In this document: positions 1-64,000 of the stretch, piece after piece | How positions within the stretch are numbered: position 1 is the stretch's first letter | Layout: every line of letters starts with the position of its first letter | Source: Pseudomonadota bacterium | Lineage (GTDB): Bacteria > Pseudomonadota > Gammaproteobacteria > Steroidobacterales > Woeseiaceae | DNA length: 64,000 nt | Assembly: GCA_022572185.1 (NCBI GenBank) | Contig: JACZWL010000006.1 | Coordinates: 1 to 64,000 of the forward strand | Reading direction: 5' to 3' | Translations under genes and position numbers: made by a program | The notes under the pieces: model-generated | What the model saw: only the letters and a program-made list of their open reading frames with translations | Databases searched by the model: none | What the model was told of the DNA's origin: nothing

Positions 1-1175
1 TGGTTGAGATGCAGCAGCCCGTCGTCTTTCATGTGTCCAATGATTGGTTCGATGGCATTGCGTCGTTTCAGCTCGCGCCGGATGCTGCCAGTTACACCGC
101 GCTTCTGTCTTGCTTTGAATACTTCAACATCAGTTACGTCGTGACCGCGATAACCGAGATCGACATAACATCGCTCGGGACGTTGTCCCGTCAATCGCTC
201 TACCTGCTCCAATGCGGTAGAGAGTGTGTGACCATCGTAGGGATTGCCTGGCAGTGATTGTGCCCCCACCACCAGGTTGGATCGATTGGTGGTGGCAATA
301 CTGACTTTGACACCAAACTCGTAGCGCTTGTGTGCTTTGCCTTTGGCAATGCACTCAACCTCCGGTGCGTGCAGCGCGTAGAGTTTCTTTTTGTCGTGAC
401 GAAGCTGGTCGAGTAAGCGTTTTGTCAATGCCATCGGCTCGGCAAAGGCTGCTTGTACCGACTCGGGTTGCTCGGCAAGCCTGCGGCCAATGTCCCGATA
501 CACCCGCCCCAGCACGGTTTTGAGCTTGGATGTGGTGCGCCGCTGGCGGCGTAGCTGTCTCGCATGGCCGTAACGGTTGTTCTTAAACAGCAGCCGTGGA
601 CCCACTCGTACATAGCTCTGGCGCAGTGGCATATCGTGCGCTTTCGCCAACCGCACCAGGCGTTGCCGGGCACGGTTGTAAAGCCTGGAGTCAGTCGGAA
701 ACGCGATCGCTTTTTCCTGTACCGTGGTGTCCACCGTGATGCGTTTCAAATCACGTGCTTTCACCGCCTTCGATTCAATCGCCGCATCAATCGTTGCACT
801 CAGTAACAACTCCACGCCCGTCTCGCCCAAACGTTGCCGCCAACGCGTCAATGAACTCGGGTTCAGCGGCAGTTCGTGTTGAAAATAGGTCTCGCCGCAA
901 AAGTATTGCCAGTACGGGTTCTCCGCCCAGCGTCTCACCACCTGTTCGTCGGACAAGCCATAGGTGTGTTTTAAATAGTGCAGGCCTGCAATTAATCGCG
1001 TCGCGATCGCTGGCCGGCCGACCTCGCAAAAGAAGTCTCCCCACTGCGCATCAAAGTGTTCCCAATCGATCAGCTTGCTGAGTTTCACCAACTCGTGGCG
1101 CGTATCAATGAGGTTTTCCAGGCGGTGGCGAAACAGATCGTCGGTGGATAAATCTGGGCGTGTCTGAGGCTTCAT
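1..1175 (-). CDS. IS5-type DDE transposase, 3' end beyond the window
   Basis: The reading frame opens at the ATG at 1175 (start MKPQTRPDLSTDD) and stays open to the window edge, giving 391 codons with no stop, so the C-terminus is missing. The N-terminal third has the helical DNA-binding region typical of IS5-family transposases (HFDAQWG, LIAGLHYLKH, WRQRLGE). Candidate DDE acidic residues lie in ITVDTTVQEKAI, in YVDLGYRGHD and in the RRELKRRNAIEPIIGHMK stretch, the last being the usual IS5 C-terminal Glu region. It would catalyse cut-and-paste movement of its own element. No frameshift is seen in the visible part. Family assignment rests on motif recognition only; the subgroup is not determined. 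Confidence 0.85.
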   Translation of the reverse strand, partial: MKPQTRPDLSTDDLFRHRLENLIDTRHELVKLSKLIDWEHFDAQWGDFFCEVGRPAIATRLIAGLHYLKHTYGLSDEQVVRRWAENPYWQYFCGETYFQHELPLNPSSLTRWRQRLGETGVELLLSATIDAAIESKAVKARDLKRITVDTTVQEKAIAFPTDSRLYNRARQRLVRLAKAHDMPLRQSYVRVGPRLLFKNNRYGHARQLRRQRRTTSKLKTVLGRVYRDIGRRLAEQPESVQAAFAEPMALTKRLLDQLRHDKKKLYALHAPEVECIAKGKAHKRYEFGVKVSIATTNRSNLVVGAQSLPGNPYDGHTLSTALEQVERLTGQRPERCYVDLGYRGHDVTDVEVFKARQKRGVTGSIRRELKRRNAIEPIIGHMKDDGLLHLN

Positions 1176-1295
1176 TTTGTCATCCGAAATTGCCAGCTTC
1201 GGATCAGTATTTTACCATTCTCTGGCAAATTCTTCTCAACAAAACGCCCCTTTTCTTAAATACTTTCAGGTGCTTATGACTTCTTCAGGGCCGAC
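1..1295 (-). mobile_element. IS5-type insertion sequence, one end inside the window
   Basis: The transposase reads leftwards out of the window, so the element's transposase-start end should lie between 1176 and the 3' end of the DUF2955 gene at 1372. A plausible terminus is the stretch around 1276-1295 (GACTTCTTCAGGGCCGA), followed directly by CTAA, a sequence IS5-group elements often duplicate on insertion. This boundary is a guess, because the opposite inverted repeat is outside the window and cannot be compared. Confidence 0.45.
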
Positions 1296-1371
1296 TAATT
1301 ACAGAGAACGAAAAGGGGTCGGAGAAGGACTCTTGTCATATTGGTCGTTTGAAATATCGCGAGTATGCGCT

Positions 1372-2475
1372 TTAGCTTTCGCGCGACGGCTTTCGCCGCC
1401 ATAGCGTGTCGAACACGAACACCGCACCGGTGCCGTAGATCGTTGCCCAGATGAACATCTGCAAGCGCGACCAGAATGCGGCATCGGCGCTTGCACCAGT
1501 CTGGCCATCCAGTACTGCGGGGGCGAGGACCACGATCATCGTCAGGTAAGCATATGACCATGTAGCGCCCGCCGGGTGCATGCCGGCACCGGCGAATATT
1601 CTCGGGCCCATGATCAGCCCGCCCAGCCCGATCAGAAGTACATATATAAGGAGTGAGGGCCAGATGCTCAAGACCTGCCAGCCCACGATCGCGCCAATAC
1701 CGCCAATGACTGTGGATAAGAGCAAAGACTTCCCCGCCTGGCGTGACTGGTCGACGCCGGCCTGCTGCCCCATCGAGGCAACCTTGATCATGAACGCAGC
1801 GTAGCTTGCACTCGCGCTGGACAACAGGAACCACAGGATCACGGGCATTACGATGACCATCGAACGCCAGGCGCTCCGGCGTGCAACGGTGAGGTCCGGC
1901 TTCTGTGCTTGCGGTTTGGCACTCGGCGCCTGCACAGATTCTGCGCGTGCCATCGAATCCGGAAGAATGGCGTGCGCCACCCATACAAACAGCACGCCGA
2001 AGACAGCTCCGGTACTCAGACCACCCGACAGTGCCAGCACGGCATCTGTCGACACGGTGCCGACTGAGGTCACGAGCGCCAGTCCGACCGTCGCGAATGC
2101 GCCGACCACCGGTGAACCGCCTCGGGCCGTGTAATAAAAGCTGTGATAGAGGGCAAGCCCCAGCAGGAGGATGCCCACCATTCTCTGATTCAGCATGAAC
2201 GGCAGGAATATCAGCCCCGCATAAATCGCAATGACGAATACGAGTACGAATTTGATGCCAGCACTTAGCCTGAGTGCCGGCAAAGGCAGCGACAGGATAA
2301 ACATCGTAAGCACTGGCGCAACAAATGACATCGGCCAGTTGACGATCTGCGAGAACAGCATCGACAGGGCAGTGCCCAGCGCCATGCGCAGGATGCGCAC
2401 GCTGGCGATACTCATGCGCCTTGCGTCAGCAGACTCAGCGCTATCGATTACTGAGGTCCTGGAATCAGAAAGCAT
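1372..2475 (-). CDS. DUF2955 multi-spanning inner membrane protein of an efflux operon
   Basis: A 367-residue very hydrophobic protein with roughly nine to ten membrane segments, beginning about residue 28 (LRMALGTALSMLFSQ) and ending near residue 355. The layout of two hydrophobic halves around a polar linker (residues ~180-205) fits the DUF2955/FUSC-like family related to aromatic acid exporters. It is the last gene of a minus-strand operon after NodT-type outer membrane factor and HlyD adaptor genes; its ATG lies 11 bp inside the end of the HlyD gene, indicating coupling. The set suggests a tripartite pump in which this protein is the inner membrane component. Substrate is unknown. The C-terminus is complete and lies close to the IS end. 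Confidence 0.75.
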   Translation of the reverse strand: MLSDSRTSVIDSAESADARRMSIASVRILRMALGTALSMLFSQIVNWPMSFVAPVLTMFILSLPLPALRLSAGIKFVLVFVIAIYAGLIFLPFMLNQRMVGILLLGLALYHSFYYTARGGSPVVGAFATVGLALVTSVGTVSTDAVLALSGGLSTGAVFGVLFVWVAHAILPDSMARAESVQAPSAKPQAQKPDLTVARRSAWRSMVIVMPVILWFLLSSASASYAAFMIKVASMGQQAGVDQSRQAGKSLLLSTVIGGIGAIVGWQVLSIWPSLLIYVLLIGLGGLIMGPRIFAGAGMHPAGATWSYAYLTMIVVLAPAVLDGQTGASADAAFWSRLQMFIWATIYGTGAVFVFDTLWRRKPSRES

Positions 2476-3607
2476 AAGTCAGAAGACTGGCGACTCTGAT
2501 ATATATTTTGCCGACGAAGTTGAAGAGCCAGTTCTCGCCCGTGTAGACGATGACCGAGGCCTGAGATCCAACGCGGATACCGAGTCTCTTGGACCCCTCT
2601 CCCAGTTGAAATTCAACCTGGACCGGGAAGCGCTGCGCATCACGTAGCCATTGACGGTCATTCTCGATGGTCGGCAGCTTGCCCAATGGCGCGGAACTGA
2701 CGGCGACACCAAATCCCGTGCTGCGGACGCGGCCGGAAATGACTCTGCCGGGCAGGGAGTCGAAGACGATCTCGACACGATCGCCAGAATCTATGTGGCC
2801 GAGATTATTCTCCGTAAAGTCCGCTTGTACCCAGATGTTGTGGATGGCGATGAACGTCATTAATGGCGTGCCGGCCGCGGCAAAATTACCTCTGTCCACG
2901 CGTACATCCGTTAACAGGCCATCGTCGGGCGCCCGCACCGTCGTTCTGCTCAGGTCGAGTTCTGCCTGGCCCAGCGCCGCCTGCGCCTGCAATATGCGGG
3001 AGTTTTTCTCGCCGGCCTCGCCGAGATCCTGAATGGCCTTTTCGAGATTGGCCTGCGACGCAATCAATCGCGATTGAGCGACGATCAGAGCTGACACGGC
3101 CTGCTCAACCCGTCGATCCGAGATGGCACCGGGATCTTCCTCTTTGATGCGCCGCAGGCGAACTGCATCCTGTTCTGAACGAACCATGCTCGCCCTGGAC
3201 GCGTCCACCGAGGCACGTGCTGCGTCAACATTTGCCGTCGATACACCGGTGGCCTGCCTTGCTGTCTGAAGGTTCGCCTGTGCCGTATCGACCGCCAACT
3301 CATATTGATCCCGGTCTATTTGAAGAAGCTCCTGGTCGGCAGAAACATATTCGTTGTTCGTGACCGCAACATCCGTAACGATGCCCGAGACCTGGGCTGC
3401 GATCGGCACAACGAGTGCATGCACACGTGCCTGGTTCGTATACGGCGTGACCCTGTCCGATCTCAGGTACCAGAACATCAGCACAACGCACGCGCCAAGA
3501 ACGATCAGCGTCCATTTGCGCACGGGATCCATCGGCGCTTTGGCCGGTGTGTCTTGCGCATCTTCTTCTGCAGTCCCGACGTCGTCGTCGTTGTTTTCGT
3601 CCGTCAT
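2465..3607 (-). CDS. HlyD-family periplasmic adaptor (membrane fusion protein)
   Basis: 380 residues from the ATG at 3607, which overlaps the TGA of the upstream outer membrane factor gene as ATGA; a longer frame to 3655 is less likely. A polar, acidic N-terminus (DENNDDD) precedes one membrane anchor (about residues 30-48, WTLIVLGACVVLMFWYL). The barrel-sandwich half motif follows (VSGIVTDVAVTNNEYVSADQELLQID), then a long alpha-helical hairpin (~90-205) and the second half (RTTVRAPDDGLLTDVRVDRGNF). It would link the DUF2955 inner membrane protein to the NodT-type channel. The N-terminal anchor and overall size fit the EmrA/AaeA-like branch. Confidence 0.9.
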   Translation of the reverse strand: MTDENNDDDVGTAEEDAQDTPAKAPMDPVRKWTLIVLGACVVLMFWYLRSDRVTPYTNQARVHALVVPIAAQVSGIVTDVAVTNNEYVSADQELLQIDRDQYELAVDTAQANLQTARQATGVSTANVDAARASVDASRASMVRSEQDAVRLRRIKEEDPGAISDRRVEQAVSALIVAQSRLIASQANLEKAIQDLGEAGEKNSRILQAQAALGQAELDLSRTTVRAPDDGLLTDVRVDRGNFAAAGTPLMTFIAIHNIWVQADFTENNLGHIDSGDRVEIVFDSLPGRVISGRVRSTGFGVAVSSAPLGKLPTIENDRQWLRDAQRFPVQVEFQLGEGSKRLGIRVGSQASVIVYTGENWLFNFVGKIYIRVASLLTYAF

Positions 3608-5166
3608 TGTTGCTCGCTTATGTTGCTGCGACCGGCATCCAGAAGATCGCCCCAATTTGTCCTTTCTTCCATCTCCAGTCGCGTTGCCTCGTCGACAAAT
3701 CCGTCACCAGCAGTTTGCCAACCGCCACCAAGTGCTTTGTAGACGGAAATGAGGCTGCGGATCGCAAATCCCTTGTTCGACACGTATCGCTGTTGTTGCC
3801 CAAAAAGCGCTTGCTGTGCGTCCAGCACTCGCTGATAGTCGGCAAATCCTTCCTGGTAACGGATCATGGAAAGTTCGGTGGAGCGTCTGGCTGACTGCAC
3901 CGTTTTAGTCAGTATGGCGTCCTGCTGTTGGCTGCCGACAAATGCGACCATGGCATCTTCGACTTCGCGCGCTGCCTGAATGACCGATTCCCGGTATTGC
4001 ACCAATGCCTGTTGCAAGCGCGCATCCTGCACCCGAACATTGTTCTTGATGCGACCGTAGTTCAGGAATGGCCAGACGAACGACGGCCCAACGGCGTAAG
4101 TCACACTCTCGGAGCGAAACAGCTCACCGATGCCGCTTTCCATCGTGCGCGTCGTATCTGTATTGCCCGCGGCTGCAAGGCCCAGCGAGCCGCTGATGCT
4201 GAAACTCGGATACAGGCCGGCTTTGGCGACGCCGACCTGTGCATTCTGCGCCATAGCCTGCAATTCCGCCCTTCTTACATCGGGCCGCTGTCGCAACATG
4301 TCCGCAGGAACGCCGACCATGATCTGCTCGGGTACCTCAGGTATTCGTCCCTCTCCCCCGAGGGCCTGTGACAGGTCAGCCGGCGGCAGCCCGAGCAGGG
4401 TGGCCAGCGCGTGATGGGACTGCCGCAGAGTTATTTCGAATCCCGGTATCGTAGCCCGCGTACTCAGCAACAGGGTCTGTGCCTGCTGGACATCGAGCTC
4501 ATTGCTGGCACCATACCTGTAGAGCACTTCCACGATTTCGTAGCTGCGCTCCTGCAGCGCCAGGTTCTCCCGGGCGATACGTAACTGCTCCTCAGTCGAG
4601 CGGATTACCACAGAGATAACTGCTGTCTGCGCAGTCAGCAGTACCAGCGCATCATCGTAACTGGCGATCGAGGCAAGCAGGTTTGCATCGGCCGATTCGA
4701 TACCGCGGCGGAATCGGCCCCAGAAGTCGATTTCCCACGAGGCGCTGACACCCAGGTTGTACTGCGTGTAACTGAGATCGGCACCACCGGCGGTGTTTGC
4801 ATTGCTTTCGCTGAGCCTCAGAGCCATCGCATCGCCGGCCACGATCTGCGCCTGCGGATAACGGTTGCCGAGCGCCACACCAAGGGCCGCGCGGGCTTCG
4901 AGCACCCTCAGTCCGGCTATGCGGATGTTGTTGTTGTTTTGCCGGGCGGCGGCGACCAGTTGATCAAGCACCGGGTCGTTCAGTACTCCCCACCATTCGA
5001 CCGAGTCCTGGGGCGCAAACAGAAATTCCTCCCGCGCGTACCCGGACCATTGTTCGTTCGCCTCGGACTCCGGCCGCAGGAAATCGGGCCCCACCGGTGC
5101 ACAGGCCGACACAAGGCCGGTCACCAGGATCAGGCTGGCCCGGCGAATGTCCTGGTAAATACTCAT
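3604..5166 (-). CDS. NodT/OprM-type outer membrane efflux lipoprotein
   Basis: 520 residues with a lipoprotein signal peptide; the lipobox LVSAC places the acylated Cys near residue 22. Two tandem outer membrane efflux repeats follow, including ALGVALGNRYPQ and the second-half counterpart QVGVAKAGLYPSFS, as in TolC-like trimeric channels. Length is typical for the RND-type NodT subgroup (450-520). The start lies 11 bp after the stop of the AI-2E permease gene and the stop overlaps the HlyD start, so the genes are cotranscribed. It forms the outer membrane exit duct of the predicted pump. No RND pump gene is present here. Confidence 0.9.
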   Translation of the reverse strand: MSIYQDIRRASLILVTGLVSACAPVGPDFLRPESEANEQWSGYAREEFLFAPQDSVEWWGVLNDPVLDQLVAAARQNNNNIRIAGLRVLEARAALGVALGNRYPQAQIVAGDAMALRLSESNANTAGGADLSYTQYNLGVSASWEIDFWGRFRRGIESADANLLASIASYDDALVLLTAQTAVISVVIRSTEEQLRIARENLALQERSYEIVEVLYRYGASNELDVQQAQTLLLSTRATIPGFEITLRQSHHALATLLGLPPADLSQALGGEGRIPEVPEQIMVGVPADMLRQRPDVRRAELQAMAQNAQVGVAKAGLYPSFSISGSLGLAAAGNTDTTRTMESGIGELFRSESVTYAVGPSFVWPFLNYGRIKNNVRVQDARLQQALVQYRESVIQAAREVEDAMVAFVGSQQQDAILTKTVQSARRSTELSMIRYQEGFADYQRVLDAQQALFGQQQRYVSNKGFAIRSLISVYKALGGGWQTAGDGFVDEATRLEMEERTNWGDLLDAGRSNISEQQ

Positions 5167-5177
5167 TTGCCAATCGA

Positions 5178-6290
5178 TCAGCCAGCCTCAGCCTCTTCGG
5201 CGGGCTGGCGCGGATTATTCAATTCGTCGGTCTCCATCCAGGCCACCAGGATCTCGTATCCGAGCGCCAACACAATCGCACCGATGAAAAGACCAACTAT
5301 CCCGGCCAGAATCATGCCGCCGATGGCGCCGAGCAGAATCACGAGCATGGGAGTCTCCATACCGCGTCCCAGGAACAGGGGTTTCAGGAATGAATCACTG
5401 ACGCTGACAAAGAGTGCGTAGACCGCGAATATCGTTGCCGGCACCGGATCCGCTGTTGAGAATACCCAGACCGCGATCGGCCCCAGAATGATAATCGGCG
5501 GCAATTGCATGATCGCCAGCATCAGCACGGCGAAAGTCCATATGCCCGCCGCCGGGATGTGCATGACTACCAGTCCAACCGCGGACAGCAACGCCTGAAT
5601 AATCGCGACGCCCAGAACTCCCTTGGCAACACTGCGAATGGTCTCGACGGCGAGATCGGTCAATACCTTGCCGCGCTCTCCAGCAAGACTCGAGGCAAAC
5701 GTTCGGCTCATCTTGTAGCCGCCTTCCGCACCAACCAGAAAAACGCCGGCGATGATGATTGATAAGACGAATTGAAGAATGCCGATCGCCATCGACCCGG
5801 CGAATCTGAGTACGTGGCCACCCAGCGACCTGAGTTGGTCCTCGAACTTGTTGAGCGTGCCCTCCAGATTGGCCGCTGCGCCGTTCCAGATCTCGTAGAC
5901 TTTCTCGCCAATCAACGGCCACTCTGCCACCGATGAATCCGGCGGTGATATCGACACGCTGCCTTCATCCAGGGCGGCACCAACAGTTTTCAGGGCCGCA
6001 ACCGAAGAGTCCGTGAGCGTGTATACGGGCACGAGTAGTATCATGAGCCCGAGAAACACGAAAATTGTAGCGGAGAGTTTTTCGCGCCCTCCAAGGGAGC
6101 CGGCCAGTTTGACGTGTACGGGATAAAGCGCGACGGCGATGATCATCCCCCATACGACGATCGACAGGAACGGCGCGACTATTCGGAAGCAAAAGACCAC
6201 CAGCAGCGCAACAGCCGCGATCTGGATAAATGAAGCCATCGCATTCTTCTGAAAATTGCGATCGGCAGCGGCAGTGTCTGAAATATTCAT
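5178..6290 (-). CDS. AI-2E/PerM-family membrane permease
   Basis: The ATG at 6290 is chosen because GGGG lies just upstream (GTGGGGATCAAAATG); an in-frame GTG at 6302 would add four residues. The 370-residue protein has two N-terminal hairpins (FIQIAAVALLVVF, PFLSIVVWGMII), a polar region of amphipathic helices (~residues 85-155), then a cluster of membrane segments ending in a Gly-rich helical pair (LGAIGGMILAGIVGLFIGAIVLALGYE). This is the AI-2E/PerM family plan. Family members export or exchange small molecules or ions; substrate here is unknown. It is the first gene of the efflux operon reading to 1372. The C-terminus is acidic (EEAEAG). Confidence 0.85.
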   Translation of the reverse strand: MNISDTAAADRNFQKNAMASFIQIAAVALLVVFCFRIVAPFLSIVVWGMIIAVALYPVHVKLAGSLGGREKLSATIFVFLGLMILLVPVYTLTDSSVAALKTVGAALDEGSVSISPPDSSVAEWPLIGEKVYEIWNGAAANLEGTLNKFEDQLRSLGGHVLRFAGSMAIGILQFVLSIIIAGVFLVGAEGGYKMSRTFASSLAGERGKVLTDLAVETIRSVAKGVLGVAIIQALLSAVGLVVMHIPAAGIWTFAVLMLAIMQLPPIIILGPIAVWVFSTADPVPATIFAVYALFVSVSDSFLKPLFLGRGMETPMLVILLGAIGGMILAGIVGLFIGAIVLALGYEILVAWMETDELNNPRQPAEEAEAG

Positions 6291-6302
6291 TTTGATCCCC
6301 AC

Positions 6303-6587
6303 TACTTGTCATTATTTTGCAGCGGCCCGCCTTTAGTCGGCGAATCGATGTTTCTGCATTGTTGTGCTTTAACGGGACGGCAACCGTTCTTTATTCTCTT
6401 TATAGCTGTGCCGTACGCGTAGCTTAGCCATTTCCCCGAAAATTAACCACCAAGCTCGGGAGCGGTGGGGAATTTCGGTCGTATTTTGGATACTGAATGT
6501 CCTCAGGCTGGCTCATTTGCAGTGACTCGGATATTGTTCGAGCGCACGTGAAGCACTTGCCTACCGGGAATCAGGTCTTAACCGCAA
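6303..6587. other. Intergenic region between divergent efflux operon and outer membrane protein gene
   Basis: 285 bp holding the promoters for the leftward permease operon and the rightward MipA-fusion gene. It includes a short inverted repeat around ACGG-GACGGC-AACCGT (6372-6391). No convincing paired -35/-10 boxes, RNA gene or ORF was identified. Confidence 0.4.
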
Positions 6588-8135
6588 ATGTTACGTCACA
6601 TCTCGCTTTGTGTACTGCTGGGGACTCTGTCCTTTGGTGAAGGCGCCTTCGCCGGTAGCCTCCTGGACTTTATCCGTAACTACGACCTGAATGACTATGC
6701 GCTTGGCCTATCGGTATCCGGGAGCCGGAGCCCGTATGTCGGTGGAGAAACCTCCTCCATCGCCTACCCCTTTCTGACCAGTTTTCATGACTCCGCTTTT
6801 ACGGACGACTGGCTGCTGCTTCGGGAGGGCGACCTTGGTGTTCGCTGGGTTAGCGAGGGTGGCTGGGAATTGGGGGTGGTGGGACGCATTCAGACATTGG
6901 GAACGGGAACGAGCGACGTACCCGAACTCGAAGCGCTGGACGACCGAAAGTGGACGCTCGAGCTTGCGCCAATCATCGGCTGGCGAGGCTGGCCGGTTCA
7001 CATCAACTTCAAGACTTACACCGAGATCCTGGATCGCCACGACGGCTTAGTCAGTCAGCTTGCTTTTTCTCTGCCGCGGCAACGGGGCCGCAGCTTTATT
7101 GTGCCCAGTGTGGAATTGATCCACCGAAGTAGTGATTACACAAACTACTACTTCGGTGTCTCCCCAGCAGAGGCAAGTCCAACGCGACCAGCATACGTTG
7201 CGGGGAGCTCTTTAAGCACGGCTCTGAAAGTACGTTGGGGATTCCCACTGACGGAAAACTGGCTATTGTCGGGGAGTCTCGGCATTGAATATCTGGATTC
7301 CGAAATATCCAACAGCCCGATTGTCGACAAGGACAAGATTTGGTCGGCAAGATTGAGCATAGCCTACAACTCGGATATTTTTATGCCCAGGGAATCCGAG
7401 CGTCGCGGCAGGCGACAACCCCGGGCCGAGGTCAGGGTGGCGGCATTCAATGATTCAATAAGTACGAAAATCGTCCATGACTCGAGCGCAGGAATCCCCG
7501 GTTCGGAAATCAATCTCGAAGATATGCTGGGTCTTCCTGACGAGAAGACGATCATGCAATTCGACGCAATATATCGATTCAGCGACTTCCACAGGATTGA
7601 ACTTGGCTACTTCGATGTGGCCCGCAGCGGTATTGCGACCTTGCAGGACGCGTTCACCTTCGGCGATGAAACTTTCGTTGCGGGCACAACGGTCAACAGC
7701 AGTACCGAGACGAAGATCCTGCGGCTGGCATACGCGTTTTCGTTGATCAATGATCCTCAGAAGGAACTCGGCTTCATGGCCGGCCTGCACTACTCAACGC
7801 TTACGACAGATATTTTTGCGCCGGCGACCGGGCAGCGCGAGGGAACGGATGTCGACGTGATATTGCCTGTAATCGGCGCTCATGGGTCCATCGCGATAGG
7901 CAGGGAGGCATCGTTGGGGTTACGCTTGCAGCTGTTTCGCATGGACTTCGATCGTTACAAAGGAGTGCTTACCTACATTACGCTCGACCTGCAAAGGCGT
8001 TTCGGCGACAACTTCAGCGTAGGCCTGGCATACAACTATTACGGGATGAACCTGGACTCCAGGGACGATTCCTTCACGGGCGCAATAGAGGTACGCCACC
8101 ATGGACCGGCGCTGTTCGTGAGTGCGGGATTCTAG
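6588..8135 (+). CDS. MipA/OmpV-type outer membrane protein with a second beta-barrel domain
   Basis: 515 residues with a Sec signal peptide (cleavage near GAFA|GSLLD, residue ~22). Residues ~35-265 match the MipA/OmpV plan (alternating aromatic strands, DWLLLREGDLGVRW, WELGVVGRIQTLG, YSSDYTNYYFGVS-like segment, ending IWSARLSIAYNSD). A second segment from ~270 to 515 starts RAEVRVAAFNDSIST and is another outer membrane barrel: INLEDMLGLPDEKT, the strand pairs RIELGYFDVARSG and ELGFMAGLHYSTL, and a terminal Phe (VSAGF). MipA proteins are normally about 250 residues, so this is roughly double length. It is monocistronic. Function is unknown; surface scaffold or small-solute porin roles are guesses. 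Confidence 0.7.
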   Translation: MLRHISLCVLLGTLSFGEGAFAGSLLDFIRNYDLNDYALGLSVSGSRSPYVGGETSSIAYPFLTSFHDSAFTDDWLLLREGDLGVRWVSEGGWELGVVGRIQTLGTGTSDVPELEALDDRKWTLELAPIIGWRGWPVHINFKTYTEILDRHDGLVSQLAFSLPRQRGRSFIVPSVELIHRSSDYTNYYFGVSPAEASPTRPAYVAGSSLSTALKVRWGFPLTENWLLSGSLGIEYLDSEISNSPIVDKDKIWSARLSIAYNSDIFMPRESERRGRRQPRAEVRVAAFNDSISTKIVHDSSAGIPGSEINLEDMLGLPDEKTIMQFDAIYRFSDFHRIELGYFDVARSGIATLQDAFTFGDETFVAGTTVNSSTETKILRLAYAFSLINDPQKELGFMAGLHYSTLTTDIFAPATGQREGTDVDVILPVIGAHGSIAIGREASLGLRLQLFRMDFDRYKGVLTYITLDLQRRFGDNFSVGLAYNYYGMNLDSRDDSFTGAIEVRHHGPALFVSAGF

Positions 8136-8242
8136 TCCGGATCAAATAATCTTTGCGAAACGCCGAGCGTGGATTGGAGCAACGACATTCAAGGCACATC
8201 AATTTTTTCCCCGCACATCGCGAAAATTTCTATATAAAGCAA

Positions 8243-8848
8243 TTAATTGGCGTTGCGTATGGACTCAATGAAGCGCTCAAACGCTGCATTAAATTCCGCT
8301 TCGAATTCCGGCGTAAGCGCGCCACAACCACCCGGGACATTGCGCATATAAAGAATCTTGCCCTCGCCGGTGCCATCGTCGGACGTTACGAAGAGTTGCA
8401 CGACCTTCACGGCCGGCACGATCTGGACCATCTGGAGCTCGATAAACTCGAACAGGGGATCATCGTCCGCATCGAGTTCTTGCTGGCTGATATCGATACA
8501 GCCCGTGCGAGCCCGGAATTCCTCGCCTGCCATTTCGTAAACGGGCAGAGTCTTGTTAGTCAGCGTGCCCTTAGCCGCGTTGGTTGTCTCAACTTGAACC
8601 ATGACAAACTGATCGTCAGCAAAATATCCGGCTTTGGATACTTTCAGGTCCTCGGCCAGGAAACTCGGCGTTGAATGTTCCGGACCGCCGATTCTGGCGC
8701 CTTCAGGCTTCGGTATGATTGCGTTAAACGGGCCGGAAAGAACCATGTTTTCTTGGGCGTCAAATTCAATGTACGCGTGGCCTGCGAATGCCGCAGACGC
8801 GATGCAACAGATCAGGGCGGCTGCGGCCGTCATTGTCATTACTTTCAC
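8243..8848 (-). CDS. Exported protein of unknown function, 201 residues
   Basis: The GTG at 8848 is preferred because GGGAGA lies nine bases upstream; the frame is open to 8878. A Sec signal peptide of about 22 residues (AAAALICCIASAAFA|GHAY) is followed by a soluble acidic domain with two Cys residues (TGCIDIS and GGCGALT) that could form one disulfide. No family was recognised. Features are an N-terminal strand set (YIEFDAQENMVLSGPFN), a central VQVETTNAAKG region and a C-terminal helix rich in Phe and Glu (EAEFNAAFERFIESI). It is convergent with the MipA-fusion gene and alone in its transcription unit, so the context gives no functional clue. Confidence 0.65.
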   Translation of the reverse strand: MKVMTMTAAAALICCIASAAFAGHAYIEFDAQENMVLSGPFNAIIPKPEGARIGGPEHSTPSFLAEDLKVSKAGYFADDQFVMVQVETTNAAKGTLTNKTLPVYEMAGEEFRARTGCIDISQQELDADDDPLFEFIELQMVQIVPAVKVVQLFVTSDDGTGEGKILYMRNVPGGCGALTPEFEAEFNAAFERFIESIRNAN

Positions 8849-9079
8849 GATTGTCGCTCTCCCGGTAAGATAACCCAAGTCTGGCGGGATTCCGTCGCAC
8901 GATCAAGTCAGGGAAGCAAATAAATCCCGACGACGACGTCCCTCCTACAAAAAGGGTGATCGATCGTCACGCGTGGGTTTTCTTCTTCGGCGTCGGCACC
9001 AGATTGACGCGGCCGCGGTTGGGCATAGGTTTTGGCCTTGCTTCGCTCAGCATCAACCCACGTCGCGTCCGAAGGAGTA

Positions 9080-10345
9080 TCAGTTGCCGAAGCGCAACCT
9101 TAAGCTCAGCTGAAACTGCTTTTCGGTGCGGGTCGGATCGAGGCCATAATATTGCCAGCTGAAACGGTCAGTTTTGATGCTCAATGACTCGGCGCCAAAG
9201 GACACCTTGTCGGAGAAATCATAGAAGTAAGCAAGTGTCCAGGCATTGCCGTCCTCGGCATTATCGTCTTGCGGCGTTTGATCGTTCTCCGTGACTTCAA
9301 ACCGGTCGTACCGTATTGATAAGCGATGCCGGTCGTAGACCCGGGTTAACATCAGGTACATGCTAGCGAATTCGGTATCGAGATCGCGGGCACCATTCAC
9401 AACGGAACCCATTACGGTTGAGCCTGTCATCCACTGAAACAACAAATCCCAGTCGCCCGGCAAAGCAGCATGGGCACCAATATGTTCAAACTTCGTCGTC
9501 CATGCGTATTGTCCATCTTCATCCGCCGTGGGATCGGCGCGATTGTCGTAATGCATTACGCGAATCAGGAGTTGCTGGTTGAAACGCCATTCTCCACTGA
9601 CGTAATAGCCGGCCTGGCCATCGATTTCGCGAAACGGCGCAACGTATGGATCCTGGTCATCGAACAACATGCCGGGCTGAATCACTGGCAATGGCGGCAG
9701 CGGCAGCTCATCGCCAAAGCGGCTTTGTCGATCGTGCACCGACCAGCCTTTCCATGCCAGCAACGAGCCCGTTGGATCGTTGCCGAAGAAAACCGCTCCT
9801 TGCAGCCTAATGCTGTGGGCGCCGCCAAACATCGCCGGCCGGCGTGATACGGACAATTCTGCCCCGACGGTGCGAAGTTCCTCTGCAACCCAGGTGTTAA
9901 TTGTCGAAGAACTCATCGAGTAGGGGCTGCTCCATCCGGCCGAAACATTCTCGAGCGATATACGGGGGTAAAATGCACCGAGTTTCAGGCGATACCGGTT
10001 TTCGGACCGAGGTACCGGCCGCCATTCGAGATAGGCCTGCGTAAAGTCGACTGTTGACCCTATATCATCACCATAGGCTTCGACTGCAGCGTGTGCCTTG
10101 AGCGTGTCCACAAGCTGAAATTCGTAATCGGCAAACGCCCGGCTGATCATCAGGCCTTCGTTATTATCGTCGTAGCGCAGCTTGCCGACGAGTCCCTCCG
10201 TCCAGGACGCATAACCGGATGAAGCGATATAACTGATGTCTATGCCCGTACGCAATTTGTACCGGTCCGGTGCCTCCGCGGCGCTCGCTGCGTGCACGGC
10301 GAAAGCCAAAAAGATCGCCGCAATCAGTATCAGTACTCTGACCAT
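9080..10345 (-). CDS. Porin-like outer membrane beta-barrel protein
   Basis: 421 residues with a signal peptide (cleavage near ASAAEA, residue ~22). The mature part is made of alternating polar and aromatic strands (YELRTG-type start, YLEWRPVP, YRLKLGAFYPRISLENV, RLSIRYDRFEVTENDQTPQD, FSFGAESLSI) and ends in a strand with a C-terminal Asn after LRLRFGN. The FYPRISLEN segment is shared with phosphate/alginate-porin-like proteins accompanying c-di-GMP enzymes. It overlaps the end of the upstream cupredoxin gene by 16 bp, so both are translated from one mRNA, and the pair is divergent from a GGDEF-EAL gene. Likely role: outer membrane partner of the cupredoxin protein. Substrate unknown. Confidence 0.7.
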   Translation of the reverse strand: MVRVLILIAAIFLAFAVHAASAAEAPDRYKLRTGIDISYIASSGYASWTEGLVGKLRYDDNNEGLMISRAFADYEFQLVDTLKAHAAVEAYGDDIGSTVDFTQAYLEWRPVPRSENRYRLKLGAFYPRISLENVSAGWSSPYSMSSSTINTWVAEELRTVGAELSVSRRPAMFGGAHSIRLQGAVFFGNDPTGSLLAWKGWSVHDRQSRFGDELPLPPLPVIQPGMLFDDQDPYVAPFREIDGQAGYYVSGEWRFNQQLLIRVMHYDNRADPTADEDGQYAWTTKFEHIGAHAALPGDWDLLFQWMTGSTVMGSVVNGARDLDTEFASMYLMLTRVYDRHRLSIRYDRFEVTENDQTPQDDNAEDGNAWTLAYFYDFSDKVSFGAESLSIKTDRFSWQYYGLDPTRTEKQFQLSLRLRFGN

Positions 10346-11034
10346 GACATGCTACCCGATTGTCCGCCATGCGGCGGACTGAGTTTCTTCGATAAGTGAA
10401 ATTTGACTTCGGATCCCGGGTTACCCGACATGACCACTGTTTTCGACAAAAGCTCATCTACGTCGCGAATGCGGGGGCTCCAGATACTGATTTCGTAATC
10501 TTCCGCGTTATCCAACGATAGTGATGCCTTGCCGTTCTTGTCAGTCTTGGTGTACGTCGTGCTGTCCACGACCAATATGTATCCGAGCATGTGGTCGTGA
10601 ATATTGCATCCGATCGAAACAACGCCGCTGTGCTCAAACGTCACCGGCGGATGTTGCTCGCCTTTGTACATCGGCAAGAAGAATTTATTGGGATGTGAGA
10701 AAGAGTAAACGTGATGAGCGACTGTGTCGCTGTTCGGGAATTCCACAGGTGTCCCGGTCTGTACTACAAGCAGGTGCGGCACGAACTGCTTGTCGATCTG
10801 GTCCATGACGGCGCTGGCAGTCGGGGCTGACAGATCATTTTGTTCGCCCGGTCTCATTGCATACACCGCCACATCGGCGACAGGCTGCCCATCCTTGTCA
10901 ACAACGAATACGTCGACGTCACTGCCGAATGCGGATGTCACGATAAACATCCAAACGAATAGCCCGATAATTCGCGCTGCGATTCGGCTAATTTGATCGT
11001 CTAACTGAAGTGCTGAAAGTCGCGAAAACCTCAT
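10330..11034 (-). CDS. Periplasmic cupredoxin-like protein (methylamine-utilisation-type annotation)
   Basis: 234 residues with an N-terminal hydrophobic export signal (GLFVWMFIVTSAFG, residues ~24-38). A carboxypeptidase-regulatory-like beta fold comes first (DVDVFVVDKDGQPVADVAVYAM). A cupredoxin fold follows with candidate type 1 copper ligands: His in TVAHHVYSF, Cys in SIGCNIHDHM, the His of that loop and its Met. The final ~60 residues form another beta domain (KNGKASLSLDNAEDYEISIWSP). Homologues are usually annotated methylamine utilisation protein, but no mau genes are present. It is the first gene of a two-gene operon with the beta-barrel protein and is divergent from a GGDEF-EAL sensor, a recurring neighbourhood in marine gammaproteobacteria. 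Confidence 0.7.
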   Translation of the reverse strand: MRFSRLSALQLDDQISRIAARIIGLFVWMFIVTSAFGSDVDVFVVDKDGQPVADVAVYAMRPGEQNDLSAPTASAVMDQIDKQFVPHLLVVQTGTPVEFPNSDTVAHHVYSFSHPNKFFLPMYKGEQHPPVTFEHSGVVSIGCNIHDHMLGYILVVDSTTYTKTDKNGKASLSLDNAEDYEISIWSPRIRDVDELLSKTVVMSGNPGSEVKFHLSKKLSPPHGGQSGSMSWSEY

Positions 11035-11115
11035 GCCCGTCCCAAGCGATTTCTGCCTATTGACTAGTGTACGGCGGAGCCGGGAAAGCTAACCGTGACC
11101 CACCGCACATTCCAT

Positions 11116-11144
11116 TTGACAAAATCCACCTAATATTTCTAAAC
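11116..11144 (+). promoter_or_regulatory. Possible promoter of the GGDEF-EAL gene
   Basis: A perfect -35 hexamer TTGACA (11116-11121) is followed 16-17 bases later by TCTAAA/CTAAAC, a weak -10. Downstream, before the start codon at 11257, lies a GC-rich hairpin (GGGGCC-GCGGAGA-GGCCCC, 11175-11193). A second TTGACA at 11154 has no matching -10. Promoter call is tentative. Confidence 0.3.
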
Positions 11145-11256
11145 GATTGATGATTGACAACTACCCAGGGTAACGGGGCCGCGGAGAGGCCCCATCGCTA
11201 CGGTGCCTGCGATGGATACCCTTTCGCTCGTTACGAGAATACGGGACACGCACTGC

Positions 11257-13644
11257 ATGAAATTTCGTACCAGCTTCCGCGGAAAATTGTTGCTCCTCAC
11301 GATCCTGCCCCTGGCGGTGGCCCAGATCGTGACCCTTTTCGCCGTGATGCGGACCGTGGAAGAAGACGTCGACCGCCGCGCCCGTAAGTCGCTCATCATC
11401 GGCGGCGCGGTTGTCAATGAATTCCTGACAGGTCGGGGCGAGCAGCTAGCGGCGAGTGTCGAGGTCTTGGCCGCCGACTTCGGTCTCAAAGAAGCTGCAG
11501 CGACCGGAGACGCGGACACCATTCAATCGGTCCTAAGCAATCACAGTCAGCGGATTGGGGCAGACATCGCTTTATTGCTCGATCTCGACGGTGCCGGTAT
11601 CGCGAGCTCCACTGGCACTCCGCTGGGTAGTCGGGCTGACTTTCTGCGGCTCATAGAAAACGTGCGTGAAAAATCCTCCGCGCAATCGACCGCAACACTC
11701 GACGGGGACACCTACCACACGTTTACCATACCTGTTCGGGCACCTATCGCCATCGCCTGGGTTGTGCTCGGATTTCGGATCGATACAAAACTCGCACAAC
11801 GCCTGGGCGGACTCACCGGCCTTGAAGTGTCACTCGTAACAACGTCCGGCGACGAAGCCAGAACAATTGCGACGACCAGTTACACAGGCATGGCAACAGA
11901 ATCCTTATTGGCACCTGTTGGACCGGCCACACCGTTGAATTCTATTTATATGGTCGACGAAGCGGGCCTTGCCAGCCTGACGCTAAGCACGCCATTCGTC
12001 GAGACCAGTAACGATGTGCTCGTCGTACTCCAGCGCTCGCTGCAGGAAGCGATGGCCCCGTACGCCGAGGCGCGCGGAGGCCTGTTGGTCTTTGCCGCCA
12101 TCCTGCTGGTCGTCGTCGCAGCCGCGGCCGCCTGGTTTTCCGGAACTGTTGCCAGACCGTTGCGGGTACTCACCGACGCAGCGCAGAGAATGATCTCGGG
12201 TAATTACGATATCAAGGTCGGTGTTTACACAGATGATGAGTTCGGCGAGCTGGCAACGAGCTTTAACTCAATGCGCACGGCAATTGCGGAGCGCGAAAAA
12301 CGCATATCCCACCATGCGCTGCATGACCCGTTGACCGACCTGCCCAACCGGACAAAAGTGCTGCAAAGCCTGACCGGAGCGATCGAGCATGCGCGAAGCG
12401 CCAACGCCGATGTCGCAATACTCGCAATCAGGCTATCACGCATGAATGAAATCTCATCGACCCTGGGACACCGCGCCAGCGACGAAGTCATTGCACTCGC
12501 CGCAAAACACCTGCACGTGAACCTTGACCCGGGAGACATCCTCGGCCATGTGGGGACCGACGAGTTTGTTCTCATCTTGCCTGACAGCGATAGTGACAAT
12601 GCGATGGCCTGCGCTGACCGGATCGAAAATATTCTTGGCGCCGGCGTTACGCTTGGTCGCGTAAATATTTCGCTGCAGACAGAGATCGGCATCTCCGGAT
12701 TCCCGGACCACGGCAGCAACGCTGCAGACCTTTTGCGTTATGCCTCGATAGCGAAAAGCGAGGCCCGGCTTCGCCAGGAGCGTGTGATGATTTATGAGGC
12801 GGGCCGCGAGGACCATTACGTACGCCAGCTTCGAATCGTCAACGACCTTCGCGCCGCCCTGCAACGCGATGAAATTCACGTTCATTTCCAGCCGAAGGTT
12901 TCGCTCCCGGATGGCGAAGTTTGCGGGGCAGAGGCCCTCGTGCGCTGGGAGCATGCGGAACTCGGCTGGCTAAGCCCGGACGATTTCATCCCCGCGGCAG
13001 AGCAATCCGGCACCATTGTGCATCTGACGAGGTTCGTTCTGGCCACCGCAGTCAAACGGTGTCGTGAATGGCAGAATGCCGGACATTCGCTGCGGGTTTC
13101 GATAAACCTGTCCTCCCGCGACCTCCGGGACGAGTACCTGCCCTACTACGTCCTGGAATTGCTGAAAGAACATGACATCGCGGCGCAGCGATTGACGCTC
13201 GAGATCACAGAGAACACTGTCATGCAGGACATTCATCATGCGATTTCGGTGCTCGAGTGTCTGCGCGACATCGGTGTCCGGATTTCAATGGATGATTTCG
13301 GCACAGGTCATTCATCGCTCGCACAAATCAAGAACATGCCGCTGCATGAGCTGAAGATCGATAAATCATTCGTCATGACTTTGATGAGCGATGAACAGAA
13401 CAGGGCAATCGTGCGTACGACAATCGAGCTTGCACACAACATGAACCTCCAGGTTGTCGCAGAGGGCGTCGAAGACGAACAGACGCTGCGACAGATAAGC
13501 GACATGGGTTGCGAGGAGGCACAGGGTTACTTTCTGAGCAAGCCCGTGTCATCCGATGGACTGCTGGACTGGCTGAATAACAGGGAAGTCATATCCTGCG
13601 CCGAACGCCGCAGACCAAAGCGTGCGTTTGCGAAGAAGGCTTAA
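11257..13644 (+). CDS. Membrane sensor with Cache-like, HAMP, GGDEF and EAL domains
   Basis: 795 residues from the ATG at 11257 (KFRTSFRGKLLL); an in-frame GTG at 11203 would add 18. TM1 (~5-28) precedes a periplasmic Cache-type domain (~30-260, with RGEQLAASVEVLAADFGL). TM2 (~268-290) and HAMP (ARPLRVLTDAAQRM) follow. The GGDEF domain (~350-510) has GTDEF in place of GGDEF, so cyclase activity is doubtful. The EAL domain (~530-780) keeps the phosphodiesterase residues: EALVRW, INLSSRDL, EITEN, DDFGTGHSS, KIDKSF, VAEGVED. It therefore probably hydrolyses c-di-GMP in response to a periplasmic signal. It is divergent from the cupredoxin/beta-barrel operon, which suggests the copper protein may feed its sensor domain or be under its control. 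Confidence 0.88.
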   Translation: MKFRTSFRGKLLLLTILPLAVAQIVTLFAVMRTVEEDVDRRARKSLIIGGAVVNEFLTGRGEQLAASVEVLAADFGLKEAAATGDADTIQSVLSNHSQRIGADIALLLDLDGAGIASSTGTPLGSRADFLRLIENVREKSSAQSTATLDGDTYHTFTIPVRAPIAIAWVVLGFRIDTKLAQRLGGLTGLEVSLVTTSGDEARTIATTSYTGMATESLLAPVGPATPLNSIYMVDEAGLASLTLSTPFVETSNDVLVVLQRSLQEAMAPYAEARGGLLVFAAILLVVVAAAAAWFSGTVARPLRVLTDAAQRMISGNYDIKVGVYTDDEFGELATSFNSMRTAIAEREKRISHHALHDPLTDLPNRTKVLQSLTGAIEHARSANADVAILAIRLSRMNEISSTLGHRASDEVIALAAKHLHVNLDPGDILGHVGTDEFVLILPDSDSDNAMACADRIENILGAGVTLGRVNISLQTEIGISGFPDHGSNAADLLRYASIAKSEARLRQERVMIYEAGREDHYVRQLRIVNDLRAALQRDEIHVHFQPKVSLPDGEVCGAEALVRWEHAELGWLSPDDFIPAAEQSGTIVHLTRFVLATAVKRCREWQNAGHSLRVSINLSSRDLRDEYLPYYVLELLKEHDIAAQRLTLEITENTVMQDIHHAISVLECLRDIGVRISMDDFGTGHSSLAQIKNMPLHELKIDKSFVMTLMSDEQNRAIVRTTIELAHNMNLQVVAEGVEDEQTLRQISDMGCEEAQGYFLSKPVSSDGLLDWLNNREVISCAERRRPKRAFAKKA

Positions 13645-13732
13645 CGGCTCCCGGCCGGACAAATAAAGGGCCTGTTTTAAGGACAGATTCTCCTACCCTT
13701 CAGTTAAGCCTTTCCCCATCGGCTGGATCCTT

Positions 13733-14125
13733 TTACAGCCACGACACTACTGCACCAATAAGCCCCCCCAGCAGCAAGACCATCATCGCCAGCGCGCCGA
13801 TGCCGAAGCCCGCTGTTCGTGTCGACGGATCGGTCAGATAGGAACCGCGATACACGAAACGCGCGATGATGAAGACCAAGCCGATGCCGGCACCGATCAG
13901 CGCGTGGACGTAGTAGCCGAAGAGCCACAGTGCGGGAATAAAAACAACGAGTTGCTCCAATGTATTCTGATGCACACGAAACATACGCTCGAACTCTGCA
14001 TCACCTGAAATAGCGGGTGCTTTTATTCCGTGCTTTGCACGTTGCTTGCCCACCTAGAAGGCGAATATGAATAGCTGAAGCAATGCGAGCACAGTAACAA
14101 TTGCTATGGGTTCCATGAGTTCCAC
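13733..14125 (-). pseudogene. MAPEG-family membrane protein interrupted by an in-frame amber codon
   Basis: With a good ribosome site (AAGGAG) the frame starts at GTG 14125 or ATG 14116 (MEPIAIVTVLALLQLFIFAF) and meets TAG at 14056-14054. The same frame then continues without any shift as VGKQRAKHGIKAPAISG to the stop at 13733. Joined, the 130 codons make a standard MAPEG protein: TM1 before the TAG, the conserved FRVHQNTLEQLVVF segment and three further TMs. MAPEG proteins are glutathione S-transferase-like membrane enzymes. The TAG replaces a single residue at the end of TM1. It is either a recent nonsense mutation, amber suppression, or a sequencing error. A restart at GTG 14053 would lack TM1. 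Confidence 0.85.
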
Positions 14126-14288
14126 AATTCTCTCCTTATTATTTATTGTCTTTCGAGGCCCTGATATGCGACAGGGGTTCAAGCAATGTGGATGTGATAT
14201 TACAGCATTGACCCGAAATACGGGCTCCATTGCAGGATCATCGGGCAGGCGGTAGCCTTGCAGCACGTTTGATGCCCGGGGAACCAGA

Positions 14289-14636
14289 ATGCGTCTCCTT
14301 AATTACATATTCGCGGCAATGTTCCTGGTAATGGCCGGGCTACAATTCAATGATCCGGATCCTGTTTACTGGGTCGCAGTCTACGGAGGCGCGGCACTGC
14401 TTGCATTGAGCAAGGCCTTGGGCAGATACAGCGAGTTCTGGACAGCCGTTACCATCGGCGGCGCCCTGGCTGGCCTGATTTACGCGCTTCCGGGCGTCTT
14501 GAATTTTGTTGACTTCGGCAGCTTTAAGGAGTTGTTCGGAGACATGACCGCGTCGAAACCCTACGTTGAATCGACCAGGGAATTTGGTGGTTTGATGATC
14601 GTGCTGATTGTGCTGGCGAGTTACGTCAGGCGCTAA
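14289..14636 (+). CDS. TMEM220-family small membrane protein
   Basis: 115 residues, four predicted membrane segments (residues ~3-20, 25-43, 55-72 and 96-113). The start MRLLNYIFAAMFLVMAGLQFNDPDPVYW carries the hallmark QFNDPDP motif of the transmembrane 220 family, found in bacteria and animals, with no established function. It is divergent from the broken MAPEG gene and precedes a transporter gene by 149 bp. Confidence 0.8.
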   Translation: MRLLNYIFAAMFLVMAGLQFNDPDPVYWVAVYGGAALLALSKALGRYSEFWTAVTIGGALAGLIYALPGVLNFVDFGSFKELFGDMTASKPYVESTREFGGLMIVLIVLASYVRR

Positions 14637-14785
14637 AAATCTCGCCCGTCTGATTTCGTTGCATTTCAAGCGGAATAAGTCAATAAATGTCAGTCCGCAG
14701 CAAACGTAACAGGACTGCTAATATTGCCAGGCGGACCGGGACTCCTAACAGTTTGGCAACGTGACAGCCCAGGCGGATCTTTTTC

Positions 14786-16108
14786 ATGCAACATTCTGCT
14801 AACCGCAACCCGGCCATCAGCGTTATCACACGCCTTCTGGGACTCAAACCGGTCGAATTCGTTGCCGTCGCGTGGTCGTTCGTCTACTTCTTTTCGCTGC
14901 TCTCCGCTTATTACATGCTGCGCTCCGTTCGCGAAGCGATGGCGATCGTCGGCGGAACACAGAATATTCCCTGGCTGTTCACGGGAACTTTCGTCGTAAT
15001 GATACTGGCGACGCCATTATTCGGCTGGGTCGCATCCAGATTTCCGCGCAAGCAGTTTTTGCCCTGGGTCTATTACTTTTTCATATTCAATATTCTGATT
15101 TTTTTCGTCGCGTTTACCTACGCACAAAGAAATGACCTGGAAACGGTCTGGATAGCGCGGGCGTTTTTTGTCTGGTTGAGCGTTTTTAATCTGTTCGTCG
15201 TATCGGTCTTCTGGAGTTTCATGGCCGATATTTATTCGAAGGCACAGGGACGTCGGCTATTCGGCGTCATTTCGGCCGGCGGCAGCACTGGCGCCCTGCT
15301 TGGTCCGTTGCTGACCAGTGTGCTTGTCGTGCCGCTTGGTTTTCAAAATTTGTTGCCGCTGTCGGCATTTCTGCTGATGTTCTCCGTCTACTGCGTTGCG
15401 CAACTGCGTCGTTGGTCCGAACAACAGCCGGCGGAAGACCGGGAAGATTCTCTGGATAGTTCGCGGCCGATCGGCGGTGGCGCGCTGGCCGGCGTACGTC
15501 AGGTTATGACGTCTCCGTATCTCGCGGCCATTGCAACTGGCGGTGCATTTGCGAGCCTGATGGGCACGGCCCTCTATATTTATATGGCGCAGTTGGTCAG
15601 TGAGACTTTCTCGACCACGGATCAGCAAACGCAAGTATTCGCGCTGCTCGATGCGCTGACGAATGCCCTGGCCCTTGTCGGTCAACTGATCATCGTCAAG
15701 CAGGTCGTGCAAAGATTCGGCGTCGGCGTGTCTCTTGCGGTTCTGCCGATCGTTTCCATTATCGGATTCGCGCTCCTGGCGGCCAACCCGGTGTTTATCG
15801 TGATTGCGGCAGTGCAGGTCGCGCGTCGCTCCCTGACCTTCGGGCTGGCAAAACCGACCAGCGACATGCTCTACACCGTTGTCTCGCCCGAAGAAAAATA
15901 CAAAGCCAAGAATTTCATTGAGACTGCGTTATACCGCGGCGGGGACCTTGTTGGCGCCTGGGCGGTCAGAGTAATGGCGGGGCTGGGACTGAGTGGCATA
16001 TCACTGGTCTGCATACCGATTGCTGCAATCTGGACTGTCATCGCGCTGTGGCTTGGCAAGGACTATAAACGACGCGACAAGGCAATATCCGAGGGACGGA
16101 ATGTGTGA
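14786..16108 (+). CDS. MFS/NTP-transporter-like (Npt/TLC-related) permease
   Basis: 440 residues, about 12 membrane segments. The first is VAWSFVYFFSLLSAYYMLRSVREAMAIVGG, a sequence characteristic of proteins annotated either as MFS transporters or as Npt1/Npt2 nucleotide transporters in free-living bacteria. The loop SRFPRKQFLPWVYYFF and the Gly-rich segment GVISAGGSTGALLGPLLTS fit a major-facilitator fold. In intracellular bacteria relatives exchange ATP/ADP, but free-living homologues have unknown substrates. Its stop overlaps the start of the aldo/keto reductase gene (ATGTGTGA), indicating an operon. GGCGGA upstream of the ATG is a weak ribosome site. Confidence 0.7.
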   Translation: MQHSANRNPAISVITRLLGLKPVEFVAVAWSFVYFFSLLSAYYMLRSVREAMAIVGGTQNIPWLFTGTFVVMILATPLFGWVASRFPRKQFLPWVYYFFIFNILIFFVAFTYAQRNDLETVWIARAFFVWLSVFNLFVVSVFWSFMADIYSKAQGRRLFGVISAGGSTGALLGPLLTSVLVVPLGFQNLLPLSAFLLMFSVYCVAQLRRWSEQQPAEDREDSLDSSRPIGGGALAGVRQVMTSPYLAAIATGGAFASLMGTALYIYMAQLVSETFSTTDQQTQVFALLDALTNALALVGQLIIVKQVVQRFGVGVSLAVLPIVSIIGFALLAANPVFIVIAAVQVARRSLTFGLAKPTSDMLYTVVSPEEKYKAKNFIETALYRGGDLVGAWAVRVMAGLGLSGISLVCIPIAAIWTVIALWLGKDYKRRDKAISEGRNV

Positions 16109-17021
16109 AACTCGATCTTGCTGGACCAGACGGAGCGCGCTGCAGCTTGGCGCTGCACTGGCGGTCGCCCCGGCGCTGTCGTTCTCAAAGGACAAAAAGA
16201 TGCTGACACGCCCGATCCCCGCATCCGGTGAAGAGTTGCCCGTAATCGGTCTCGGTACCTACATTGTTTTCGACGTCGAGAGTACGCCTGCAAATATCGA
16301 TGCGCGACAGGCGATTGTAAAGTCGATGATCGAGAAAGGCGCAAGCCTTATCGATTCATCGCCGATGTATAACCGCGCCGAAGATGTCGTTGGGGACATT
16401 ATTAAAACAAGCAGGAATCGTGACAAGCTGTTTCTTGCGACGAAAGTCTGGACGAATGGAAAAGCGGCCGGGGAACGACAGATGCGTGCGTCCAGCGAGC
16501 GGATGAATGCAGGCGTGATGGATCTGATGCAGGTCCACAATTTGCGAGACACAGACGAACATCTTGCTACCATCAGAGACTGGCAGGCCGAGGGATGGAT
16601 CCGATACAACGGCGTTACGCATTACCGGGCAGGCGCGTTGGATGACCTGGAGGCGGCGATGAGACAACATAAGCCTGAGTTCATTCAGATCAATTACTCC
16701 CTTACGGAACGTGAATCGGACCAGCGCATCCTGCCGCTCGCCAAAGATCTTGGCATCGCTGTGCTGATCAACCGGCCTTTTGTGGCAGGACGCCTGTTTC
16801 GCGCCGTTCGAGACCGCCCCGTGCCGGACTGGGCCCGTGAGTTCGCTGAGAGCTGGGGTCAGTTTTTCCTGAAATTCATAATCAGCCATCCTGCCGTCAC
16901 CTGCGTCATTCCGGCGACCAGCAAGATCCATCACATGGCGGATAACCTCGGCGCGGGCTTCGGATCGTTGCCGGACGACAAGACCCGACAACGAATGGCC
17001 AACTACTTTGCTTCCCTGTGA
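16101..17021 (+). CDS. Aldo/keto reductase with a twin-arginine-like leader
   Basis: 306 residues from the ATG at 16101, preceded by GAGGGAC and overlapping the transporter stop; the longer frame from 15993 lies inside the transporter. The N-terminus TRRSALQLGAALAVAPALS resembles a Tat signal, suggesting export of a folded, cofactor-loaded enzyme. The AKR fold begins at LPVIGLGTYIVFDV; the catalytic tetrad is visible as Asp and Tyr in IDSSPMYNRAED, Lys in LFLATKVW and His in LMQVHNLRD. It would reduce a carbonyl with NAD(P)H. Substrate is unknown. It is followed 33 bp later by an RDD gene. Confidence 0.82.
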   Translation: MCETRSCWTRRSALQLGAALAVAPALSFSKDKKMLTRPIPASGEELPVIGLGTYIVFDVESTPANIDARQAIVKSMIEKGASLIDSSPMYNRAEDVVGDIIKTSRNRDKLFLATKVWTNGKAAGERQMRASSERMNAGVMDLMQVHNLRDTDEHLATIRDWQAEGWIRYNGVTHYRAGALDDLEAAMRQHKPEFIQINYSLTERESDQRILPLAKDLGIAVLINRPFVAGRLFRAVRDRPVPDWAREFAESWGQFFLKFIISHPAVTCVIPATSKIHHMADNLGAGFGSLPDDKTRQRMANYFASL

Positions 17022-17054
17022 TATTGGCGGTCGAAAGATTCCCGAGCGAACCTG

Positions 17055-17471
17055 ATGATGACAAACGCAAGCCTGGTGAGGCGCATTGGCGCCATTGTTT
17101 ATGACAGCATGCTTCTGCTCGCGTTGATGTTCTTCGCTACGCTGCCTTTTGTCACCATGCGTGGCGGCGAACCGGTCACCAGTGGCAACACGGTTCACCA
17201 ACTCACATTATTGCTTGTGGCTTACGCGTTCTATGTCGGGTTCTGGTCGCGAGCGGGCCGCACATTGGGCATGCAGTCCTGGGATCTTCGATTGGAAACG
17301 ATGGATGGGCAGAAGCCGGGCCTCGCGCGCGCGAGCCTGCGGTTTTTTTCGGCGCTGCTGTCCTGGTTGCCGCTCGGACTGGGATTCTGGTGGCAACTAT
17401 GGGACAAAGACAATCTGTGCTGGCACGATCGCTTGTCCGGTACCCGGCTCAGATTCTATCCGAAGGACTGA
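17055..17471 (+). CDS. RDD-family membrane protein
   Basis: 138 residues with three hydrophobic segments (~17-38, 52-70, 95-115). The family signature is present as RRIGAIVYDSMLLLALMF at the start, the basic mid segment GRTLGMQSWDLRLET and the closing DRLSGTRLRFYPK. RDD proteins are small membrane proteins, some acting in Na+/H+ exchange; this one cannot be assigned a substrate. It converges on lptG with a 27 bp gap. Confidence 0.82.
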   Translation: MMTNASLVRRIGAIVYDSMLLLALMFFATLPFVTMRGGEPVTSGNTVHQLTLLLVAYAFYVGFWSRAGRTLGMQSWDLRLETMDGQKPGLARASLRFFSALLSWLPLGLGFWWQLWDKDNLCWHDRLSGTRLRFYPKD

Positions 17472-17498
17472 GAAATGGCGCCAGGCACCAAGAATGCG

Positions 17499-18566
17499 TT
17501 ATCGGACCCGACCCAGGGCAATCGCGGTAACGGCAAGCAAGGCCAAAGACGGCAGCCAAGTCACGAACGCCGGGTTGAGATCATATACCTGGCCTGAATT
17601 GGCAATCATTTCGCTGGCGAGATAGTAGCCGAGCCCGATCAGTACGCCGATCATGAGGCGACCGCCGGAGCCCGCCGCACGGAGCGACCCAAACACGAAC
17701 GACAGCGCCAGCACCGGCATAATGACTACAGTGACTGTTGTCGAAACCCTCGACCAGATCTCAGTTTCGTATTGCCCGGCAGAAAGATTGTTTTTCTTTA
17801 GATAACGGATGTAACTCAACAAGCCCTTCGCAGACAGACTGATCGGCTTAACGAGGGTGATACCCAGTAAATCGCCGCTAACGTCAAACGATTCCACAGC
17901 CAGCGCAGATTCAACTACCTGTATGCTGTCATCCAGGAACCGGGTCTCACGAAAATTTTCCAGAATCCACTTGTCCGAGTCATCGATGCCCGCATTTTCG
18001 GCGATGGCAATCGATCGCAGCGAGTTGTCGTCATTGAAGCGGAACAGATAGATGCCGCCAAATTCAAATTCGCTGTTGACGCGTTCCAAATACAAAATGA
18101 CCGGACCGTCTTTAACCCAGGCCGCGTTACCGGAGTATCGCTCCTCCTGCTGGAACCGCGCTTTGTTGCGCATGCTGCGCGCGAAATAGTCGAGCGGCGG
18201 ACCAATGTACTCACCAACGAGCGCTGTTATGACCATCAGAACGACACCGGTCATTGCCACCATGCCGGCCAGTTTTCCAACGGACAGTCCCGCCACCCGC
18301 ATGACGACGATCTCGCTGTGGCTGGCAAGCGCACCCAGCCCAAGCAACGCACCAATCAATGTCGCCATTGGCAGCATTTCGAATGCTAACTGGGGAAGAC
18401 GCAATACGGAGTAAAGGAGTGCCTGGGGGACGCCGTAGTCGCCCATTTTGTTATCGAGTTCGCTAATAAACTCGAACAAAGTCGCAAGTGCGAGCAGCAC
18501 CATCAGCACCAGCAATGTGCTGACCAGAATCGTACGCATGAGGTAGCTGCTCAGAATGCTCATCAT
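17499..18566 (-). CDS. lptG: LPS export permease LptG
   Basis: 355 residues from the ATG at 18566, which overlaps the TGA of lptF as ATGA. Two groups of three membrane helices (residues ~10-110 and ~265-350) flank a periplasmic beta-jellyroll domain, the LptF/LptG fold. LptG pairs with LptF and the ATPase LptB to extract lipopolysaccharide from the inner membrane and push it along the LptC-A-D bridge. The N-terminal LSSYLMRTILVSTLLVL and the loop SHSEIVVMRVAGLSV (coupling helix contacting LptB) are recognisable. Gene order lptF-lptG divergent from pepA is the usual gammaproteobacterial arrangement. Confidence 0.93.
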   Translation of the reverse strand: MMSILSSYLMRTILVSTLLVLMVLLALATLFEFISELDNKMGDYGVPQALLYSVLRLPQLAFEMLPMATLIGALLGLGALASHSEIVVMRVAGLSVGKLAGMVAMTGVVLMVITALVGEYIGPPLDYFARSMRNKARFQQEERYSGNAAWVKDGPVILYLERVNSEFEFGGIYLFRFNDDNSLRSIAIAENAGIDDSDKWILENFRETRFLDDSIQVVESALAVESFDVSGDLLGITLVKPISLSAKGLLSYIRYLKKNNLSAGQYETEIWSRVSTTVTVVIMPVLALSFVFGSLRAAGSGGRLMIGVLIGLGYYLASEMIANSGQVYDLNPAFVTWLPSLALLAVTAIALGRVR

Positions 18567-19654
18567 GAACGCCTGAACGAAAAAATTCGCCGATGTATGC
18601 CATTTTGATACGCGAGCAGCACCAGTGCCAGACCCAGCATGAGCCCGTGGACCCACCACAGTCCGACAGCCGTCGGCACCGTTTCCTGCTCGACCCAGGC
18701 CTTGCCGGCACTCAGTAAATTAAAATAAATAATGAAGACAAGTAGCCCCACCGCCAGGCGTGCATAACGGCCTTGCCGTGGCTGACTGCGGCTTAATGGT
18801 ACGGCGAGGATGCCGAGTATCAAGGTCGTTAGTGGCACGCTGATTCGCCACTGCAGCTCGGCAACTTTGTCGCTGGACCTGGACTTCATCAGATCCCGCG
18901 TACTCATTGCACGCGTTCGCTCGTCCGGTTCGGAGATGTTCGGCAGGCGGTAGGGAATACCGTGCTCGGCAAACTCCATAACCCGAAAGTCGGTTGTTCC
19001 AGGCAGACCTTCGTATCGCCGACCGTTGTAAAGTACGAAGAAACGGGTATCGGCGTCTTCGGATTCCACCTGTTCGCCGCGCTCGGCGATAACGACTTCG
19101 ACTCCTCCAGATTCCGTTTGCCGTTGTAAAAATACGTTTTCGACTGCTCCCGGGCCGATAACCCGTTCGGCATAGATGACGGTACCGTCCGAACCGGCCG
19201 TGAACCTGCCGGGTTCGATGCTCGCCAGGTCCGCCTGACGTTGTGCGGCTGCGCCAATTCGATCGACCGCCGTCAGCGCTTTCGGGCCTATATCCATTGC
19301 GAGCCAGCCGACCCCGAGTGCCAGGGGAAGGATAAGCCACAAGAGTGGCCGGTAGATTCCGCGAGGTCCGACCCTGCAAGCCATCATCGCTGGCATTTCA
19401 CTGTCCTGATACAGCCGGCCAAGTGCGAGCATTATGGCCAGGAACAGGCCGATCGGAACCACGAGTGTCAGGTACTGCAGGCCGGTCAATGCAATCAGCT
19501 TGAATACAGCATCTTTCGGCAAACTGCCCTTGGCGACTTCGCCCAGGACGTGGGCAAATTGATTCGTCAACAGAATGGCCAACAATACCCCGGTCACAGC
19601 CAGCCAGGTCTGTGCAACTTCGCGAAATATGTAACGATCCAGAATACGAAACAT
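18563..19654 (-). CDS. lptF: LPS export permease LptF
   Basis: 363 residues; N-terminal RILDRYIFREVAQTW is typical of LptF. Three membrane helices (~15-110), a periplasmic jellyroll (~130-265) and three more helices (~270-355). The cytoplasmic loop EMPAMMACRVGP carries the coupling-helix region for LptB. Forms the LptB2FG transporter with the next gene, moving LPS towards the outer membrane. It is divergent from pepA across a 236 bp region that must hold promoters for both directions. Confidence 0.93.
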   Translation of the reverse strand: MFRILDRYIFREVAQTWLAVTGVLLAILLTNQFAHVLGEVAKGSLPKDAVFKLIALTGLQYLTLVVPIGLFLAIMLALGRLYQDSEMPAMMACRVGPRGIYRPLLWLILPLALGVGWLAMDIGPKALTAVDRIGAAAQRQADLASIEPGRFTAGSDGTVIYAERVIGPGAVENVFLQRQTESGGVEVVIAERGEQVESEDADTRFFVLYNGRRYEGLPGTTDFRVMEFAEHGIPYRLPNISEPDERTRAMSTRDLMKSRSSDKVAELQWRISVPLTTLILGILAVPLSRSQPRQGRYARLAVGLLVFIIYFNLLSAGKAWVEQETVPTAVGLWWVHGLMLGLALVLLAYQNGIHRRIFSFRRS

Positions 19655-19890
19655 CGATATATCTGTGATTTTCTTAACTAAATTCGACCGGATCGGTTAG
19701 ACTACCGCTTTTACTTTGCCTGCGACAGTCCCTTCGTCGCATTGCGGCAGAACGACACAAATAGATAACAAAACATCCAGATAACAACACATCACATCGG
19801 GTTCGCAGGGGGACAGCGATGACGGCGACGTGAAGCCGGAATCCGGAGATTTAGGTCCGAATCTGTTGAGTGATAAGGCATTCTTGATCT
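19655..19890. promoter_or_regulatory. Divergent promoter region of lptFG and pepA
   Basis: 236 bp between the lptF and pepA starts. It is locally AT-rich near 19660-19690 and 19750-19795, as expected for promoters in both directions, and the pepA leader is long. No box pair strong enough to name was identified, and no RNA gene or ORF is evident. Confidence 0.35.
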
Positions 19891-21387
19891 ATGAAATATT
19901 TCACCACTACGAGCGCTGCATCTCGCCGCGCCGGTAGCTGCGTTATTGTCGGGATTTACGAGCGTGGCAGACTCGGTGAAGCTGCAACCGACATCGATAA
20001 AGCCAGCAAGGGTCTGATTCGCCATCACATCAAACGCGGGGATCTGACTGGACAGCTGGGAAGCACCCGCTTGCTGACGTCGGTTGACGGCGTCAAAGCA
20101 CAAAGAGTACTCGTTGTCGGACTTGGCAAAGTAAGTTCATTCGGCATCAATCAGTTCAGGAAGGCGACCGACGCTGCAATTAGTGCGTTGAAGTCGGGCA
20201 AAGTCGCCGATATTGCCAATTACCTGACGCTCGAAGACGTCGAAGGAGTGAGTCCATATTATCTGGCACGCTACTGCGTTCAGACAGTTGGTGACAGCCT
20301 GTACCGTTTTACTGAAATGAAAAGCGATCACCGCGACCCGCCGATCGCCTTGAAGCGAATCGGCCTGGCGTTGCGAAAAAAAGGCGATGCATCCAAAGTA
20401 ATGCGAGGTGCAAAACATGCCGATGCCATCATCGCCGGCATGACCCTGGCAAAAGACCTTGGCAATCTGCCTCCCAACATCTGTACCCCGAGTTACCTGG
20501 CCCGAACGGCTCAACGCCTTGCACGTGAAAACAAAAATCTTCAAACGCGCGTAATCGGTGAGACTGAAATGAAACGCCTGGGGATGCACTCGCTGCTATC
20601 CGTCACGGCGGGCACCGTGCTGCCTGCAAAACTGATCGTGATGCGGTACAAGGGCGCGACGAAGCAGGCCCCGGTCGTCCTCGTCGGCAAAGGCGTCACC
20701 TTTGATGCCGGCGGCATTTCATTAAAACCCGGTCCCGGGATGGACGAAATGAAGTTCGATATGTGCGGTGCGGCCTCTGTAATTGCCACCATCACCGTCG
20801 TTGCGAAACTGAAGCTGCCGATTAATGTCATCGTTGTCGTGCCGACCTGCGAAAACTTGCCAAGTGGCACCGCAACCCGCCCCGGCGATATCGTCAAGAG
20901 TATGTCAGGCCAGACCATCGAGATCCTGAACACGGACGCGGAAGGTCGCCTGATTCTTTGCGACGCCCTGACCTACGCAAAACGATTCAAGCCGGCTGCA
21001 CTGATCGATGTCGCCACATTAACGGGCGCCTGCGTGATTGCGCTGGGACATCACCGGACCGCAGTGATGAGTAACAACGACAAACTGGCTGACAGCATAA
21101 TCGATGCCGGCATTGCTGCAGACGATCGTGGTTGGCGCATGCCTTTGGCACAAGAGTACGAACACCAGCTCAAGAGCAATTTCGCCGACTTTGCGAATGT
21201 CGGTGGCCGCGAGGGTGGCGCGATTACGGCCGCCTGTTTCTTGAGCAAGTTCACCAAAGGCACCGAGTGGGCGCATCTCGATATCGCTGGTACGGCCTGG
21301 CGTTCGGGGCGAAAGAAAGGCAGCACGGCCCGCCCGGTCCCGATGCTGACCGAACTCTTGCTACAGCGCGCTGGCGCCCTTCCCTAA
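19891..21387 (+). CDS. pepA: Cytosol aminopeptidase (leucyl aminopeptidase)
   Basis: 498 residues. The N-terminal domain (~1-165) has the alpha/beta macro-like fold; the C-terminal catalytic domain shows the M17 signature NTDAEGRL near residue 345, the metal-binding GKGVTFDAGGISLKPG and Asp in KFDMCGAASV. It is a hexameric dizinc/dimanganese exopeptidase removing N-terminal residues; in Escherichia coli it is also an accessory DNA-binding protein in Xer recombination. Length matches E. coli PepA (503). Next genes are holC and valS, the usual order. The start ATG follows GGAGATTT at some distance and is supported by homology. Confidence 0.95.
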   Translation: MKYFTTTSAASRRAGSCVIVGIYERGRLGEAATDIDKASKGLIRHHIKRGDLTGQLGSTRLLTSVDGVKAQRVLVVGLGKVSSFGINQFRKATDAAISALKSGKVADIANYLTLEDVEGVSPYYLARYCVQTVGDSLYRFTEMKSDHRDPPIALKRIGLALRKKGDASKVMRGAKHADAIIAGMTLAKDLGNLPPNICTPSYLARTAQRLARENKNLQTRVIGETEMKRLGMHSLLSVTAGTVLPAKLIVMRYKGATKQAPVVLVGKGVTFDAGGISLKPGPGMDEMKFDMCGAASVIATITVVAKLKLPINVIVVVPTCENLPSGTATRPGDIVKSMSGQTIEILNTDAEGRLILCDALTYAKRFKPAALIDVATLTGACVIALGHHRTAVMSNNDKLADSIIDAGIAADDRGWRMPLAQEYEHQLKSNFADFANVGGREGGAITAACFLSKFTKGTEWAHLDIAGTAWRSGRKKGSTARPVPMLTELLLQRAGALP

Positions 21388-21396
21388 GTACTTGCC

Positions 21397-21825
21397 ATGT
21401 CACGCGTGGATTTCTATATTCTCGCGGGCACGGGTGAGCCATCACGGCACAAATTCGCCTGCCGGCTTGCCGAGAAAGCCTACCGGCTCAAGCACACCGT
21501 TCATATTCACACAGCCAACCGGCAACAGGCCGAATTGCTTGACGAACTACTGTGGACGTTTCGTGACGGCAGCTTTGTCCCGCACGAATTGCTCGGCGTA
21601 GCCGGTCGGCACACCAGTGCTCCGGTAACGATTGGCTTTGATAAAACGGGTATCGGTGGCCAGGACCTGTTGATCAATCTCACCGACGAGGTTCCCGAAA
21701 TGGCAGGCTCTTTCCCCAGAGTCGCAGAGCTTGTAACCTCCGATGAGCCGAGCCGGCAACAAAGTCGGAAGCGATTTGTGCATTACCGGGAACTTGGGGC
21801 AGAGCTCGAAACGCACAACATATAA
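21397..21825 (+). CDS. holC: DNA polymerase III chi subunit
   Basis: 142 residues, beginning 9 bp after pepA. The start SRVDFYILAGTGEPSRHKFACRLAEKAYRLKHTVHIH and the later DELLWTFRDGSFVPHELLG are standard chi sequence. Chi sits in the clamp loader, binding psi on one side and SSB on the other, and helps hand over primed sites at lagging strands. The conserved PVTIGFDKTGIGGQDLLINLTDEVP segment is complete. Its TAA is part of TAAGGAGG, the ribosome site for the next small gene. No holD (psi) gene is visible in the window. Confidence 0.93.
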   Translation: MSRVDFYILAGTGEPSRHKFACRLAEKAYRLKHTVHIHTANRQQAELLDELLWTFRDGSFVPHELLGVAGRHTSAPVTIGFDKTGIGGQDLLINLTDEVPEMAGSFPRVAELVTSDEPSRQQSRKRFVHYRELGAELETHNI

Positions 21826-21838
21826 GGAGGATTGAGGT

Positions 21839-22114
21839 ATCAACGCGAAAGCCGACCAAGACAACGAGCTGCCGGTTTTGACCGAAGCGGTGGAGCAGCC
21901 AGGCGCTTTGCCTGCCAGACCGTCGGCAGACGAGCTCGTCAAGCTGGAATCAAAGCTGTGCGCACAGAGCCTGACTCTTGCCGACCAGCTGCTGCACGAG
22001 GCTTGTCGTGACATCGAGGATATGATCGTCGAACGCGTCATGAGCAAACTTCGCAGCGAGTTACCAGCCTTGGTTACGCGCGTTTTGCAGGATCATTTTG
22101 ACGGCGAAGAATAA
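21839..22114 (+). CDS. Small acidic protein between holC and valS, probable non-AUG start
   Basis: The conserved-looking frame reads [19 protein letters not shown] through LQDHFDGEE and has no ATG or GTG near its ribosome site. A strong Shine-Dalgarno AAGGAGG (21824-21830) overlaps the holC stop; the codon at proper spacing in this frame is ATC (21839), directly after an in-frame TGA (21833). A TTG at 21878 (shorter, 78 residues) is the first conventional start but lies 47 bases from the ribosome site. Product of about 91 residues is acidic with a helical C-terminal half ([30 protein letters not shown]). Similar small uncharacterised genes occur before valS elsewhere. Function unknown. Confidence 0.6.
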
Positions 22115-22152
22115 CTCCCGTCGAGTATTTCTGGTGGACGCGAAGCGCCGAC

Positions 22153-24909
22153 ATGGATAAGTCCTACGATCCGAACAACATAGAGCAGCGGCAATACCGG
22201 CGCTGGGAGGAAAACGGTTACTTCAAGCCCAGCGGCAACGGTGAACCCTATTGCATCGTGATCCCGCCGCCAAACGTCACCGGCACACTCCACATGGGTC
22301 ATGCCTTCCAGGACACGATCATGGATGCCTTGATTCGTTACCACAGGATGCAGGGGCGGAATACACTGTGGCAGCCCGGTATGGATCATGCGGGCATCGC
22401 CACGCAAATGGTGGTCGAGCGTCAGTTGAACACCGAGGGCCTGTCGCGGAAGGAACTCGGCCGGGAAAAATTCGTCAAGCGCGTCTGGAAGTGGAAAAAT
22501 GAATCCGGCGGATTGATCTGTCAACAGCTGCGCCGCATGGGCTCATCAGTTGATTGGAGCCGTGAGCGATTCACGATGGACGACGACTTGTCGGCGGCAG
22601 TTACCGAAGTCTTCGTAAAACTCCATGAAGAAGGCCTCATATACCGGGGAAAGCGCCTGGTTAACTGGGACCCGGTCTTGCACACCGCCCTGTCCGACCT
22701 CGAAGTCCTGTCGACGGAAGAGCCCGGCAAACTCTGGTACTTCCGCTATCCACTCGTATCAGGAAATGGCCACCTGGTCGTGGCGACCACCCGGCCCGAA
22801 ACAATGTTGGGCGACAGCGCGGTTGCGGTTCATCCCGAAGACCAGCGATACAAGGACCTGATTGGCGAAGAGGTCCTGTTGCCGCTGGTCGAAAGAAAGA
22901 TGCCGATCATCGCCGACGAATATGTCGATCCCGAGTTCGGCACTGGTTGCGTCAAGATCACGCCGGCACACGATTTCAATGATTATGAAATCGGCAAGCG
23001 TCACGATTTGCCGCAATACAATATTTTTGATGATAACGCCGCGATCAATGACACGGTCCCGCAACCCTATCGCGGGCTTGACCGCTTTGTCGCTCGAAAG
23101 AAAGTCGTCGAGGACCTCGACGCGCTCGGCCTGCTGGACAAGATCGAAGACTACGAAACCAAAATACCAAGGGGCGACCGAAGTACTGCGGTCGTCGAGC
23201 CGTACCTGACCAATCAGTGGTATGTGGATATCAAACCGCTGGCCAGGGCGGCGATCGAAGCGGTCGAGTCCGGCAAAATCAAATTCGTGCCGGAAAACTG
23301 GTCCAAGACCTACTACGAGTGGATGTACAACATTCAGGACTGGTGCATCAGCCGACAGCTTTGGTGGGGGCATCGCATTCCCGCCTGGTACGACAGCGAC
23401 AACAATATCTATGTCGGCCGTAACGAGGACGAGATCCGCCAAAAACATGAGTTGCCTGCCGCTCTGGAATTGCGTCGGGACGATGATGTCCTGGATACCT
23501 GGTTCTCTTCGGCGCTCTGGCCGTTCAGCACACAGGGCTGGCCGAAGCAAACCGCTTCACTCAAGTCCTTCTATCCGGGCAACGTCCTGGTTACCGGCTT
23601 CGACATCATTTTTTTCTGGGTTGCGCGGATGATCATGATGGGCCTGAAATTCATGGACGATGTGCCGTTCCATGAAGTCTATATCCACGGGCTGATTCGT
23701 GATCAGGATGGACAAAAGATGTCGAAGTCCAAGGGCAACGTACTTGATCCCCTGGATCTCATCGACGGGGTCGATCTCGACACCTTGCTCGAGAAACGCC
23801 TTAGCGGTCTTATGCAGGATCACCTGAAACCAAAAATAAAAGCCTCGACCCGGCAGCAGTTTCCGGACGGCATACGTGCATACGGTGCGGACGCCCTGCG
23901 ATTCACGTTTGCATCGTTGGCGACGACCGGCCGGGACATTCGTTTCGACCTCGGGCGTATCGAAGGCTACAAGAACTTCTGCAACAAACTTTGGAATGCA
24001 TCCAGATATGTGCTGATGAACACTGAGAATCCGGATGATGGCGACACAAAGTTCAGTACCGCCGATCGTTGGATACGCGCCCGCCTCAATCACACTATCG
24101 AATCAGTGCATCAACACTTTGCAGCATATCGCCTCGACCTGGCGGCACAGGCAATGCATGAGTTCACCTGGCACGAGTTTTGCGATTGGTACCTCGAGCT
24201 ATCGAAACCGGTACTGCAGTCAGAGCAAACCTCGGATGCCGAAAAACGCGGCACGCGCAAAACACTGATCGAAGTGCTCGAGACCTTGCTGCGCTTGCTA
24301 CACCCGCTGATACCGTTTATCACCGAAGAAATCTGGCGTGAGCTTGCGCCGCGCGCGATGGTCGATGGCGAGACCATTATGTTGCAACCTTTCCCGCAAT
24401 CAATGGAGGCATGGCGGGACGACAAAGCGGAGTCGGAAATGAACTGGGTCATGCAGTTCATTCTGGGAATTCGGCAGATTCGCGGTGAAATGGACATATC
24501 TCCACGCAAGCCACTTCCCGTATTGTTGCAAAACGCCAGTGACAATGATCGCGACCTTGCTGTTCGACACGAAGAGTTGCTCGCAAAGGTCGGCCGCACT
24601 GAGTCGGTTCGTTTGCTCTCCGCCGATCAGGAGCCGCCGCCCTCGGCGACTGCCTTGCTTGGCGAAATGCGCGTGCTCGTGCCGCTCGAAGGCATCATCG
24701 ACATCAAGGCAGAACGTGCCAGGCTCACCAAAAAACAGACCGGTCTCAGGACCGATCTCGGCAAAAGCCGCGGCAAACTCGATAAGCCCGATTTTGTGAA
24801 CAATGCACCGGCAGAAGTGGTCACAAAGGAGAAGGAACGCGCGCGGGAACTTGAGGGCCAGATTTCAAAACTCCAGGAACAGCTTGAAAAACTTGAGAAT
24901 TTAGATTGA
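22153..24909 (+). CDS. valS: Valyl-tRNA synthetase
   Basis: 918 residues. Class I signatures are complete: HIGH as [10 protein letters not shown] near residue 45 and KMSKS in [15 protein letters not shown] near residue 522. The CP1 editing domain (~190-340) includes the [10 protein letters not shown] motif that removes mischarged Thr-tRNA. The anticodon-binding domain spans ~640-790, and a C-terminal coiled coil (~850-918, [17 protein letters not shown]) is typical of ValRS. Follows pepA-holC, the usual gammaproteobacterial order. Confidence 0.97.
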
Positions 24910-25031
24910 AAGAGCATATTCTGAGCACTGGATCACAATCTGGGCCAGGGGATGTGCAATGAAGCCGCCTATTAGCGACTATTGGCGACTAATGATCGTC
25001 AGCCCAATCAATCGTGTTTAAGGAGTAGCCG

Positions 25032-25997
25032 ATGCAGCGCGGAAGTACGCTGGAACAATTGCCCCTGGGCGCGGACGGCCAACGCGTCGCAATCGACAAT
25101 GCGCGCAAGTCCCTGGGCACAATCATTCTCGGCAAAGACGAAAAGATATCCTTAAGCATGGCCTGCCTGCTGGCGCGGGGCCATTTGTTGATCGAAGACC
25201 TGCCAGGGCTCGGCAAAACGATGCTTGCGCAGGCGCTCGCCCGCGTGCTCGGACTGAGTTATCAGCGAATCCAGTTCACCAGTGACCTTCTGCCCGCAGA
25301 CATCGTGGGCGTGTCCATATTCCGGCAAAGCGATGGCGAATTTAAGTTTCAACCGGGACCGGTTTTTGCTCAGCTGGTGCTTGCCGACGAGGTCAATCGT
25401 GCGACCCCGAAGGCGCAAAGTGCTTTGCTCGAGGCGATGGAGGAGCAGCAGGTTTCGGTGGACGGGCAGACGCATGCACTGCCGGAGCCGTTTTTTGTCG
25501 TCGCGACCCAGAACCCTTCCGACCAGATCGGGACATTTCCGCTACCCGAATCCCAGCTCGACCGTTTTCTGATGCGTCTCGAACTCGGCTATCCGAACGA
25601 AGAAAGTGAACGTGCTCTGATCACAGGTCGAGACCGGCGGCAGATGCTGGAAGAAATAGAGGCGACCCTCAGCCCCGAACTCGTGACCGAGCTTCAGGAG
25701 GCCGTCGAAAAAGTACACATGAGCGGACCGCTCGTTGATTACGTTCAGGCGCTGGTCCGGTTCACACGGGAATCACCGGATATCGAAACCGGTCTCTCGC
25801 CGCGCGGCTCCCTTGCTTTGGTGGCAGCCGCGAAAGCGCACGCCTTCATCCTGCACCATTCGGGCGTCTTTCCGGACGATGTGCAAGCCGTTTTTGCTGC
25901 CGTCGCCGGACACAGATTGAAGCCGGCAAGCGGCTCCAGCTATCGGAGTCCGGGCGAACTAAGCCGACATGTCCTCGATTCCGTGGCAATTCCCTAG
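25032..25997 (+). CDS. MoxR-family AAA+ ATPase
   Basis: 321 residues from an ATG preceded by AAGGAG. Walker A is LPGLGKTMLAQALA (~residue 58), Walker B VLADEVNRATPKAQSALLEAMEE (~115), sensor and arginine finger regions PFFVVATQNP and LPESQLDRFLMR follow. MoxR ATPases are chaperones that insert cofactors or assemble complexes, normally acting with a DUF58/VWA partner. Here the next two genes are DUF58 and a transglutaminase (TgpA type), with overlapping coding ends, so the three form one operon. Confidence 0.92.
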   Translation: MQRGSTLEQLPLGADGQRVAIDNARKSLGTIILGKDEKISLSMACLLARGHLLIEDLPGLGKTMLAQALARVLGLSYQRIQFTSDLLPADIVGVSIFRQSDGEFKFQPGPVFAQLVLADEVNRATPKAQSALLEAMEEQQVSVDGQTHALPEPFFVVATQNPSDQIGTFPLPESQLDRFLMRLELGYPNEESERALITGRDRRQMLEEIEATLSPELVTELQEAVEKVHMSGPLVDYVQALVRFTRESPDIETGLSPRGSLALVAAAKAHAFILHHSGVFPDDVQAVFAAVAGHRLKPASGSSYRSPGELSRHVLDSVAIP

Positions 25998-26982
25998 CTT
26001 CCCAGGGTTACCGTCCCTCCGCAGGGCCGTTGGCGAACGCGTCCTGCGCTGGGCGCGCAAACGTCAGGGTACCGACCGGCACCAGACACGGCTGCATTCG
26101 AAGCGAATCTATATCCTGCCGACGGGCGTCGGTCTCGTGTTCGCGCTCATGAGCTTCGCGATGCTGCTGGGCTCGATGAACTACAACAATAATCTATCGT
26201 TCGTTCTGACGTTCTTGCTGGCAGGGCTTGGGCTGGTGTCGATGCACCAGTGCCAACGCAACCTGGTCGGCCTCGAGTTGCGTTTTGCCGGTGTCGATCC
26301 GGTATTCGCCGGACAGTCAGCCAAGTTCAGAATCGCGATTACCAATCGTTCCAAGAACAGCCGATACCATATCCAGTTGTATGCTGGAACGGTGTTAAGC
26401 GAGGTGCAAGACCTCGGACCGGGAGACAGTCGGGTTTTTCAATTGCCACTACCGACTGAAAAACGCGGTCATATCACGCTCGAGCGCTTCGGCATCAGAA
26501 CCCTTTTCCCTTTCGAATTGTTTCGCTCCTGGGCCTGGTTACACATGGACCTGCAGGGTCTCGTCTACCCAAGGCCCGCGGCCGAAGCGCCGGAGCCTCC
26601 ACCGACGCAATCTGCACATGGCCACCGGCAACATGATGCGCGGGGAGAGGAAGATTTTGCAGGACTGAGGAGATTTCAAGACGGCGACTCGCCACGTCAC
26701 GTCGCGTGGAAAGCCTACGCACGTAGCGGCGAGCTCTTCTCGAAACAGTTTGCAGGCGCGGACACGAGCAGCCAGTGGTTCGATTTTGATCACGTCGATA
26801 CAGAGGATCTCGAACAACGACTGTCGGTGATGACGCGTTGGATAATCAACGCAGACAGGACACACCGTGACTACGGCGTGCGCATACCGGGCTCCGAGTT
26901 CCCGCCGGCGCACGGCGAGTCTCATCGCCACGCCTGCCTGGAGGCGCTCGCCGTATTCAATGGGGGCCACGTGAATGGTTAA
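25969..26982 (+). CDS. DUF58 domain protein
   Basis: 337 residues with two N-terminal membrane segments (~residues 47-62 and 66-84, after a basic stretch RVLRWARKRQ). A beta domain comes next (~95-170), then the DUF58 signature DFAGLRRFQDGDSPRHVAWKAYARSGELFSKQF at ~225-257. It starts 29 bp before the MoxR stop and its stop overlaps the transglutaminase start by 8 bp. DUF58 proteins are partners of MoxR ATPases; the role in this operon is unknown. Confidence 0.88.
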   Translation: MSSIPWQFPSFPGLPSLRRAVGERVLRWARKRQGTDRHQTRLHSKRIYILPTGVGLVFALMSFAMLLGSMNYNNNLSFVLTFLLAGLGLVSMHQCQRNLVGLELRFAGVDPVFAGQSAKFRIAITNRSKNSRYHIQLYAGTVLSEVQDLGPGDSRVFQLPLPTEKRGHITLERFGIRTLFPFELFRSWAWLHMDLQGLVYPRPAAEAPEPPPTQSAHGHRQHDARGEEDFAGLRRFQDGDSPRHVAWKAYARSGELFSKQFAGADTSSQWFDFDHVDTEDLEQRLSVMTRWIINADRTHRDYGVRIPGSEFPPAHGESHRHACLEALAVFNGGHVNG

Positions 26983-28942
26983 GCGAACCGGTACTGACGG
27001 ATCGCTGCTGGCCAGTTTGCCCTGGACCCTGGCAGCACTGGCGTTTTCGCTGGCGCCGCATGTGCAATTCCTGCCGGTTTGGATAACAGTCGCGTTTCTG
27101 GCCTGTGCCGGCTGGCGATGGGACATCGAGCGCCACCGCCGAGCTCTGCCGCGCCCCTGGCTCCGTGTTGTACTGGCCCTGGTATGTTTCCTCGGCGTGC
27201 TTGCTTCATACGAGTCGGTAAGCGGCGTCGGCCCGGGCTCCGCGCTGTTGGCAATTATGGCCGCATTGAAATTGCTCGAGACTCGCAAGCGGCGCGATCA
27301 GTTCGTACTTCTCTTCATATCGATTTTTCTGGTCATGGCCTCGTTGCTCCGTGAGCAGTATCTCTGGTCATTGCCCTATCTGATTCTCGCAGTCGTTTTG
27401 ACGATGACGGCCTGGCTAAGGATGTCCCTGGCCGACGACGGCGGCGAGACCAGTGTCAAGCAGAGCTTCAAAACCGCTGGCCGTCTGATGCTGTATGCAA
27501 CTCCGCTGATGCTCGCCATGTGGATTCTGTTTCCAAGAATCGCAACACCATTCTGGGCTATTCCTGTCGATACCAGTAGTGCCACATCGGGACTGAGTGA
27601 CCGCATGAGCCCCGGCGATATCAGCTCGCTCTCGCTCTCGGACGCGGTTGCTTTCAGGGTCAAGTTCGATGGCGACGCACCTGATCCGATTGACCGGTAC
27701 TGGAGAGGACTTGTCCTGTATCGGTTCAATGGCCGGACCTGGTCCGGGTGGGAACCGATCATGGCTCGAAGCGCGAGGGAAGAACTTCTTGTCGCGGGTG
27801 AACCTGTGCGTTATCAGGTAACAATGGAGCCGACCCGGCAGCAGTGGGTATTCGCATTGGACATACCTTTTGAGTGGTCCAGGAGCGAGATTTTCATGGG
27901 ACCACAACACCAGCTTGCGAAGGAACAGCCGATAGACCAACGTATGGCTTACCAGGCCACTTCGTACACCCGATATCAAATTACTCCGAAAATGACGTCG
28001 TATTCCCGGACCCGGTACACGAGACTGCCAGCCAAGAGCAACCCGCGTACAGTGGAACTTGCACAAAGCATGCGGCGCGCCAGCGAAGACGACGAATCAT
28101 TCGCCAAAGCTGTTTTACAAAGGTTTCACGAAGAAGAATATTTCTACACTCTCCGGCCGCCCGCACTCGGCAGCAATCCTGTCGATCGCTTCATGTTTGA
28201 TACACGCCGCGGTTTTTGCGAACACTATGCTTCCGCATTTGCCGTAATGATGCGCGCAGTCGGTATCCCGTCTCGTATCGTATTGGGCTACCAGGGCGGC
28301 GAAATGAATCCGATGGGCCGCTACCTGATTGTCAGGCAAGCCGATGCGCACGCGTGGACGGAGATCTGGCTGCCGAATCGCGGCTGGCACCGGGTTGACC
28401 CAACTGCAGCTGTCGCGCCCGAGCGTATCGAGTTTGGTATAACGGGGGCAATGTTATCCGGCATAGCCGCAAGCTGGGGGCTTGCCGCGCCGATCGCGTT
28501 CGTACATCGCATGGGACTGACCTGGGATGCTTTGAACGCCAAATGGAACGACTGGATTCTCGGTTACGGGCCGGATAAACAGGACTCGTTCCTGGAGTGG
28601 CTCGGCATGGACGAGCCCGACTGGCGGAAGATGATGTTGACGCTGACCTTCCTGATTGCCGCCCTCGTCGGCCTGATCAGTCTCGTCCTGATGATGCGGT
28701 ACCGACCGCCGCCGAAAGACCATGCTGCCTTGTTGTACAAGAAATTTACGCGGAAAGCCGGCTTAGTCCCGAACTGCGGGGAAACGCCGCAGGACTATGC
28801 GAGCCGATTAGGCCAGGACGGAGAAGAACTCGCCGCCGGCGCAGACCGAGTGACCGCACAGTACCTGTCAGCGCGCTACGGGCCACCGAACCCGGCAGCA
28901 ATGGACTTGCTGAGAGCCGCCGTCGCCGGATTCAAAAACTAG
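26975..28942 (+). CDS. TgpA-type membrane transglutaminase-like protein (DUF3488)
   Basis: 655 residues. The N-terminal DUF3488 region has about six membrane helices (~10-185), followed by a periplasmic domain and a transglutaminase-like core with Cys in RRGFCEHYASAFAVMMRAVGIPSRIVLGYQGG (~418), His in ADAHAWTEIW (~455) and Asp in RVDPTAAV. One more helix (~550-572) precedes a cytoplasmic DUF4129-like tail. Homologous TgpA of Pseudomonas aeruginosa is essential there and has transglutaminase activity; the substrate here is unknown. Last gene of the MoxR-DUF58-TgpA operon. Confidence 0.9.
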   Translation: MVKRTGTDGSLLASLPWTLAALAFSLAPHVQFLPVWITVAFLACAGWRWDIERHRRALPRPWLRVVLALVCFLGVLASYESVSGVGPGSALLAIMAALKLLETRKRRDQFVLLFISIFLVMASLLREQYLWSLPYLILAVVLTMTAWLRMSLADDGGETSVKQSFKTAGRLMLYATPLMLAMWILFPRIATPFWAIPVDTSSATSGLSDRMSPGDISSLSLSDAVAFRVKFDGDAPDPIDRYWRGLVLYRFNGRTWSGWEPIMARSAREELLVAGEPVRYQVTMEPTRQQWVFALDIPFEWSRSEIFMGPQHQLAKEQPIDQRMAYQATSYTRYQITPKMTSYSRTRYTRLPAKSNPRTVELAQSMRRASEDDESFAKAVLQRFHEEEYFYTLRPPALGSNPVDRFMFDTRRGFCEHYASAFAVMMRAVGIPSRIVLGYQGGEMNPMGRYLIVRQADAHAWTEIWLPNRGWHRVDPTAAVAPERIEFGITGAMLSGIAASWGLAAPIAFVHRMGLTWDALNAKWNDWILGYGPDKQDSFLEWLGMDEPDWRKMMLTLTFLIAALVGLISLVLMMRYRPPPKDHAALLYKKFTRKAGLVPNCGETPQDYASRLGQDGEELAAGADRVTAQYLSARYGPPNPAAMDLLRAAVAGFKN

Positions 28943-29276
28943 TCGACGACAAATGAGGCGCAGGCCACCGCTCCGGGGACTCAATCACGAATCTGACAAA
29001 GCCCTGTGATTTCCCCTGTCTGCTTTCGTCTTATTGTGCCGAGAAACTCTTTTTCGCGGCCGATGAAAAAAATCCTGGTTCCTCAGGCGAATAACTGCCT
29101 CGTATCCGTCTTGCTGCGCCGTTACCTTACATAAAATATGACGCAGTTCCATGTCATAGGCGTGATGCAGGCGGACGACACCAGCGATGTTTTCTGTCAA
29201 ATTGTGACAACAGTAACAGTATCGGAACGCGGTATGCTTTAGTCGCCGCTGCCCGCATCCTGATGGGTTGTCGAGT
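28943..29276. other. Intergenic region with upstream copy 1 of a duplicated block
   Basis: 334 bp between tgpA and the first cell wall hydrolase gene. Positions ~29083-29219 hold copy 1 of a repeat found again before the second hydrolase (29957-30095). A minus-strand frame (28985-29284, 99 codons) crosses it but no product was recognised. No tRNA or terminator with a T tract was found. Confidence 0.6.
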
Positions 29277-29284
29277 ATGTTCAA
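28985..29284 (-). CDS. Doubtful 99-residue ORF antisense to the hydrolase leader
   Basis: An open frame, basic, His- and Arg-rich, with HNLTENIAGVVRLHHAYDMEL and ILCKVTAQQDGYEAVIRL. The related block upstream of the second hydrolase can be read in the same strand and frame as CHNLTEIISDVVRLHHADHVELRRILCKVAA, then meets TAG TAA. Several of the changes between copies are synonymous, which weakly favours a coding past, but many are not. No known family recognised. It could equally be a regulatory DNA block that happens to be open. Confidence 0.2.
   Translation of the reverse strand: MNILDNPSGCGQRRLKHTAFRYCYCCHNLTENIAGVVRLHHAYDMELRHILCKVTAQQDGYEAVIRLRNQDFFHRPRKRVSRHNKTKADRGNHRALSDS
29083..29219 (+). 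repeat. Duplicated upstream block, copy 1
   Basis: About 137 bp aligning without large gaps to 29957-30095 at roughly 75-80% identity by eye. The best-kept parts are CCTTACATAAAATA-GACGCAGTTC, GGCGTGATGCAG-C-ACGACA-CAG and TTTCTGTCA-ATTGTG-CAACA. It ends about 57 bp before the first hydrolase start codon. A shared cis-regulatory region is the simplest reading. Confidence 0.8.
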
Positions 29285-29864
29285 TTCTCTGCTATACAGA
29301 GCGAGTTCATTGCCTGCTGTTTTGCGGCGTTATTCGCCCTATTCCTGGCTCAGCTGGCACGCCGACGATCTGACTTTCTTCACGCTGCTGGGCCTGCCGG
29401 TCGTAATGCTCGGCTTGATGTTCCGCTTTGCTTACACGGACCATCTTCAGGTTGAATCAGAGCAACGACGCTTTGCGGATCTTACCTGTCTTGCCCGAAA
29501 CATATACTTCGAAGCAAGAGGCGAGCCTATGGCAGGTCAATACGCAGTCGCCGAAGTCACCATGAACCGCGTCGCATCCAAGCGTTTCCCCGGGACCGTC
29601 TGTGCGGTCGTCCATGAGGCGAGGTGGGATAGGATTCGGAAGCGCTATGTCGGTGCCTTTTCCTGGACAGAACTGGACTCTGTGCCAAGGCCGAAAGAAG
29701 TTCCCTGGGAACTGGCGACGTTGGTAGCCGTTGCGACCTACGACAATCAAGAAGCACTCAAAGTCCCCGGAGCATTGTTCTTTCATGCCGACCGTATTGC
29801 CCCTCGCTGGTCAACAACAAAGAAACTCGTCGCGCAGATCGGTGCGCACAAATTTTACGAGTGA
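29277..29864 (+). CDS. SleB-type cell wall hydrolase with N-terminal membrane anchor
   Basis: 195 residues from ATG 29277; a TTG at 29268 is an alternative. A hydrophobic segment (~33-50, FFTLLGLPVVMLGLMFRF) anchors it in the inner membrane facing the periplasm. The Hydrolase_2 (SleB) domain begins LTCLARNIYFEARGEPMAGQYAVAEVTMNRV, with the catalytic Glu expected in YFEARGE (~residue 82), and ends ALFFHADRIAPRW and QIGAHKFYE. SleB-type enzymes are lytic transglycosylases that cut peptidoglycan; this branch is vegetative, not spore-linked. It lacks the Cys residues of the second copy's CQFSWWC segment, reading GAFSWTELDS instead. Confidence 0.85.
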   Translation: MFNSLLYRASSLPAVLRRYSPYSWLSWHADDLTFFTLLGLPVVMLGLMFRFAYTDHLQVESEQRRFADLTCLARNIYFEARGEPMAGQYAVAEVTMNRVASKRFPGTVCAVVHEARWDRIRKRYVGAFSWTELDSVPRPKEVPWELATLVAVATYDNQEALKVPGALFFHADRIAPRWSTTKKLVAQIGAHKFYE

Positions 29865-30199
29865 AATCGCCTCGATAAGATTTTCTTCCTGGCAATGTTT
29901 GCACGTTAAGCAAGTCAAAAGTAGACATTCTCGAGTGATTGGACAATAAGCGCTCGTCAGACGAATGGCTGCCTCGCATTCGTTTTACTACGCCGCTACC
30001 TTACATAAAATACGACGCAGTTCGACGTGATCGGCGTGATGCAGACGAACGACATCAGAGATGATTTCTGTCAGATTGTGGCAACAAATAACAAAAACGG
30101 TTGCCTGATTTCACCTGCTGCCATCCCTGGCCGAGCAGGTGCAGGCGAAAACCACTGATTCTGAAAGAACAGGTTCGCATCAGTTTCGAGGATCCGGAC
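29865..30199. other. Intergenic region with upstream copy 2 of the duplicated block
   Basis: 335 bp between the two SleB-type genes. Copy 2 of the block (29957-30095) occupies the middle, followed by a ~100 bp leader to the second gene's ATG with the ribosome site GAGGAT. No other gene, RNA or terminator found. Confidence 0.6.
29957..30095 (+). repeat. Duplicated upstream block, copy 2
   Basis: The counterpart of 29083-29219, in the same orientation and likewise upstream of a SleB-type gene, about 105 bp before its start. Shared landmarks are CTTACATAAAATACGACGCA, the GGCGTGATGCAGACGA segment and TTTCTGTCAGATTGTGGCAAC. Indicates a segmental duplication including the promoter region. Confidence 0.8.
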
Positions 30200-30688
30200 A
30201 TGAAGAACGCACAGCGGGGATTCACACTGATAGAACGCATGATCGCCGTAGCCATCATTGGTATTGTCGCTCCGTTGTGCGCGGGCAATGTCAATGCTCA
30301 ATCCCTGGGGGAGGAGCAGAATTGTCTCGCACTTTCGATTTACTGGGAGGCAAGAGGAGAAATTCGTCGCGGCATGATCGCCGTGGGATGGACAGTGCTC
30401 AATCGCACGCGAAGTGAGCATTTCCCATCGAAACTTTGCGACGTCGTGCATCAAGGCGGTGAACAGGGACCCTGTCAGTTCTCCTGGTGGTGTGACGGGA
30501 AGAGCGACAGACCACGGGATCGAGACAGCTGGGCAGCGGCCCTCCTGTTATCTGCCAGGCTGTTGGTTGACCCGCCGCCGGATCCGACCGGCGGCGCACT
30601 GTTCTACCACAGCACATATATTCCGTTGCCCTGGAGGCGAAAGCGCATCCGAACCGCCCAGATTGGCGGACACGTATTTTATCGCTAG
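30200..30688 (+). CDS. SleB-type cell wall hydrolase with a type IV prepilin leader
   Basis: 162 residues from the ATG at 30200 (ribosome site GAGGAT). The N-terminus KNAQRG|FTLIERMIAVAIIGIVA is a near-perfect type IV prepilin signal: a short basic leader, Gly at the cleavage site, Phe+1, Glu+5 and the hydrophobic N-terminal pilin helix. After ~30 residues the sequence changes to the Hydrolase_2 domain: CLALSIYWEARGEIRRGMIAVGWTVLNR (catalytic Glu ~57), CDVVHQGGEQGPCQFSWWCDGK and ALFYHSTYIPLPW. The domain resembles the first SleB gene and E. coli-type vegetative SleB proteins. The leader should be cut by prepilin peptidase and could place a lytic transglycosylase in a type IV pilus or type II secretion assembly, but NVNAQS might also be read as a signal peptidase I site. 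Confidence 0.85.
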   Translation: MKNAQRGFTLIERMIAVAIIGIVAPLCAGNVNAQSLGEEQNCLALSIYWEARGEIRRGMIAVGWTVLNRTRSEHFPSKLCDVVHQGGEQGPCQFSWWCDGKSDRPRDRDSWAAALLLSARLLVDPPPDPTGGALFYHSTYIPLPWRRKRIRTAQIGGHVFYR

Positions 30689-30737
30689 GATTATTGAGTC
30701 AGATTGGGCCGACCATAGTGAGGGGGGCTAAATCCTG

Positions 30738-31148
30738 TTATTGCGGTCTTCCCAACTTATGCGCCCCCCTATTACTATCGAACTTGGCGTCATTTGCAAA
30801 ACCGAGCCGACACATGGTTTCGATCCAATTGATCACCGTAGCCTCATCCATTCGGATCGGTGTTGTCCAGCCGGTTGTCATGAATAGGGCGGAATCGCCC
30901 GCAGATTCGCCGAACCGTGAGTCGTATCCTAAATCCACGAGTTTCGAGTTCAAGGCTTCGGCATTTGCCGACTTGTTGGTGTAAAAGAAAAATTCCAGGC
31001 GAAGTTCACGATCCTCGTGCTCTCGGAACTGCGCGAGAGCTTGACGAGTCATAGAGACCTGTCTGGCCAGGTTCGTCTCAAACTGTGCCTCGGTCTGATA
31101 TGGATCGGACGAACTTTTCGAGCCAAAAAGCTTGTCGAATATGCTCAC
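30738..31148 (-). CDS. RraB-like (ribonuclease E inhibitor B domain) protein
   Basis: 136 residues. An N-terminal lysine/serine-rich segment (FDKLFGSKSSSDPYQT) and a helix lead into the RraB-type alpha/beta domain: LRLEFFFYTNKSANAEALNSKLVDLGYDSRF, WTTPIRMDEATVINWIETMCRLGFANDAKFD. RraB of E. coli binds the C-terminal scaffold of RNase E and modulates mRNA decay. Distant members with this FFFYT start occur widely without tested function, so role is inferred. Its C-terminus is close to, and convergent with, the second hydrolase gene. Confidence 0.7.
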   Translation of the reverse strand: MSIFDKLFGSKSSSDPYQTEAQFETNLARQVSMTRQALAQFREHEDRELRLEFFFYTNKSANAEALNSKLVDLGYDSRFGESAGDSALFMTTGWTTPIRMDEATVINWIETMCRLGFANDAKFDSNRGAHKLGRPQ

Positions 31149-31325
31149 AAGTTTTACCCGCTTGGCGGGGATTCGCTGCAGCTGCGGTACACAATGACCA
31201 CTCCCAGACTCAGCTCAAGAGTTTGTATGGCGTCGGCCGCAGCCCTTTTCCACGATGAGATGAACATTTCCAATACACTTATTTCCCGGTACCACCATTC
31301 CAGGTATGCCTTGCAATGACGGCGC

Positions 31326-31481
31326 TCAGCTATCAGGACAGTTGGGCTCGTAACACTTGCGGCAGTCCGGGCAATAGCTGTATGTCTTACAGCTGGGACA
31401 TTCATCGCAGGGGCTCTTATGCTCGCTGCAGTAACGTAGCTTCCTGGTTGCAGGTGCTTGTTCTGAGGGATCGCTCGGCAT
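31326..31481 (-). CDS. 51-residue Cys-rich putative zinc-binding protein
   Basis: Start ATG 31481 is set by AAGGAG six bases upstream. After a polar N-terminus (SDPSEQAPATRKLR) it holds eight Cys residues in 33 positions: YCSEHKSPCDECPSC, then YCPDCRKCYEPNC, with a His, in CxxC-like pairs. This would bind two zinc ions or an iron-sulfur cluster. No family recognised. It sits alone, minus strand, between the RraB-like and MFS genes. The longer frame upstream to 31742 overlaps the MFS stop and is not credible. Confidence 0.6.
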   Translation of the reverse strand: MPSDPSEQAPATRKLRYCSEHKSPCDECPSCKTYSYCPDCRKCYEPNCPDS

Positions 31482-31689
31482 TTGATTCTCCTTGAGTATC
31501 TGTTGCGCCGACATTACATGGGCGCCCAACAGCTTATGAACGGACAATATTATCAGTATTTTAATCCTCGGTTTTGATGAGCTCCAGGTGCTGCGAACCT
31601 CCGCCTTGGATCGACAGCAGATATTTTGCCTTTGTTTTTGCAGCGGCGTGACGAGCCAGGTGTTTGCCCGAAAGGAAGCCCAGGGCGAG
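31482..31689. other. Gene-free stretch between MFS and Cys-rich genes
   Basis: 208 bp between the stop of the MFS gene and the start of the Cys-rich gene, both on the minus strand. AT-rich part 31540-31570 may hold the promoter of the small gene. No stable terminator with a T run is obvious. Confidence 0.3.
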
Positions 31690-32985
31690 TCATGACGTAT
31701 CTTCGTTTTGGGCTCCCCCTGATTTGTTCGCTCTCTCTCCATCTTGTTTCACGCGCGTCAGCGCCAGCATGCCTACGATGAACAACGGTATTAGAGCGGC
31801 CAAGATATATTTCGGTTTGTCGCTAAACATGGCAACCATAAATACCAGGAACGGGCCCAGTATGTGCGCGAACTTCGTGAGCATGTTGTAAAAGCCGAAA
31901 AACTCACCGGATCGTTCCGGCGGGATCAGGGATGCGTAAAGCGCACGGCTCATGCCCTGTACGCCGCCTTGTACCAGCCCGATCGTAATCGCCATCGCAT
32001 AGAACTGTCGGACATCGTCGAGAAACGCGGCCCAGCAGGCTACGCTGATATAGACGGTAAGCCCAAGATAAATCGCATTTTTTTCACCGAAGCGATGGCC
32101 GAGCGCACCGTAGGCAAGCGTCGCCGGAAAGCCGACAAAGTTGGTAATCAACAATGCGGTCACGAGATCAGCCGAACTGAAACCGAGACGCTGACCGAAA
32201 TTGACCGCCATGAATATTACGGTGAACACACCATCGATATACAGCCAGTAAGCAATCAGGAAAAGCAGGACGTTTCGGTACTTGCTGATTTCCCTGAAGG
32301 TGTCCATCAAAGCCCCGTATGCCGCCCGGACTGTGCCTCCTCCAGCGATGGCGGTAGCTTTGCCCTCACGAACGATGAACATGAGCGGCAGGAGAAAGAC
32401 AATCCACCAAATGCCGACGGATATGAACGCAAACTTGACGACCTGCGCGATATCGGCGAAACCGAACGCCTCCGGTGTGCGCAGCATCCACACATGCAAC
32501 GCAAGCAGAGATGCACCGCCGAAATAGCCCAGGGAAAAGCCCAGAGAGGAAACCAGGCTGTAATACCGCGGATTGCTGACGTCGACGATCAGCGAGTCAT
32601 AAAATACGTTGGCGCTGTAGTAGCCGATCGAGGCCAGCATGAAAAGAGCAAGCGCCCAGGGCCAACCACCCTCGTCAATCAGACTCAGGCCGGCCGTTGC
32701 AACCGCACCAAGTACGGCAAGAACAAAAAGGAAGCGTTTCCGATACCCGCCGCTGTCCGCAATAGCTCCAAGCACCGGCGCCATCACGGAGACGACAATA
32801 CTGGCACACACGGTCACCAATGCCAGTCGTGCGGTGACCGTTGAACCCTCTTCACCGATACTCCAGTAACTGCCGAGAAAAAGTGGAAACAAGACTGCCA
32901 GAACACTCAACGCGAACGCCGAGTTGCCCCAGTCGTAGAGCGCCCACGCCATTACCTGCCGATTGAAGATGCTCGATCGAATCAT
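31690..32985 (-). CDS. UMF1-type MFS transporter
   Basis: 431 residues, about 12 membrane helices. The start FNRQVMAWALYDWGNSAFALSVLAVLFPLF is the UMF1/Atg22-like signature. The MFS loop motif appears as GYRKRFLFVLAVLG, and the conserved VQGGVQGMSRALYASLIPPERSGEFFGFYN follows in the second half. Bacterial members are predicted amino acid or small solute exporters; substrate is not known. It follows prfC on the same strand by 14 bp and is probably cotranscribed with it. Confidence 0.85.
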   Translation of the reverse strand: MIRSSIFNRQVMAWALYDWGNSAFALSVLAVLFPLFLGSYWSIGEEGSTVTARLALVTVCASIVVSVMAPVLGAIADSGGYRKRFLFVLAVLGAVATAGLSLIDEGGWPWALALFMLASIGYYSANVFYDSLIVDVSNPRYYSLVSSLGFSLGYFGGASLLALHVWMLRTPEAFGFADIAQVVKFAFISVGIWWIVFLLPLMFIVREGKATAIAGGGTVRAAYGALMDTFREISKYRNVLLFLIAYWLYIDGVFTVIFMAVNFGQRLGFSSADLVTALLITNFVGFPATLAYGALGHRFGEKNAIYLGLTVYISVACWAAFLDDVRQFYAMAITIGLVQGGVQGMSRALYASLIPPERSGEFFGFYNMLTKFAHILGPFLVFMVAMFSDKPKYILAALIPLFIVGMLALTRVKQDGERANKSGGAQNEDTS

Positions 32986-32999
32986 CGCTTTGATACCGG

Positions 33000-34580
33000 T
33001 CAGTGCTCTCTCGTCTCGAGGAAACGAATATCCGGCCAGCGCTCCTCGGTAAGGCTGAGGTTCACCCTGGTCGGCGCGATGTAAACGAGACTTTCCCCGT
33101 GATCCAGCGCGAGGTTATCGTGCGCCTTTCTCTTGAACTCACTGAGTATCCTGTCATCGTCTGCCTCAACCCATCTGGCAGTCGCAACGTTGACTGGTTC
33201 GAACAGGCAATCGACTTTGTATTCGTACTGCAAGCGATGGGCAACGACTTCGAATTGCAATGGACCGACAGCCCCGAGAATTAGATCGTTGTTTCGCAGC
33301 GGCCTGAATAACTGAGTCGCGCCCTCCTCGCACAACTGCGCCAGGCCCTTTTTCAGGGCCTTGAGCCTGAATGGATCCTTCAATACCGCGCGTTTAAAGA
33401 TTTCCGGTGCGAAATTCGGAATGCCGGAGAATCGAATTGCCTCCCCTTCTGAGAAACTGTCGCCGATATTGATCGTTCCATGATTATGCAGGCCGATGAT
33501 ATCGCCCGCGTAGGCCGTCTCCGTATGCTGCCGGTCTGCAGCCATGAATGTAATCGCATCGGCAATCTTCATTTCTTTACCGGAACGAACATGCGTCAGC
33601 CGCATGCCTTTTTGAAATTTCCCGGAACAAATCCGCATGAATGCTATACGGTCGCGGTGAGCCGGATCCATGTTTGCCTGGATCTTGAATACAAAACCTG
33701 TCATCTCATTTTCATTTGCTTGAATCGTGCGTGCGTCACTTTCGCGGGGACCCGGGGGTGGCGCGATATCGATAAACTCGTCAAGCAATTCTTTGACGCC
33801 AAAATTCGAGATCGCCGAACCAAAGAACACAGGCGTCTGTTTCGCCGCCAGATAGTCCTTGATGCTGAGTTGCGGACACCCGCCCTTGACGAGTTCGATT
33901 TCCTCGCGAAAACTTGTTGCGTCATTGCCGAGAATCTCTTTGGCCATCGTCGATTCCAGGTCATCGATGATTTCGATCTCCGATGCCCGGCCCCGGCCGG
34001 CACCGGTGTAAAGGTAAATCCTGTCCTGCAGCAGATGGTAAACGCCCTTCAAAGAACGCCCCATGCCGATCGGCCAGGTTACCGGCGAACAATCGATATT
34101 CAGTACTGATTCGATCTCGTCCAGCAGATCGATCGGTTCCCGTCCATCGCGGTCGAGCTTGTTGATAAACGTCATGATCGGCGTGTCACGAAGGCGGCAG
34201 ACATCCATCAACTTGATCGTTCGCTGCTCCACACCCTTGGTGCAATCAATGACCATCAGCGCCGAATCGACCGCTGTCAGAGTTCGGTAAGTATCTTCAG
34301 AGAAATCTTCGTGGCCTGGCGTGTCCAGCAAATTGATAATGCAGTCACGATACGGGAACTGCATGACCGAAGACGTTATGGAAATGCCCCGCTGCTGCTC
34401 CAGCGCCATCCAGTCTGACGTGGCATGGCGGCTGGCCTTTCGGCCCTTGACCGTCCCGGCGAGCTTGATCGCGCCGCCGAACAGCAGAAGCTTTTCAGTA
34501 AGGGTCGTCTTGCCAGCGTCGGGATGCGAGATAATCGCAAAGGTTCGCCGCCGGCTGACCTGTTGTTCGATATCGGACAT
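33000..34580 (-). CDS. prfC: Peptide chain release factor 3
   Basis: 526 residues from the ATG at 34580; an in-frame ATG at 34607 would add nine. GTPase motifs are intact: G1 HPDAGKTT, G3 [13 protein letters not shown]4 NKLDRDG, with the [12 protein letters not shown] switch region. RF3-specific domain II and III follow ([22 protein letters not shown]). RF3 recycles RF1/RF2 from terminated ribosomes using GTP. Length agrees with E. coli RF3 (529). No clear Shine-Dalgarno precedes either start. Confidence 0.95.
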
Positions 34581-34641
34581 TGGTTTTTGATGTGCGCTAA
34601 CGCGCATTTGATCGAATGGCGGCGCAGTCTAGCAGGAAAAC

Positions 34642-34676
34642 GGGACAGACCCGGGGACAGACCCGGGGTCTGTCCC
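34642..34676. repeat. GGGACAGACCC repeat with palindrome
   Basis: Two direct copies of GGGACAGACCC followed by GGGGTCTGTCCC, so the second copy and the reverse half form a near-perfect hairpin (about 11 bp stem). This core is a common interspersed palindromic unit in proteobacterial genomes. It lies between the rimI stop and the prfC start, both minus strand, and may end or attenuate the upstream transcript; there is no U-tract. AAATTAA follows on the rimI side. Confidence 0.8.
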
Positions 34677-34679
34677 AAA

Positions 34680-35156
34680 TTAATCGTTATATTTCAGTGT
34701 CTTGGCGAAAACGGCAGCATCTTCCCTGCCTGCGTTCGCCTGATAATAAGCCGGCCGGTTGGCGATCTGCCGAAAGCCCTGTTTGCGATACAGGGACAAG
34801 GCGCTCGAATTTGTTGGCCGTACCTCCAGAAACACTTCTTTGACATCGGCTGTTCTGGCCCGCCCCAGGATTTCGCTCAGTAATCGATCGCCATAACCGA
34901 GCTCCCGGTATACTGGATCCACGCAGAGATTGAGGATATGAGCTTCCCCCGCCGCGACGGATAAGACGCCGTAGCCGGCTATCTCTTCCCCGCGTACCAG
35001 CACAATGCACTGATATCCGGCCAGGAGACAATCACGGAAGACATCGTGACTCCAGGGAAACTCATAACTGCGGCGCTCGATATCGGAGACCAGCGGCAAA
35101 TCGTCATGGATCATGGATCGGATATGCGCCGGGACCTGGGGTGCAGGGCTGATCAT
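34680..35156 (-). CDS. rimI: Ribosomal protein S18 alanine N-acetyltransferase
   Basis: 158 residues from the ATG at 35156, overlapping the TGA of the uracil-DNA glycosylase gene as ATGA. GNAT fold: motif A acetyl-CoA loop is YRELGYGDRLLSEIL (~residue 82) following AHILNLCVDPVYR; C-terminal ALSLYRKQGFRQIANRPAYY is typical of RimI. It acetylates the N-terminal Ala of S18. Neighbour order with a family 4 uracil-DNA glycosylase is common in gammaproteobacteria. Confidence 0.9.
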   Translation of the reverse strand: MISPAPQVPAHIRSMIHDDLPLVSDIERRSYEFPWSHDVFRDCLLAGYQCIVLVRGEEIAGYGVLSVAAGEAHILNLCVDPVYRELGYGDRLLSEILGRARTADVKEVFLEVRPTNSSALSLYRKQGFRQIANRPAYYQANAGREDAAVFAKTLKYND

Positions 35157-35842
35157 GTCGGCGATTCTTGCACTACCTGCCTCGCAAGGCACAAGTCTTC
35201 CCAAACCTTTCTTTTCTGAGAAGGACTACGCAACAGATAAGCAGGATGATACGTCACGACGAGCGGTACCTGACCGTTATTCAGGGTGTGGACCCGGCCC
35301 CGCAAGCGGCCCAGCGGCGAATCCGTGTGCAATAACTGCTGCGCCGCAATGCGACCAACGGCCAGGATCAGCCGGGGCCTGATCATCTCGATCTGACGCT
35401 CGAGATAGCCCCGACAGGCCGCCGCCTCGTCGGCCGCCGGGTCACGGTTGCTCGGCGGCCTGCATTTCAGGATGTTGGTAATAAACACGGTACTGCGATC
35501 GAGTTCCACGGCCCGCAGCATTTCATCCAGCAGTTTTCCGGCCCTGCCGACGAACGGTTCCCCACGGCGATCCTCCTCGGCCCCCGGCGCTTCGCCAATG
35601 ATCATCCAGTCCGCATCCCGATTTCCCACGCCGAAGACTGTCTGCGTACGGCACTGATGCAATGGGCAGCGCGTACAGCCGGCAACGCTTGCCTGCAGCT
35701 CGGTCCAGTCCGGCACCGGTTCGTCGGCAGTCACCGCGACCTCGACAAGGTCCGGCACCGATTGACCGGCTTGCTCACGCGGCACCCAGACGTCGATACC
35801 GAGCGCCTCCAGGTATTGCATCCTTTCACGCTCAGCCGGCAT
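35153..35842 (-). CDS. Family 4 uracil-DNA glycosylase with a psi-like N-terminal motif
   Basis: 229 residues from the ATG at 35842. The iron-sulfur uracil glycosylase core starts at [18 protein letters not shown], with the motif 1 [30 protein letters not shown] and the motif 2 HPAYLLR. It excises uracil from DNA for base excision repair. The N-terminal ~20 residues ([18 protein letters not shown]) resemble the chi-binding end of DNA polymerase III psi (LGI-x-x-W), and no holD gene is seen in the window; holC is. The stop overlaps the rimI start; the start overlaps the pssA remnant by 11 bp. Confidence 0.88.
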
Positions 35843-36235
35843 TACCCGTTCCGCCCGTTGACCGCAGCGCCTGCCTGCGCCATAGCCAGTAGATCGGGCC
35901 GGACGCCGCGTACGCCCCGAACAGGAGCAGCAAGACGACCAGCGGATCAAGAGCAATTAGTATGAAAATCAATACGATACCTACTAAATACGCAAACGGT
36001 ATGCGGCCTCCGAGCTTGACCTCTTTGCAGCTGTAGTAACAGAAACGGGACACCATGAGTATCCCCGCCGCGGCCGTGACGACGAATGCCAATGCAAGGC
36101 CGCCAAGTCCGGCCAGTTCCAGCTCACTGCCAAGCCAGACAAATGCCGCAACAGCGCGGCTGTCGTCAAGAGATTGGGCAACAGGAAGATGCCTCGTCGC
36201 CTGAATTTTTTCTCGACCGGAGTCATATGACCCAT
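35832..36235 (-). pseudogene. pssA: Phosphatidylserine synthase remnant with an internal deletion
   Basis: From ATG 36235 or 36226 the frame gives TPVEKKFRRRGIFLLPNLLTTAAL, the standard PssA N-terminus, for about 25 codons. Beyond ~36152 that frame turns into nonsense, while the next frame reads AAFVWLGSELELAGLGG and then VTAAAGILMVSRFCYYSCKEVKLGGRIPFAY, the standard PssA C-terminus, to the stop at 35832. The middle ~120-150 codons, which should hold the CDP-alcohol phosphotransferase motif DG-x2-AR-x8-G-x3-D-x3-D, are absent and the junction also shifts frame. It cannot make a working enzyme. An intact pssA should exist elsewhere. Confidence 0.85.
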
Positions 36236-36310
36236 TGTGACAAATGAGCAGCGCGGCTGCTTAGTGTGCCATTCCACTCATCGCTTTAACAAATGAGACA
36301 ACCATTGATT

Positions 36311-36940
36311 CTATGGGTGCGGGAGTTTTGCCAACACATCTGCGCCGGCCATTACTCGCTGACCGACCTTTACCAGCACACGGCTTGCAATGGGTAACTG
36401 CACTTCTGCGTACCGGGTCAGCCTGAGGTAAGCGCAGCGCTGACCCTGGCCCACACGTTCCCCGTAGCGCAGGAACGCCAGTGGCGCCAGACCGAAGCGA
36501 TGACCGCGAAATTGCAGCACAACGTCATCGCCCTCGTCGCTGCGTACCCAGAGACCGTATTTATCGCTGGTCACTATCCTTTCCAGCGGTTCACCATGCA
36601 GGTCCATGATCTTGCCTTCGATCGGACAGCGCGCGGTATAGGTTCCCAGGCTGTTGACACGAATGACAATCCTGTGCGATTCGCCGTCCACGATACCTTT
36701 GTCCGTCACACCGACATCGACTACCACGCCGTCTGCCGGGCTCACGACACCCAGGGGTATTGCCGGAATTTGCCGCCTCGGATCGCGAAAGATGAAAAAA
36801 AGATAGATAAACAGCGCGGCCGGTAACGCCGCAGTTACAGCGCCCCAGAAGTGCAAAACCACAGCAGTAAGTATCGCCGCTGCCAGCAGAAAGAGAATGC
36901 CTTCTTTGGCTATGAACGGAGTACGCCGACCTTCCAACAC
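36311..36940 (-). CDS. Phosphatidylserine decarboxylase homologue lacking the catalytic Gly-Ser
   Basis: 209 residues from a GTG start. Two N-terminal membrane segments (~14-45) and the family sequences [10 protein letters not shown] and [13 protein letters not shown] match short-type Psd. In active Psd the self-cleavage motif is (F)GS before RVD-x-x-LP; here the aligned stretch is [13 protein letters not shown], with TR in place of GS, so no pyruvoyl group can form. The usual catalytic His segment HVNR is TYTAR. The protein keeps the fold but cannot be a decarboxylase by the known mechanism. It lies upstream of the pssA remnant in the pssA-psd gene order. Confidence 0.75.
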
Positions 36941-36950
36941 CAGTCCCCTA

Positions 36951-36977
36951 TTGTCTCAAAATGTATTCGGCTAGAAT
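36951..36977 (+). promoter_or_regulatory. Likely proS promoter
   Basis: TTGTCT (36951-36956) and TAGAAT (36972-36977) separated by 15 bp, 33 bp before the proS ATG. The only sensible promoter in this short divergent region; spacing is short of the ideal 17. Confidence 0.4.
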
Positions 36978-37009
36978 GTGCGCGCCCCAGCCACTTAATC
37001 AGAATATAC

Positions 37010-38716
37010 ATGCGTTTCACGGAATTTGGACTTACTACCCTAAAAGAGACTCCAGCGGAAGCTGAGATTATCAGTCACCAGCTCATGCTGCGGGCCGGCC
37101 TCATCCGTCGCCTGGCATCCGGCCTGTTTACCTGGATGCCGCTCGGTCTCCGGGTCATGAGAAAAGTCGAAAAAGTCGTCCGCCGGGAAATGAACAGGGC
37201 CGGCGCGCTCGAAATGCTCATGCCAGCCGTGCAGCCCGCCGAATTATGGCGGGAATCGGGACGCTGGGACGAATACGGCCCGCTACTCCTGCGCATACGG
37301 GACCGGCATGACCGGGAGTATTGCTTCGGACCCACGCATGAGGAAGTCATCACCGACCTCGCCCGTCGTGAGCTCAAGAGTTACAAGCAGCTCCCGGTCA
37401 ACTTTTATCAAATCCAGACCAAGTTCCGTGACGAGATTCGGCCACGTTTCGGTGTGATGCGCGCGCGCGAATTCATCATGAAGGACGCCTATTCATTCGA
37501 TATCGACCAGGCCTCACTCGAAAAGTCGTATCAGAAAATGCATGCGGCTTATTCGGCAATCTTCGAAGGCCTGGGTTTGAAATTCCGGATCGTCGATGCC
37601 GACAGTGGTGAAATCGGCGGCAGCCGTTCACAGGAATTCCACGTGCTCGCTAATTCCGGAGAAGATGCAATCGCGTACTGCGACGAAGACGGTTACGCAT
37701 CGAACGTCGAAACCGCGGCGACTTTTCCATCTGACGAGAAAGCACCCGCAGCAACGCAAGAATTACAGAAAGTCGAAACACCGCAAATCAAAACCATTGA
37801 AGCATTGGCCGAGTTTCTTAAAGTGACACGCAAGCAGACCTTGAAAGTCCTCATTGTCGAAGGCGACGACGGACCTGTCGCGCTGGCATTGCGGGGCGAT
37901 CACGAATTGAATGCCCTCAAGGCTCAGAGTCTCGCCGGGGTCGCATCACCGATTCAAATGGCGGACGCCGGCACAATTCGCCAGGCGACAGGTTGCGATA
38001 CCGGCTTCGCCGGACCCATCGGTCTCGATATTCCAATCTATTTCGACCACGCAAGCCGGCAGATGTCAGACTTTGTCTGCGGTGCCAATGAAACTGATAT
38101 GCATTACACCGGTGTCAATTTCGGCCGTGATATCGATCTGCCGGAGACTGTTGACATTCGAAACGTCGTTGAAGGCGATCTCACACCGGGCGGCAAAGGC
38201 ACATTAAGCATTGCCCGCGGCATCGAGGTTGGTCATATTTTTCAACTGGGCACCAAGTACAGCGAGGCGATGGGTGCAACGGTGCAGGACAGCAGCGGCG
38301 CCGAGACAGCGATGGTGATGGGCTGCTACGGCATTGGCGTAACACGAATCGTCGCCGCCGCGATCGAGCAAAATCATGACGACAAGGGCATCATCTGGCC
38401 CGAACAGCTTGCCCCGTTTGACGTCGCTCTGGTGCCGATCAATATGCAGCGCTCCGAGCCTCTTCGCGAAGCGGCGGAGCAACTGTATGCGGAATTGCAG
38501 GACATGGGGCTGGAAGTCCTGTTTGACGACCGGGACGCCAGGCCTGGCGTCAAGTTTGCGGATGCCGAGTTGATTGGGATCCCGCACCGCGTCGTCATCA
38601 GCGAGCGGGGCCTTGAGTCAAATGAGCTCGAGTATCGGCACAGGCGGGACAGCGAGCCACGAATGTTGAAACGTGATGCTGCTCTCAAATTATTGCGTGA
38701 TTCGTCGATAAGCTAA
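37010..38716 (+). CDS. proS: Prolyl-tRNA synthetase
   Basis: 568 residues from ATG 37010 ([18 protein letters not shown]); the upstream frame to 36851 has no support. Class II motifs 1-3 are present: motif 2 [25 protein letters not shown], motif 3 [17 protein letters not shown]. The INS editing domain (~225-400) that clears Ala-tRNA lies between motifs 2 and 3, as in bacterial type ProRS. C-terminal anticodon domain [12 protein letters not shown] to the end. Length matches E. coli (572). Confidence 0.97.
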
Positions 38717-38742
38717 TATATCGGTGCACAATCGGTAAAAAT

Positions 38743-39309
38743 ATGCGAATTGCTCAGATAATCTCGATTTTGCTTCTCGCTGTCATGACGAGCCTGGTCA
38801 CGGCAGAGGAGCAGCCCGACCCGCAACTCCGCGAGTTACTCCGCGCTGCGGCCAACGAGGCCGATAGTTTTCCCGACCGCTTCGATGCGCAGGTCTGGTT
38901 GAGCGATATGTCTGGCAGGCTTGCGAGGCAGGTAGAGGATCCCGAAGAACGAATCGCGATTCTGAAGCGCGTGCATCATGAGGCAACGCGCGTCGAGGTC
39001 GCACCCGAACTGGTCCTCGCCGTCATCGATGTCGAAAGCAACTTCGATCGCTACGCCATTTCCGTCGCCGGAGCTCGCGGACTGATGCAAGTCATGCCTT
39101 TCTGGCTCGATGAAATCGGCAGGCCGAATGACAACCTTATTCACATCGATACCAATCTCCGCTTCGGCTGCACGATCCTGAAGTATTATCTGGATATGGA
39201 AAATGGCGACTTGAAACGAGCGCTCGGTCGCTACAATGGCAGCCTCGGCAGGCGGCAGTATCCGAACAAGGTGCTCGATAAGCTCAGGAAAAAATGGTTC
39301 CGGGTTTAG
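38743..39309 (+). CDS. Lytic transglycosylase (SLT domain)
   Basis: 188 residues with a Sec signal (LLLAVMTSLVTA|EEQ). The SLT domain begins VAPELVLAVIDVESNFDRYAISVAGARGLMQVMPFW, with the catalytic Glu in DVESNFD and the GLMQVMP motif; HIDTNLRFGCTILKYYLD and ALGRYNGSLGRRQYP follow. It cleaves peptidoglycan to anhydromuropeptides in the periplasm. Family 1 short SLT type, soluble. Its TAG stop is the first base triplet of a half-palindrome related to one at the metG stop. Starts 26 bp after proS. Confidence 0.88.
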   Translation: MRIAQIISILLLAVMTSLVTAEEQPDPQLRELLRAAANEADSFPDRFDAQVWLSDMSGRLARQVEDPEERIAILKRVHHEATRVEVAPELVLAVIDVESNFDRYAISVAGARGLMQVMPFWLDEIGRPNDNLIHIDTNLRFGCTILKYYLDMENGDLKRALGRYNGSLGRRQYPNKVLDKLRKKWFRV

Positions 39310-39326
39310 CCTTGTTGGATCACTAG
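39307..39326. repeat. Half copy of the stop-codon palindrome
   Basis: TAGCCTTGTTGGATCACTAG begins on the slt stop codon. Its right part TTGTTGGATCACTA matches the right arm of the palindrome at 56661-56695 with one change (T for C); the left arm is missing. It separates two convergent genes (slt and acyP). Confidence 0.55.
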
Positions 39327-39607
39327 CCGATAGAAAAACGCTCGCCTGCCCGATATGCCACCGGCTCGGCATCGACGCCGGTAACAGACGCCATCCGGGG
39401 CCCGTTTTGCAACCAGGCTGCAAGTTTGTCGATGGCATCCACGTGGCCACAAGCAAGTACTTCGACAGTGCCGTCTGCCAGGTTTCTCACATAACCCGTG
39501 AGCGAAAGCTGAACTGCGACATCGCGCGTACTGGCGCGAAAGAAAACACCCTGGACTCGCCCGGTAATTAGAAACCGGCGGCAGGAAAGAGAGTCCGGAT
39601 CACTCAT
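39323..39607 (-). CDS. acyP: Acylphosphatase
   Basis: 94 residues. The active-site loop GRVQGVFFRASTRDVA (Arg binds phosphate) and the catalytic Asn in GYVRNLADGTVEV are intact. It hydrolyses acylphosphates such as carbamoyl and acetyl phosphate in the cytoplasm. Convergent with slt, and 15 bp after the DUF4398 lipoprotein gene on the same strand. Confidence 0.92.
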   Translation of the reverse strand: MSDPDSLSCRRFLITGRVQGVFFRASTRDVAVQLSLTGYVRNLADGTVEVLACGHVDAIDKLAAWLQNGPRMASVTGVDAEPVAYRAGERFSIG

Positions 39608-39622
39608 GTGAACTGCGACAGA

Positions 39623-39958
39623 CTAATCTTTGTCGCTGCTACCTTCGGAAACTTCAAGTGCTCTGCGCGCTTTTTCCTTGGCAAGCGTCGCATCCCGACG
39701 TGCGGAACCGTAGGCGCGTTCTGACAGACTCCTTTGTGCACTATCGAGAAACGCTTCGGCCGCGCGTAAGTCCTCGGCAGCAAGGTCTTCCGCACCCGCT
39801 TCTTTGGCGGCCGCGATAGCCTGCCGTGCATCGCTCATTTCCTGAACCGGCGGGCCGGCGCTACATGCAAAAAGCAGCATACAAAGCGCAACAATGATGC
39901 CGCGCCCAAGCCTGCCGGCTGTCCCGCCGGCTTTTTTAGTCGAATTTACTGTGCGCAC
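39623..39958 (-). CDS. DUF4398 lipoprotein
   Basis: 111 residues with a basic N-terminus and a lipobox LLFAC (Cys ~residue 32). The mature part is one long alpha-helical, Ala/Glu/Arg-rich coiled region (SDARQAIAAAKEAGAEDLAAEDLRAAEAFLDSAQRSL), the DUF4398 pattern seen in short periplasmic lipoproteins next to OmpA-like proteins. Function unknown. It is divergent from arsC. Confidence 0.75.
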   Translation of the reverse strand: MRTVNSTKKAGGTAGRLGRGIIVALCMLLFACSAGPPVQEMSDARQAIAAAKEAGAEDLAAEDLRAAEAFLDSAQRSLSERAYGSARRDATLAKEKARRALEVSEGSSDKD

Positions 39959-40077
39959 CCGGGAAACCTAACAAGCGGCAATGCTGTCAGTCAAGCAATC
40001 GCAGGGGGACTGACTGCCGATTCACTGCCTGATAGAGTGGCCCGGCAGTGATAGCGCTGAGGGCGCGGGAAATTACC

Positions 40078-40437
40078 ATGAGTCTAACTATTTATCACAA
40101 CCCACGCTGCTCTAAGTCCCGGAAAACACTGGAGATAATCCAGGACAATGGGATCGAGCCGAATATTATCGAGTATCTGAAGAATCCGCCCGACGCGGCA
40201 ACGACCGAGCATTTGGCGGCGCTGCTCGGACTCACGGTCGCCGGCCTGCTGCGCAAATCCGAGGCCGATTTCACCGAGGCCCGTGATCTGCCGTCGCTCG
40301 AAGATAATACCGCACTCGCCAGGTGGCTCAAGCAACACCCGAAAGTGCTGCAACGCCCGATCGTGGTGGACAATGATCGCGATCTCGCCGTGATAGGCCG
40401 CCCGCCGGAGAACGTGCTGGAGCTTCTGCAAGGATGA
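40078..40437 (+). CDS. arsC: Glutaredoxin-dependent arsenate reductase (ArsC family)
   Basis: 119 residues from ATG 40078. Catalytic Cys in YHNPRCSKSRKTL (~residue 11) and the arginines stabilising it (later RPIVV and residues around R60, R94) fit the ArsC/YfgD family. Reduces arsenate to arsenite with glutathione and glutaredoxin, or serves a related thiol function; no arsenite pump or arsR is nearby, so arsenic resistance is not proven. Overlaps wrbA by ATGA. Confidence 0.85.
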   Translation: MSLTIYHNPRCSKSRKTLEIIQDNGIEPNIIEYLKNPPDAATTEHLAALLGLTVAGLLRKSEADFTEARDLPSLEDNTALARWLKQHPKVLQRPIVVDNDRDLAVIGRPPENVLELLQG

Positions 40438-41039
40438 GCCGCGAGAAGATACAGGAAGTTCTCGTCCTCTACTACTCGCGCTATGGTGCTACCGAAGCGC
40501 TCGCGCGCGAAATCTGCCATGGCGTAGATTCGGTGGAAAACACGGCCGCACGTTTGCGGACAGTTCCGGCCATCTCCGCGGTCAGCGAGGCGGTTGAGGA
40601 TCCTGTCCCGGAGGACGGCCCGCCTTATGCAACCCGACTGGACCTGAAGGAATGTGCCGGTCTCGTGATGGGCAGCCCGACACGATTCGGCAACATGGCG
40701 GCGCCACTCAAGTATTTTCTCGACGGTACCGGAAGCGAGTGGATGAGCGGTACGTTGGCGGGCAAACCCGCCGGAATTTTTACGTCGACATCGACATTGC
40801 ACGGCGGACAGGAATCAACTTTGCTGACCATGGCAATTCCGCTTCTGCACCATGGCATGCTCATTGTCGGACTACCCTACACCGAAACTCTGCTGACACA
40901 GACAACAACCGGCGGCACCCCCTACGGTGCGAGCCACGTAAGCTGGAACAAGGCCCCGGACCCGTTAAGCAAAGAAGAAAAACAGCTTGCTCGGGCACTC
41001 GGTGAACGCGTCGCCAGAATCGCAAACCGGCTTGCGTAA
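40434..41039 (+). CDS. wrbA: NAD(P)H:quinone oxidoreductase WrbA
   Basis: 201 residues. Flavodoxin-like fold with FMN-binding YYSRYGATEALAREI, the MGSPTRFGNMAAPLKYFLDGT loop and FTSTSTLHGGQESTLLTM. Two-electron quinone reduction that avoids semiquinone stress. Starts on the arsC stop (ATGA). A MITE begins about 80 bp downstream and carries a rightward terminator that could end this transcript. Confidence 0.9.
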   Translation: MSREKIQEVLVLYYSRYGATEALAREICHGVDSVENTAARLRTVPAISAVSEAVEDPVPEDGPPYATRLDLKECAGLVMGSPTRFGNMAAPLKYFLDGTGSEWMSGTLAGKPAGIFTSTSTLHGGQESTLLTMAIPLLHHGMLIVGLPYTETLLTQTTTGGTPYGASHVSWNKAPDPLSKEEKQLARALGERVARIANRLA

Positions 41040-41117
41040 GCCGTTTGCCGACCGCTTTGCGGTCTCCGGCTGGTGGCAAGCACAGCTGTCGCAGGATCCC
41101 GCCTTGTCAGACCATTA

Positions 41118-41399
41118 GTACTCCGTCAAGGTGATATTGATGGATTCAGAGCCACCCAGATGATCCAGGACAAGGCGCAGTCCGCAGGGAATGGCATGTC
41201 CTTTACAAGGACTGCAACGCCGTATTGGATCATCTGGGTAGCTCCCTTCGGGCGAGCCGTGAAGCGGTCGTCCGCGGTGTTGCGCCTCTTGGCAAGGGCG
41301 CGCCATTACCGGCGAGGCGCGCCTGGCGGTTTTTTATGCCCTCTGGGTGCAACCGCTTCACGACTCGCTGAACCCATCAATATCACCTTGACGGAGTAC
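41118..41399 (+). mobile_element. 282 bp MITE, copy 1, in the 3' end of hda
   Basis: Terminal inverted repeats of about 28-30 bp start GTACTCCGTCAAGGTGATAT and end in its complement; TA flanks it at 41116-41117 and 41400-41401. Internal stems include ACCCAGATGATCC with GGATCATCTGGGT (~41153-41240). No ORF of transposase type, so it must have moved using an enzyme elsewhere; TA duplication suggests the IS630/Tc1 group. About 97% identical (8 differences) to copy 2, inverted. It has replaced the end of hda. Confidence 0.9.
41308..41335 (+). terminator. Rho-independent terminator inside MITE copy 1
   Basis: Hairpin of ACCGGCGAGGCGC with GCGCCTGGCGGT (small internal mismatch) followed directly by TTTTTT. 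It faces rightwards, in the wrbA direction and against hda. Predicted from sequence only. Confidence 0.65.
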
Positions 41400-42071
41400 T
41401 AGCACGGTCTTGACGAACGGAATCGTCAGGCGTCGCTGCGCTTTGAGTGATTCCAGATCGAGCCTGTCCAGGAGCGCGTAAAGACTTGCCATGTCCCGTT
41501 TACGCCGCGTCAAAAGATAGTTGGCTGTCTCAACAGGCAGATCGAGTCCCCGCATGCTCGCGCGAAGCTGCAGTGCCCTGACCCGATCTGAGTCGGCCAG
41601 TGGCTGAACATGAAATGGCGGCAGTCTCGTGAATCGGCTTTCAAGGTCCTTCAGTCCGAAACCACTCTCACGAGGTGACGCGCTGGCTGAAATAATCAGA
41701 ACGCCACCTGAATCCAGGACCTGATTACATAGCTCGAACAGCGAACGTTCCCATTCCGGCTCGCCGGCGATCGTATCGATATCGTCCAGGCAGATGAACT
41801 GCCGGGTCTCCAGGCCGTCAAGCACTTCAGGCCCGGCTTCCACGAACCGACCGAGCGGAAGATAGGCAGAACGATCGCCGGTACGATCGCAAACCGCTTG
41901 CAGAAGATGTGTTTTTCCGGTTGCAGGCGCACCCCAGATCCAGCACCCGGGGCCGTTGCCCGTGTCGCTGAGTTCGATCAGATAAGCAACAAGCGCGTCG
42001 TTGCCCGCAGGCCAGAAACTTTCAAATACGGCGTGATCCTGAAGTTGCAGTGGCAATGCCAGCTGGCTCAA
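41358..42071 (-). CDS. hda: DnaA regulatory inactivator Hda with MITE-altered C-terminus
   Basis: 237 residues. N-terminal SQLALPLQL is the sliding-clamp-binding motif (QLxLPL). AAA+ core: Walker A GAPATGKTH, Walker B ICLDDIDTIAG. Hda bound to the beta clamp drives hydrolysis of DnaA-ATP after initiation. From RRLTIPFVKTVL the frame enters the MITE and adds [13 protein letters not shown] before stop. Removing the MITE and one TA restores TVL-Met-Val-stop. The extra tail follows the last helix, so function may survive. Start overlaps the AI-2E permease stop (ATGA). Confidence 0.9.
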   Translation of the reverse strand: MSQLALPLQLQDHAVFESFWPAGNDALVAYLIELSDTGNGPGCWIWGAPATGKTHLLQAVCDRTGDRSAYLPLGRFVEAGPEVLDGLETRQFICLDDIDTIAGEPEWERSLFELCNQVLDSGGVLIISASASPRESGFGLKDLESRFTRLPPFHVQPLADSDRVRALQLRASMRGLDLPVETANYLLTRRKRDMASLYALLDRLDLESLKAQRRLTIPFVKTVLVLRQGDIDGFSES

Positions 42072-43147
42072 GGTGTGGGCTCTCCTGAGTTTTCTTCAAC
42101 AGCCGCCGCTGGATGTTCCGCCAGATACCGGTTGTAGGCAAACCTGACCAGCACCGAAAGGATCGCCGCCGCGGGGAGCGCAAGCAGGATACCGAAGAAG
42201 CCAAACAACTGCCCACCGGCGACAATCGAAAAAATCACGATTACAGGATGCAGGCCAATCCGGTCGCCGACAAGCTTTGGCGTCAGAAAAGAGCCTTCAA
42301 TCATTTGCGCAATCGTAAACGTGGCGACAACTCCGGCCAGCATCCACAGCGGACTCGGCTCCATCGCGACGGTCAGTGCGGCGAGACCTATACCGAAGAC
42401 AAAACCGAGATACGGGACGAAGCTGACCAGTCCGGCGACAACGCCGATTGCGATCGCAAACTGCAACCCGACAAGCGTCAGTCCGACAGAGTAGATGATG
42501 CTCAATGCGATCATGACCAATATCTGCCCGCGCAGAAATGCGCCCAGCGCATCATCGGTATCGCGCGCAAGCTTGAAAATGGTTTCACGCTGTGCGCTCG
42601 GGACCAGCGCGCCAAGTCGCTTCATGATCGAGTCCCAGTCCCGTAGCAGATAGAACGTAAGAATTGGAATCAAGAAAAGGCTCAATAAGGCCGCAACGAG
42701 TGCACCGCCCGACTTGGTCAGGCTCAAGAGTACTTTTGCCCCCCAGCTGCCCGCCATGTCGCTGTAACGGGACAGGAAAGCGCCAAGACCAATGTCGCTG
42801 CCGGGATCAATGCCAAGGAATTCACGTGCCCACGGCAGCCAGGTTCCTTCCGCCTGGACAATGATGCCGGGCAATGCCTGCATGAGCGCCGATACCTGCG
42901 TTTGTATCAATGGGACAACCAGTAGTATCAACAGTCCGAGGAACAGAAATGTCAGCAAAAAAACGGTGATAACGGCAATGGTGCGTGGCAGCCTGAGCCG
43001 TTGCAGGCGGTCCGCAAATGGATCACCGATATAGGCGAGGAGTCCCGCAGCGACGAATGGCGTGAGTACCGGTGCCAGCAGATACAAGAGCCACCCTGTC
43101 AGCGCAGCTGCGATGAGCCAGTTCGTTCGATTGTCGCTTCGTGCCAT
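42068..43147 (-). CDS. AI-2E/PerM-family permease
   Basis: 359 residues, two N-terminal hairpins then a polar stretch and a C-terminal group of helices with LGFVFGIGLAALTVA and the typical SFLTPKLVGDRIGLHPVIVIFSIVAGGQLFGFFGILLALPAAAI. This segment marks PerM/YdiK-like proteins adjacent to hda in many gammaproteobacteria. Substrate unknown. It is the second AI-2E-type gene in the window and is only distantly similar to the one at 5178. Stop overlaps the hda start. Confidence 0.85.
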   Translation of the reverse strand: MARSDNRTNWLIAAALTGWLLYLLAPVLTPFVAAGLLAYIGDPFADRLQRLRLPRTIAVITVFLLTFLFLGLLILLVVPLIQTQVSALMQALPGIIVQAEGTWLPWAREFLGIDPGSDIGLGAFLSRYSDMAGSWGAKVLLSLTKSGGALVAALLSLFLIPILTFYLLRDWDSIMKRLGALVPSAQRETIFKLARDTDDALGAFLRGQILVMIALSIIYSVGLTLVGLQFAIAIGVVAGLVSFVPYLGFVFGIGLAALTVAMEPSPLWMLAGVVATFTIAQMIEGSFLTPKLVGDRIGLHPVIVIFSIVAGGQLFGFFGILLALPAAAILSVLVRFAYNRYLAEHPAAAVEENSGEPTP

Positions 43148-43149
43148 TG

Positions 43150-43695
43150 TTATTCCTTACCGAGGATCCTGCCAGTCCAGGCCCAGACATAATCGATGCC
43201 GCTGATGACGACCGTCACGAGAACGGCGGCACCGAGAATTGTAATGCTGATCTGATCCGGCCAGCCAAACCCCGCACGGCTCAAGACGAACAGAACTAGA
43301 CTTAGCTCGAACGCAGTGTTGAGTTTGCTGATGCGGGTCGGATCTCCCTTAACCGGCCGCACAAGAAAATTATAGGCCATGGCGCCACCAAAGATAACAA
43401 GGTCACGCAATACGACGATGACGGGAAGCCACATGGGAAGGTGGCCGGTAATGCCTAAGGTCACGAATGTGCCTGCAATGAGCAGCTTGTCTGCAGTAGG
43501 ATCGAGTAAAGCACCGGCACGAGTATGCCAATTGAAGCGCTTCGCCAGATAGCCATCCACTCCATCCGAAAAGCCGGCAACGATAAACAGGATCAGGGCG
43601 ATGTCATGGCGGCCGTTCAGCATCAGCCAAAGAATCGGCGGAACGAGTCCGATGCGTAACAGGGAAATCGCGTTTGGCAGCCAGCTTAACGACAT
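43150..43695 (-). CDS. CDP-alcohol phosphatidyltransferase
   Basis: 181 residues, about four to five membrane helices. The active-site motif is intact: SDGVDGYLAKRFNWHTRAGALLDPTADK (DG-x2-DG.. Asp residues of the family). Size and sequence fit PgsA-type glycerophosphate or related synthases; the actual acceptor is not certain. It is minus strand, 2 bp from the AI-2E permease gene. It does not substitute for the broken pssA by sequence. Confidence 0.85.
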   Translation of the reverse strand: MSLSWLPNAISLLRIGLVPPILWLMLNGRHDIALILFIVAGFSDGVDGYLAKRFNWHTRAGALLDPTADKLLIAGTFVTLGITGHLPMWLPVIVVLRDLVIFGGAMAYNFLVRPVKGDPTRISKLNTAFELSLVLFVLSRAGFGWPDQISITILGAAVLVTVVISGIDYVWAWTGRILGKE

Positions 43696-43763
43696 ACTTT
43701 ATCCGTATTCAAATCATATCGTTGTCAGAAACTGCGGGCGGTCTTGTGCAATATTCGGGCTGA

Positions 43764-44900
43764 TCAGAAGTTCCGGCCGGGCAGACGGTACATGAAGTCG
43801 AGGGAATCGAATTCCGGAAACCGGTGGAATGGCAGGGGCTCGTCTAATTTTTCGATGGGTATCAGTATGTTACTGTCCTCGAGCGCCCTGCTCAGGCGGG
43901 CCGAGCCGCCGCGCAGCCGGACCTCATATCGAATCTCGTCACCCTTCACCGTGTGCACTTCGAAGTCTTCGATCAGACTCAGGTTCTCCAGGAACTGTTG
44001 CACGGTGCCGTAAGCCCTCACCGAGTCGATGCCGGCAATGTTGAGCGTAACCGTTTCCAAAGGTGCATTGCCGGCAAACGCGAATTCGGCGGCCAGGGCA
44101 TCTGCCAGGAAATTCACAGCATCCTCGGGTTCACCGCTCCATTCCCGTCGAACGCCGCCGAAATAGTATGTCCATCGATTCCTTTGCACGGCGCTTGCGC
44201 GAACCCGTCCAACAAGAATCGAATTCGCCTGATAGCGACGGGAGGCTTGCAGCAGTTGCTCGTCAAAGCCGCCCCATATGTCAGTAAAGCTGACACGTTG
44301 CAGGTCTTCTGTATCCAATAGCGGAAATACAATGGGAATGCCGCGTCTCGAGGCGGTCTCGTGAATGCGCTCGCGTATTAAGCGGTTACGGTCTATGGAG
44401 CGCGAGGCGCCGGCCACGGGTTCCGGATCATCTGCCGCAACAATCTCCCGCTCGCCCTGACCCCAGTCGACGGCAAGCCACACCAGTGTCAACGGACGGT
44501 CGACCCCCCATACCGTTTCCCCGGCGCTGCGGAGCACGTTTTCGACGGCCGCGCCGTCGAACGAAATCCAAAGCGTCGCGTCCGCGCCCTGGCGAAATTG
44601 CAGTACGTATCGGGCAGGGTTCGGAAACAACGCTTCCAGCTGCGGGGTTTCTGCCGGCAGCTCCGCCCCGGTCACGCGTACGACTATCTCCCACAGCCCT
44701 CTCTTGTAAGCAGTGGCCCGTGGATTTTCCGCCTCAGGATCGAGTGGCACCTGGACGGTATAGAGAGTCGTGTATTCAATCGCCAGGACTTTCGGTGACG
44801 TGAACGCAAGAACTGCCGCCAACAGCCAGAGACAGGAATGCCAATTTGAGATGCCCGGGCATCGGACAAGCTCCTTGCTAGCTGGCAAATCATCATGCAT
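43764..44900 (-). CDS. DUF2066 exported protein
   Basis: 378 residues with a signal peptide (hydrophobic CLWLLAAVLAFTSP, cleavage near ALA|IEYT, residue ~40). Family traits include LYTVQVPLDPEAENPRATAYKRGLWEIVVRVTG and the VFPLLDTEDLQRVSFTDIWGGFDEQLL stretch. Members occur next to purM/purN in gammaproteobacteria but have no assigned function. Divergent from purM across 109 bp. Confidence 0.8.
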   Translation of the reverse strand: MHDDLPASKELVRCPGISNWHSCLWLLAAVLAFTSPKVLAIEYTTLYTVQVPLDPEAENPRATAYKRGLWEIVVRVTGAELPAETPQLEALFPNPARYVLQFRQGADATLWISFDGAAVENVLRSAGETVWGVDRPLTLVWLAVDWGQGEREIVAADDPEPVAGASRSIDRNRLIRERIHETASRRGIPIVFPLLDTEDLQRVSFTDIWGGFDEQLLQASRRYQANSILVGRVRASAVQRNRWTYYFGGVRREWSGEPEDAVNFLADALAAEFAFAGNAPLETVTLNIAGIDSVRAYGTVQQFLENLSLIEDFEVHTVKGDEIRYEVRLRGGSARLSRALEDSNILIPIEKLDEPLPFHRFPEFDSLDFMYRLPGRNF

Positions 44901-45009
44901 GGCTGATTCCAGGAAACGGTATTCTGTAAAACTGGTTTCCCCGTTGGGGGCCAGGCACTATTATATCGCCCTCACAGAGAATGCCACTGCTTGAATTTGC
45001 CGGCCGCCG

Positions 45010-46029
45010 ATGACCACAAATCCTCTCACTTATAAAGATGCCGGCGTCGATATCGACGCCGGCAATTCGCTCGTCGAGCGTATCAAGCCACTGATCGCAA
45101 TGACACGCCGTAAAGAGGTGCTTGCCGGGCTCGGCGGCTTCGGCGGGCTTTTCGCGATTCCACCGGATCGGTTTCAGGAGCTCGTCCTGGTCTCCGGCAC
45201 TGACGGCGTTGGCACCAAACTCAAGCTGGCACAGCAACTGCAACGCCATGACACGATCGGCATCGATCTGGTCGCGATGTGCGTCAATGATGTGCTTGTC
45301 CAGGGTGCTGAACCCTTGTTTTTCCTCGATTACTTCGCATGCGGTCGCCTCGATGTCGACATCGCCGCAGACGTTGTCACCGGCATCGCCGCCGGCTGTG
45401 CACAGGCCGGTGCGGCCCTGATCGGCGGCGAGACCGCCGAAATGCCGGATATGTATGCGGAGGGCGAATACGATCTGGCCGGTTTTTGTGTGGGCGGTGT
45501 CGATCGAAAGGACCTGATCGACGGCAGCACGATTAAACCTGGCGATACCATTATCGGCATCGCATCCAGCGGACCACACTCGAACGGCTATTCACTCATT
45601 CGCCGCGTACTTGAAATCGACAAGCACGGTGACATAGACGGGGTGCCAATGGCGGAGCTTTTGCTGGAGCCCACAAGAATCTATGTCAGGCCCGTACTCG
45701 CGCTGCTGGACGAAGTTCCGGTTAAAGGCATTGCGCACATCACCGGCGGAGGTATTACCGGCAACCTGCCGAGAGCATTCGCGAATGACATGCATGCCCG
45801 GATCGACATCAACAGCTGGCAACAGGGGCCGGTCTTCGACTGGCTGGCCCACCGGGGACGGATTGCGACCGACGAGATGCGGCGCACTTTCAATTGCGGG
45901 GTTGGCATGACCCTGGTGGTTGCGCGTACGGACGCGGCGGATGCCGTGAAGATTCTCGAAGCGTCCGGAGAAACTGCCTGGCAACTGGGGGAAATCGTGA
46001 ACGGTGCGGGCGAGGTGCAATACCGTTGA
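45010..46029 (+). CDS. purM: Phosphoribosylformylglycinamidine cyclo-ligase
   Basis: 339 residues. AIR synthase signature: [61 protein letters not shown], and [18 protein letters not shown]-dependent closure of the imidazole ring in de novo purine synthesis. Its TGA overlaps the purN start (TGATG). No PurR operator was recognised upstream. Confidence 0.96.
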
Positions 46030-46688
46030 TGGGAAATTCCAAACAGGTTTCAGCGGCAATTCTTATTTCCGGCAACGGAACCAATCTGCAGGCGTTTATC
46101 GATGCCGCCAGGGATGGATCGCTTGATCTCCGCATCGCCGTTGTCGTCAGTAACCGGCCGGACGCATATGGTCTCGTACGCGCACGCGACGCCGGCATCG
46201 CCACCGAGTGCGTGCGCAATGAGGACTACCCGGAGCGGGCGGCATTTGATACGGCCCTCGCCGATACCCTGGCGAAATATGCACCCGGGCTTCTGATCCT
46301 GGCCGGCTTCATGCGCATTTTGACAGGACGATTCGTGAGACGCTTCGAAGGCAAGATTCTCAATATTCATCCCGCACTGTTGCCGAAGTTTCCCGGCTTG
46401 AATACGCACCAGCGTGTTATCGACGCCGGGGAAACATTGCATGGCAGCACTGTTCATTTCGTAACCGAAGATCTGGACGCCGGCCCGAGGATCCTGCAGG
46501 GTCGCGTACCGGTTCTCGCCGACGACACGGCAAGCCGCCTTTCAGCTCGCGTTCAGGCCGTCGAGCATAAGATTTACCCACAGGCTGCGGCCTTGTTTGC
46601 ATCCGGCCGTCTGGAATTCAAGGACGGAGAATCATGGCTTGACGGTGCGAGGCTCGATGAACCCGTGCAATACGCCGGGGAGCTTTGA
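46029..46688 (+). CDS. purN: Phosphoribosylglycinamide formyltransferase
   Basis: 219 residues from the ATG at 46029 that overlaps the purM stop. Catalytic set: ILISGNGTNLQAFID at the N-terminus, Asn and His in NIHPALLPKFPGLNTHQ and Asp in FVTEDLDAGPRILQGRV. 10-formyl-THF-dependent third step of de novo purine synthesis. C-terminal region is standard (VQAVEHKIYPQAAALFASGR). Confidence 0.95.
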   Translation: MGNSKQVSAAILISGNGTNLQAFIDAARDGSLDLRIAVVVSNRPDAYGLVRARDAGIATECVRNEDYPERAAFDTALADTLAKYAPGLLILAGFMRILTGRFVRRFEGKILNIHPALLPKFPGLNTHQRVIDAGETLHGSTVHFVTEDLDAGPRILQGRVPVLADDTASRLSARVQAVEHKIYPQAAALFASGRLEFKDGESWLDGARLDEPVQYAGEL

Positions 46689-46719
46689 AGCACCCTCACA
46701 CGGCAACAAGAAATTTGAC

Positions 46720-47427
46720 ATGCGACATCTGATTACGACACTGCTTTTATCCTTTTTGTCTGCGCCCGCGCTGGCACTCACGCCTTATACGGCAGTCTAT
46801 GACGCCAAAGGCAGCGGATTTAGCGCCAGCAATCAAACGACACTATCGCCGGCGGATTCATCCGGCCGGATCGAATACCGCTCGATTTCGAAAGCGCGCG
46901 GACTTGCCCGACTGTTCAAGCATGACCCGATCGTCGAATACACACAGTTCGAGGAAATCGACGGCAAATACCGGGCAGTCGAATATCACTATTTGTTCAA
47001 CGACAGCGGCAGCAAGAGAAATGCCTGGATACTTTTCGACCGGGACAATCTCGTTGCAAAAAGCCTTTATAAGAGAGTAACGGTTGAACTCGATATTCAG
47101 TCCGAGCATGTGGATCGCCTGCTTGAACAGCTGGTATTTCGCGCGGACCTGATGGCAGGCAGGGTGGCCGACAAGTATCTGACCGTTGAACGCAACTCTT
47201 TGCGCGAAGCCGTTTACGAGAAACTGGGTACTGAAACCATCGTGACCAAAGCTGGCAGCTTTGACACCGTCAAGTACCGCCGTCAGCGTATTGGCTCATC
47301 GCGCAGTTTGATCATCTGGCTTGCGCCCGAACTCGAGTATCTGCCCGTGCGCTTGCAGCATTTCAACGAAGACAAGACCACCGCTACAGCCACCCTGAAG
47401 TCCTACGCCCTGACCAACACCGACTGA
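46720..47427 (+). CDS. DUF3108 exported protein
   Basis: 235 residues from ATG 46720 with a signal peptide (LLLSFLSAPALA|LTPYTAVYDAKG). DUF3108 members begin with this Y-x-A-x-Y-x-A-x-x-x-G strand and show KARGLARLFKHDPIVEYTQFEEIDG, TVKYRRQR and WLAPELEYLPVRLQHFNED, forming a beta-rich periplasmic domain. It follows purN by 31 bp, a usual gammaproteobacterial link with unknown meaning. Convergent with dcd. Confidence 0.8.
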   Translation: MRHLITTLLLSFLSAPALALTPYTAVYDAKGSGFSASNQTTLSPADSSGRIEYRSISKARGLARLFKHDPIVEYTQFEEIDGKYRAVEYHYLFNDSGSKRNAWILFDRDNLVAKSLYKRVTVELDIQSEHVDRLLEQLVFRADLMAGRVADKYLTVERNSLREAVYEKLGTETIVTKAGSFDTVKYRRQRIGSSRSLIIWLAPELEYLPVRLQHFNEDKTTATATLKSYALTNTD

Positions 47428-47475
47428 GAATTTCTCGCCGGACGGCCCGCAAGGAACCTCCTGCGGATCAGAATC

Positions 47476-48042
47476 CTAGGCCTTGGGAAGGGTCACACCG
47501 AGCTGCCCCTGGTATTTTCCGCCACGGTCCTTGTAAGACGTCTCGCATTCCTCGTCCGACTCGAAAAACAGCATCTGGGCGACCCCTTCATGTGCGTATA
47601 TTTTCGCCGGCAGTGGCGTGGTGTTCGAAAATTCGAGCGTCACATGACCTTCCCATTCCGGTTCGAGGGGTGTGACGTTGACGATGATGCCGCAGCGCGC
47701 GTACGTCGATTTTCCAAGACAGATCGTCAATACGTTTCGCGGAATTTTGAAATATTCAACCGTCCGTGCAAGCGCAAACGAATTCGGGGGGATAATGCAG
47801 ACGTCACTTTTCTTATCAACAAAACTGCTTTCGTCGAAGGCTTTCGGGTCGACGAATGCGGATTCGATGTTGGTAAATATCTTGAATTCATCGGCACAAC
47901 GAACATCGTATCCGTAACTCGAAGTACCGTAGGAAACGATCCGGTCGCCATTGTTTTCCCTGACCTGTCCGGGCTCGAACGGCTCGATCATGCCGTGCTC
48001 TGCAGCCATACGCCGAATCCAGCGGTCGGATTTGATACTCAC
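47476..48042 (-). CDS. dcd: dCTP deaminase
   Basis: 188 residues from a GTG at 48042. Conserved [33 protein letters not shown] and the catalytic Glu in [16 protein letters not shown] are present. Deaminates dCTP to dUTP in thymidylate supply. Its start lies just 8 bp from a MITE whose end brings GGAG as the only visible ribosome site (GGAG, 11 bases, GTG). Before the insertion the GGAG was in the 3' end of mrp at the same spacing. Confidence 0.95.
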
Positions 48043-48050
48043 TCGTACTA

Positions 48051-48332
48051 GTACTCCGTCAAGGTGATATTGATGGGTTCAGCGAGTCGTGAGGCGGTTG
48101 CACCCAGAGGGCATAAAAAACCGCCAGGCGCGCCTCGCCGGTAATGGCGCGTCCTTGCCAAGAGGCGCAACACCGCGGACGACCGCTGCACGGCTCGCCC
48201 GAAGGGAGCTGCCCGGATGATCCAACACGGCGTTGCAGTCCTTGTAAAGGACATGCCATTCCCTGCGGACTGCGCCTTGTCTTGGATCATCTGGGTGGCT
48301 CTGAATCCGTCAATATCACCTTGACGGAGTAC
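48051..48332 (-). mobile_element. 282 bp MITE, copy 2, between mrp and dcd
   Basis: Same element as copy 1 in opposite orientation, same length, 8 base differences. TA flanks at 48049-48050 and 48333-48334. The outer G of one end combines with TA to form the TAG stop of mrp; the GGAG near the other end lies before the dcd start. Pre-insertion junction reads GAGGAGAGC-TA-GTACGA-GTG, so mrp stopped at TAG and dcd began eight bases later. Confidence 0.92.
48115..48142 (-). terminator. Rho-independent terminator inside MITE copy 2, facing dcd
   Basis: Complement of the hairpin/TTTTTT structure of copy 1, here reading leftwards in the direction mrp to dcd. It could cut dcd off from mrp transcription. 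No promoter was identified between it and dcd. Confidence 0.65.
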
Positions 48333-49423
48333 TAGCTCTCCTCGACAACAATCTTCGGGAAGCGATGGCTGTAATCCTTGTCCTGCATTGCCAGCAACGC
48401 AGCCATCCGTCTCGCCGTTTGCCGGTAGGCTTGCGCATGCGGCCCGTCCGGCTCGGCGATGACGCTCGGCTTGCCGCTGTCGGCCTGCTCCCTGATCCTG
48501 ACATCGAGCGGCAATTGCCCGATCAGTTCAACATCGAAGTCGGCCGCCATTTTTTCGCCGCCGCCACTGCCGAATATCGGTTCTTCATGCCCGCATTCCG
48601 CGCAGATATGGGTGCTCATGTTCTCGACGATGCCGAGTATCGGCACCGATACCTTGCGGAACATCTGCAAGCCCTTGCGGGCGTCGAGCAGTGCGATGTC
48701 CTGCGGCGTCGTCACGATAACGACACCGCTGAGCGGTACCTGTTGAGAGAGTGTGAGCTGGATATCGCCTGTACCGGGCGGCATATCGACGATCAGGTAG
48801 TCGATATCATCCCATTTGGTCTGATTCAGGAGCTGATTCAGCGCACTCGTGACCATCGGTCCCCGCCAGACCATCGGCTGATCAGGATCGATCAGGAATC
48901 CGATCGACATGACTTGCACACCGTGTGCCCGGAGTGGTTCCATCGACTGGCCGTCTGTGCTGGTCGGGCGCTGGCCGGCAATACCCAACATCAGCGGCTG
49001 ACTGGGGCCATAGATATCCGCATCGAGGATACCTACGGACGCGCCGTCGGCCGCCAGCGCCAGTGCGATATTGACGGCCGTGGTCGACTTGCCGACGCCG
49101 CCTTTGCCGGAAGCGATGGCAATGATGTTCTTGACCTTGGCCAGCGGCTTCAGATTCCGCTGCACGCCGTGAGACGTAATCCTGCTTTCGATGACCAGCT
49201 TGACCTTGTCGACCGGGATCTGCGCACGGATCATGTCCTCGAGTTCAGCGTGAATCCCCTTCGCCGGGAATCCCAGCTGGAGCTCGATTTCCGCGCTCGA
49301 TTCGCCAATCTCGGCACGCAGCACACGACCCACCGCACTGAGTGGCTTGTCGATGCCCGGCACGAGCATCGAATTAAGAGTTTCCCTGAGATCAGAATCT
49401 GCTGACAATGTCACACTTCGCAT
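48332..49423 (-). CDS. mrp: Mrp/ApbC iron-sulfur cluster carrier ATPase
   Basis: 363 residues from ATG 49423 (RSVTLSADSDLRETLN); a longer frame to 49507 is less likely. N-terminal MIP18/DUF59-like domain (~1-90), then deviant Walker A SGKGGVGKSTTAVNIALALA, Walker B VDMPPGTGDIQLTL and the C-terminal cluster-binding CAECG. Carries 4Fe-4S clusters to target proteins. The end FPKIVVEES-stop uses a TAG shared with the MITE end. Convergent with nothing; dcd follows through the MITE. Confidence 0.93.
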   Translation of the reverse strand: MRSVTLSADSDLRETLNSMLVPGIDKPLSAVGRVLRAEIGESSAEIELQLGFPAKGIHAELEDMIRAQIPVDKVKLVIESRITSHGVQRNLKPLAKVKNIIAIASGKGGVGKSTTAVNIALALAADGASVGILDADIYGPSQPLMLGIAGQRPTSTDGQSMEPLRAHGVQVMSIGFLIDPDQPMVWRGPMVTSALNQLLNQTKWDDIDYLIVDMPPGTGDIQLTLSQQVPLSGVVIVTTPQDIALLDARKGLQMFRKVSVPILGIVENMSTHICAECGHEEPIFGSGGGEKMAADFDVELIGQLPLDVRIREQADSGKPSVIAEPDGPHAQAYRQTARRMAALLAMQDKDYSHRFPKIVVEES

Positions 49424-49792
49424 ATTTGGATTAGGTAAGATTTGTGGTGGACACCGCGATTTTCGCGGTATCGGGGCTGCATATTGTAACGGAGCATCAC
49501 GGTTCAAAATAGTCAGTTAGCGGTATTTGGTCTGGCCTGAGCTAAGATTCGCTCCGTGGATGCTGTGGCATAATGACTCACTGGGGTCGGTATGGAAGCG
49601 ACTGCGGGTCCGGTCAGGTACGGCCGGGGATCCGTCGTTCGCGTGGGCTTGAGCGAAACGGGAAATGAATGTTTTGCAATTTCCAGCACAAGAGAGTTCG
49701 CATGCAGGAATGCGGGCATTACATGGCCTCGACTTGCGTGCGTCTGACTCGCAGATGAGCCTCTGCAGCGCCCATCCGGCGGACCTCGTGTC
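49424..49792. other. Intergenic region between mrp and the HEAT kinase gene
   Basis: 369 bp between divergent genes. An inverted repeat ACCGCGATTTTCGCGGT (49452-49468) lies near the mrp side. Short ORFs such as 49573-49668 have no recognisable product or strong ribosome site. No tRNA or known riboswitch was identified. Confidence 0.5.
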
Positions 49793-52189
49793 ATGAGCCT
49801 CCTCTCTGGCTTTCGCGCTGATCAGCTGATCAGCCAACTGGCCAGCGAGTCGGACACAGACTCTCGCACCGCGCAAAAGCTGACCGAGCGCCTCAAAAAA
49901 CTCGGGCCCAAGGTCATTCCCAAAGCGATCGATGCGCTGGCGATGAGTGATCGTAACCACACGATGCTATACGTCGACATTCTGGCCAGCCAGGTCTCCG
50001 ACAAGACCCTCAAGTTCTACAAAGAAGGTCTTGCAGACGGCGGCGAACGCGTTATATCCGGGACGGCGTGGGCCTTGTCGAGCAGCAACAACTACAACGC
50101 GAACGAGTTGCTCAGTTTCTTTGAGGACCCCGAGGTCTCGAAGCCCGCCCTCATCGAGATTCTCAAGGTTCACAAGGACTCTTTGAATGTTCATGATGTG
50201 TTGCAGCGCGCCTACCAGATGGGTCCCAAGGAGAAGGGGGCGCTTTTCGGCATTATTGAAGAAATCGTGTCCGAGGACATGGTGCCGGACCTTATTGCCC
50301 GCATGGGTGGCAAAGACCCGCTGGTCAAGGTTCACCTGATCAACCTGCTGACAAAATTCAAGCATCCGGACATCAACCGGGCCCTGGAAATGCCGCTCGG
50401 CGACACCAACAAGATGGTTCGAAGCGCCGCGCTGAACGCGCTCGCAAACCGTGACGGCGATATCAACATCGAGAAGATCAGCAGGTTGCTTCGGGACGCG
50501 GACCTCGAAGTTCAGAACAAGGCCGTCGACGTCATGGTAAAGATCAACCACCCGGAGACCATCAAGTTCCTGGTTCCCGCGCTGAAGGACGAGTCCGAGT
50601 ATACGCGACGAGCGGCCGTTGAGGTGCTCAATGAAATCGGCAATCCCGATTCGGTCAAGGACCTGCTCGAGGCGATCAAGGACGACGACTGGTGGGTCCG
50701 CGCCAGGGCCGGCGACGCGCTGGGGGAAATCGGCGGTCCGAAAGTCATGAATTCTGTGCTCCAGCTTATCAAGGATAAAGACGAGGACATCCGTCGTACC
50801 GCAATCGAGATCCTCAATGCCACCAAGGACGAGGCCGCGGTCGACCATCTTCTGAAAGCAACAGATGACGAGGACTGGTGGGTCAGAGAACGTGCTGTCG
50901 ATGCCCTTGCACAAATTGGCAGCAAAAAGGCAGTGCCAAAACTGGTCAGCATGCTGGGCCAGAACGCCAGGACCGACACCGTCGTCATACGCGCGCTGAG
51001 CAAGCTGGGCGGGCCGAAGGAAATCTCCAAGATCGTGCCATTACTCAAGCGCCCCGAACGCGAGGTCCAGATCGAAGCGATCAAGGCGATATCGCACCTC
51101 GCGGATGAGAAGCGCGCAGAAACCGTTCGCAGCATGTTGCAGAAGATCAAACAGTCCGATGACCCGACGATTATCAACAACGCGGATCAGGCGATAAAGG
51201 AAATCGATGCGAAGTTCTCGGCAACCGTGATGGCAGAAAATGTTCGTGCAGAAAAAATGAAGGAGCACACGAAGACCTTGCTCATCGACGAGGCAGAGAT
51301 CAAGAAGCTGGTTGCCGCCGAGGGCGAGGAAGCGCAGGTTGAGAAGGTCCTGGATGTCTCGAAACTGGAAATCGGAACAATCATCGATGGCCGCTACAAG
51401 TATATCGAGAAAATCGGCAAGGGCGCGTTTGGCACGGTACTGCTGATGCACGACCAGGTCGTTGAAGAGCAGCTGATTCTGAAATTTCTGAATCCCAACG
51501 TATCATCCGATGAAGAAATGATGAAGCGCTTCGTGCACGAACTGCGCTATTCACGAATGATTACGCATAAGAACGTCATTCGAATCTATGACTTCCTGCA
51601 TCTGCAGGGGGCCTATGCCATCTCGATGGAATACTTCCCGTCCCATACCCTGAGCGGAGAGATTCCCGATAACAAACCGATGGACTTCAAGAAGGCCCGC
51701 GGATTCTCCTTTGACATCGCGACCGGCATGTCCGTCGCTCATCAGGCCGGAGTCATCCATCGCGACCTCAAGCCTGCGAACATCCTCGTGAACGATGCCG
51801 GCCTGCTCAAGATCGTGGACTTCGGCGTTGCGGCGGCCGCAAGCAGCGGTGACACGCAATTGACGAAGACCGGATATGTCATCGGCTCGCCGAAATACAT
51901 GGCACCGGAGCAGATCCTCGGCAAGAAAGTCGATGAGACGGCCGATATCTACAGTGTCGGCGTCCTGATGTACGAGATGGTGACCGGAATTCCGCCATAC
52001 AGCCGGGGCGACCACATGTCGGTCATGTACCAGCACGTGCAGGGCAAGGCCAAACGCTGTCAGGAGGTGAATCCGGATGTCCCCGATGACTACGCCGTCA
52101 TAATCGCCAAATCAATGTCGGTCGACAAGACCAAGCGCTACCAGTCGATGGATGAACTGATCGACGTACTGAACGCCATGCAATTATAA
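49793..52189 (+). CDS. HEAT-repeat protein fused to a Ser/Thr protein kinase
   Basis: 798 residues. Residues ~20-490 consist of HEAT/PBS-lyase-type repeats of ~31 residues, two of them near-duplicates (DDDWWVRARAGDALGEIG and DDEDWWVRERAVDALAQIG). A charged linker (~490-525) leads to a Hanks-type kinase domain (~528-798): GKGAFG loop (~542), the Lys in LILKFLN, HRDLKPANIL (~656), DFG in KIVDFGVAAAASS (~676) and MAPEQILG. All catalytic residues are present, so it should be active. No membrane segment. It is followed after 110 bp by two PilT-type ATPase genes on the same strand, implying a link to type IV pilus retraction; HEAT repeats would bind the partner. Confidence 0.88.
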   Translation: MSLLSGFRADQLISQLASESDTDSRTAQKLTERLKKLGPKVIPKAIDALAMSDRNHTMLYVDILASQVSDKTLKFYKEGLADGGERVISGTAWALSSSNNYNANELLSFFEDPEVSKPALIEILKVHKDSLNVHDVLQRAYQMGPKEKGALFGIIEEIVSEDMVPDLIARMGGKDPLVKVHLINLLTKFKHPDINRALEMPLGDTNKMVRSAALNALANRDGDINIEKISRLLRDADLEVQNKAVDVMVKINHPETIKFLVPALKDESEYTRRAAVEVLNEIGNPDSVKDLLEAIKDDDWWVRARAGDALGEIGGPKVMNSVLQLIKDKDEDIRRTAIEILNATKDEAAVDHLLKATDDEDWWVRERAVDALAQIGSKKAVPKLVSMLGQNARTDTVVIRALSKLGGPKEISKIVPLLKRPEREVQIEAIKAISHLADEKRAETVRSMLQKIKQSDDPTIINNADQAIKEIDAKFSATVMAENVRAEKMKEHTKTLLIDEAEIKKLVAAEGEEAQVEKVLDVSKLEIGTIIDGRYKYIEKIGKGAFGTVLLMHDQVVEEQLILKFLNPNVSSDEEMMKRFVHELRYSRMITHKNVIRIYDFLHLQGAYAISMEYFPSHTLSGEIPDNKPMDFKKARGFSFDIATGMSVAHQAGVIHRDLKPANILVNDAGLLKIVDFGVAAAASSGDTQLTKTGYVIGSPKYMAPEQILGKKVDETADIYSVGVLMYEMVTGIPPYSRGDHMSVMYQHVQGKAKRCQEVNPDVPDDYAVIIAKSMSVDKTKRYQSMDELIDVLNAMQL

Positions 52190-52198
52190 GAAATGTGC

Positions 52199-52215
52199 GG
52201 CACCTCACTGGTGCC
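52199..52215 (+). terminator. Short hairpin after the kinase gene
   Basis: GGCACC-TCACT-GGTGCC, 6 bp stem with a 5-base loop, nine bases after the kinase stop, followed by GGGCCCTGTTT. U-run is weak, so it may attenuate rather than terminate. Confidence 0.35.
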
Positions 52216-52299
52216 GGGCCCTGTTTCATCCTAGGATACGCACAATTAGTCATAATACGTTCCGGCTCTTTTGCTTGGGTGCTGATTTGCTGAATTCCT

Positions 52300-53391
52300 A
52301 TGCCGCGCATTGACTCCTTTCTGAAGCTGGGTCTGGCCCAGGGCTGCTCCGACGTGCACCTGGCGGTCGGCGTACCGCCAATGCTCAGGATGAACGGCGA
52401 CCTGATGCCGATCAAGTTCCGTGAACTTTCGGACGCGGAGCTCGAGAGCTACGTCATGGAGATTCTGAGCGACTCGCAGAAGGAATACTTCGGCTCAGGC
52501 AAAGACCTCGATTTTTCCTATGTCGGCGAGGATGGCGGCCGATTTCGCGTAAACCTGTTTCGCAAGGACACGGGTGTCGGTGCAGTTTTCCGGTACATTC
52601 CAAACGAGGTGCCAACGCTCGAGGGCCTTGGCGTACCCGATGTCATCCGCGATTTTTGCGACTATCACCAGGGCATGGTCCTGGTGACCGGTTCGACCGG
52701 GACGGGCAAATCGACGACCCTCGCGGCGATGATCAATCACCTGAATCAGACCCGCAGCCTCAATATCATCAGCCTCGAAGATCCCATCGAGTTTGTGCAT
52801 CCGAGCAAGAAATGCCAGGTGATTCAACGAGAACTCGGTACGCATCTCCGAAGCTTCGCCGACGGGGTACGATCCGCCATGCGCGAGGATCCAGACGTCA
52901 TCCTGGTCGGCGAGCTCCGGGACGCTGATACAATTTCGATGGCGATGACGGCCGCAGAAACGGGCCACCTGGTTTTGGGCACCTTGCATACGACCGGTGC
53001 CGTCAAGACAATCGACCGTATCGTCGACGCGCTGCCAGGCGAACTTCGCGAACAGACCAAGAGCTTCCTGTCACAGAGCCTGAAAGCTGTTGTAACGCAG
53101 GTTCTCGTCAAGTCTCTGGACGGCCACAACCGCAAGGCAATTTTCGAGATTCTTATCAATAATCGTGCGATTTCCAAGCTCATTATGAACGACCAGGCGC
53201 ACCAGATTCCGGCGCAGTTGCAGACCGGCCGGGATGTTGGCATGCAGGTGATGGATATGGCGCTGCTGGAAGCGATCAAGGCCAAGGCAGTCGATCCGGA
53301 CGACGCTTTCCGCTTTGCCAATGACAAAAGTAAATTCCAGCTCTACGTGACTGACAGCAGCATCTTGCCGGTGCTTGATACCGACGGTTAG
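52300..53391 (+). CDS. PilT-type pilus retraction ATPase, first paralogue
   Basis: 363 residues. N-terminal PAS-like domain (SDVHLAVGVPPMLRMNGDLMP) then secretion ATPase core: Walker A GSTGTGKSTTLAAM (~133), Asp box ISLEDPIEFVH, Walker B DPDVILVGELRD, His box GHLVLGTLHTTGAVKTIDR. C-terminal MQVMDMALLEAIKAKAVDPDDAFRFAND resembles PilT but not the exact AIRNLIRE motif region of classical PilT (here NNRAISKLIMND). It is a hexameric motor disassembling type IV pilins. Which of the two paralogues acts as PilT or PilU is not clear. No good Shine-Dalgarno; ATG fits the family start. Confidence 0.88.
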   Translation: MPRIDSFLKLGLAQGCSDVHLAVGVPPMLRMNGDLMPIKFRELSDAELESYVMEILSDSQKEYFGSGKDLDFSYVGEDGGRFRVNLFRKDTGVGAVFRYIPNEVPTLEGLGVPDVIRDFCDYHQGMVLVTGSTGTGKSTTLAAMINHLNQTRSLNIISLEDPIEFVHPSKKCQVIQRELGTHLRSFADGVRSAMREDPDVILVGELRDADTISMAMTAAETGHLVLGTLHTTGAVKTIDRIVDALPGELREQTKSFLSQSLKAVVTQVLVKSLDGHNRKAIFEILINNRAISKLIMNDQAHQIPAQLQTGRDVGMQVMDMALLEAIKAKAVDPDDAFRFANDKSKFQLYVTDSSILPVLDTDG

Positions 53392-53415
53392 TGGCAGCGA
53401 TCGGGTAGCAGATCA

Positions 53416-54477
53416 TTGAACAAAGTCGATAAATATCTCACCGACGCGCTGTCGAAAGACAGCTCGGATCTGCATTTCATTTCCGGTGACCCGCCACGCG
53501 TTCGCATCCATGGATCGCTTAGCACGCTGACTAACGAAGTTTTGACGCTTGATCATGTAAAAAACTGCCTGTATGAAATTATGCCGGGCACGACGCAGAA
53601 GGATTTCGAACGGGACGATGCCGTCGACTTTGCTTACGAGATACCCGACGTTTCCCGGTTCCGGGTAAATATCATGCGGCACCTCAACGGCATCGGCGCA
53701 GTGTTTCGGGCGATTCCGTCAAAGGCCCTGACGCTGGAACAGCTCGACATGCCTGAGGCTGTTCACAACCTGTGCAAGCAGACGTCAGGCATGATTCTGG
53801 TCACTGGAAAAACCGGGTCCGGAAAATCGACAACCCTCGCTGCAATGGTCGACGCCATCAATAAACGCCTGAAAGGCCATATTCTGACGATCGAGGATCC
53901 GATCGAGTTCGTCCACCAGCGACACAGCTGCCTGATTAGTCAGCGCGAAGTCGGCGTGCACGCCGAATCGTTTGCAGCTGCACTCCACTCGGCTCTGCGT
54001 GAAGACCCGGATGTCATCCTCGTCGGCGAGCTCAGAGACCTCGAGACGATCAGCGTGGCCATAACTGCCGCCGAGATGGGTATCCTCGTCATGGGAACGC
54101 TGCATACGAACGGTGCGGCACAAACGGTTGACAGGATGGTAAATACATTTCCTGCCAACAAGCAAAGTCATATCCGCACGATGTTGTCGACGTCGCTGCG
54201 TGGCGTCATATCCCAGCAACTCCTGCCCACCAAGCACAAACCAGGCCGTATCGCCGCGCTGGAGATTCTTATCAATACTTCGGCAGTCGCAAACCTGGTT
54301 CGACAGGGCAAACTCGATCAGCTCGAGACCGCGATGCAAAGCGGCGGCCAGATCGGCATGCAGACCATGGATTCGGCGCTGATGGACCTGGTCGAGAGAC
54401 GCTTTGTGTCCGGCAAGGAAGCGTATCAGCAGGCCAATAACAAATCGATGTTCCAGTCGATCAGGAACGAAACGTAA
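53416..54477 (+). CDS. PilT-type pilus retraction ATPase, second paralogue
   Basis: 353 residues from a TTG start (NKVDKYLTDALSKDSSDLHFISGDPPRVRIHG), 24 bp after the first paralogue. Walker A GKTGSGKSTTLAAM, Asp box LTIEDPIEFVHQRHS, Walker B DPDVILVGELRD, His box GTLHTNGAAQTVDR, then TSAVANLVRQGKLDQ in place of the canonical AIRNLIRE. Both proteins are PilT-like rather than clear PilU. With the kinase gene upstream they form a three-gene set that could give a regulated retraction motor. Confidence 0.88.
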   Translation: MNKVDKYLTDALSKDSSDLHFISGDPPRVRIHGSLSTLTNEVLTLDHVKNCLYEIMPGTTQKDFERDDAVDFAYEIPDVSRFRVNIMRHLNGIGAVFRAIPSKALTLEQLDMPEAVHNLCKQTSGMILVTGKTGSGKSTTLAAMVDAINKRLKGHILTIEDPIEFVHQRHSCLISQREVGVHAESFAAALHSALREDPDVILVGELRDLETISVAITAAEMGILVMGTLHTNGAAQTVDRMVNTFPANKQSHIRTMLSTSLRGVISQQLLPTKHKPGRIAALEILINTSAVANLVRQGKLDQLETAMQSGGQIGMQTMDSALMDLVERRFVSGKEAYQQANNKSMFQSIRNET

Positions 54478-54594
54478 GGAGATCTATGCAGGACCTGTCC
54501 GACCGCCATTGATGGCCGGAGTACAGGTGTGGCAGGAGCATTCACCTGCCTGACGGGCGAATGAAAAGATTCACTCCCTTGCTCGATTCCCTTT

Positions 54595-54600
54595 TATAAT
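54595..54600 (+). promoter_or_regulatory. Candidate -10 box for metG
   Basis: A consensus TATAAT lies 39 bp before the metG ATG. Upstream TTGCTC is only 10 bp away and no hexamer at 17 bp is convincing, so the promoter assignment rests on the -10 alone. Confidence 0.35.
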
Positions 54601-54638
54601 CGCCGCCTGCAAGTCTGTCCGGATCAAGTCTGCCCAGA

Positions 54639-56663
54639 ATGAGCACAGCAGTACGTAATATTTTCGTCAGCAGCGCGCTTCCTTATGCCAATGGCCCCAT
54701 CCATATGGGGCATTTGGTCGAATACCTGCAGTCGGACATATGGGCGAGATTCCAGAAGTTGCGTGGCCATAATTGCACTTATGTCTGCGCCGCAGACGCA
54801 CACGGCACGCCGATCATGATCAAGGCGAGGCAGGAAGGGATTACGCCCGAGCAGCTTATCGAACGGGTCTCCGCCGAACAGCACGCAGACCTGAAAGCAT
54901 TTGACGTCGCCTTCGATAATTTCCATACGACGCACTCCGATGAAAACGAACTGCTCGTGCGCAGAATATACGAGGCATTGCGCAAAGCCGGCCATATCTA
55001 CACCAAGACCATCGAGCAGGCCTATGACGAATCGGAAAAGATGTTCCTGCCCGATCGATTCGTCCGTGGCACCTGCCCGCGCTGCAAGAGCGAGGATCAG
55101 TACGGTGACGCCTGCGAAGTGTGTGGCGCGACCTATTCGCCGGGCGATCTCATCGATCCGCTGTCTGTGTTGTCCGGCACCACGCCATTGTGGAAGGAGT
55201 CGGAACACTATTTTTTCCGATTAAGTGAGTTTGGCGATCGGCTTCGGACCTGGATAAAGTCGGCCGCGCTCCATCAAAACATCACCAGCAAACTCGAGGA
55301 ATGGTTCGACGCCGGGCTGCGGGACTGGGACATATCACGCGACGCGCCTTATTTCGGATTCAGGATCCCTGACTCTGACAACAAGTACTTCTATGTCTGG
55401 CTTGACGCGCCCATCGGTTATCTCGCGAGCTTTCTGCAGCTTTGCAACCGGCGCGACGATCTTGATTTCGATGACTACTGGATGGCCGGGAGTGACAAGG
55501 AGGCGTATCACTTCATTGGCAAAGACATCGTCTACTTTCATACGCTTTTCTGGCCGGCTGTGCTCGAAGGATCGGGGTTTCGTCAGCCGACCAGCGTATT
55601 TGCCCATGGCTTCCTGACCATCAACGGCAAGAAAATGTCCAAGTCACGAGGCACCTTTATCAAAGCCAGAACCTATCTCGATAATCTGGACCCGAATTAT
55701 CTTCGTTACTACTACGCCGCCAAACTCGGGCCGGGCATGGACGACATCGACATGAACCTGGACGATTTTGTTGCGCGGGTGAATTCCGATCTCATCGGCA
55801 AACTGGTCAATATCGCCAGCCGTTGTGCGGGGTTCATCACCAGGTACTTCGACGGCCGGCTGGCCGGCACTCTCGATGATCCCGAATTGTTTGCCGAATT
55901 CGTGGACGCCTCTGAAAAAATCGCCAAGCACTTCGAATCGCGCGAGTACTCCAAGGCGATGCGAAGCATCATGGCCCTGGCGGACAAGGCGAATCGATAC
56001 ATCGAACAGAAAAAACCCTGGGCCATGGCGAAAGACGAGAAACAGTTGCCAGACGTCCAGGCAGTCTGCACTGAGGGACTGAATATGTTCCGGACATTGA
56101 TGGTCTATCTCACGCCGGTCATCCCGGCGGTGGCCGAGCAGGTGCAAAAATTATTCAATGAAGGACCGTGGGGCTGGCAAGCGGCCGGCGACCCGTTATT
56201 GGATCACACGATCTCGAAATACGAGCCCCTTTTGACGCGTATCGAAGCAAAGCAGGTTGAACGAATGGTTGAACAATCAAAAGAGCCCGAGGCCACTGGT
56301 GACGACGATGAAACCGGCGGCGGCGATGCCAAGTCACCGGAAATAACGATCGATGAGTTTGCAAAGATCGATATGCGCATAGCGCGTATAGAGAAGGCGG
56401 AGCCCGTAGACGGTGCCGACAAACTTCTCAAGCTCACGCTCGACCTTGGCGGAGAGACGCGCAGCGTTTTTGCCGGTATCAAGTCAGCGTACGAGCCGAA
56501 AACACTCGAAGGCCGGCTCGTCATTACAGTCGCGAACCTGCGTCCGAGAAAAATGCGCTTCGGCGTGTCCGAGGGGATGGTTCTCGCGGCCGGACCGGGC
56601 GGCGAGGACATATTCCTGCTGTCTGTGGATGCCGGCGCCGAACCCGGTATGCGGGTCACCTAG
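54639..56663 (+). CDS. metG: Methionyl-tRNA synthetase with C-terminal tRNA-binding domain
   Basis: 674 residues. HIGH motif [12 protein letters not shown] (~15-26), zinc knuckle [18 protein letters not shown] (~146-163), KMSKS in [11 protein letters not shown] (~330). Anticodon-binding helices follow, and a C-terminal EMAPII/Trbp111 OB domain (~570-674, [29 protein letters not shown]) that mediates dimerisation. Its TAG stop is the first triplet of a 14 bp-stem palindrome. Confidence 0.97.
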
Positions 56664-56695
56664 TGGTCCATCAATACAGCCTTGTTGGACCACTA
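56661..56695. repeat. Palindromic element on the metG stop codon
   Basis: TAGTGGTCCATCAA, seven-base loop TACAGCC, then TTGTTGGACCACTA: arms pair with a single mismatch. Both arms end in TA with G next to it, like the 282 bp MITEs (TA-GTACTCC). The metG stop TAG is its first three bases. May act as an RNA stem-loop in the 3' end of metG or be a tiny mobile palindrome; a related half copy lies on the slt stop. Confidence 0.7.
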
Positions 56696-56756
56696 GTCCA
56701 GCGAGACGCAAGGGTAGCCAGACACTACAATAGCAATAAGTCGTCCGGGCGGAGAA

Positions 56757-57338
56757 ATGACTGATCTGATACTTATCTTAGTCGGCACAGTTCTTGTTAA
56801 TAACTTTGTGCTGGTCAGGTTCCTGGGCCTGTGCCCATTCATGGGCGTATCGAGGAACCTCGAAGCGGCATTCGGCATGTCGCTGGCAACAGCATTCGTC
56901 CTGACCTTGTCCTCGGCCGCAAGCTATTTGCTGCACCAGTACGTTCTCGTGCCTCTGGAACTCGGTTACCTGCGCACGATCAGCTTCATTCTGGTCATTG
57001 CGGTGAGCGTTCAATTCACAGAGATAATGGTGCGGCGATTGAGCCCGTTGCTCGACCAGGTGCTCGGGATTTTCATTCCGTTGATCGCAACAAACTGCGC
57101 CGTGTTGGGCGTTGCGTTGCTGAATGTTCAACAAGCCAAGGGGTTTGTGCAGTCTGTCTTTTACGGTTTCGGTGCGGCGATGGGATTTGCCCTGGTTATT
57201 GTCCTGTTTGCTGCCATTCGCGAGCGCATAGACGCTGCCGACGTGCCGCGCCCGTTTCGCGGCACGGCGATCGCGCTGATGACCGCGGGGATGATGTCGC
57301 TCGCGTTTATGGGTTTTTCCGGAATGGCACGACCATGA
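56757..57338 (+). CDS. rnfA: Electron transport complex subunit RnfA
   Basis: 193 residues, six membrane helices. Signature starts [35 protein letters not shown], and [17 protein letters not shown] follows, with the conserved Cys in TNCAV. First gene of rnfABCDGE, an ion-pumping ferredoxin:NAD oxidoreductase (or the Rsx system reducing SoxR). GGAG lies close before the ATG. Confidence 0.95.
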
Positions 57339-57354
57339 GACAAATCACTTCGTC

Positions 57355-57849
57355 ATGTGGATTGCGGTCGTAACGATTACAGCCATCGCTCTGGCCGCCG
57401 GACTCCTGTTGAGTTTCGCGTCGAGGCGACTGCCGCCGAACGACGACGACCTGGTTGCGACAGTGAATGGGCTGTTGCCGCAAACACAGTGCGCTCAATG
57501 TGGATACCCCGGATGCCGGCCTTATGCAGCAGCAATCGTGCACGAGTCCGAGGAAATCAACCTGTGCCCGCCCGGAGGCAAGGAAACGATCCGGCGGCTG
57601 GCCAAATGCCTGGGCCGCGATGTGATTCCGCTCAAGGCAAGCACTCAGACCAGGATGAGCGATTCGGTCGCAGTTATTAATGAAGCGCTGTGCATTGGCT
57701 GCACGCATTGCAGAGCCGCCTGCCCGGTCGATGCGATCGTCGGCGCGCACCAGTTCATGCACACCATTCTCGCTGCAGAGTGCACCGGCTGCGAACTGTG
57801 CCTGGCGCCCTGCCCTGTCGATTGCATCAGCATGAAATCCGCAGCATGA
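57355..57849 (+). CDS. rnfB: Electron transport complex subunit RnfB
   Basis: 164 residues: one N-terminal membrane helix, then Cys set TQCAQCGYPGCRPYAAAI with the later CPPGG binding a 4Fe-4S cluster, and a two-cluster ferredoxin domain (CIGCTHCRAACPVDAI, CTGCELCLAPCPVDCI). Slightly short of E. coli RsxB (192). Stop overlaps rnfC start (ATGA). Confidence 0.94.
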   Translation: MWIAVVTITAIALAAGLLLSFASRRLPPNDDDLVATVNGLLPQTQCAQCGYPGCRPYAAAIVHESEEINLCPPGGKETIRRLAKCLGRDVIPLKASTQTRMSDSVAVINEALCIGCTHCRAACPVDAIVGAHQFMHTILAAECTGCELCLAPCPVDCISMKSAA

Positions 57850-59378
57850 GCGCGCCAACGTTCGATCTGGGCACATTACACGGCGGCTTGCGCATGCCCG
57901 CCTGCAAGGATGAATCGACAGCTCGTGTCATTCAACACATTCCGATACCGACGCAGCTCGTCCTGCCGCTGGCGCAGCATGCGGGAGAGCCGGCTCATCC
58001 GGTGGTCAGTATCGGCGAAAGAGTTCTCAGAGGTCAGCTGATAGCCGATGCCGATGGCATGATCAGCGCACCGGTGCACGCGTCGTCGTCCGGAAAGATC
58101 GTTGCAATCGAGCAATGGCCGGTTTCGAGGCGCCTCGGAGAGAATGCGCCATGCATTGTCATTGAATGCGACGGCCTTGACAGCCCTGTGCAACTTTCGG
58201 AACCCATTGTGCCCTTTGAAAAAGTGGATCCGGAATCGCTGCTTCAAAAAATACTCCATGGCGGGATTGTCGGGCTTGGTGGTGCTGTGTTTCCGACTGC
58301 GCAGAAACTCATGGCAGCAACAGCGGAGTCACTGGAGCACCTCATCATAAACGGCGTCGAATGCGAGCCGTATATCAGTTGCGACGACGTGCTGATGCGT
58401 GAGCACGCGGCGGAAATAGTTATCGGGGCGCAGATACTGCTGCACGCACTCCAACTGGATCATTGTCTCATTGCGGTCGAAAGTGACAAGCCTGAGGCGA
58501 TTCATGCTTTGGCGGACGCCTTGACTGAACTCCAGGACAGCCGGATCGTAATCAAGCAAATTCCAACCATCTATCCCTCGGGCGCTGAAGACCAGGTTGT
58601 ACAACTCGTTACCAAGAAAGAAGTGCCCACAGGCGGCCTGCCAACCGATGTCGGCTGCCTGGTGCAGAACGTCGGAACCGCCGTCGCGGTGCATAACTGG
58701 ATCAATGATGGCGAACCGTTGATCTCCAGGGTCACGACGGTGACGGGCGATGGCATTGCCGCACCGATGAACGTCATGGCGAGAATCGGCACAACCATTG
58801 CGGATGTCGTCAATTTTGTCGGTGGATACACGGATCGGGCAAAGCGGCTGATTATCGGCGGACCGATGACGGGTAAGGCGGTTTCGACGGATCGCGTGCC
58901 ACTCGTCAAGGCAACGAACACCATTCTCGTCTTGTCCGAGACACCGGCGGTCGGCACCGAACAGCCTTGCATTCGCTGCGGCGAGTGTGCACAGGTATGC
59001 CCAATCCTCTTGCTACCGCAACAATTGTACTGGTACGCCTGCGCAGACGACGAGGCAAAGTTGCGCTCCTACGGACTGATCGATTGTATCGAGTGCGGAT
59101 GTTGCGACCTTGTCTGCCCCAGCCATATTCCTTTGACTGCTGACTTTCGCATGGCCAAAGCCCGCATGCGTGAACTGGCGGACGAGACAGCCAGAGCCGA
59201 GCGCGCGCGCAAACGATTCGAATCGCGTACCGTGCGCCTGGAACGCGAGCAGTTACAGCGGGCGCAGGAACTGTTGGAGCAAAGAAAAAAGGTACAAAAA
59301 GCGGGGCCGCAAGCCATTCAGGAAATTCTCGAGCGGTCGAAGAGCAAAGACAACTCTGCATCAGAAAAGGACGAGTAG
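57846..59378 (+). CDS. rnfC: Electron transport complex subunit RnfC
   Basis: 510 residues from the ATG at 57846. NADH/FMN-binding Complex1_51K-like region (KILHGGIVGLGGAVFPTAQKL, LIINGVECEPYISCDD), SLBB-like fold, and two 4Fe-4S motifs CIRCGECAQVCP and CIECGCCDLVCPSHIP near residues 375 and 415. A C-terminal charged helical tail (~440-510) is shorter than in E. coli RsxC (740). Confidence 0.94.
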   Translation: MSAPTFDLGTLHGGLRMPACKDESTARVIQHIPIPTQLVLPLAQHAGEPAHPVVSIGERVLRGQLIADADGMISAPVHASSSGKIVAIEQWPVSRRLGENAPCIVIECDGLDSPVQLSEPIVPFEKVDPESLLQKILHGGIVGLGGAVFPTAQKLMAATAESLEHLIINGVECEPYISCDDVLMREHAAEIVIGAQILLHALQLDHCLIAVESDKPEAIHALADALTELQDSRIVIKQIPTIYPSGAEDQVVQLVTKKEVPTGGLPTDVGCLVQNVGTAVAVHNWINDGEPLISRVTTVTGDGIAAPMNVMARIGTTIADVVNFVGGYTDRAKRLIIGGPMTGKAVSTDRVPLVKATNTILVLSETPAVGTEQPCIRCGECAQVCPILLLPQQLYWYACADDEAKLRSYGLIDCIECGCCDLVCPSHIPLTADFRMAKARMRELADETARAERARKRFESRTVRLEREQLQRAQELLEQRKKVQKAGPQAIQEILERSKSKDNSASEKDE

Positions 59379-59382
59379 CACA

Positions 59383-60441
59383 GTGGAATTCCAGCGTCAC
59401 GACGCGCCGTTCTTCACGCCGAGAACAGACGTTGCCTCGATCATGCGTCAGGTCCTTTACGCACTGATTCCGGCAGTGCTCGCTCATGTCTGGTTTTTTG
59501 GTCCGGGAATCCTGTTCAATCTCATCATCGCGGCGCTGTTTTGCCTGGCTGGCGAGGCCGCGATGATGAAAATCCGGCGTCGGCCGGTGCAAGCGGCGCT
59601 GGCGGACTACAGCGCCATGGTGACCGCCGCGATTATCGCCTTCGCTTTACCGTCTCTGACACCGTGGTGGGTCACAGCCACGGCGTCACTGTTCGGCATA
59701 GTCGTCGCCAAACACCTGTACGGCGGACTCGGATTCAACGTTTTCAATCCGGCCATGGCAGGCTATGTGGTGGTACTTATTGCTTTTCCCATGGACCTGA
59801 ATCTCTGGACCGCCCCGCGCATGGGCGATATCGATTATCAGTATCCAACGCTGCTCGAAACCATTCGATACACACTGACGGGTGTCTTGCCTTCCGACCT
59901 GGGATTCGACGCCGTAAGCCGCGCGACACCGCTGGACCAGGTCAAGTCCGGTCTGAGCAACATGAGAACCTTTGACGAAATCCACAATAACCCGATGATG
60001 GGACATTTCGGCGGCCGCGGCTGGGAGTGGGTTTCGAATTTCGTCGCACTCGGTGGCATCTGGCTGTTGCTGAAGAAAATCATTCGCTGGCAGATTCCGT
60101 TGGGCGTACTGGCAGGTCTGTTGATTCCGTCCGGTTTTTTGTATTGGGTCGATGCCGGCGTGCATGCGAGCCCCGGTTTTTACTTGTTTAGCGGCGCCAC
60201 CATGTTGTGCGCCTTCTTCGTTGCAACCGATCCCGTCTCTGCCGCGACGAGTCCGAAGGGACGGCTGATTTACGGCTTCGGCATCGGCTTCATGATTTAC
60301 GCAGTCCGCCGGTGGGGCAGCTATGCTGACGGGGTCGCGTTCGCTGTGTTGCTCATGAATTTGGCAACGCCGGCGATCGATTACCTGACCAGGCCGCGAA
60401 TTGTCGGTCACAGGAAGTTAGAGAAGTGGCGTCAGGAATGA
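59383..60441 (+). CDS. rnfD: Electron transport complex subunit RnfD
   Basis: 352 residues from the GTG at 59383, with AGGA upstream. About nine membrane helices; the covalent FMN Thr is in FSGATMLCAFFVATDPVSAA. Membrane ion-translocating subunit. The longer ORF reading from 59170 overlaps rnfC and is not used. Confidence 0.93.
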   Translation: MEFQRHDAPFFTPRTDVASIMRQVLYALIPAVLAHVWFFGPGILFNLIIAALFCLAGEAAMMKIRRRPVQAALADYSAMVTAAIIAFALPSLTPWWVTATASLFGIVVAKHLYGGLGFNVFNPAMAGYVVVLIAFPMDLNLWTAPRMGDIDYQYPTLLETIRYTLTGVLPSDLGFDAVSRATPLDQVKSGLSNMRTFDEIHNNPMMGHFGGRGWEWVSNFVALGGIWLLLKKIIRWQIPLGVLAGLLIPSGFLYWVDAGVHASPGFYLFSGATMLCAFFVATDPVSAATSPKGRLIYGFGIGFMIYAVRRWGSYADGVAFAVLLMNLATPAIDYLTRPRIVGHRKLEKWRQE

Positions 60442-61106
60442 CCAGCGGGGCAGATGACAACAGCACGCAAGCGCCGATCTGGAGCAGCGGAGTCATCCTT
60501 GCCGTGATCGCCGCGGTTTGTACCACGCTGGTCGCTCTGACCTACAGTCTCACCGAAGCCCGCATTGCCGCGAATGATCGGGCCTGGCTGGAACAAAGCC
60601 TGCAGCCGGCGCTCACCGGAGTCGTCTACGACAACAATTTGCTGGGATCCACGCTGGTGATTCCTCTGCCGCATGAACTGCCCGGCAACGAGCCGATACT
60701 GGTCTATCGGGCGCTCCTTGGGAACACGCCTGTTGCCGCGTTGTTTGTTGTCTCGGCCCTCGATGGTTTCTCGGGGCCGATCAAGCTACTGATCGGAATC
60801 GATGACACCGGTGCTATTACGGCGGTACGAGTACTGAAGCACCGGGAAACACCGGGTCTTGGAGACTTTATCGATTCATCAAAATCTGACTGGATAGACC
60901 AGTTCGAACAAAAATCCCTGTCCGCACCCGATCGCGCCCTTTGGGCGCTGCGACGCGATGGCGGCAAGCTTGATCAGGTTACGGGGGCATCGATTACGTC
61001 GCGAGCCGTCGTCAAAGCCGTCAAAGAGACATTGTTATACTTCGAGGCCAATCGCGAGACCGTATTTGCCATGCATAACAGCGACACCACGGACGCAGCA
61101 GAATGA
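60426..61106 (+). CDS. rnfG: Electron transport complex subunit RnfG
   Basis: 226 residues from GTG 60426 (AGGAAG eight bases upstream); ATG 60438, overlapping the rnfD stop, is an alternative. One N-terminal membrane helix then an FMN-binding domain; covalent flavin Thr in DQVTGASITSRAVV (~residue 190). Periplasmic flavin carrier of the complex. Confidence 0.92.
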   Translation: MASGMTSGADDNSTQAPIWSSGVILAVIAAVCTTLVALTYSLTEARIAANDRAWLEQSLQPALTGVVYDNNLLGSTLVIPLPHELPGNEPILVYRALLGNTPVAALFVVSALDGFSGPIKLLIGIDDTGAITAVRVLKHRETPGLGDFIDSSKSDWIDQFEQKSLSAPDRALWALRRDGGKLDQVTGASITSRAVVKAVKETLLYFEANRETVFAMHNSDTTDAAE

Positions 61107-61765
61107 GCGCGACCCGCAAGCCAATGGCGGCACTACGCAAAGCCCTCTGGGATGAGAACCCGGGCCTGGTCGCTTTACTCGGACTTTGCCCGCTGCTGGC
61201 TGTGACTTCGACCTTTGTGAACGGCCTCGGCCTCGGCATAGCGACCATATTGGTATTGACCTGTTCAAACATGCTCGTGTCGGCCAGCCGGAAATGGCTT
61301 CGCCCGGAAATCCGCATACCGATCTACGTTTTGATCATCGCGTCGCTCGTTACTTGTGTCGAACTTCTGTTCAGCGCCTACTTTCCGGCGCTTGACCGTT
61401 CACTCGGCATTTTTATCCCACTGATCGTGACGAACTGCGCAATCATTGCCCGCGCCGAGATCTTTGCATCAAAAAACCCGGTTACACCTTCCATTATCGA
61501 CGGCATTGGCATGGGCGCCGGGTTCGCCTTGTTGCTTTGTACGATCGGCGCCTTCAGGGAACTCGTTGGCCAGGGCACCATTTTGTCACGACTCGATATG
61601 TTCATCGGTGGCGACCCGATCGCCGGGTTTTTGGTCTTCGACAGCGGCTTCCTGCTGGCCATATTGCCGCCCGGTGCATTCTTCAGCCTCGCCCTCGCAG
61701 TCGCAGCCAAAAACACCATCGACAGACGCCGCAAGCGCGCCGCCGGCTTCCGCCTGTCCATCTGA
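61103..61765 (+). CDS. rnfE: Electron transport complex subunit RnfE
   Basis: 220 residues, six membrane helices, homologous to RnfA in fold. MSATRKPMAALRKALWDENPGLVALLGLCPLLAVTS start and IFIPLIVTNCAIIARAEIFASKN are typical. ATGA overlap with rnfG; nth follows 18 bp later. Confidence 0.94.
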   Translation: MSATRKPMAALRKALWDENPGLVALLGLCPLLAVTSTFVNGLGLGIATILVLTCSNMLVSASRKWLRPEIRIPIYVLIIASLVTCVELLFSAYFPALDRSLGIFIPLIVTNCAIIARAEIFASKNPVTPSIIDGIGMGAGFALLLCTIGAFRELVGQGTILSRLDMFIGGDPIAGFLVFDSGFLLAILPPGAFFSLALAVAAKNTIDRRRKRAAGFRLSI

Positions 61766-61783
61766 CGTCGATATCAGCATCCC

Positions 61784-62437
61784 GTGAACAGGGAAAAGCG
61801 GATAGAAATATACAGCCGGCTGCGGGAGAACGACCCCGATCCCGACACGGAGCTGAAATATGCAAGCCCGTTCGAGTTACTCGTGGCCGTCATTCTGTCG
61901 GCGCAGGCGACAGACGTTGGCGTCAACAAAGCAACAAAAATTCTTTTCCCGGTAGCCAACACGCCGCAGGCAATATTCGACCTCGGCGTGGCCGGACTGC
62001 GACATTATATAAAGAGTATTGGCCTGTACAACAGCAAGGCCAAAAATATTATCGAGTCCTGCCGAATTATCCTTGAGAAACACGACGGCGAAGTCCCCGC
62101 AACGCGTGCGGGACTGGAAGCCTTGCCCGGCGTCGGACGAAAGACAGCCAGTGTTGTTCTTAACACGGCATTCGGCGAACCGACCATAGCGGTCGACACA
62201 CATATTTTTCGCGTAGCGAACCGCACCGGACTCGCACATGGGAAAACGCCGCTTGAAGTTGAAAAACGCCTGACGAAACTAACGCCGGAGGAATTTCGTC
62301 AAAATGCACACCACTGGCTGATTCTTCACGGCCGGTACATCTGCAAAGCACGAAAACCGAATTGTAACGAGTGCCTGATCGCCGACCTTTGCGAGTACCG
62401 GAAGAAAGAGCTGCCGGACAGGAAGGTCGCGAAATGA
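61784..62437 (+). CDS. nth: Endonuclease III
   Basis: 217 residues from GTG 61784. Helix-hairpin-helix LPGVGRKTASVVLNTAF with the catalytic Lys, the Asp in VDTHIFRVANR, and the 4Fe-4S motif C-x6-C-x2-C-x5-C (CKARKPNCNECLIADLC). DNA glycosylase/AP lyase for oxidised pyrimidines. Overlaps DUF1841 by ATGA. Confidence 0.96.
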   Translation: MNREKRIEIYSRLRENDPDPDTELKYASPFELLVAVILSAQATDVGVNKATKILFPVANTPQAIFDLGVAGLRHYIKSIGLYNSKAKNIIESCRIILEKHDGEVPATRAGLEALPGVGRKTASVVLNTAFGEPTIAVDTHIFRVANRTGLAHGKTPLEVEKRLTKLTPEEFRQNAHHWLILHGRYICKARKPNCNECLIADLCEYRKKELPDRKVAK

Positions 62438-62856
62438 TATTCGGGCAGGACAGGCAGGAATTACGGCAGATGTACGCCGATGCCTGGCGCAAAGCGCAAG
62501 CTGCTGAAGTACTGTCTCCGCTGGAAGCCCAGATCGCCCAGGTCATCGAGGATCACCCGGAATACCAGGCCGCCCTGAGCGACGAGGCCCGCGAGGCATC
62601 GTTCACGCCAGAGGCCGGCAAAACCAACCCGTTCTTGCATATGGGCCTGCACCTGGCCGTCCGGGACCAGGTCGCGACGGACAGGCCTCCTGGAATTTCG
62701 AATATTTTTCAACAACTTGTTAAAAAATACTCGAAAGCCCACGAAGCAGAACACCGGATGCTGGATTGCCTGGCGGAAACCCTGTGGGAAGCGCAAAATC
62801 GAAACGGACCGCCGGATGAACAAAAATACCTCGAGCGGCTGCGAAAAATCACCTGA
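62434..62856 (+). CDS. DUF1841 protein
   Basis: 140 residues. Conserved MIFGQDRQELRQMYADAWRKA start, NPFLHMGLHLAVRDQVATDRPPGI and HEAEHRMLDCLAETLW, with several His residues suggesting metal binding. Family found after nth in beta- and gammaproteobacteria; function unknown. Confidence 0.85.
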   Translation: MIFGQDRQELRQMYADAWRKAQAAEVLSPLEAQIAQVIEDHPEYQAALSDEAREASFTPEAGKTNPFLHMGLHLAVRDQVATDRPPGISNIFQQLVKKYSKAHEAEHRMLDCLAETLWEAQNRNGPPDEQKYLERLRKIT

Positions 62857-62946
62857 AAGCACCGATATGCGATTTGTAATAACTGCAGGGGACTGCAGGT
62901 CTTAATCAACGACTCGACCTAGGAGTTCGTCCTGACGGGCGATCAA

Positions 62947-63810
62947 ATGACAAAAGCAGAGCGACAATACCCCGTTGCAGGCGCCGGGCTGGGCTTGAGG
63001 CGTGGCCTCATTGACAAGTTGCTGGCGGATCCGCCTGACGACATCGACTTCATGGAAGTGGCGCCAGAGAACTGGATCAACGTAGGCGGCAAGCTGGGCG
63101 AGAAATTCCGCTTCTTCACGGAACGCTATCCTGTTCTCATTCATGGCCTGTCCTTGAGCATTGGCTCCCCCGCTCCCCTCAATGAATCGCTGCTCCGTGA
63201 CATCAAGGCGTTCATGGGCGCACACGATATCCCCTTTTATTCGGAACACCTGAGCTATTGCAGCGACGATGGTCAGTTATACGACCTGATGCCGATACCG
63301 TTTACAGACGATGCCGTTCGCTATGTTGCCGACAGAATACGCCGCGCCCAGGACATTCTCGAGACACGCATGGCCATCGAAAACGTATCGTACTACGCCC
63401 CGAGTGATACATCTCTGAGTGAAATTGACTTTATCACGGCCGTACTGGAAGAGGCTGACTGCGACCTGCTGCTGGACATCAACAATATTGTCGTCAACAG
63501 CATCAACCACAAGTACGACGCAAAAGAGTTCATGCTGGCGATGCCGAAGGAAAGGCTCAGCTACTTTCACCTGGCCGGTCATTACGTGGAAGCCGAAGAC
63601 CTGCGCATAGATACGCACGGCCAGGCAGTTTGCGACGCGGCCTGGCAATTGCTGGCCGACGCGTATGAACATTTCGGCCCGGTACCGACCCTGCTCGAGA
63701 GGGATTTCAACTTTCCACCCATTGAAGATTTGCTGACCGAAGTGCGGCGAATCAAGGCAATGCAGGAAGAGACCGCGGCTGCCCCGCTTGCGGAGTCGGC
63801 CGGTGGCTGA
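62947..63810 (+). CDS. MNIO-family (DUF692) multinuclear iron oxygenase-like enzyme
   Basis: 287 residues. TIM-barrel with the MNIO metal ligands in HGLSLSIGS, YSEHLSYCS, AIENVSYY, LLLDINNIVVN, YFHLAGH, DTHGQ and LLERDFN. Known members (MbnB, BufB-type) modify Cys residues in precursor peptides to oxazolone/thiooxazole-type metal ligands, acting with a DUF2063-type partner. The partner starts at 63803 here. No short precursor ORF with a signal and repeated Cys lies in the 90 bp upstream; it may be past the window end. Confidence 0.85.
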   Translation: MTKAERQYPVAGAGLGLRRGLIDKLLADPPDDIDFMEVAPENWINVGGKLGEKFRFFTERYPVLIHGLSLSIGSPAPLNESLLRDIKAFMGAHDIPFYSEHLSYCSDDGQLYDLMPIPFTDDAVRYVADRIRRAQDILETRMAIENVSYYAPSDTSLSEIDFITAVLEEADCDLLLDINNIVVNSINHKYDAKEFMLAMPKERLSYFHLAGHYVEAEDLRIDTHGQAVCDAAWQLLADAYEHFGPVPTLLERDFNFPPIEDLLTEVRRIKAMQEETAAAPLAESAGG

Positions 63811-64000
63811 TCTGCCCGAATTTCAGCGCAAGCAATACGAGTTCGCGGCTCATATTCGCGACCCCGAGAAAAACGCTGCGCCCCCCGGCATCGAAGACCG
63901 GCGCATGGCGATCTATCGGGATCTGTTCTTCAACAATCTTCAGAATCTTCTTGGCAGCACTTTCCCGGTGCTGAAGAAACTCAGCGGGAAGGAGCGTTGG
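63803..64000 (+). CDS. DUF2063 partner protein, 3' end beyond the window
   Basis: 66 residues visible from a GTG overlapping the end of the MNIO gene. ADLPEFQRKQYEFAAHIRDP and RRMAIYRDLFFNNLQNLLGSTFPVLKKL are the HvfC/BufC/MbnC N-terminal domain that presents the precursor peptide to the MNIO enzyme. Frame open to position 64000. Confidence 0.85.
   Translation, partial: MADLPEFQRKQYEFAAHIRDPEKNAAPPGIEDRRMAIYRDLFFNNLQNLLGSTFPVLKKLSGKERW

Follow-up and report, generated by a model that had tools for sequence, protein, structure and literature searches.

The chimeric gene and its host

The window, i.e., the whole stretch of 64,000 nucleotides analysed here (contig JACZWL010000006.1 of the Woeseiaceae assembly GCA_022572185.1), carries on its forward strand a gene that joins a prepilin leader to a SleB-type cell wall hydrolase. 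A SleB paralogue, sleB1, lies directly upstream, and each of the two hydrolase genes has its own copy of a DNA block in front of it. The features are listed below in window coordinates with their basis in brackets; G022 denotes one of the 107 Woeseiaceae genomes compared.

29080-29212, + strand: copy of the upstream block before sleB1 (block searches)
29277-29864, + strand: sleB1, SleB paralogue, 36% identical, with an N-terminal hydrophobic anchor recognised by eye (Pfam, comparison)
29945-30142, + strand: upstream block, probably a pilin-type 5' region (four genome copies; right-hand limit by eye)
30176-30199, + strand: 5'UTR of prepilin origin; a plausible ribosome-binding site, GAGGA, lies at 30188-30192 (ungapped match to the 5'UTR of the G022 pilA-type gene)
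30200-30688, + strand: chimeric gene, prepilin leader plus SleB-type cell wall hydrolase, 162 aa (ORF list, Pfam, NCBIfam)
30200-30220, + strand: leader peptide MKNAQRG, predicted PilD cut after Gly7 (TIGR02532, PF07963)
30221-30271, + strand: prepilin-derived hydrophobic helix FTLIERMIAVAIIGIVA (G022 pilA DNA match stops at 30265; modelled helix 10-26)
30265-30274, + strand: fusion junction, about codons 22-25 (pilin DNA match ends; orthologue alignment resumes downstream)
30290-30298, + strand: signal peptidase I-type site VNA, predicted to be cut between Ala33 and Gln34 (motif in orthologue columns)
30347-30349, + strand: Glu50 in YWEARGE (same column as the Glu of the SleB structures 4f55/4fet)
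30356-30682, + strand: Hydrolase_2 (SleB catalytic) domain (Pfam; Foldseek to 4fet/4f55, E about 1e-5)

The closest counterparts of sleB1 itself, L029 (G053) and L027 (G060), are about 56% identical to it. Downstream of the chimeric gene, a short ORF on the minus strand (31326-31742) ends in a cysteine-rich C-terminal stretch, CSEHKSPCDECPSCKTYSYCPDCRKCYEPNCPDS, which looks zinc-ribbon-like by eye.

The ATG at 30200 starts MKNAQRG-FTLIERMIAVAIIGIVAPLCAGNVNAQS..., and the N-terminus reads MKNAQRG-FTLIERMIAVAIIGIVAPLCAGNVNA-QSLGEEQNC, with a candidate PilD site after Gly7 and a candidate signal peptidase I site after Ala33. The profile PF07963 (N_methyl) matches residues 3-24 with 30.5 bits against a gathering score of 21.2 (E 2.4e-7, Pfam), TIGR02532 scores 28.5 bits on the leader against a cut-off of 16.3 (NCBIfam), and PF07486 (Hydrolase_2) matches residues 53-161 with 81.8 bits against a cut-off of 27, covering the whole profile (1-100, Pfam). 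The RG-FTLIE leader and hydrophobic helix on a SleB domain, reported in the first-pass annotation of this DNA, are real, with N_methyl and Hydrolase_2 both above their cut-offs. What stands is the leader and the first part of the helix and not the whole pilin module, as Arg occupies position +6 and the modelled helix spans residues 10-26 only; judged from the model, ORF 30200-30688 has a prepilin leader joined to a portion of alpha1N.

The AlphaFold model (24 sequences, mean pLDDT 81) consists of a helix (residues 10-26), a low-confidence stretch (27-31) and then the SleB domain, and it lacks the pilin module, i.e., an alpha1 of about 50 residues plus a beta-sheet head. The structure prediction proposed earlier as a check thus bears out helix and hydrolase domain, but yields neither a long alpha1 nor a pilin head. 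Below E 0.001, Foldseek matches the model to the SleB catalytic domains 4fet and 4f55 only (3 chains, E 1.2e-5 to 2.3e-5), and none of its 38 matches is a pilin. In a sequence comparison with the PDB, these two SleB structures again come first (E 5.9e-7 and 3.8e-6), followed by weak matches to pilin chains in the leader region only (E 0.02-0.79). Glu50 corresponds by alignment to the ExRGE glutamate of solved SleB (4f55/4fet), is invariant in all 24 aligned members, and is the residue we take to be the catalytic Glu of SleB. As far as model and alignment tell, SleB fold and Glu50 are intact in the chimeric protein, which on the same grounds belongs to the Hydrolase_2/SleB cell wall hydrolases, with a putative lytic activity on peptidoglycan.

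PMC4471445 defines class III signals by 21 predominantly hydrophobic residues interrupted by Glu5. The chimeric protein has a hydrophilic leader ending in Gly, followed by Phe and Glu5; it is mostly hydrophobic over 22 residues, with Glu+5 kept and Arg at +6, a position held by Leu, Ile or Val in 17/17 host prepilins. Arg at +6 and Pro at +18 interrupt the hydrophobic run of the helix, so that its longest stretch without any of D/E/K/R/N/Q/H/P counts 11 residues, compared to 16-23 in the 15 host prepilins parsed. None of the prepilins parsed has a lower mean hydropathy over positions +6 to +25 than the chimera (1.60), but because this value nearly equals that of the host prepilin L197 (1.61), hydropathy alone leaves a pilin-like helix possible. 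The alignment script covered 12 of the 17 host prepilins (it missed L197, L198, L200, L205 and L207), and the hydropathy set covered 15, without L192 (a duplicate motif) and L205; their +6 residues were read separately.

The host genome is a draft of 99 contigs and 3.14 Mb with one prepilin peptidase domain over the cut-off, on C88. Apart from the chimeric gene and one weak non-pilin match, the 19 places found leave 17 other prepilin genes, 16 of them over the Pfam cut-off and one just under it; four lie close together on C31 and resemble a type II-like set by eye. No pil or gsp gene was noted beside the chimeric gene in the region listed (25000-36000). The suggestion that the enzyme is delivered to a type IV pilus or type II machine found no support here, and Arg at +6 and the absent pilin head speak against assembly into a filament.

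Descent of the 5' end and the upstream block

The stretch 30176-30265, which comprises 24 nt of 5'UTR and codons 1-22, matches a pilA-type gene of G022 without gaps (80% over 90 bp, E 4.7e-17); the protein of this gene has 142 residues and is 57% identical to the host pilin on C61. With 30165-30275 as the DNA query, matches occur in 27 of the 107 family genomes at E<=0.01, the own genome counted, and the best outside the own genome is G022. Each of the 19 related loci that were read (L263-L281) shows a prepilin motif where the match lies; at two loci it belongs to a short truncated frame. The DNA matches of the 19 stop between 30264 and 30274. G022 alone covers all 24 nt of the UTR, while the matches at the other loci are mainly coding and include the UTR partly or not at all. 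Further upstream, 165 bases (29970-30134) are collinear with the region in front of the G022 pilA-type gene (66%, with E 1e-7 when just the two sequences are compared), although G022 is absent from the family-wide block search with 29945-30100 at E<=0.001 (107 genomes).

Within the own genome, the best non-self match to 30150-30290 is an orphan pseudopilin-like gene on C31 (70% over 71 bp, E 0.017), and it likewise starts 24 nt before the ATG. These 24 nt agree at 17 positions with two host pilin genes only, those on C31 and C61. In a survey of 3191 24-mers upstream of ATGs (34 own-genome loci, overlapping ones included), five self copies score 24, four pilin copies score 17 (C31 three times, C61 once), and the next best score is 14.

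Because UTR, leader and upstream stretch all match a pilA-type gene, the prepilin motif is not a product of chance. Judged by these alignments, the 5'UTR, ribosome-binding site included, has a common origin with a pilA-type 5' end, as have codons 1 to 22-24 and, probably, the upstream block. We interpret the DNA match to the UTR, leader and upstream stretch as the capture of a pilin 5' end by a hydrolase gene; the leader accordingly descends from a class III (prepilin) leader and sits on a SleB-type hydrolase, which supports the first-pass annotation on this point. Over codons 1-24 the chimeric gene differs from the G022 gene by 7 synonymous and 6 nonsynonymous changes, and over codons 7-12 (GFTLIE) by 2 synonymous and no nonsynonymous ones. 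The unchanged GFTLIE would also fit selection keeping the PilD site, but it is not evidence of selection after the fusion, because most of the synonymous changes may predate it.

The C31 gene was considered as the donor and rejected, since G022 matches UTR and leader better (80% over 90 bp vs 70% over 71 bp). The upstream block of G022 (66%) is in turn less alike than that of C31 (82%), so that neither gene is the donor itself. The surroundings give no match: ten proteins of the window found no counterpart in the orthologue flanks (about 1.5-4 kb), the SleB pair itself excepted, and the ORFs of the window of at least 120 aa have none in the G022 pilA, C31 or C61 regions.

The core of the block occurs at four places in the own genome, before the chimeric gene, sleB1, the C31 pseudopilin-like gene and a gene for a protein of about 150 aa on C3, and these copies are 80-85% identical. 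Across the family, a block of 100-200 bp is present in 7 of 107 genomes, the own one counted, and weakly in G022 in addition (block loci L220, L221, L224-L229 and L263). The genes it precedes are unrelated: pilins, the two SleB hydrolases, the 150-aa family and a probable radical SAM gene. In G102, G078, G073 and G043 the genes behind it are related to the C3 gene (L226, L227, L228, L229); their proteins are 48-57% identical to that of the own genome (G000), and a C3-type gene may be the ancestral place of the block. In G053 the gene that follows resembles a radical SAM enzyme (named by eye).

Two of the host genes behind the block can be described further. The orphan pseudopilin-like gene (L283 in G000, 4838-5293, minus strand) encodes MKKEQRGFTLLELL... 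and has the block and 17 of the 24 positions of the 5'UTR in common with the chimera. The C3 protein (L220 in G000, 968-1471, minus strand), a conserved one, has a signal-like N-terminus, and the block lies upstream of its gene in five genomes.

The block is probably a control region, and its distribution looks like that of a shared control region or a mobile promoter; that the pilin and the two hydrolases are co-regulated through it is a guess. A structured RNA element was likewise considered for the upstream region and rejected: Rfam gave no match at E<=1 over 28900-30800, and single-sequence folds of ten block copies are without an obvious common structure by eye.

The junction and the relatives of the hydrolase

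Relatives of the chimeric protein at E<=1e-5 occur in 21 of the 107 family genomes, the own genome counted; its genus is represented by one genome in this comparison. The sixteen closest orthologue places are 57-71% identical, and in all sixteen the match starts at query residue 9 at the earliest. Where their N-termini are readable, they look like ordinary Sec signal peptides or lipoprotein signals; L024 is interrupted by an internal stop, several orthologue start codons are uncertain, and some rows start at a contig end. Among the 24 aligned members, a Pfam scan finds Hydrolase_2 in every one and N_methyl in the chimeric protein only (30 homologues were parsed and 23 aligned, leaving out L113, L127, L130, L132, L134, L135 and L137).

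The search for other FTLIE-Hydrolase_2 fusions, recommended in the first-pass annotation, found none among 182 + 27 relatives beyond the own genome. A prepilin regular expression flagged a single one of these rows, L180, which we reject as a prepilin leader because its GLSLTE is embedded in a long N-terminal stretch and no helix follows. The set of 182 (186 as printed, minus 2 self rows and 2 sleB1 rows of the own genome) includes many near-identical viral contigs or the same genome twice; rows were retained only where the alignment reached query residue 100. The 27 rows include the N-termini retrieved in a class-level search, in which 26 of 369 genomes had relatives. Among 80 of the 421 viral loci none was flagged by the regular expression; the GTDB relatives were represented by the best 80 of at least 554. 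Plasmids and phages gave 91 and 1247 records, of which two near full-length plasmid matches were read (H1 Sphingomonas, H20 Priestia), and the prepilin leader is absent from both. By its distribution, the leader is peculiar to one genome among the relatives read, and rarer fusions elsewhere are possible.

The transition from pilin to hydrolase sequence falls within a few codons. The G022 match stops at codon 22 (30265), and from about codon 25 the chimeric protein aligns without gaps to its closest orthologues (PLCAGNVNAQSLGEEQNC vs SLYAKDVDARSLQDEQQC in L110), which leads us to conclude that the ancestral c-region of the signal peptide was probably retained. In the columns of V31-N32-A33, position -3 is A, G, S or V and position -1 is Ala (11) or Gly (1) in all 12 close orthologues aligned (L009, L017, L110-L112, L114-L118, L120, L121). 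The remaining 11 members of the alignment comprise 7 lipoprotein-like ones and 4 with A-x-A or V-x-A in the same column or one off, as read by eye. The lipobox label stems from a rough regular expression: L009 has both a lipobox-like LIAC and SSA-H, and L122 and L133 are lipoprotein-like by eye though unlabelled.

With n-, h- and c-regions and small residues at -3 and -1, the chimeric protein by motif fits the rule for Sec signals cut by signal peptidase I. Part of what had been raised against the prepilin interpretation is therefore found, namely relatives with Sec or lipoprotein-like signals and a site of the signal peptidase I type, but the leader is prepilin by descent and not a random Sec peptide. 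The predicted cut lies at VNA-QS, after Ala33, one residue before the NAQ-S cut put forward in the first-pass annotation.

Export, processing and significance of the fusion

The reading we prefer, and consider probable though by no means assured, is that of a periplasmic SleB-type hydrolase that is exported by means of a chimeric signal, released by signal peptidase I and has its expression driven from a pilin-type upstream region. An ordinary exported SleB-type hydrolase gene would have gained a pilA-type 5' end that included the block, the UTR, the ribosome-binding site in it and the codons up to about 24. The n-region of the old Sec signal and most of its h-region would have given way, in frame, to the prepilin part, and the old c-region with its signal peptidase I-type site would have stayed behind. 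Prepilins also use Sec/SRP, and the leader may well act as an export signal; signal peptidase I, to judge by the motif, would then cut at VNA-QS and release a soluble periplasmic lytic enzyme. Processing by PilD, which cuts on the cytoplasmic side (PMC4471445), is possible as well, and the enzyme would still not be kept on the pilus: a PilD cut is compatible with a free enzyme because a later signal peptidase I cut would still release the hydrolase. The chimeric gene would be expressed under pilin-type control. The sequence comparisons establish the origin of UTR and leader, the junction, the kept signal peptidase I-type site, an intact hydrolase domain and the presence of a prepilin peptidase gene, whereas the evidence for a pilin origin is weaker in the case of the upstream block; the preferred reading as a whole is drawn from one draft genome, with cleavage by signal peptidase I taken from the motif.

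We also have to consider that the protein functions as a class III protein, cut by PilD after Gly7, with the helix in the inner membrane and the hydrolase opening the peptidoglycan near the base of a pilus or type II machine, a reading that deserves attention but that we find considerably less probable. The prepilin motif is complete and over the cut-offs and the GFTLIE codons are unchanged at the protein level, but a signal peptidase I-type site comes right after the helix, which is broken by Arg at +6 and Pro at +18 and has a longest run of 11 residues vs 16-23 in 15 host prepilins. Its mean hydropathy is near that of one host prepilin, yet the model shows neither alpha1C nor a pilin head. 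The host has a PilD-family gene and prepilin genes, including the four on C31, and the upstream region captured is of pilin type; no pil or gsp gene was, however, noted nearby (25000-36000), and the fusion is known from one genome. An analogue for such a role is LytF of Streptococcus sanguinis, which PMC13192262 describes as a wall hydrolase that raises extracellular pilin in a Gram-positive and for which an opening of the wall for the filament is proposed. That capture of a pilin promoter-and-leader cassette made the lyase a PilD substrate, produced under pilin control and held by its N-methylated helix at the pilus or type II base so as to open the wall at the crossing point of the machine, appears more doubtful still. 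Very improbable, in our view, is that the enzyme is a modular pilin with a hydrolase domain that the leader brings into a pilus or pseudopilus. Modular type IV pilins are numerous, with over 1,200 proteins and 264 architectures that include many grafted non-pilin domains, predicted peptidases among them (PMC8179133), but they have the pilin module first, whereas the chimera has only about 17 alpha1N residues, with a charged one at +6, before loop and hydrolase.

Two further explanations concern the origin of the join. An assembly or binning chimera of a pilin 5' end and a hydrolase gene would fit a draft of 99 contigs in which the upstream block is repeated and from which a pilin gene may be absent. 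Since the block copies are just 80-85% alike, the best other leader match in the genome reaches 70%, and the join is in frame inside the signal peptide and leaves a full-length enzyme with its signal peptidase I-type site, the sequence itself makes misassembly unlikely. Convergence, i.e., the drift of an ordinary Sec signal peptide into a prepilin motif, could account for a motif seen in one genome only, but the homology extends to 24 untranslated nucleotides and the upstream stretch; the UTR and pilA DNA match in effect refutes an origin by chance or convergence, to which we attach next to no probability.

Among known systems, the modular pilins PilB and PilC of S. sanguinis resemble the chimera in combining IPR012902/N_methyl with a domain not specific to pili, and in both cases the fusion was acquired ("grafting"; PMC8179133, PMC9934059). 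Modular pilins as described there keep the pilin module before the graft, whereas the chimera retains only the leader and about 17 helix residues, followed by a signal peptidase I-type site, and has Arg at +6. We do not file it as a modular pilin because the N-terminal motif is present but the pilin module absent; the N_methyl + SleB architecture may already be among the 264 of PMC8179133. With the SleB/Hydrolase_2 proteins of Proteobacteria and with Bacillus SleB (4f55, 4fet), the chimera has the catalytic domain, the fold and the aligned Glu50 in common, but these relatives have Sec-, lipoprotein-like or other N-termini in place of a prepilin-derived signal and upstream region. Peptidoglycan hydrolases of the BfpH and VirB1 types assist pili or secretion machines, and such enzymes are not known to carry a prepilin leader. 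A description of a prepilin-SleB fusion was not found in the literature searched, to which most subscription journals did not belong.

The preferred reading makes the chimeric gene a natural example of an enzyme whose class I signal has been replaced by a class III leader; the junction is placed to within a few codons, and a gene related to the donor has been identified. A PilD site and a signal peptidase I-type site lie 26 residues apart on the same protein, so that the competition between the two peptidases lends itself to a simple test. Should PilD prevail, the opening of peptidoglycan could be coupled to pilus or type II secretion system assembly through a single fusion. The upstream block held in common suggests, moreover, that hydrolase genes and a pilin-like gene of this bacterium use a common control region.
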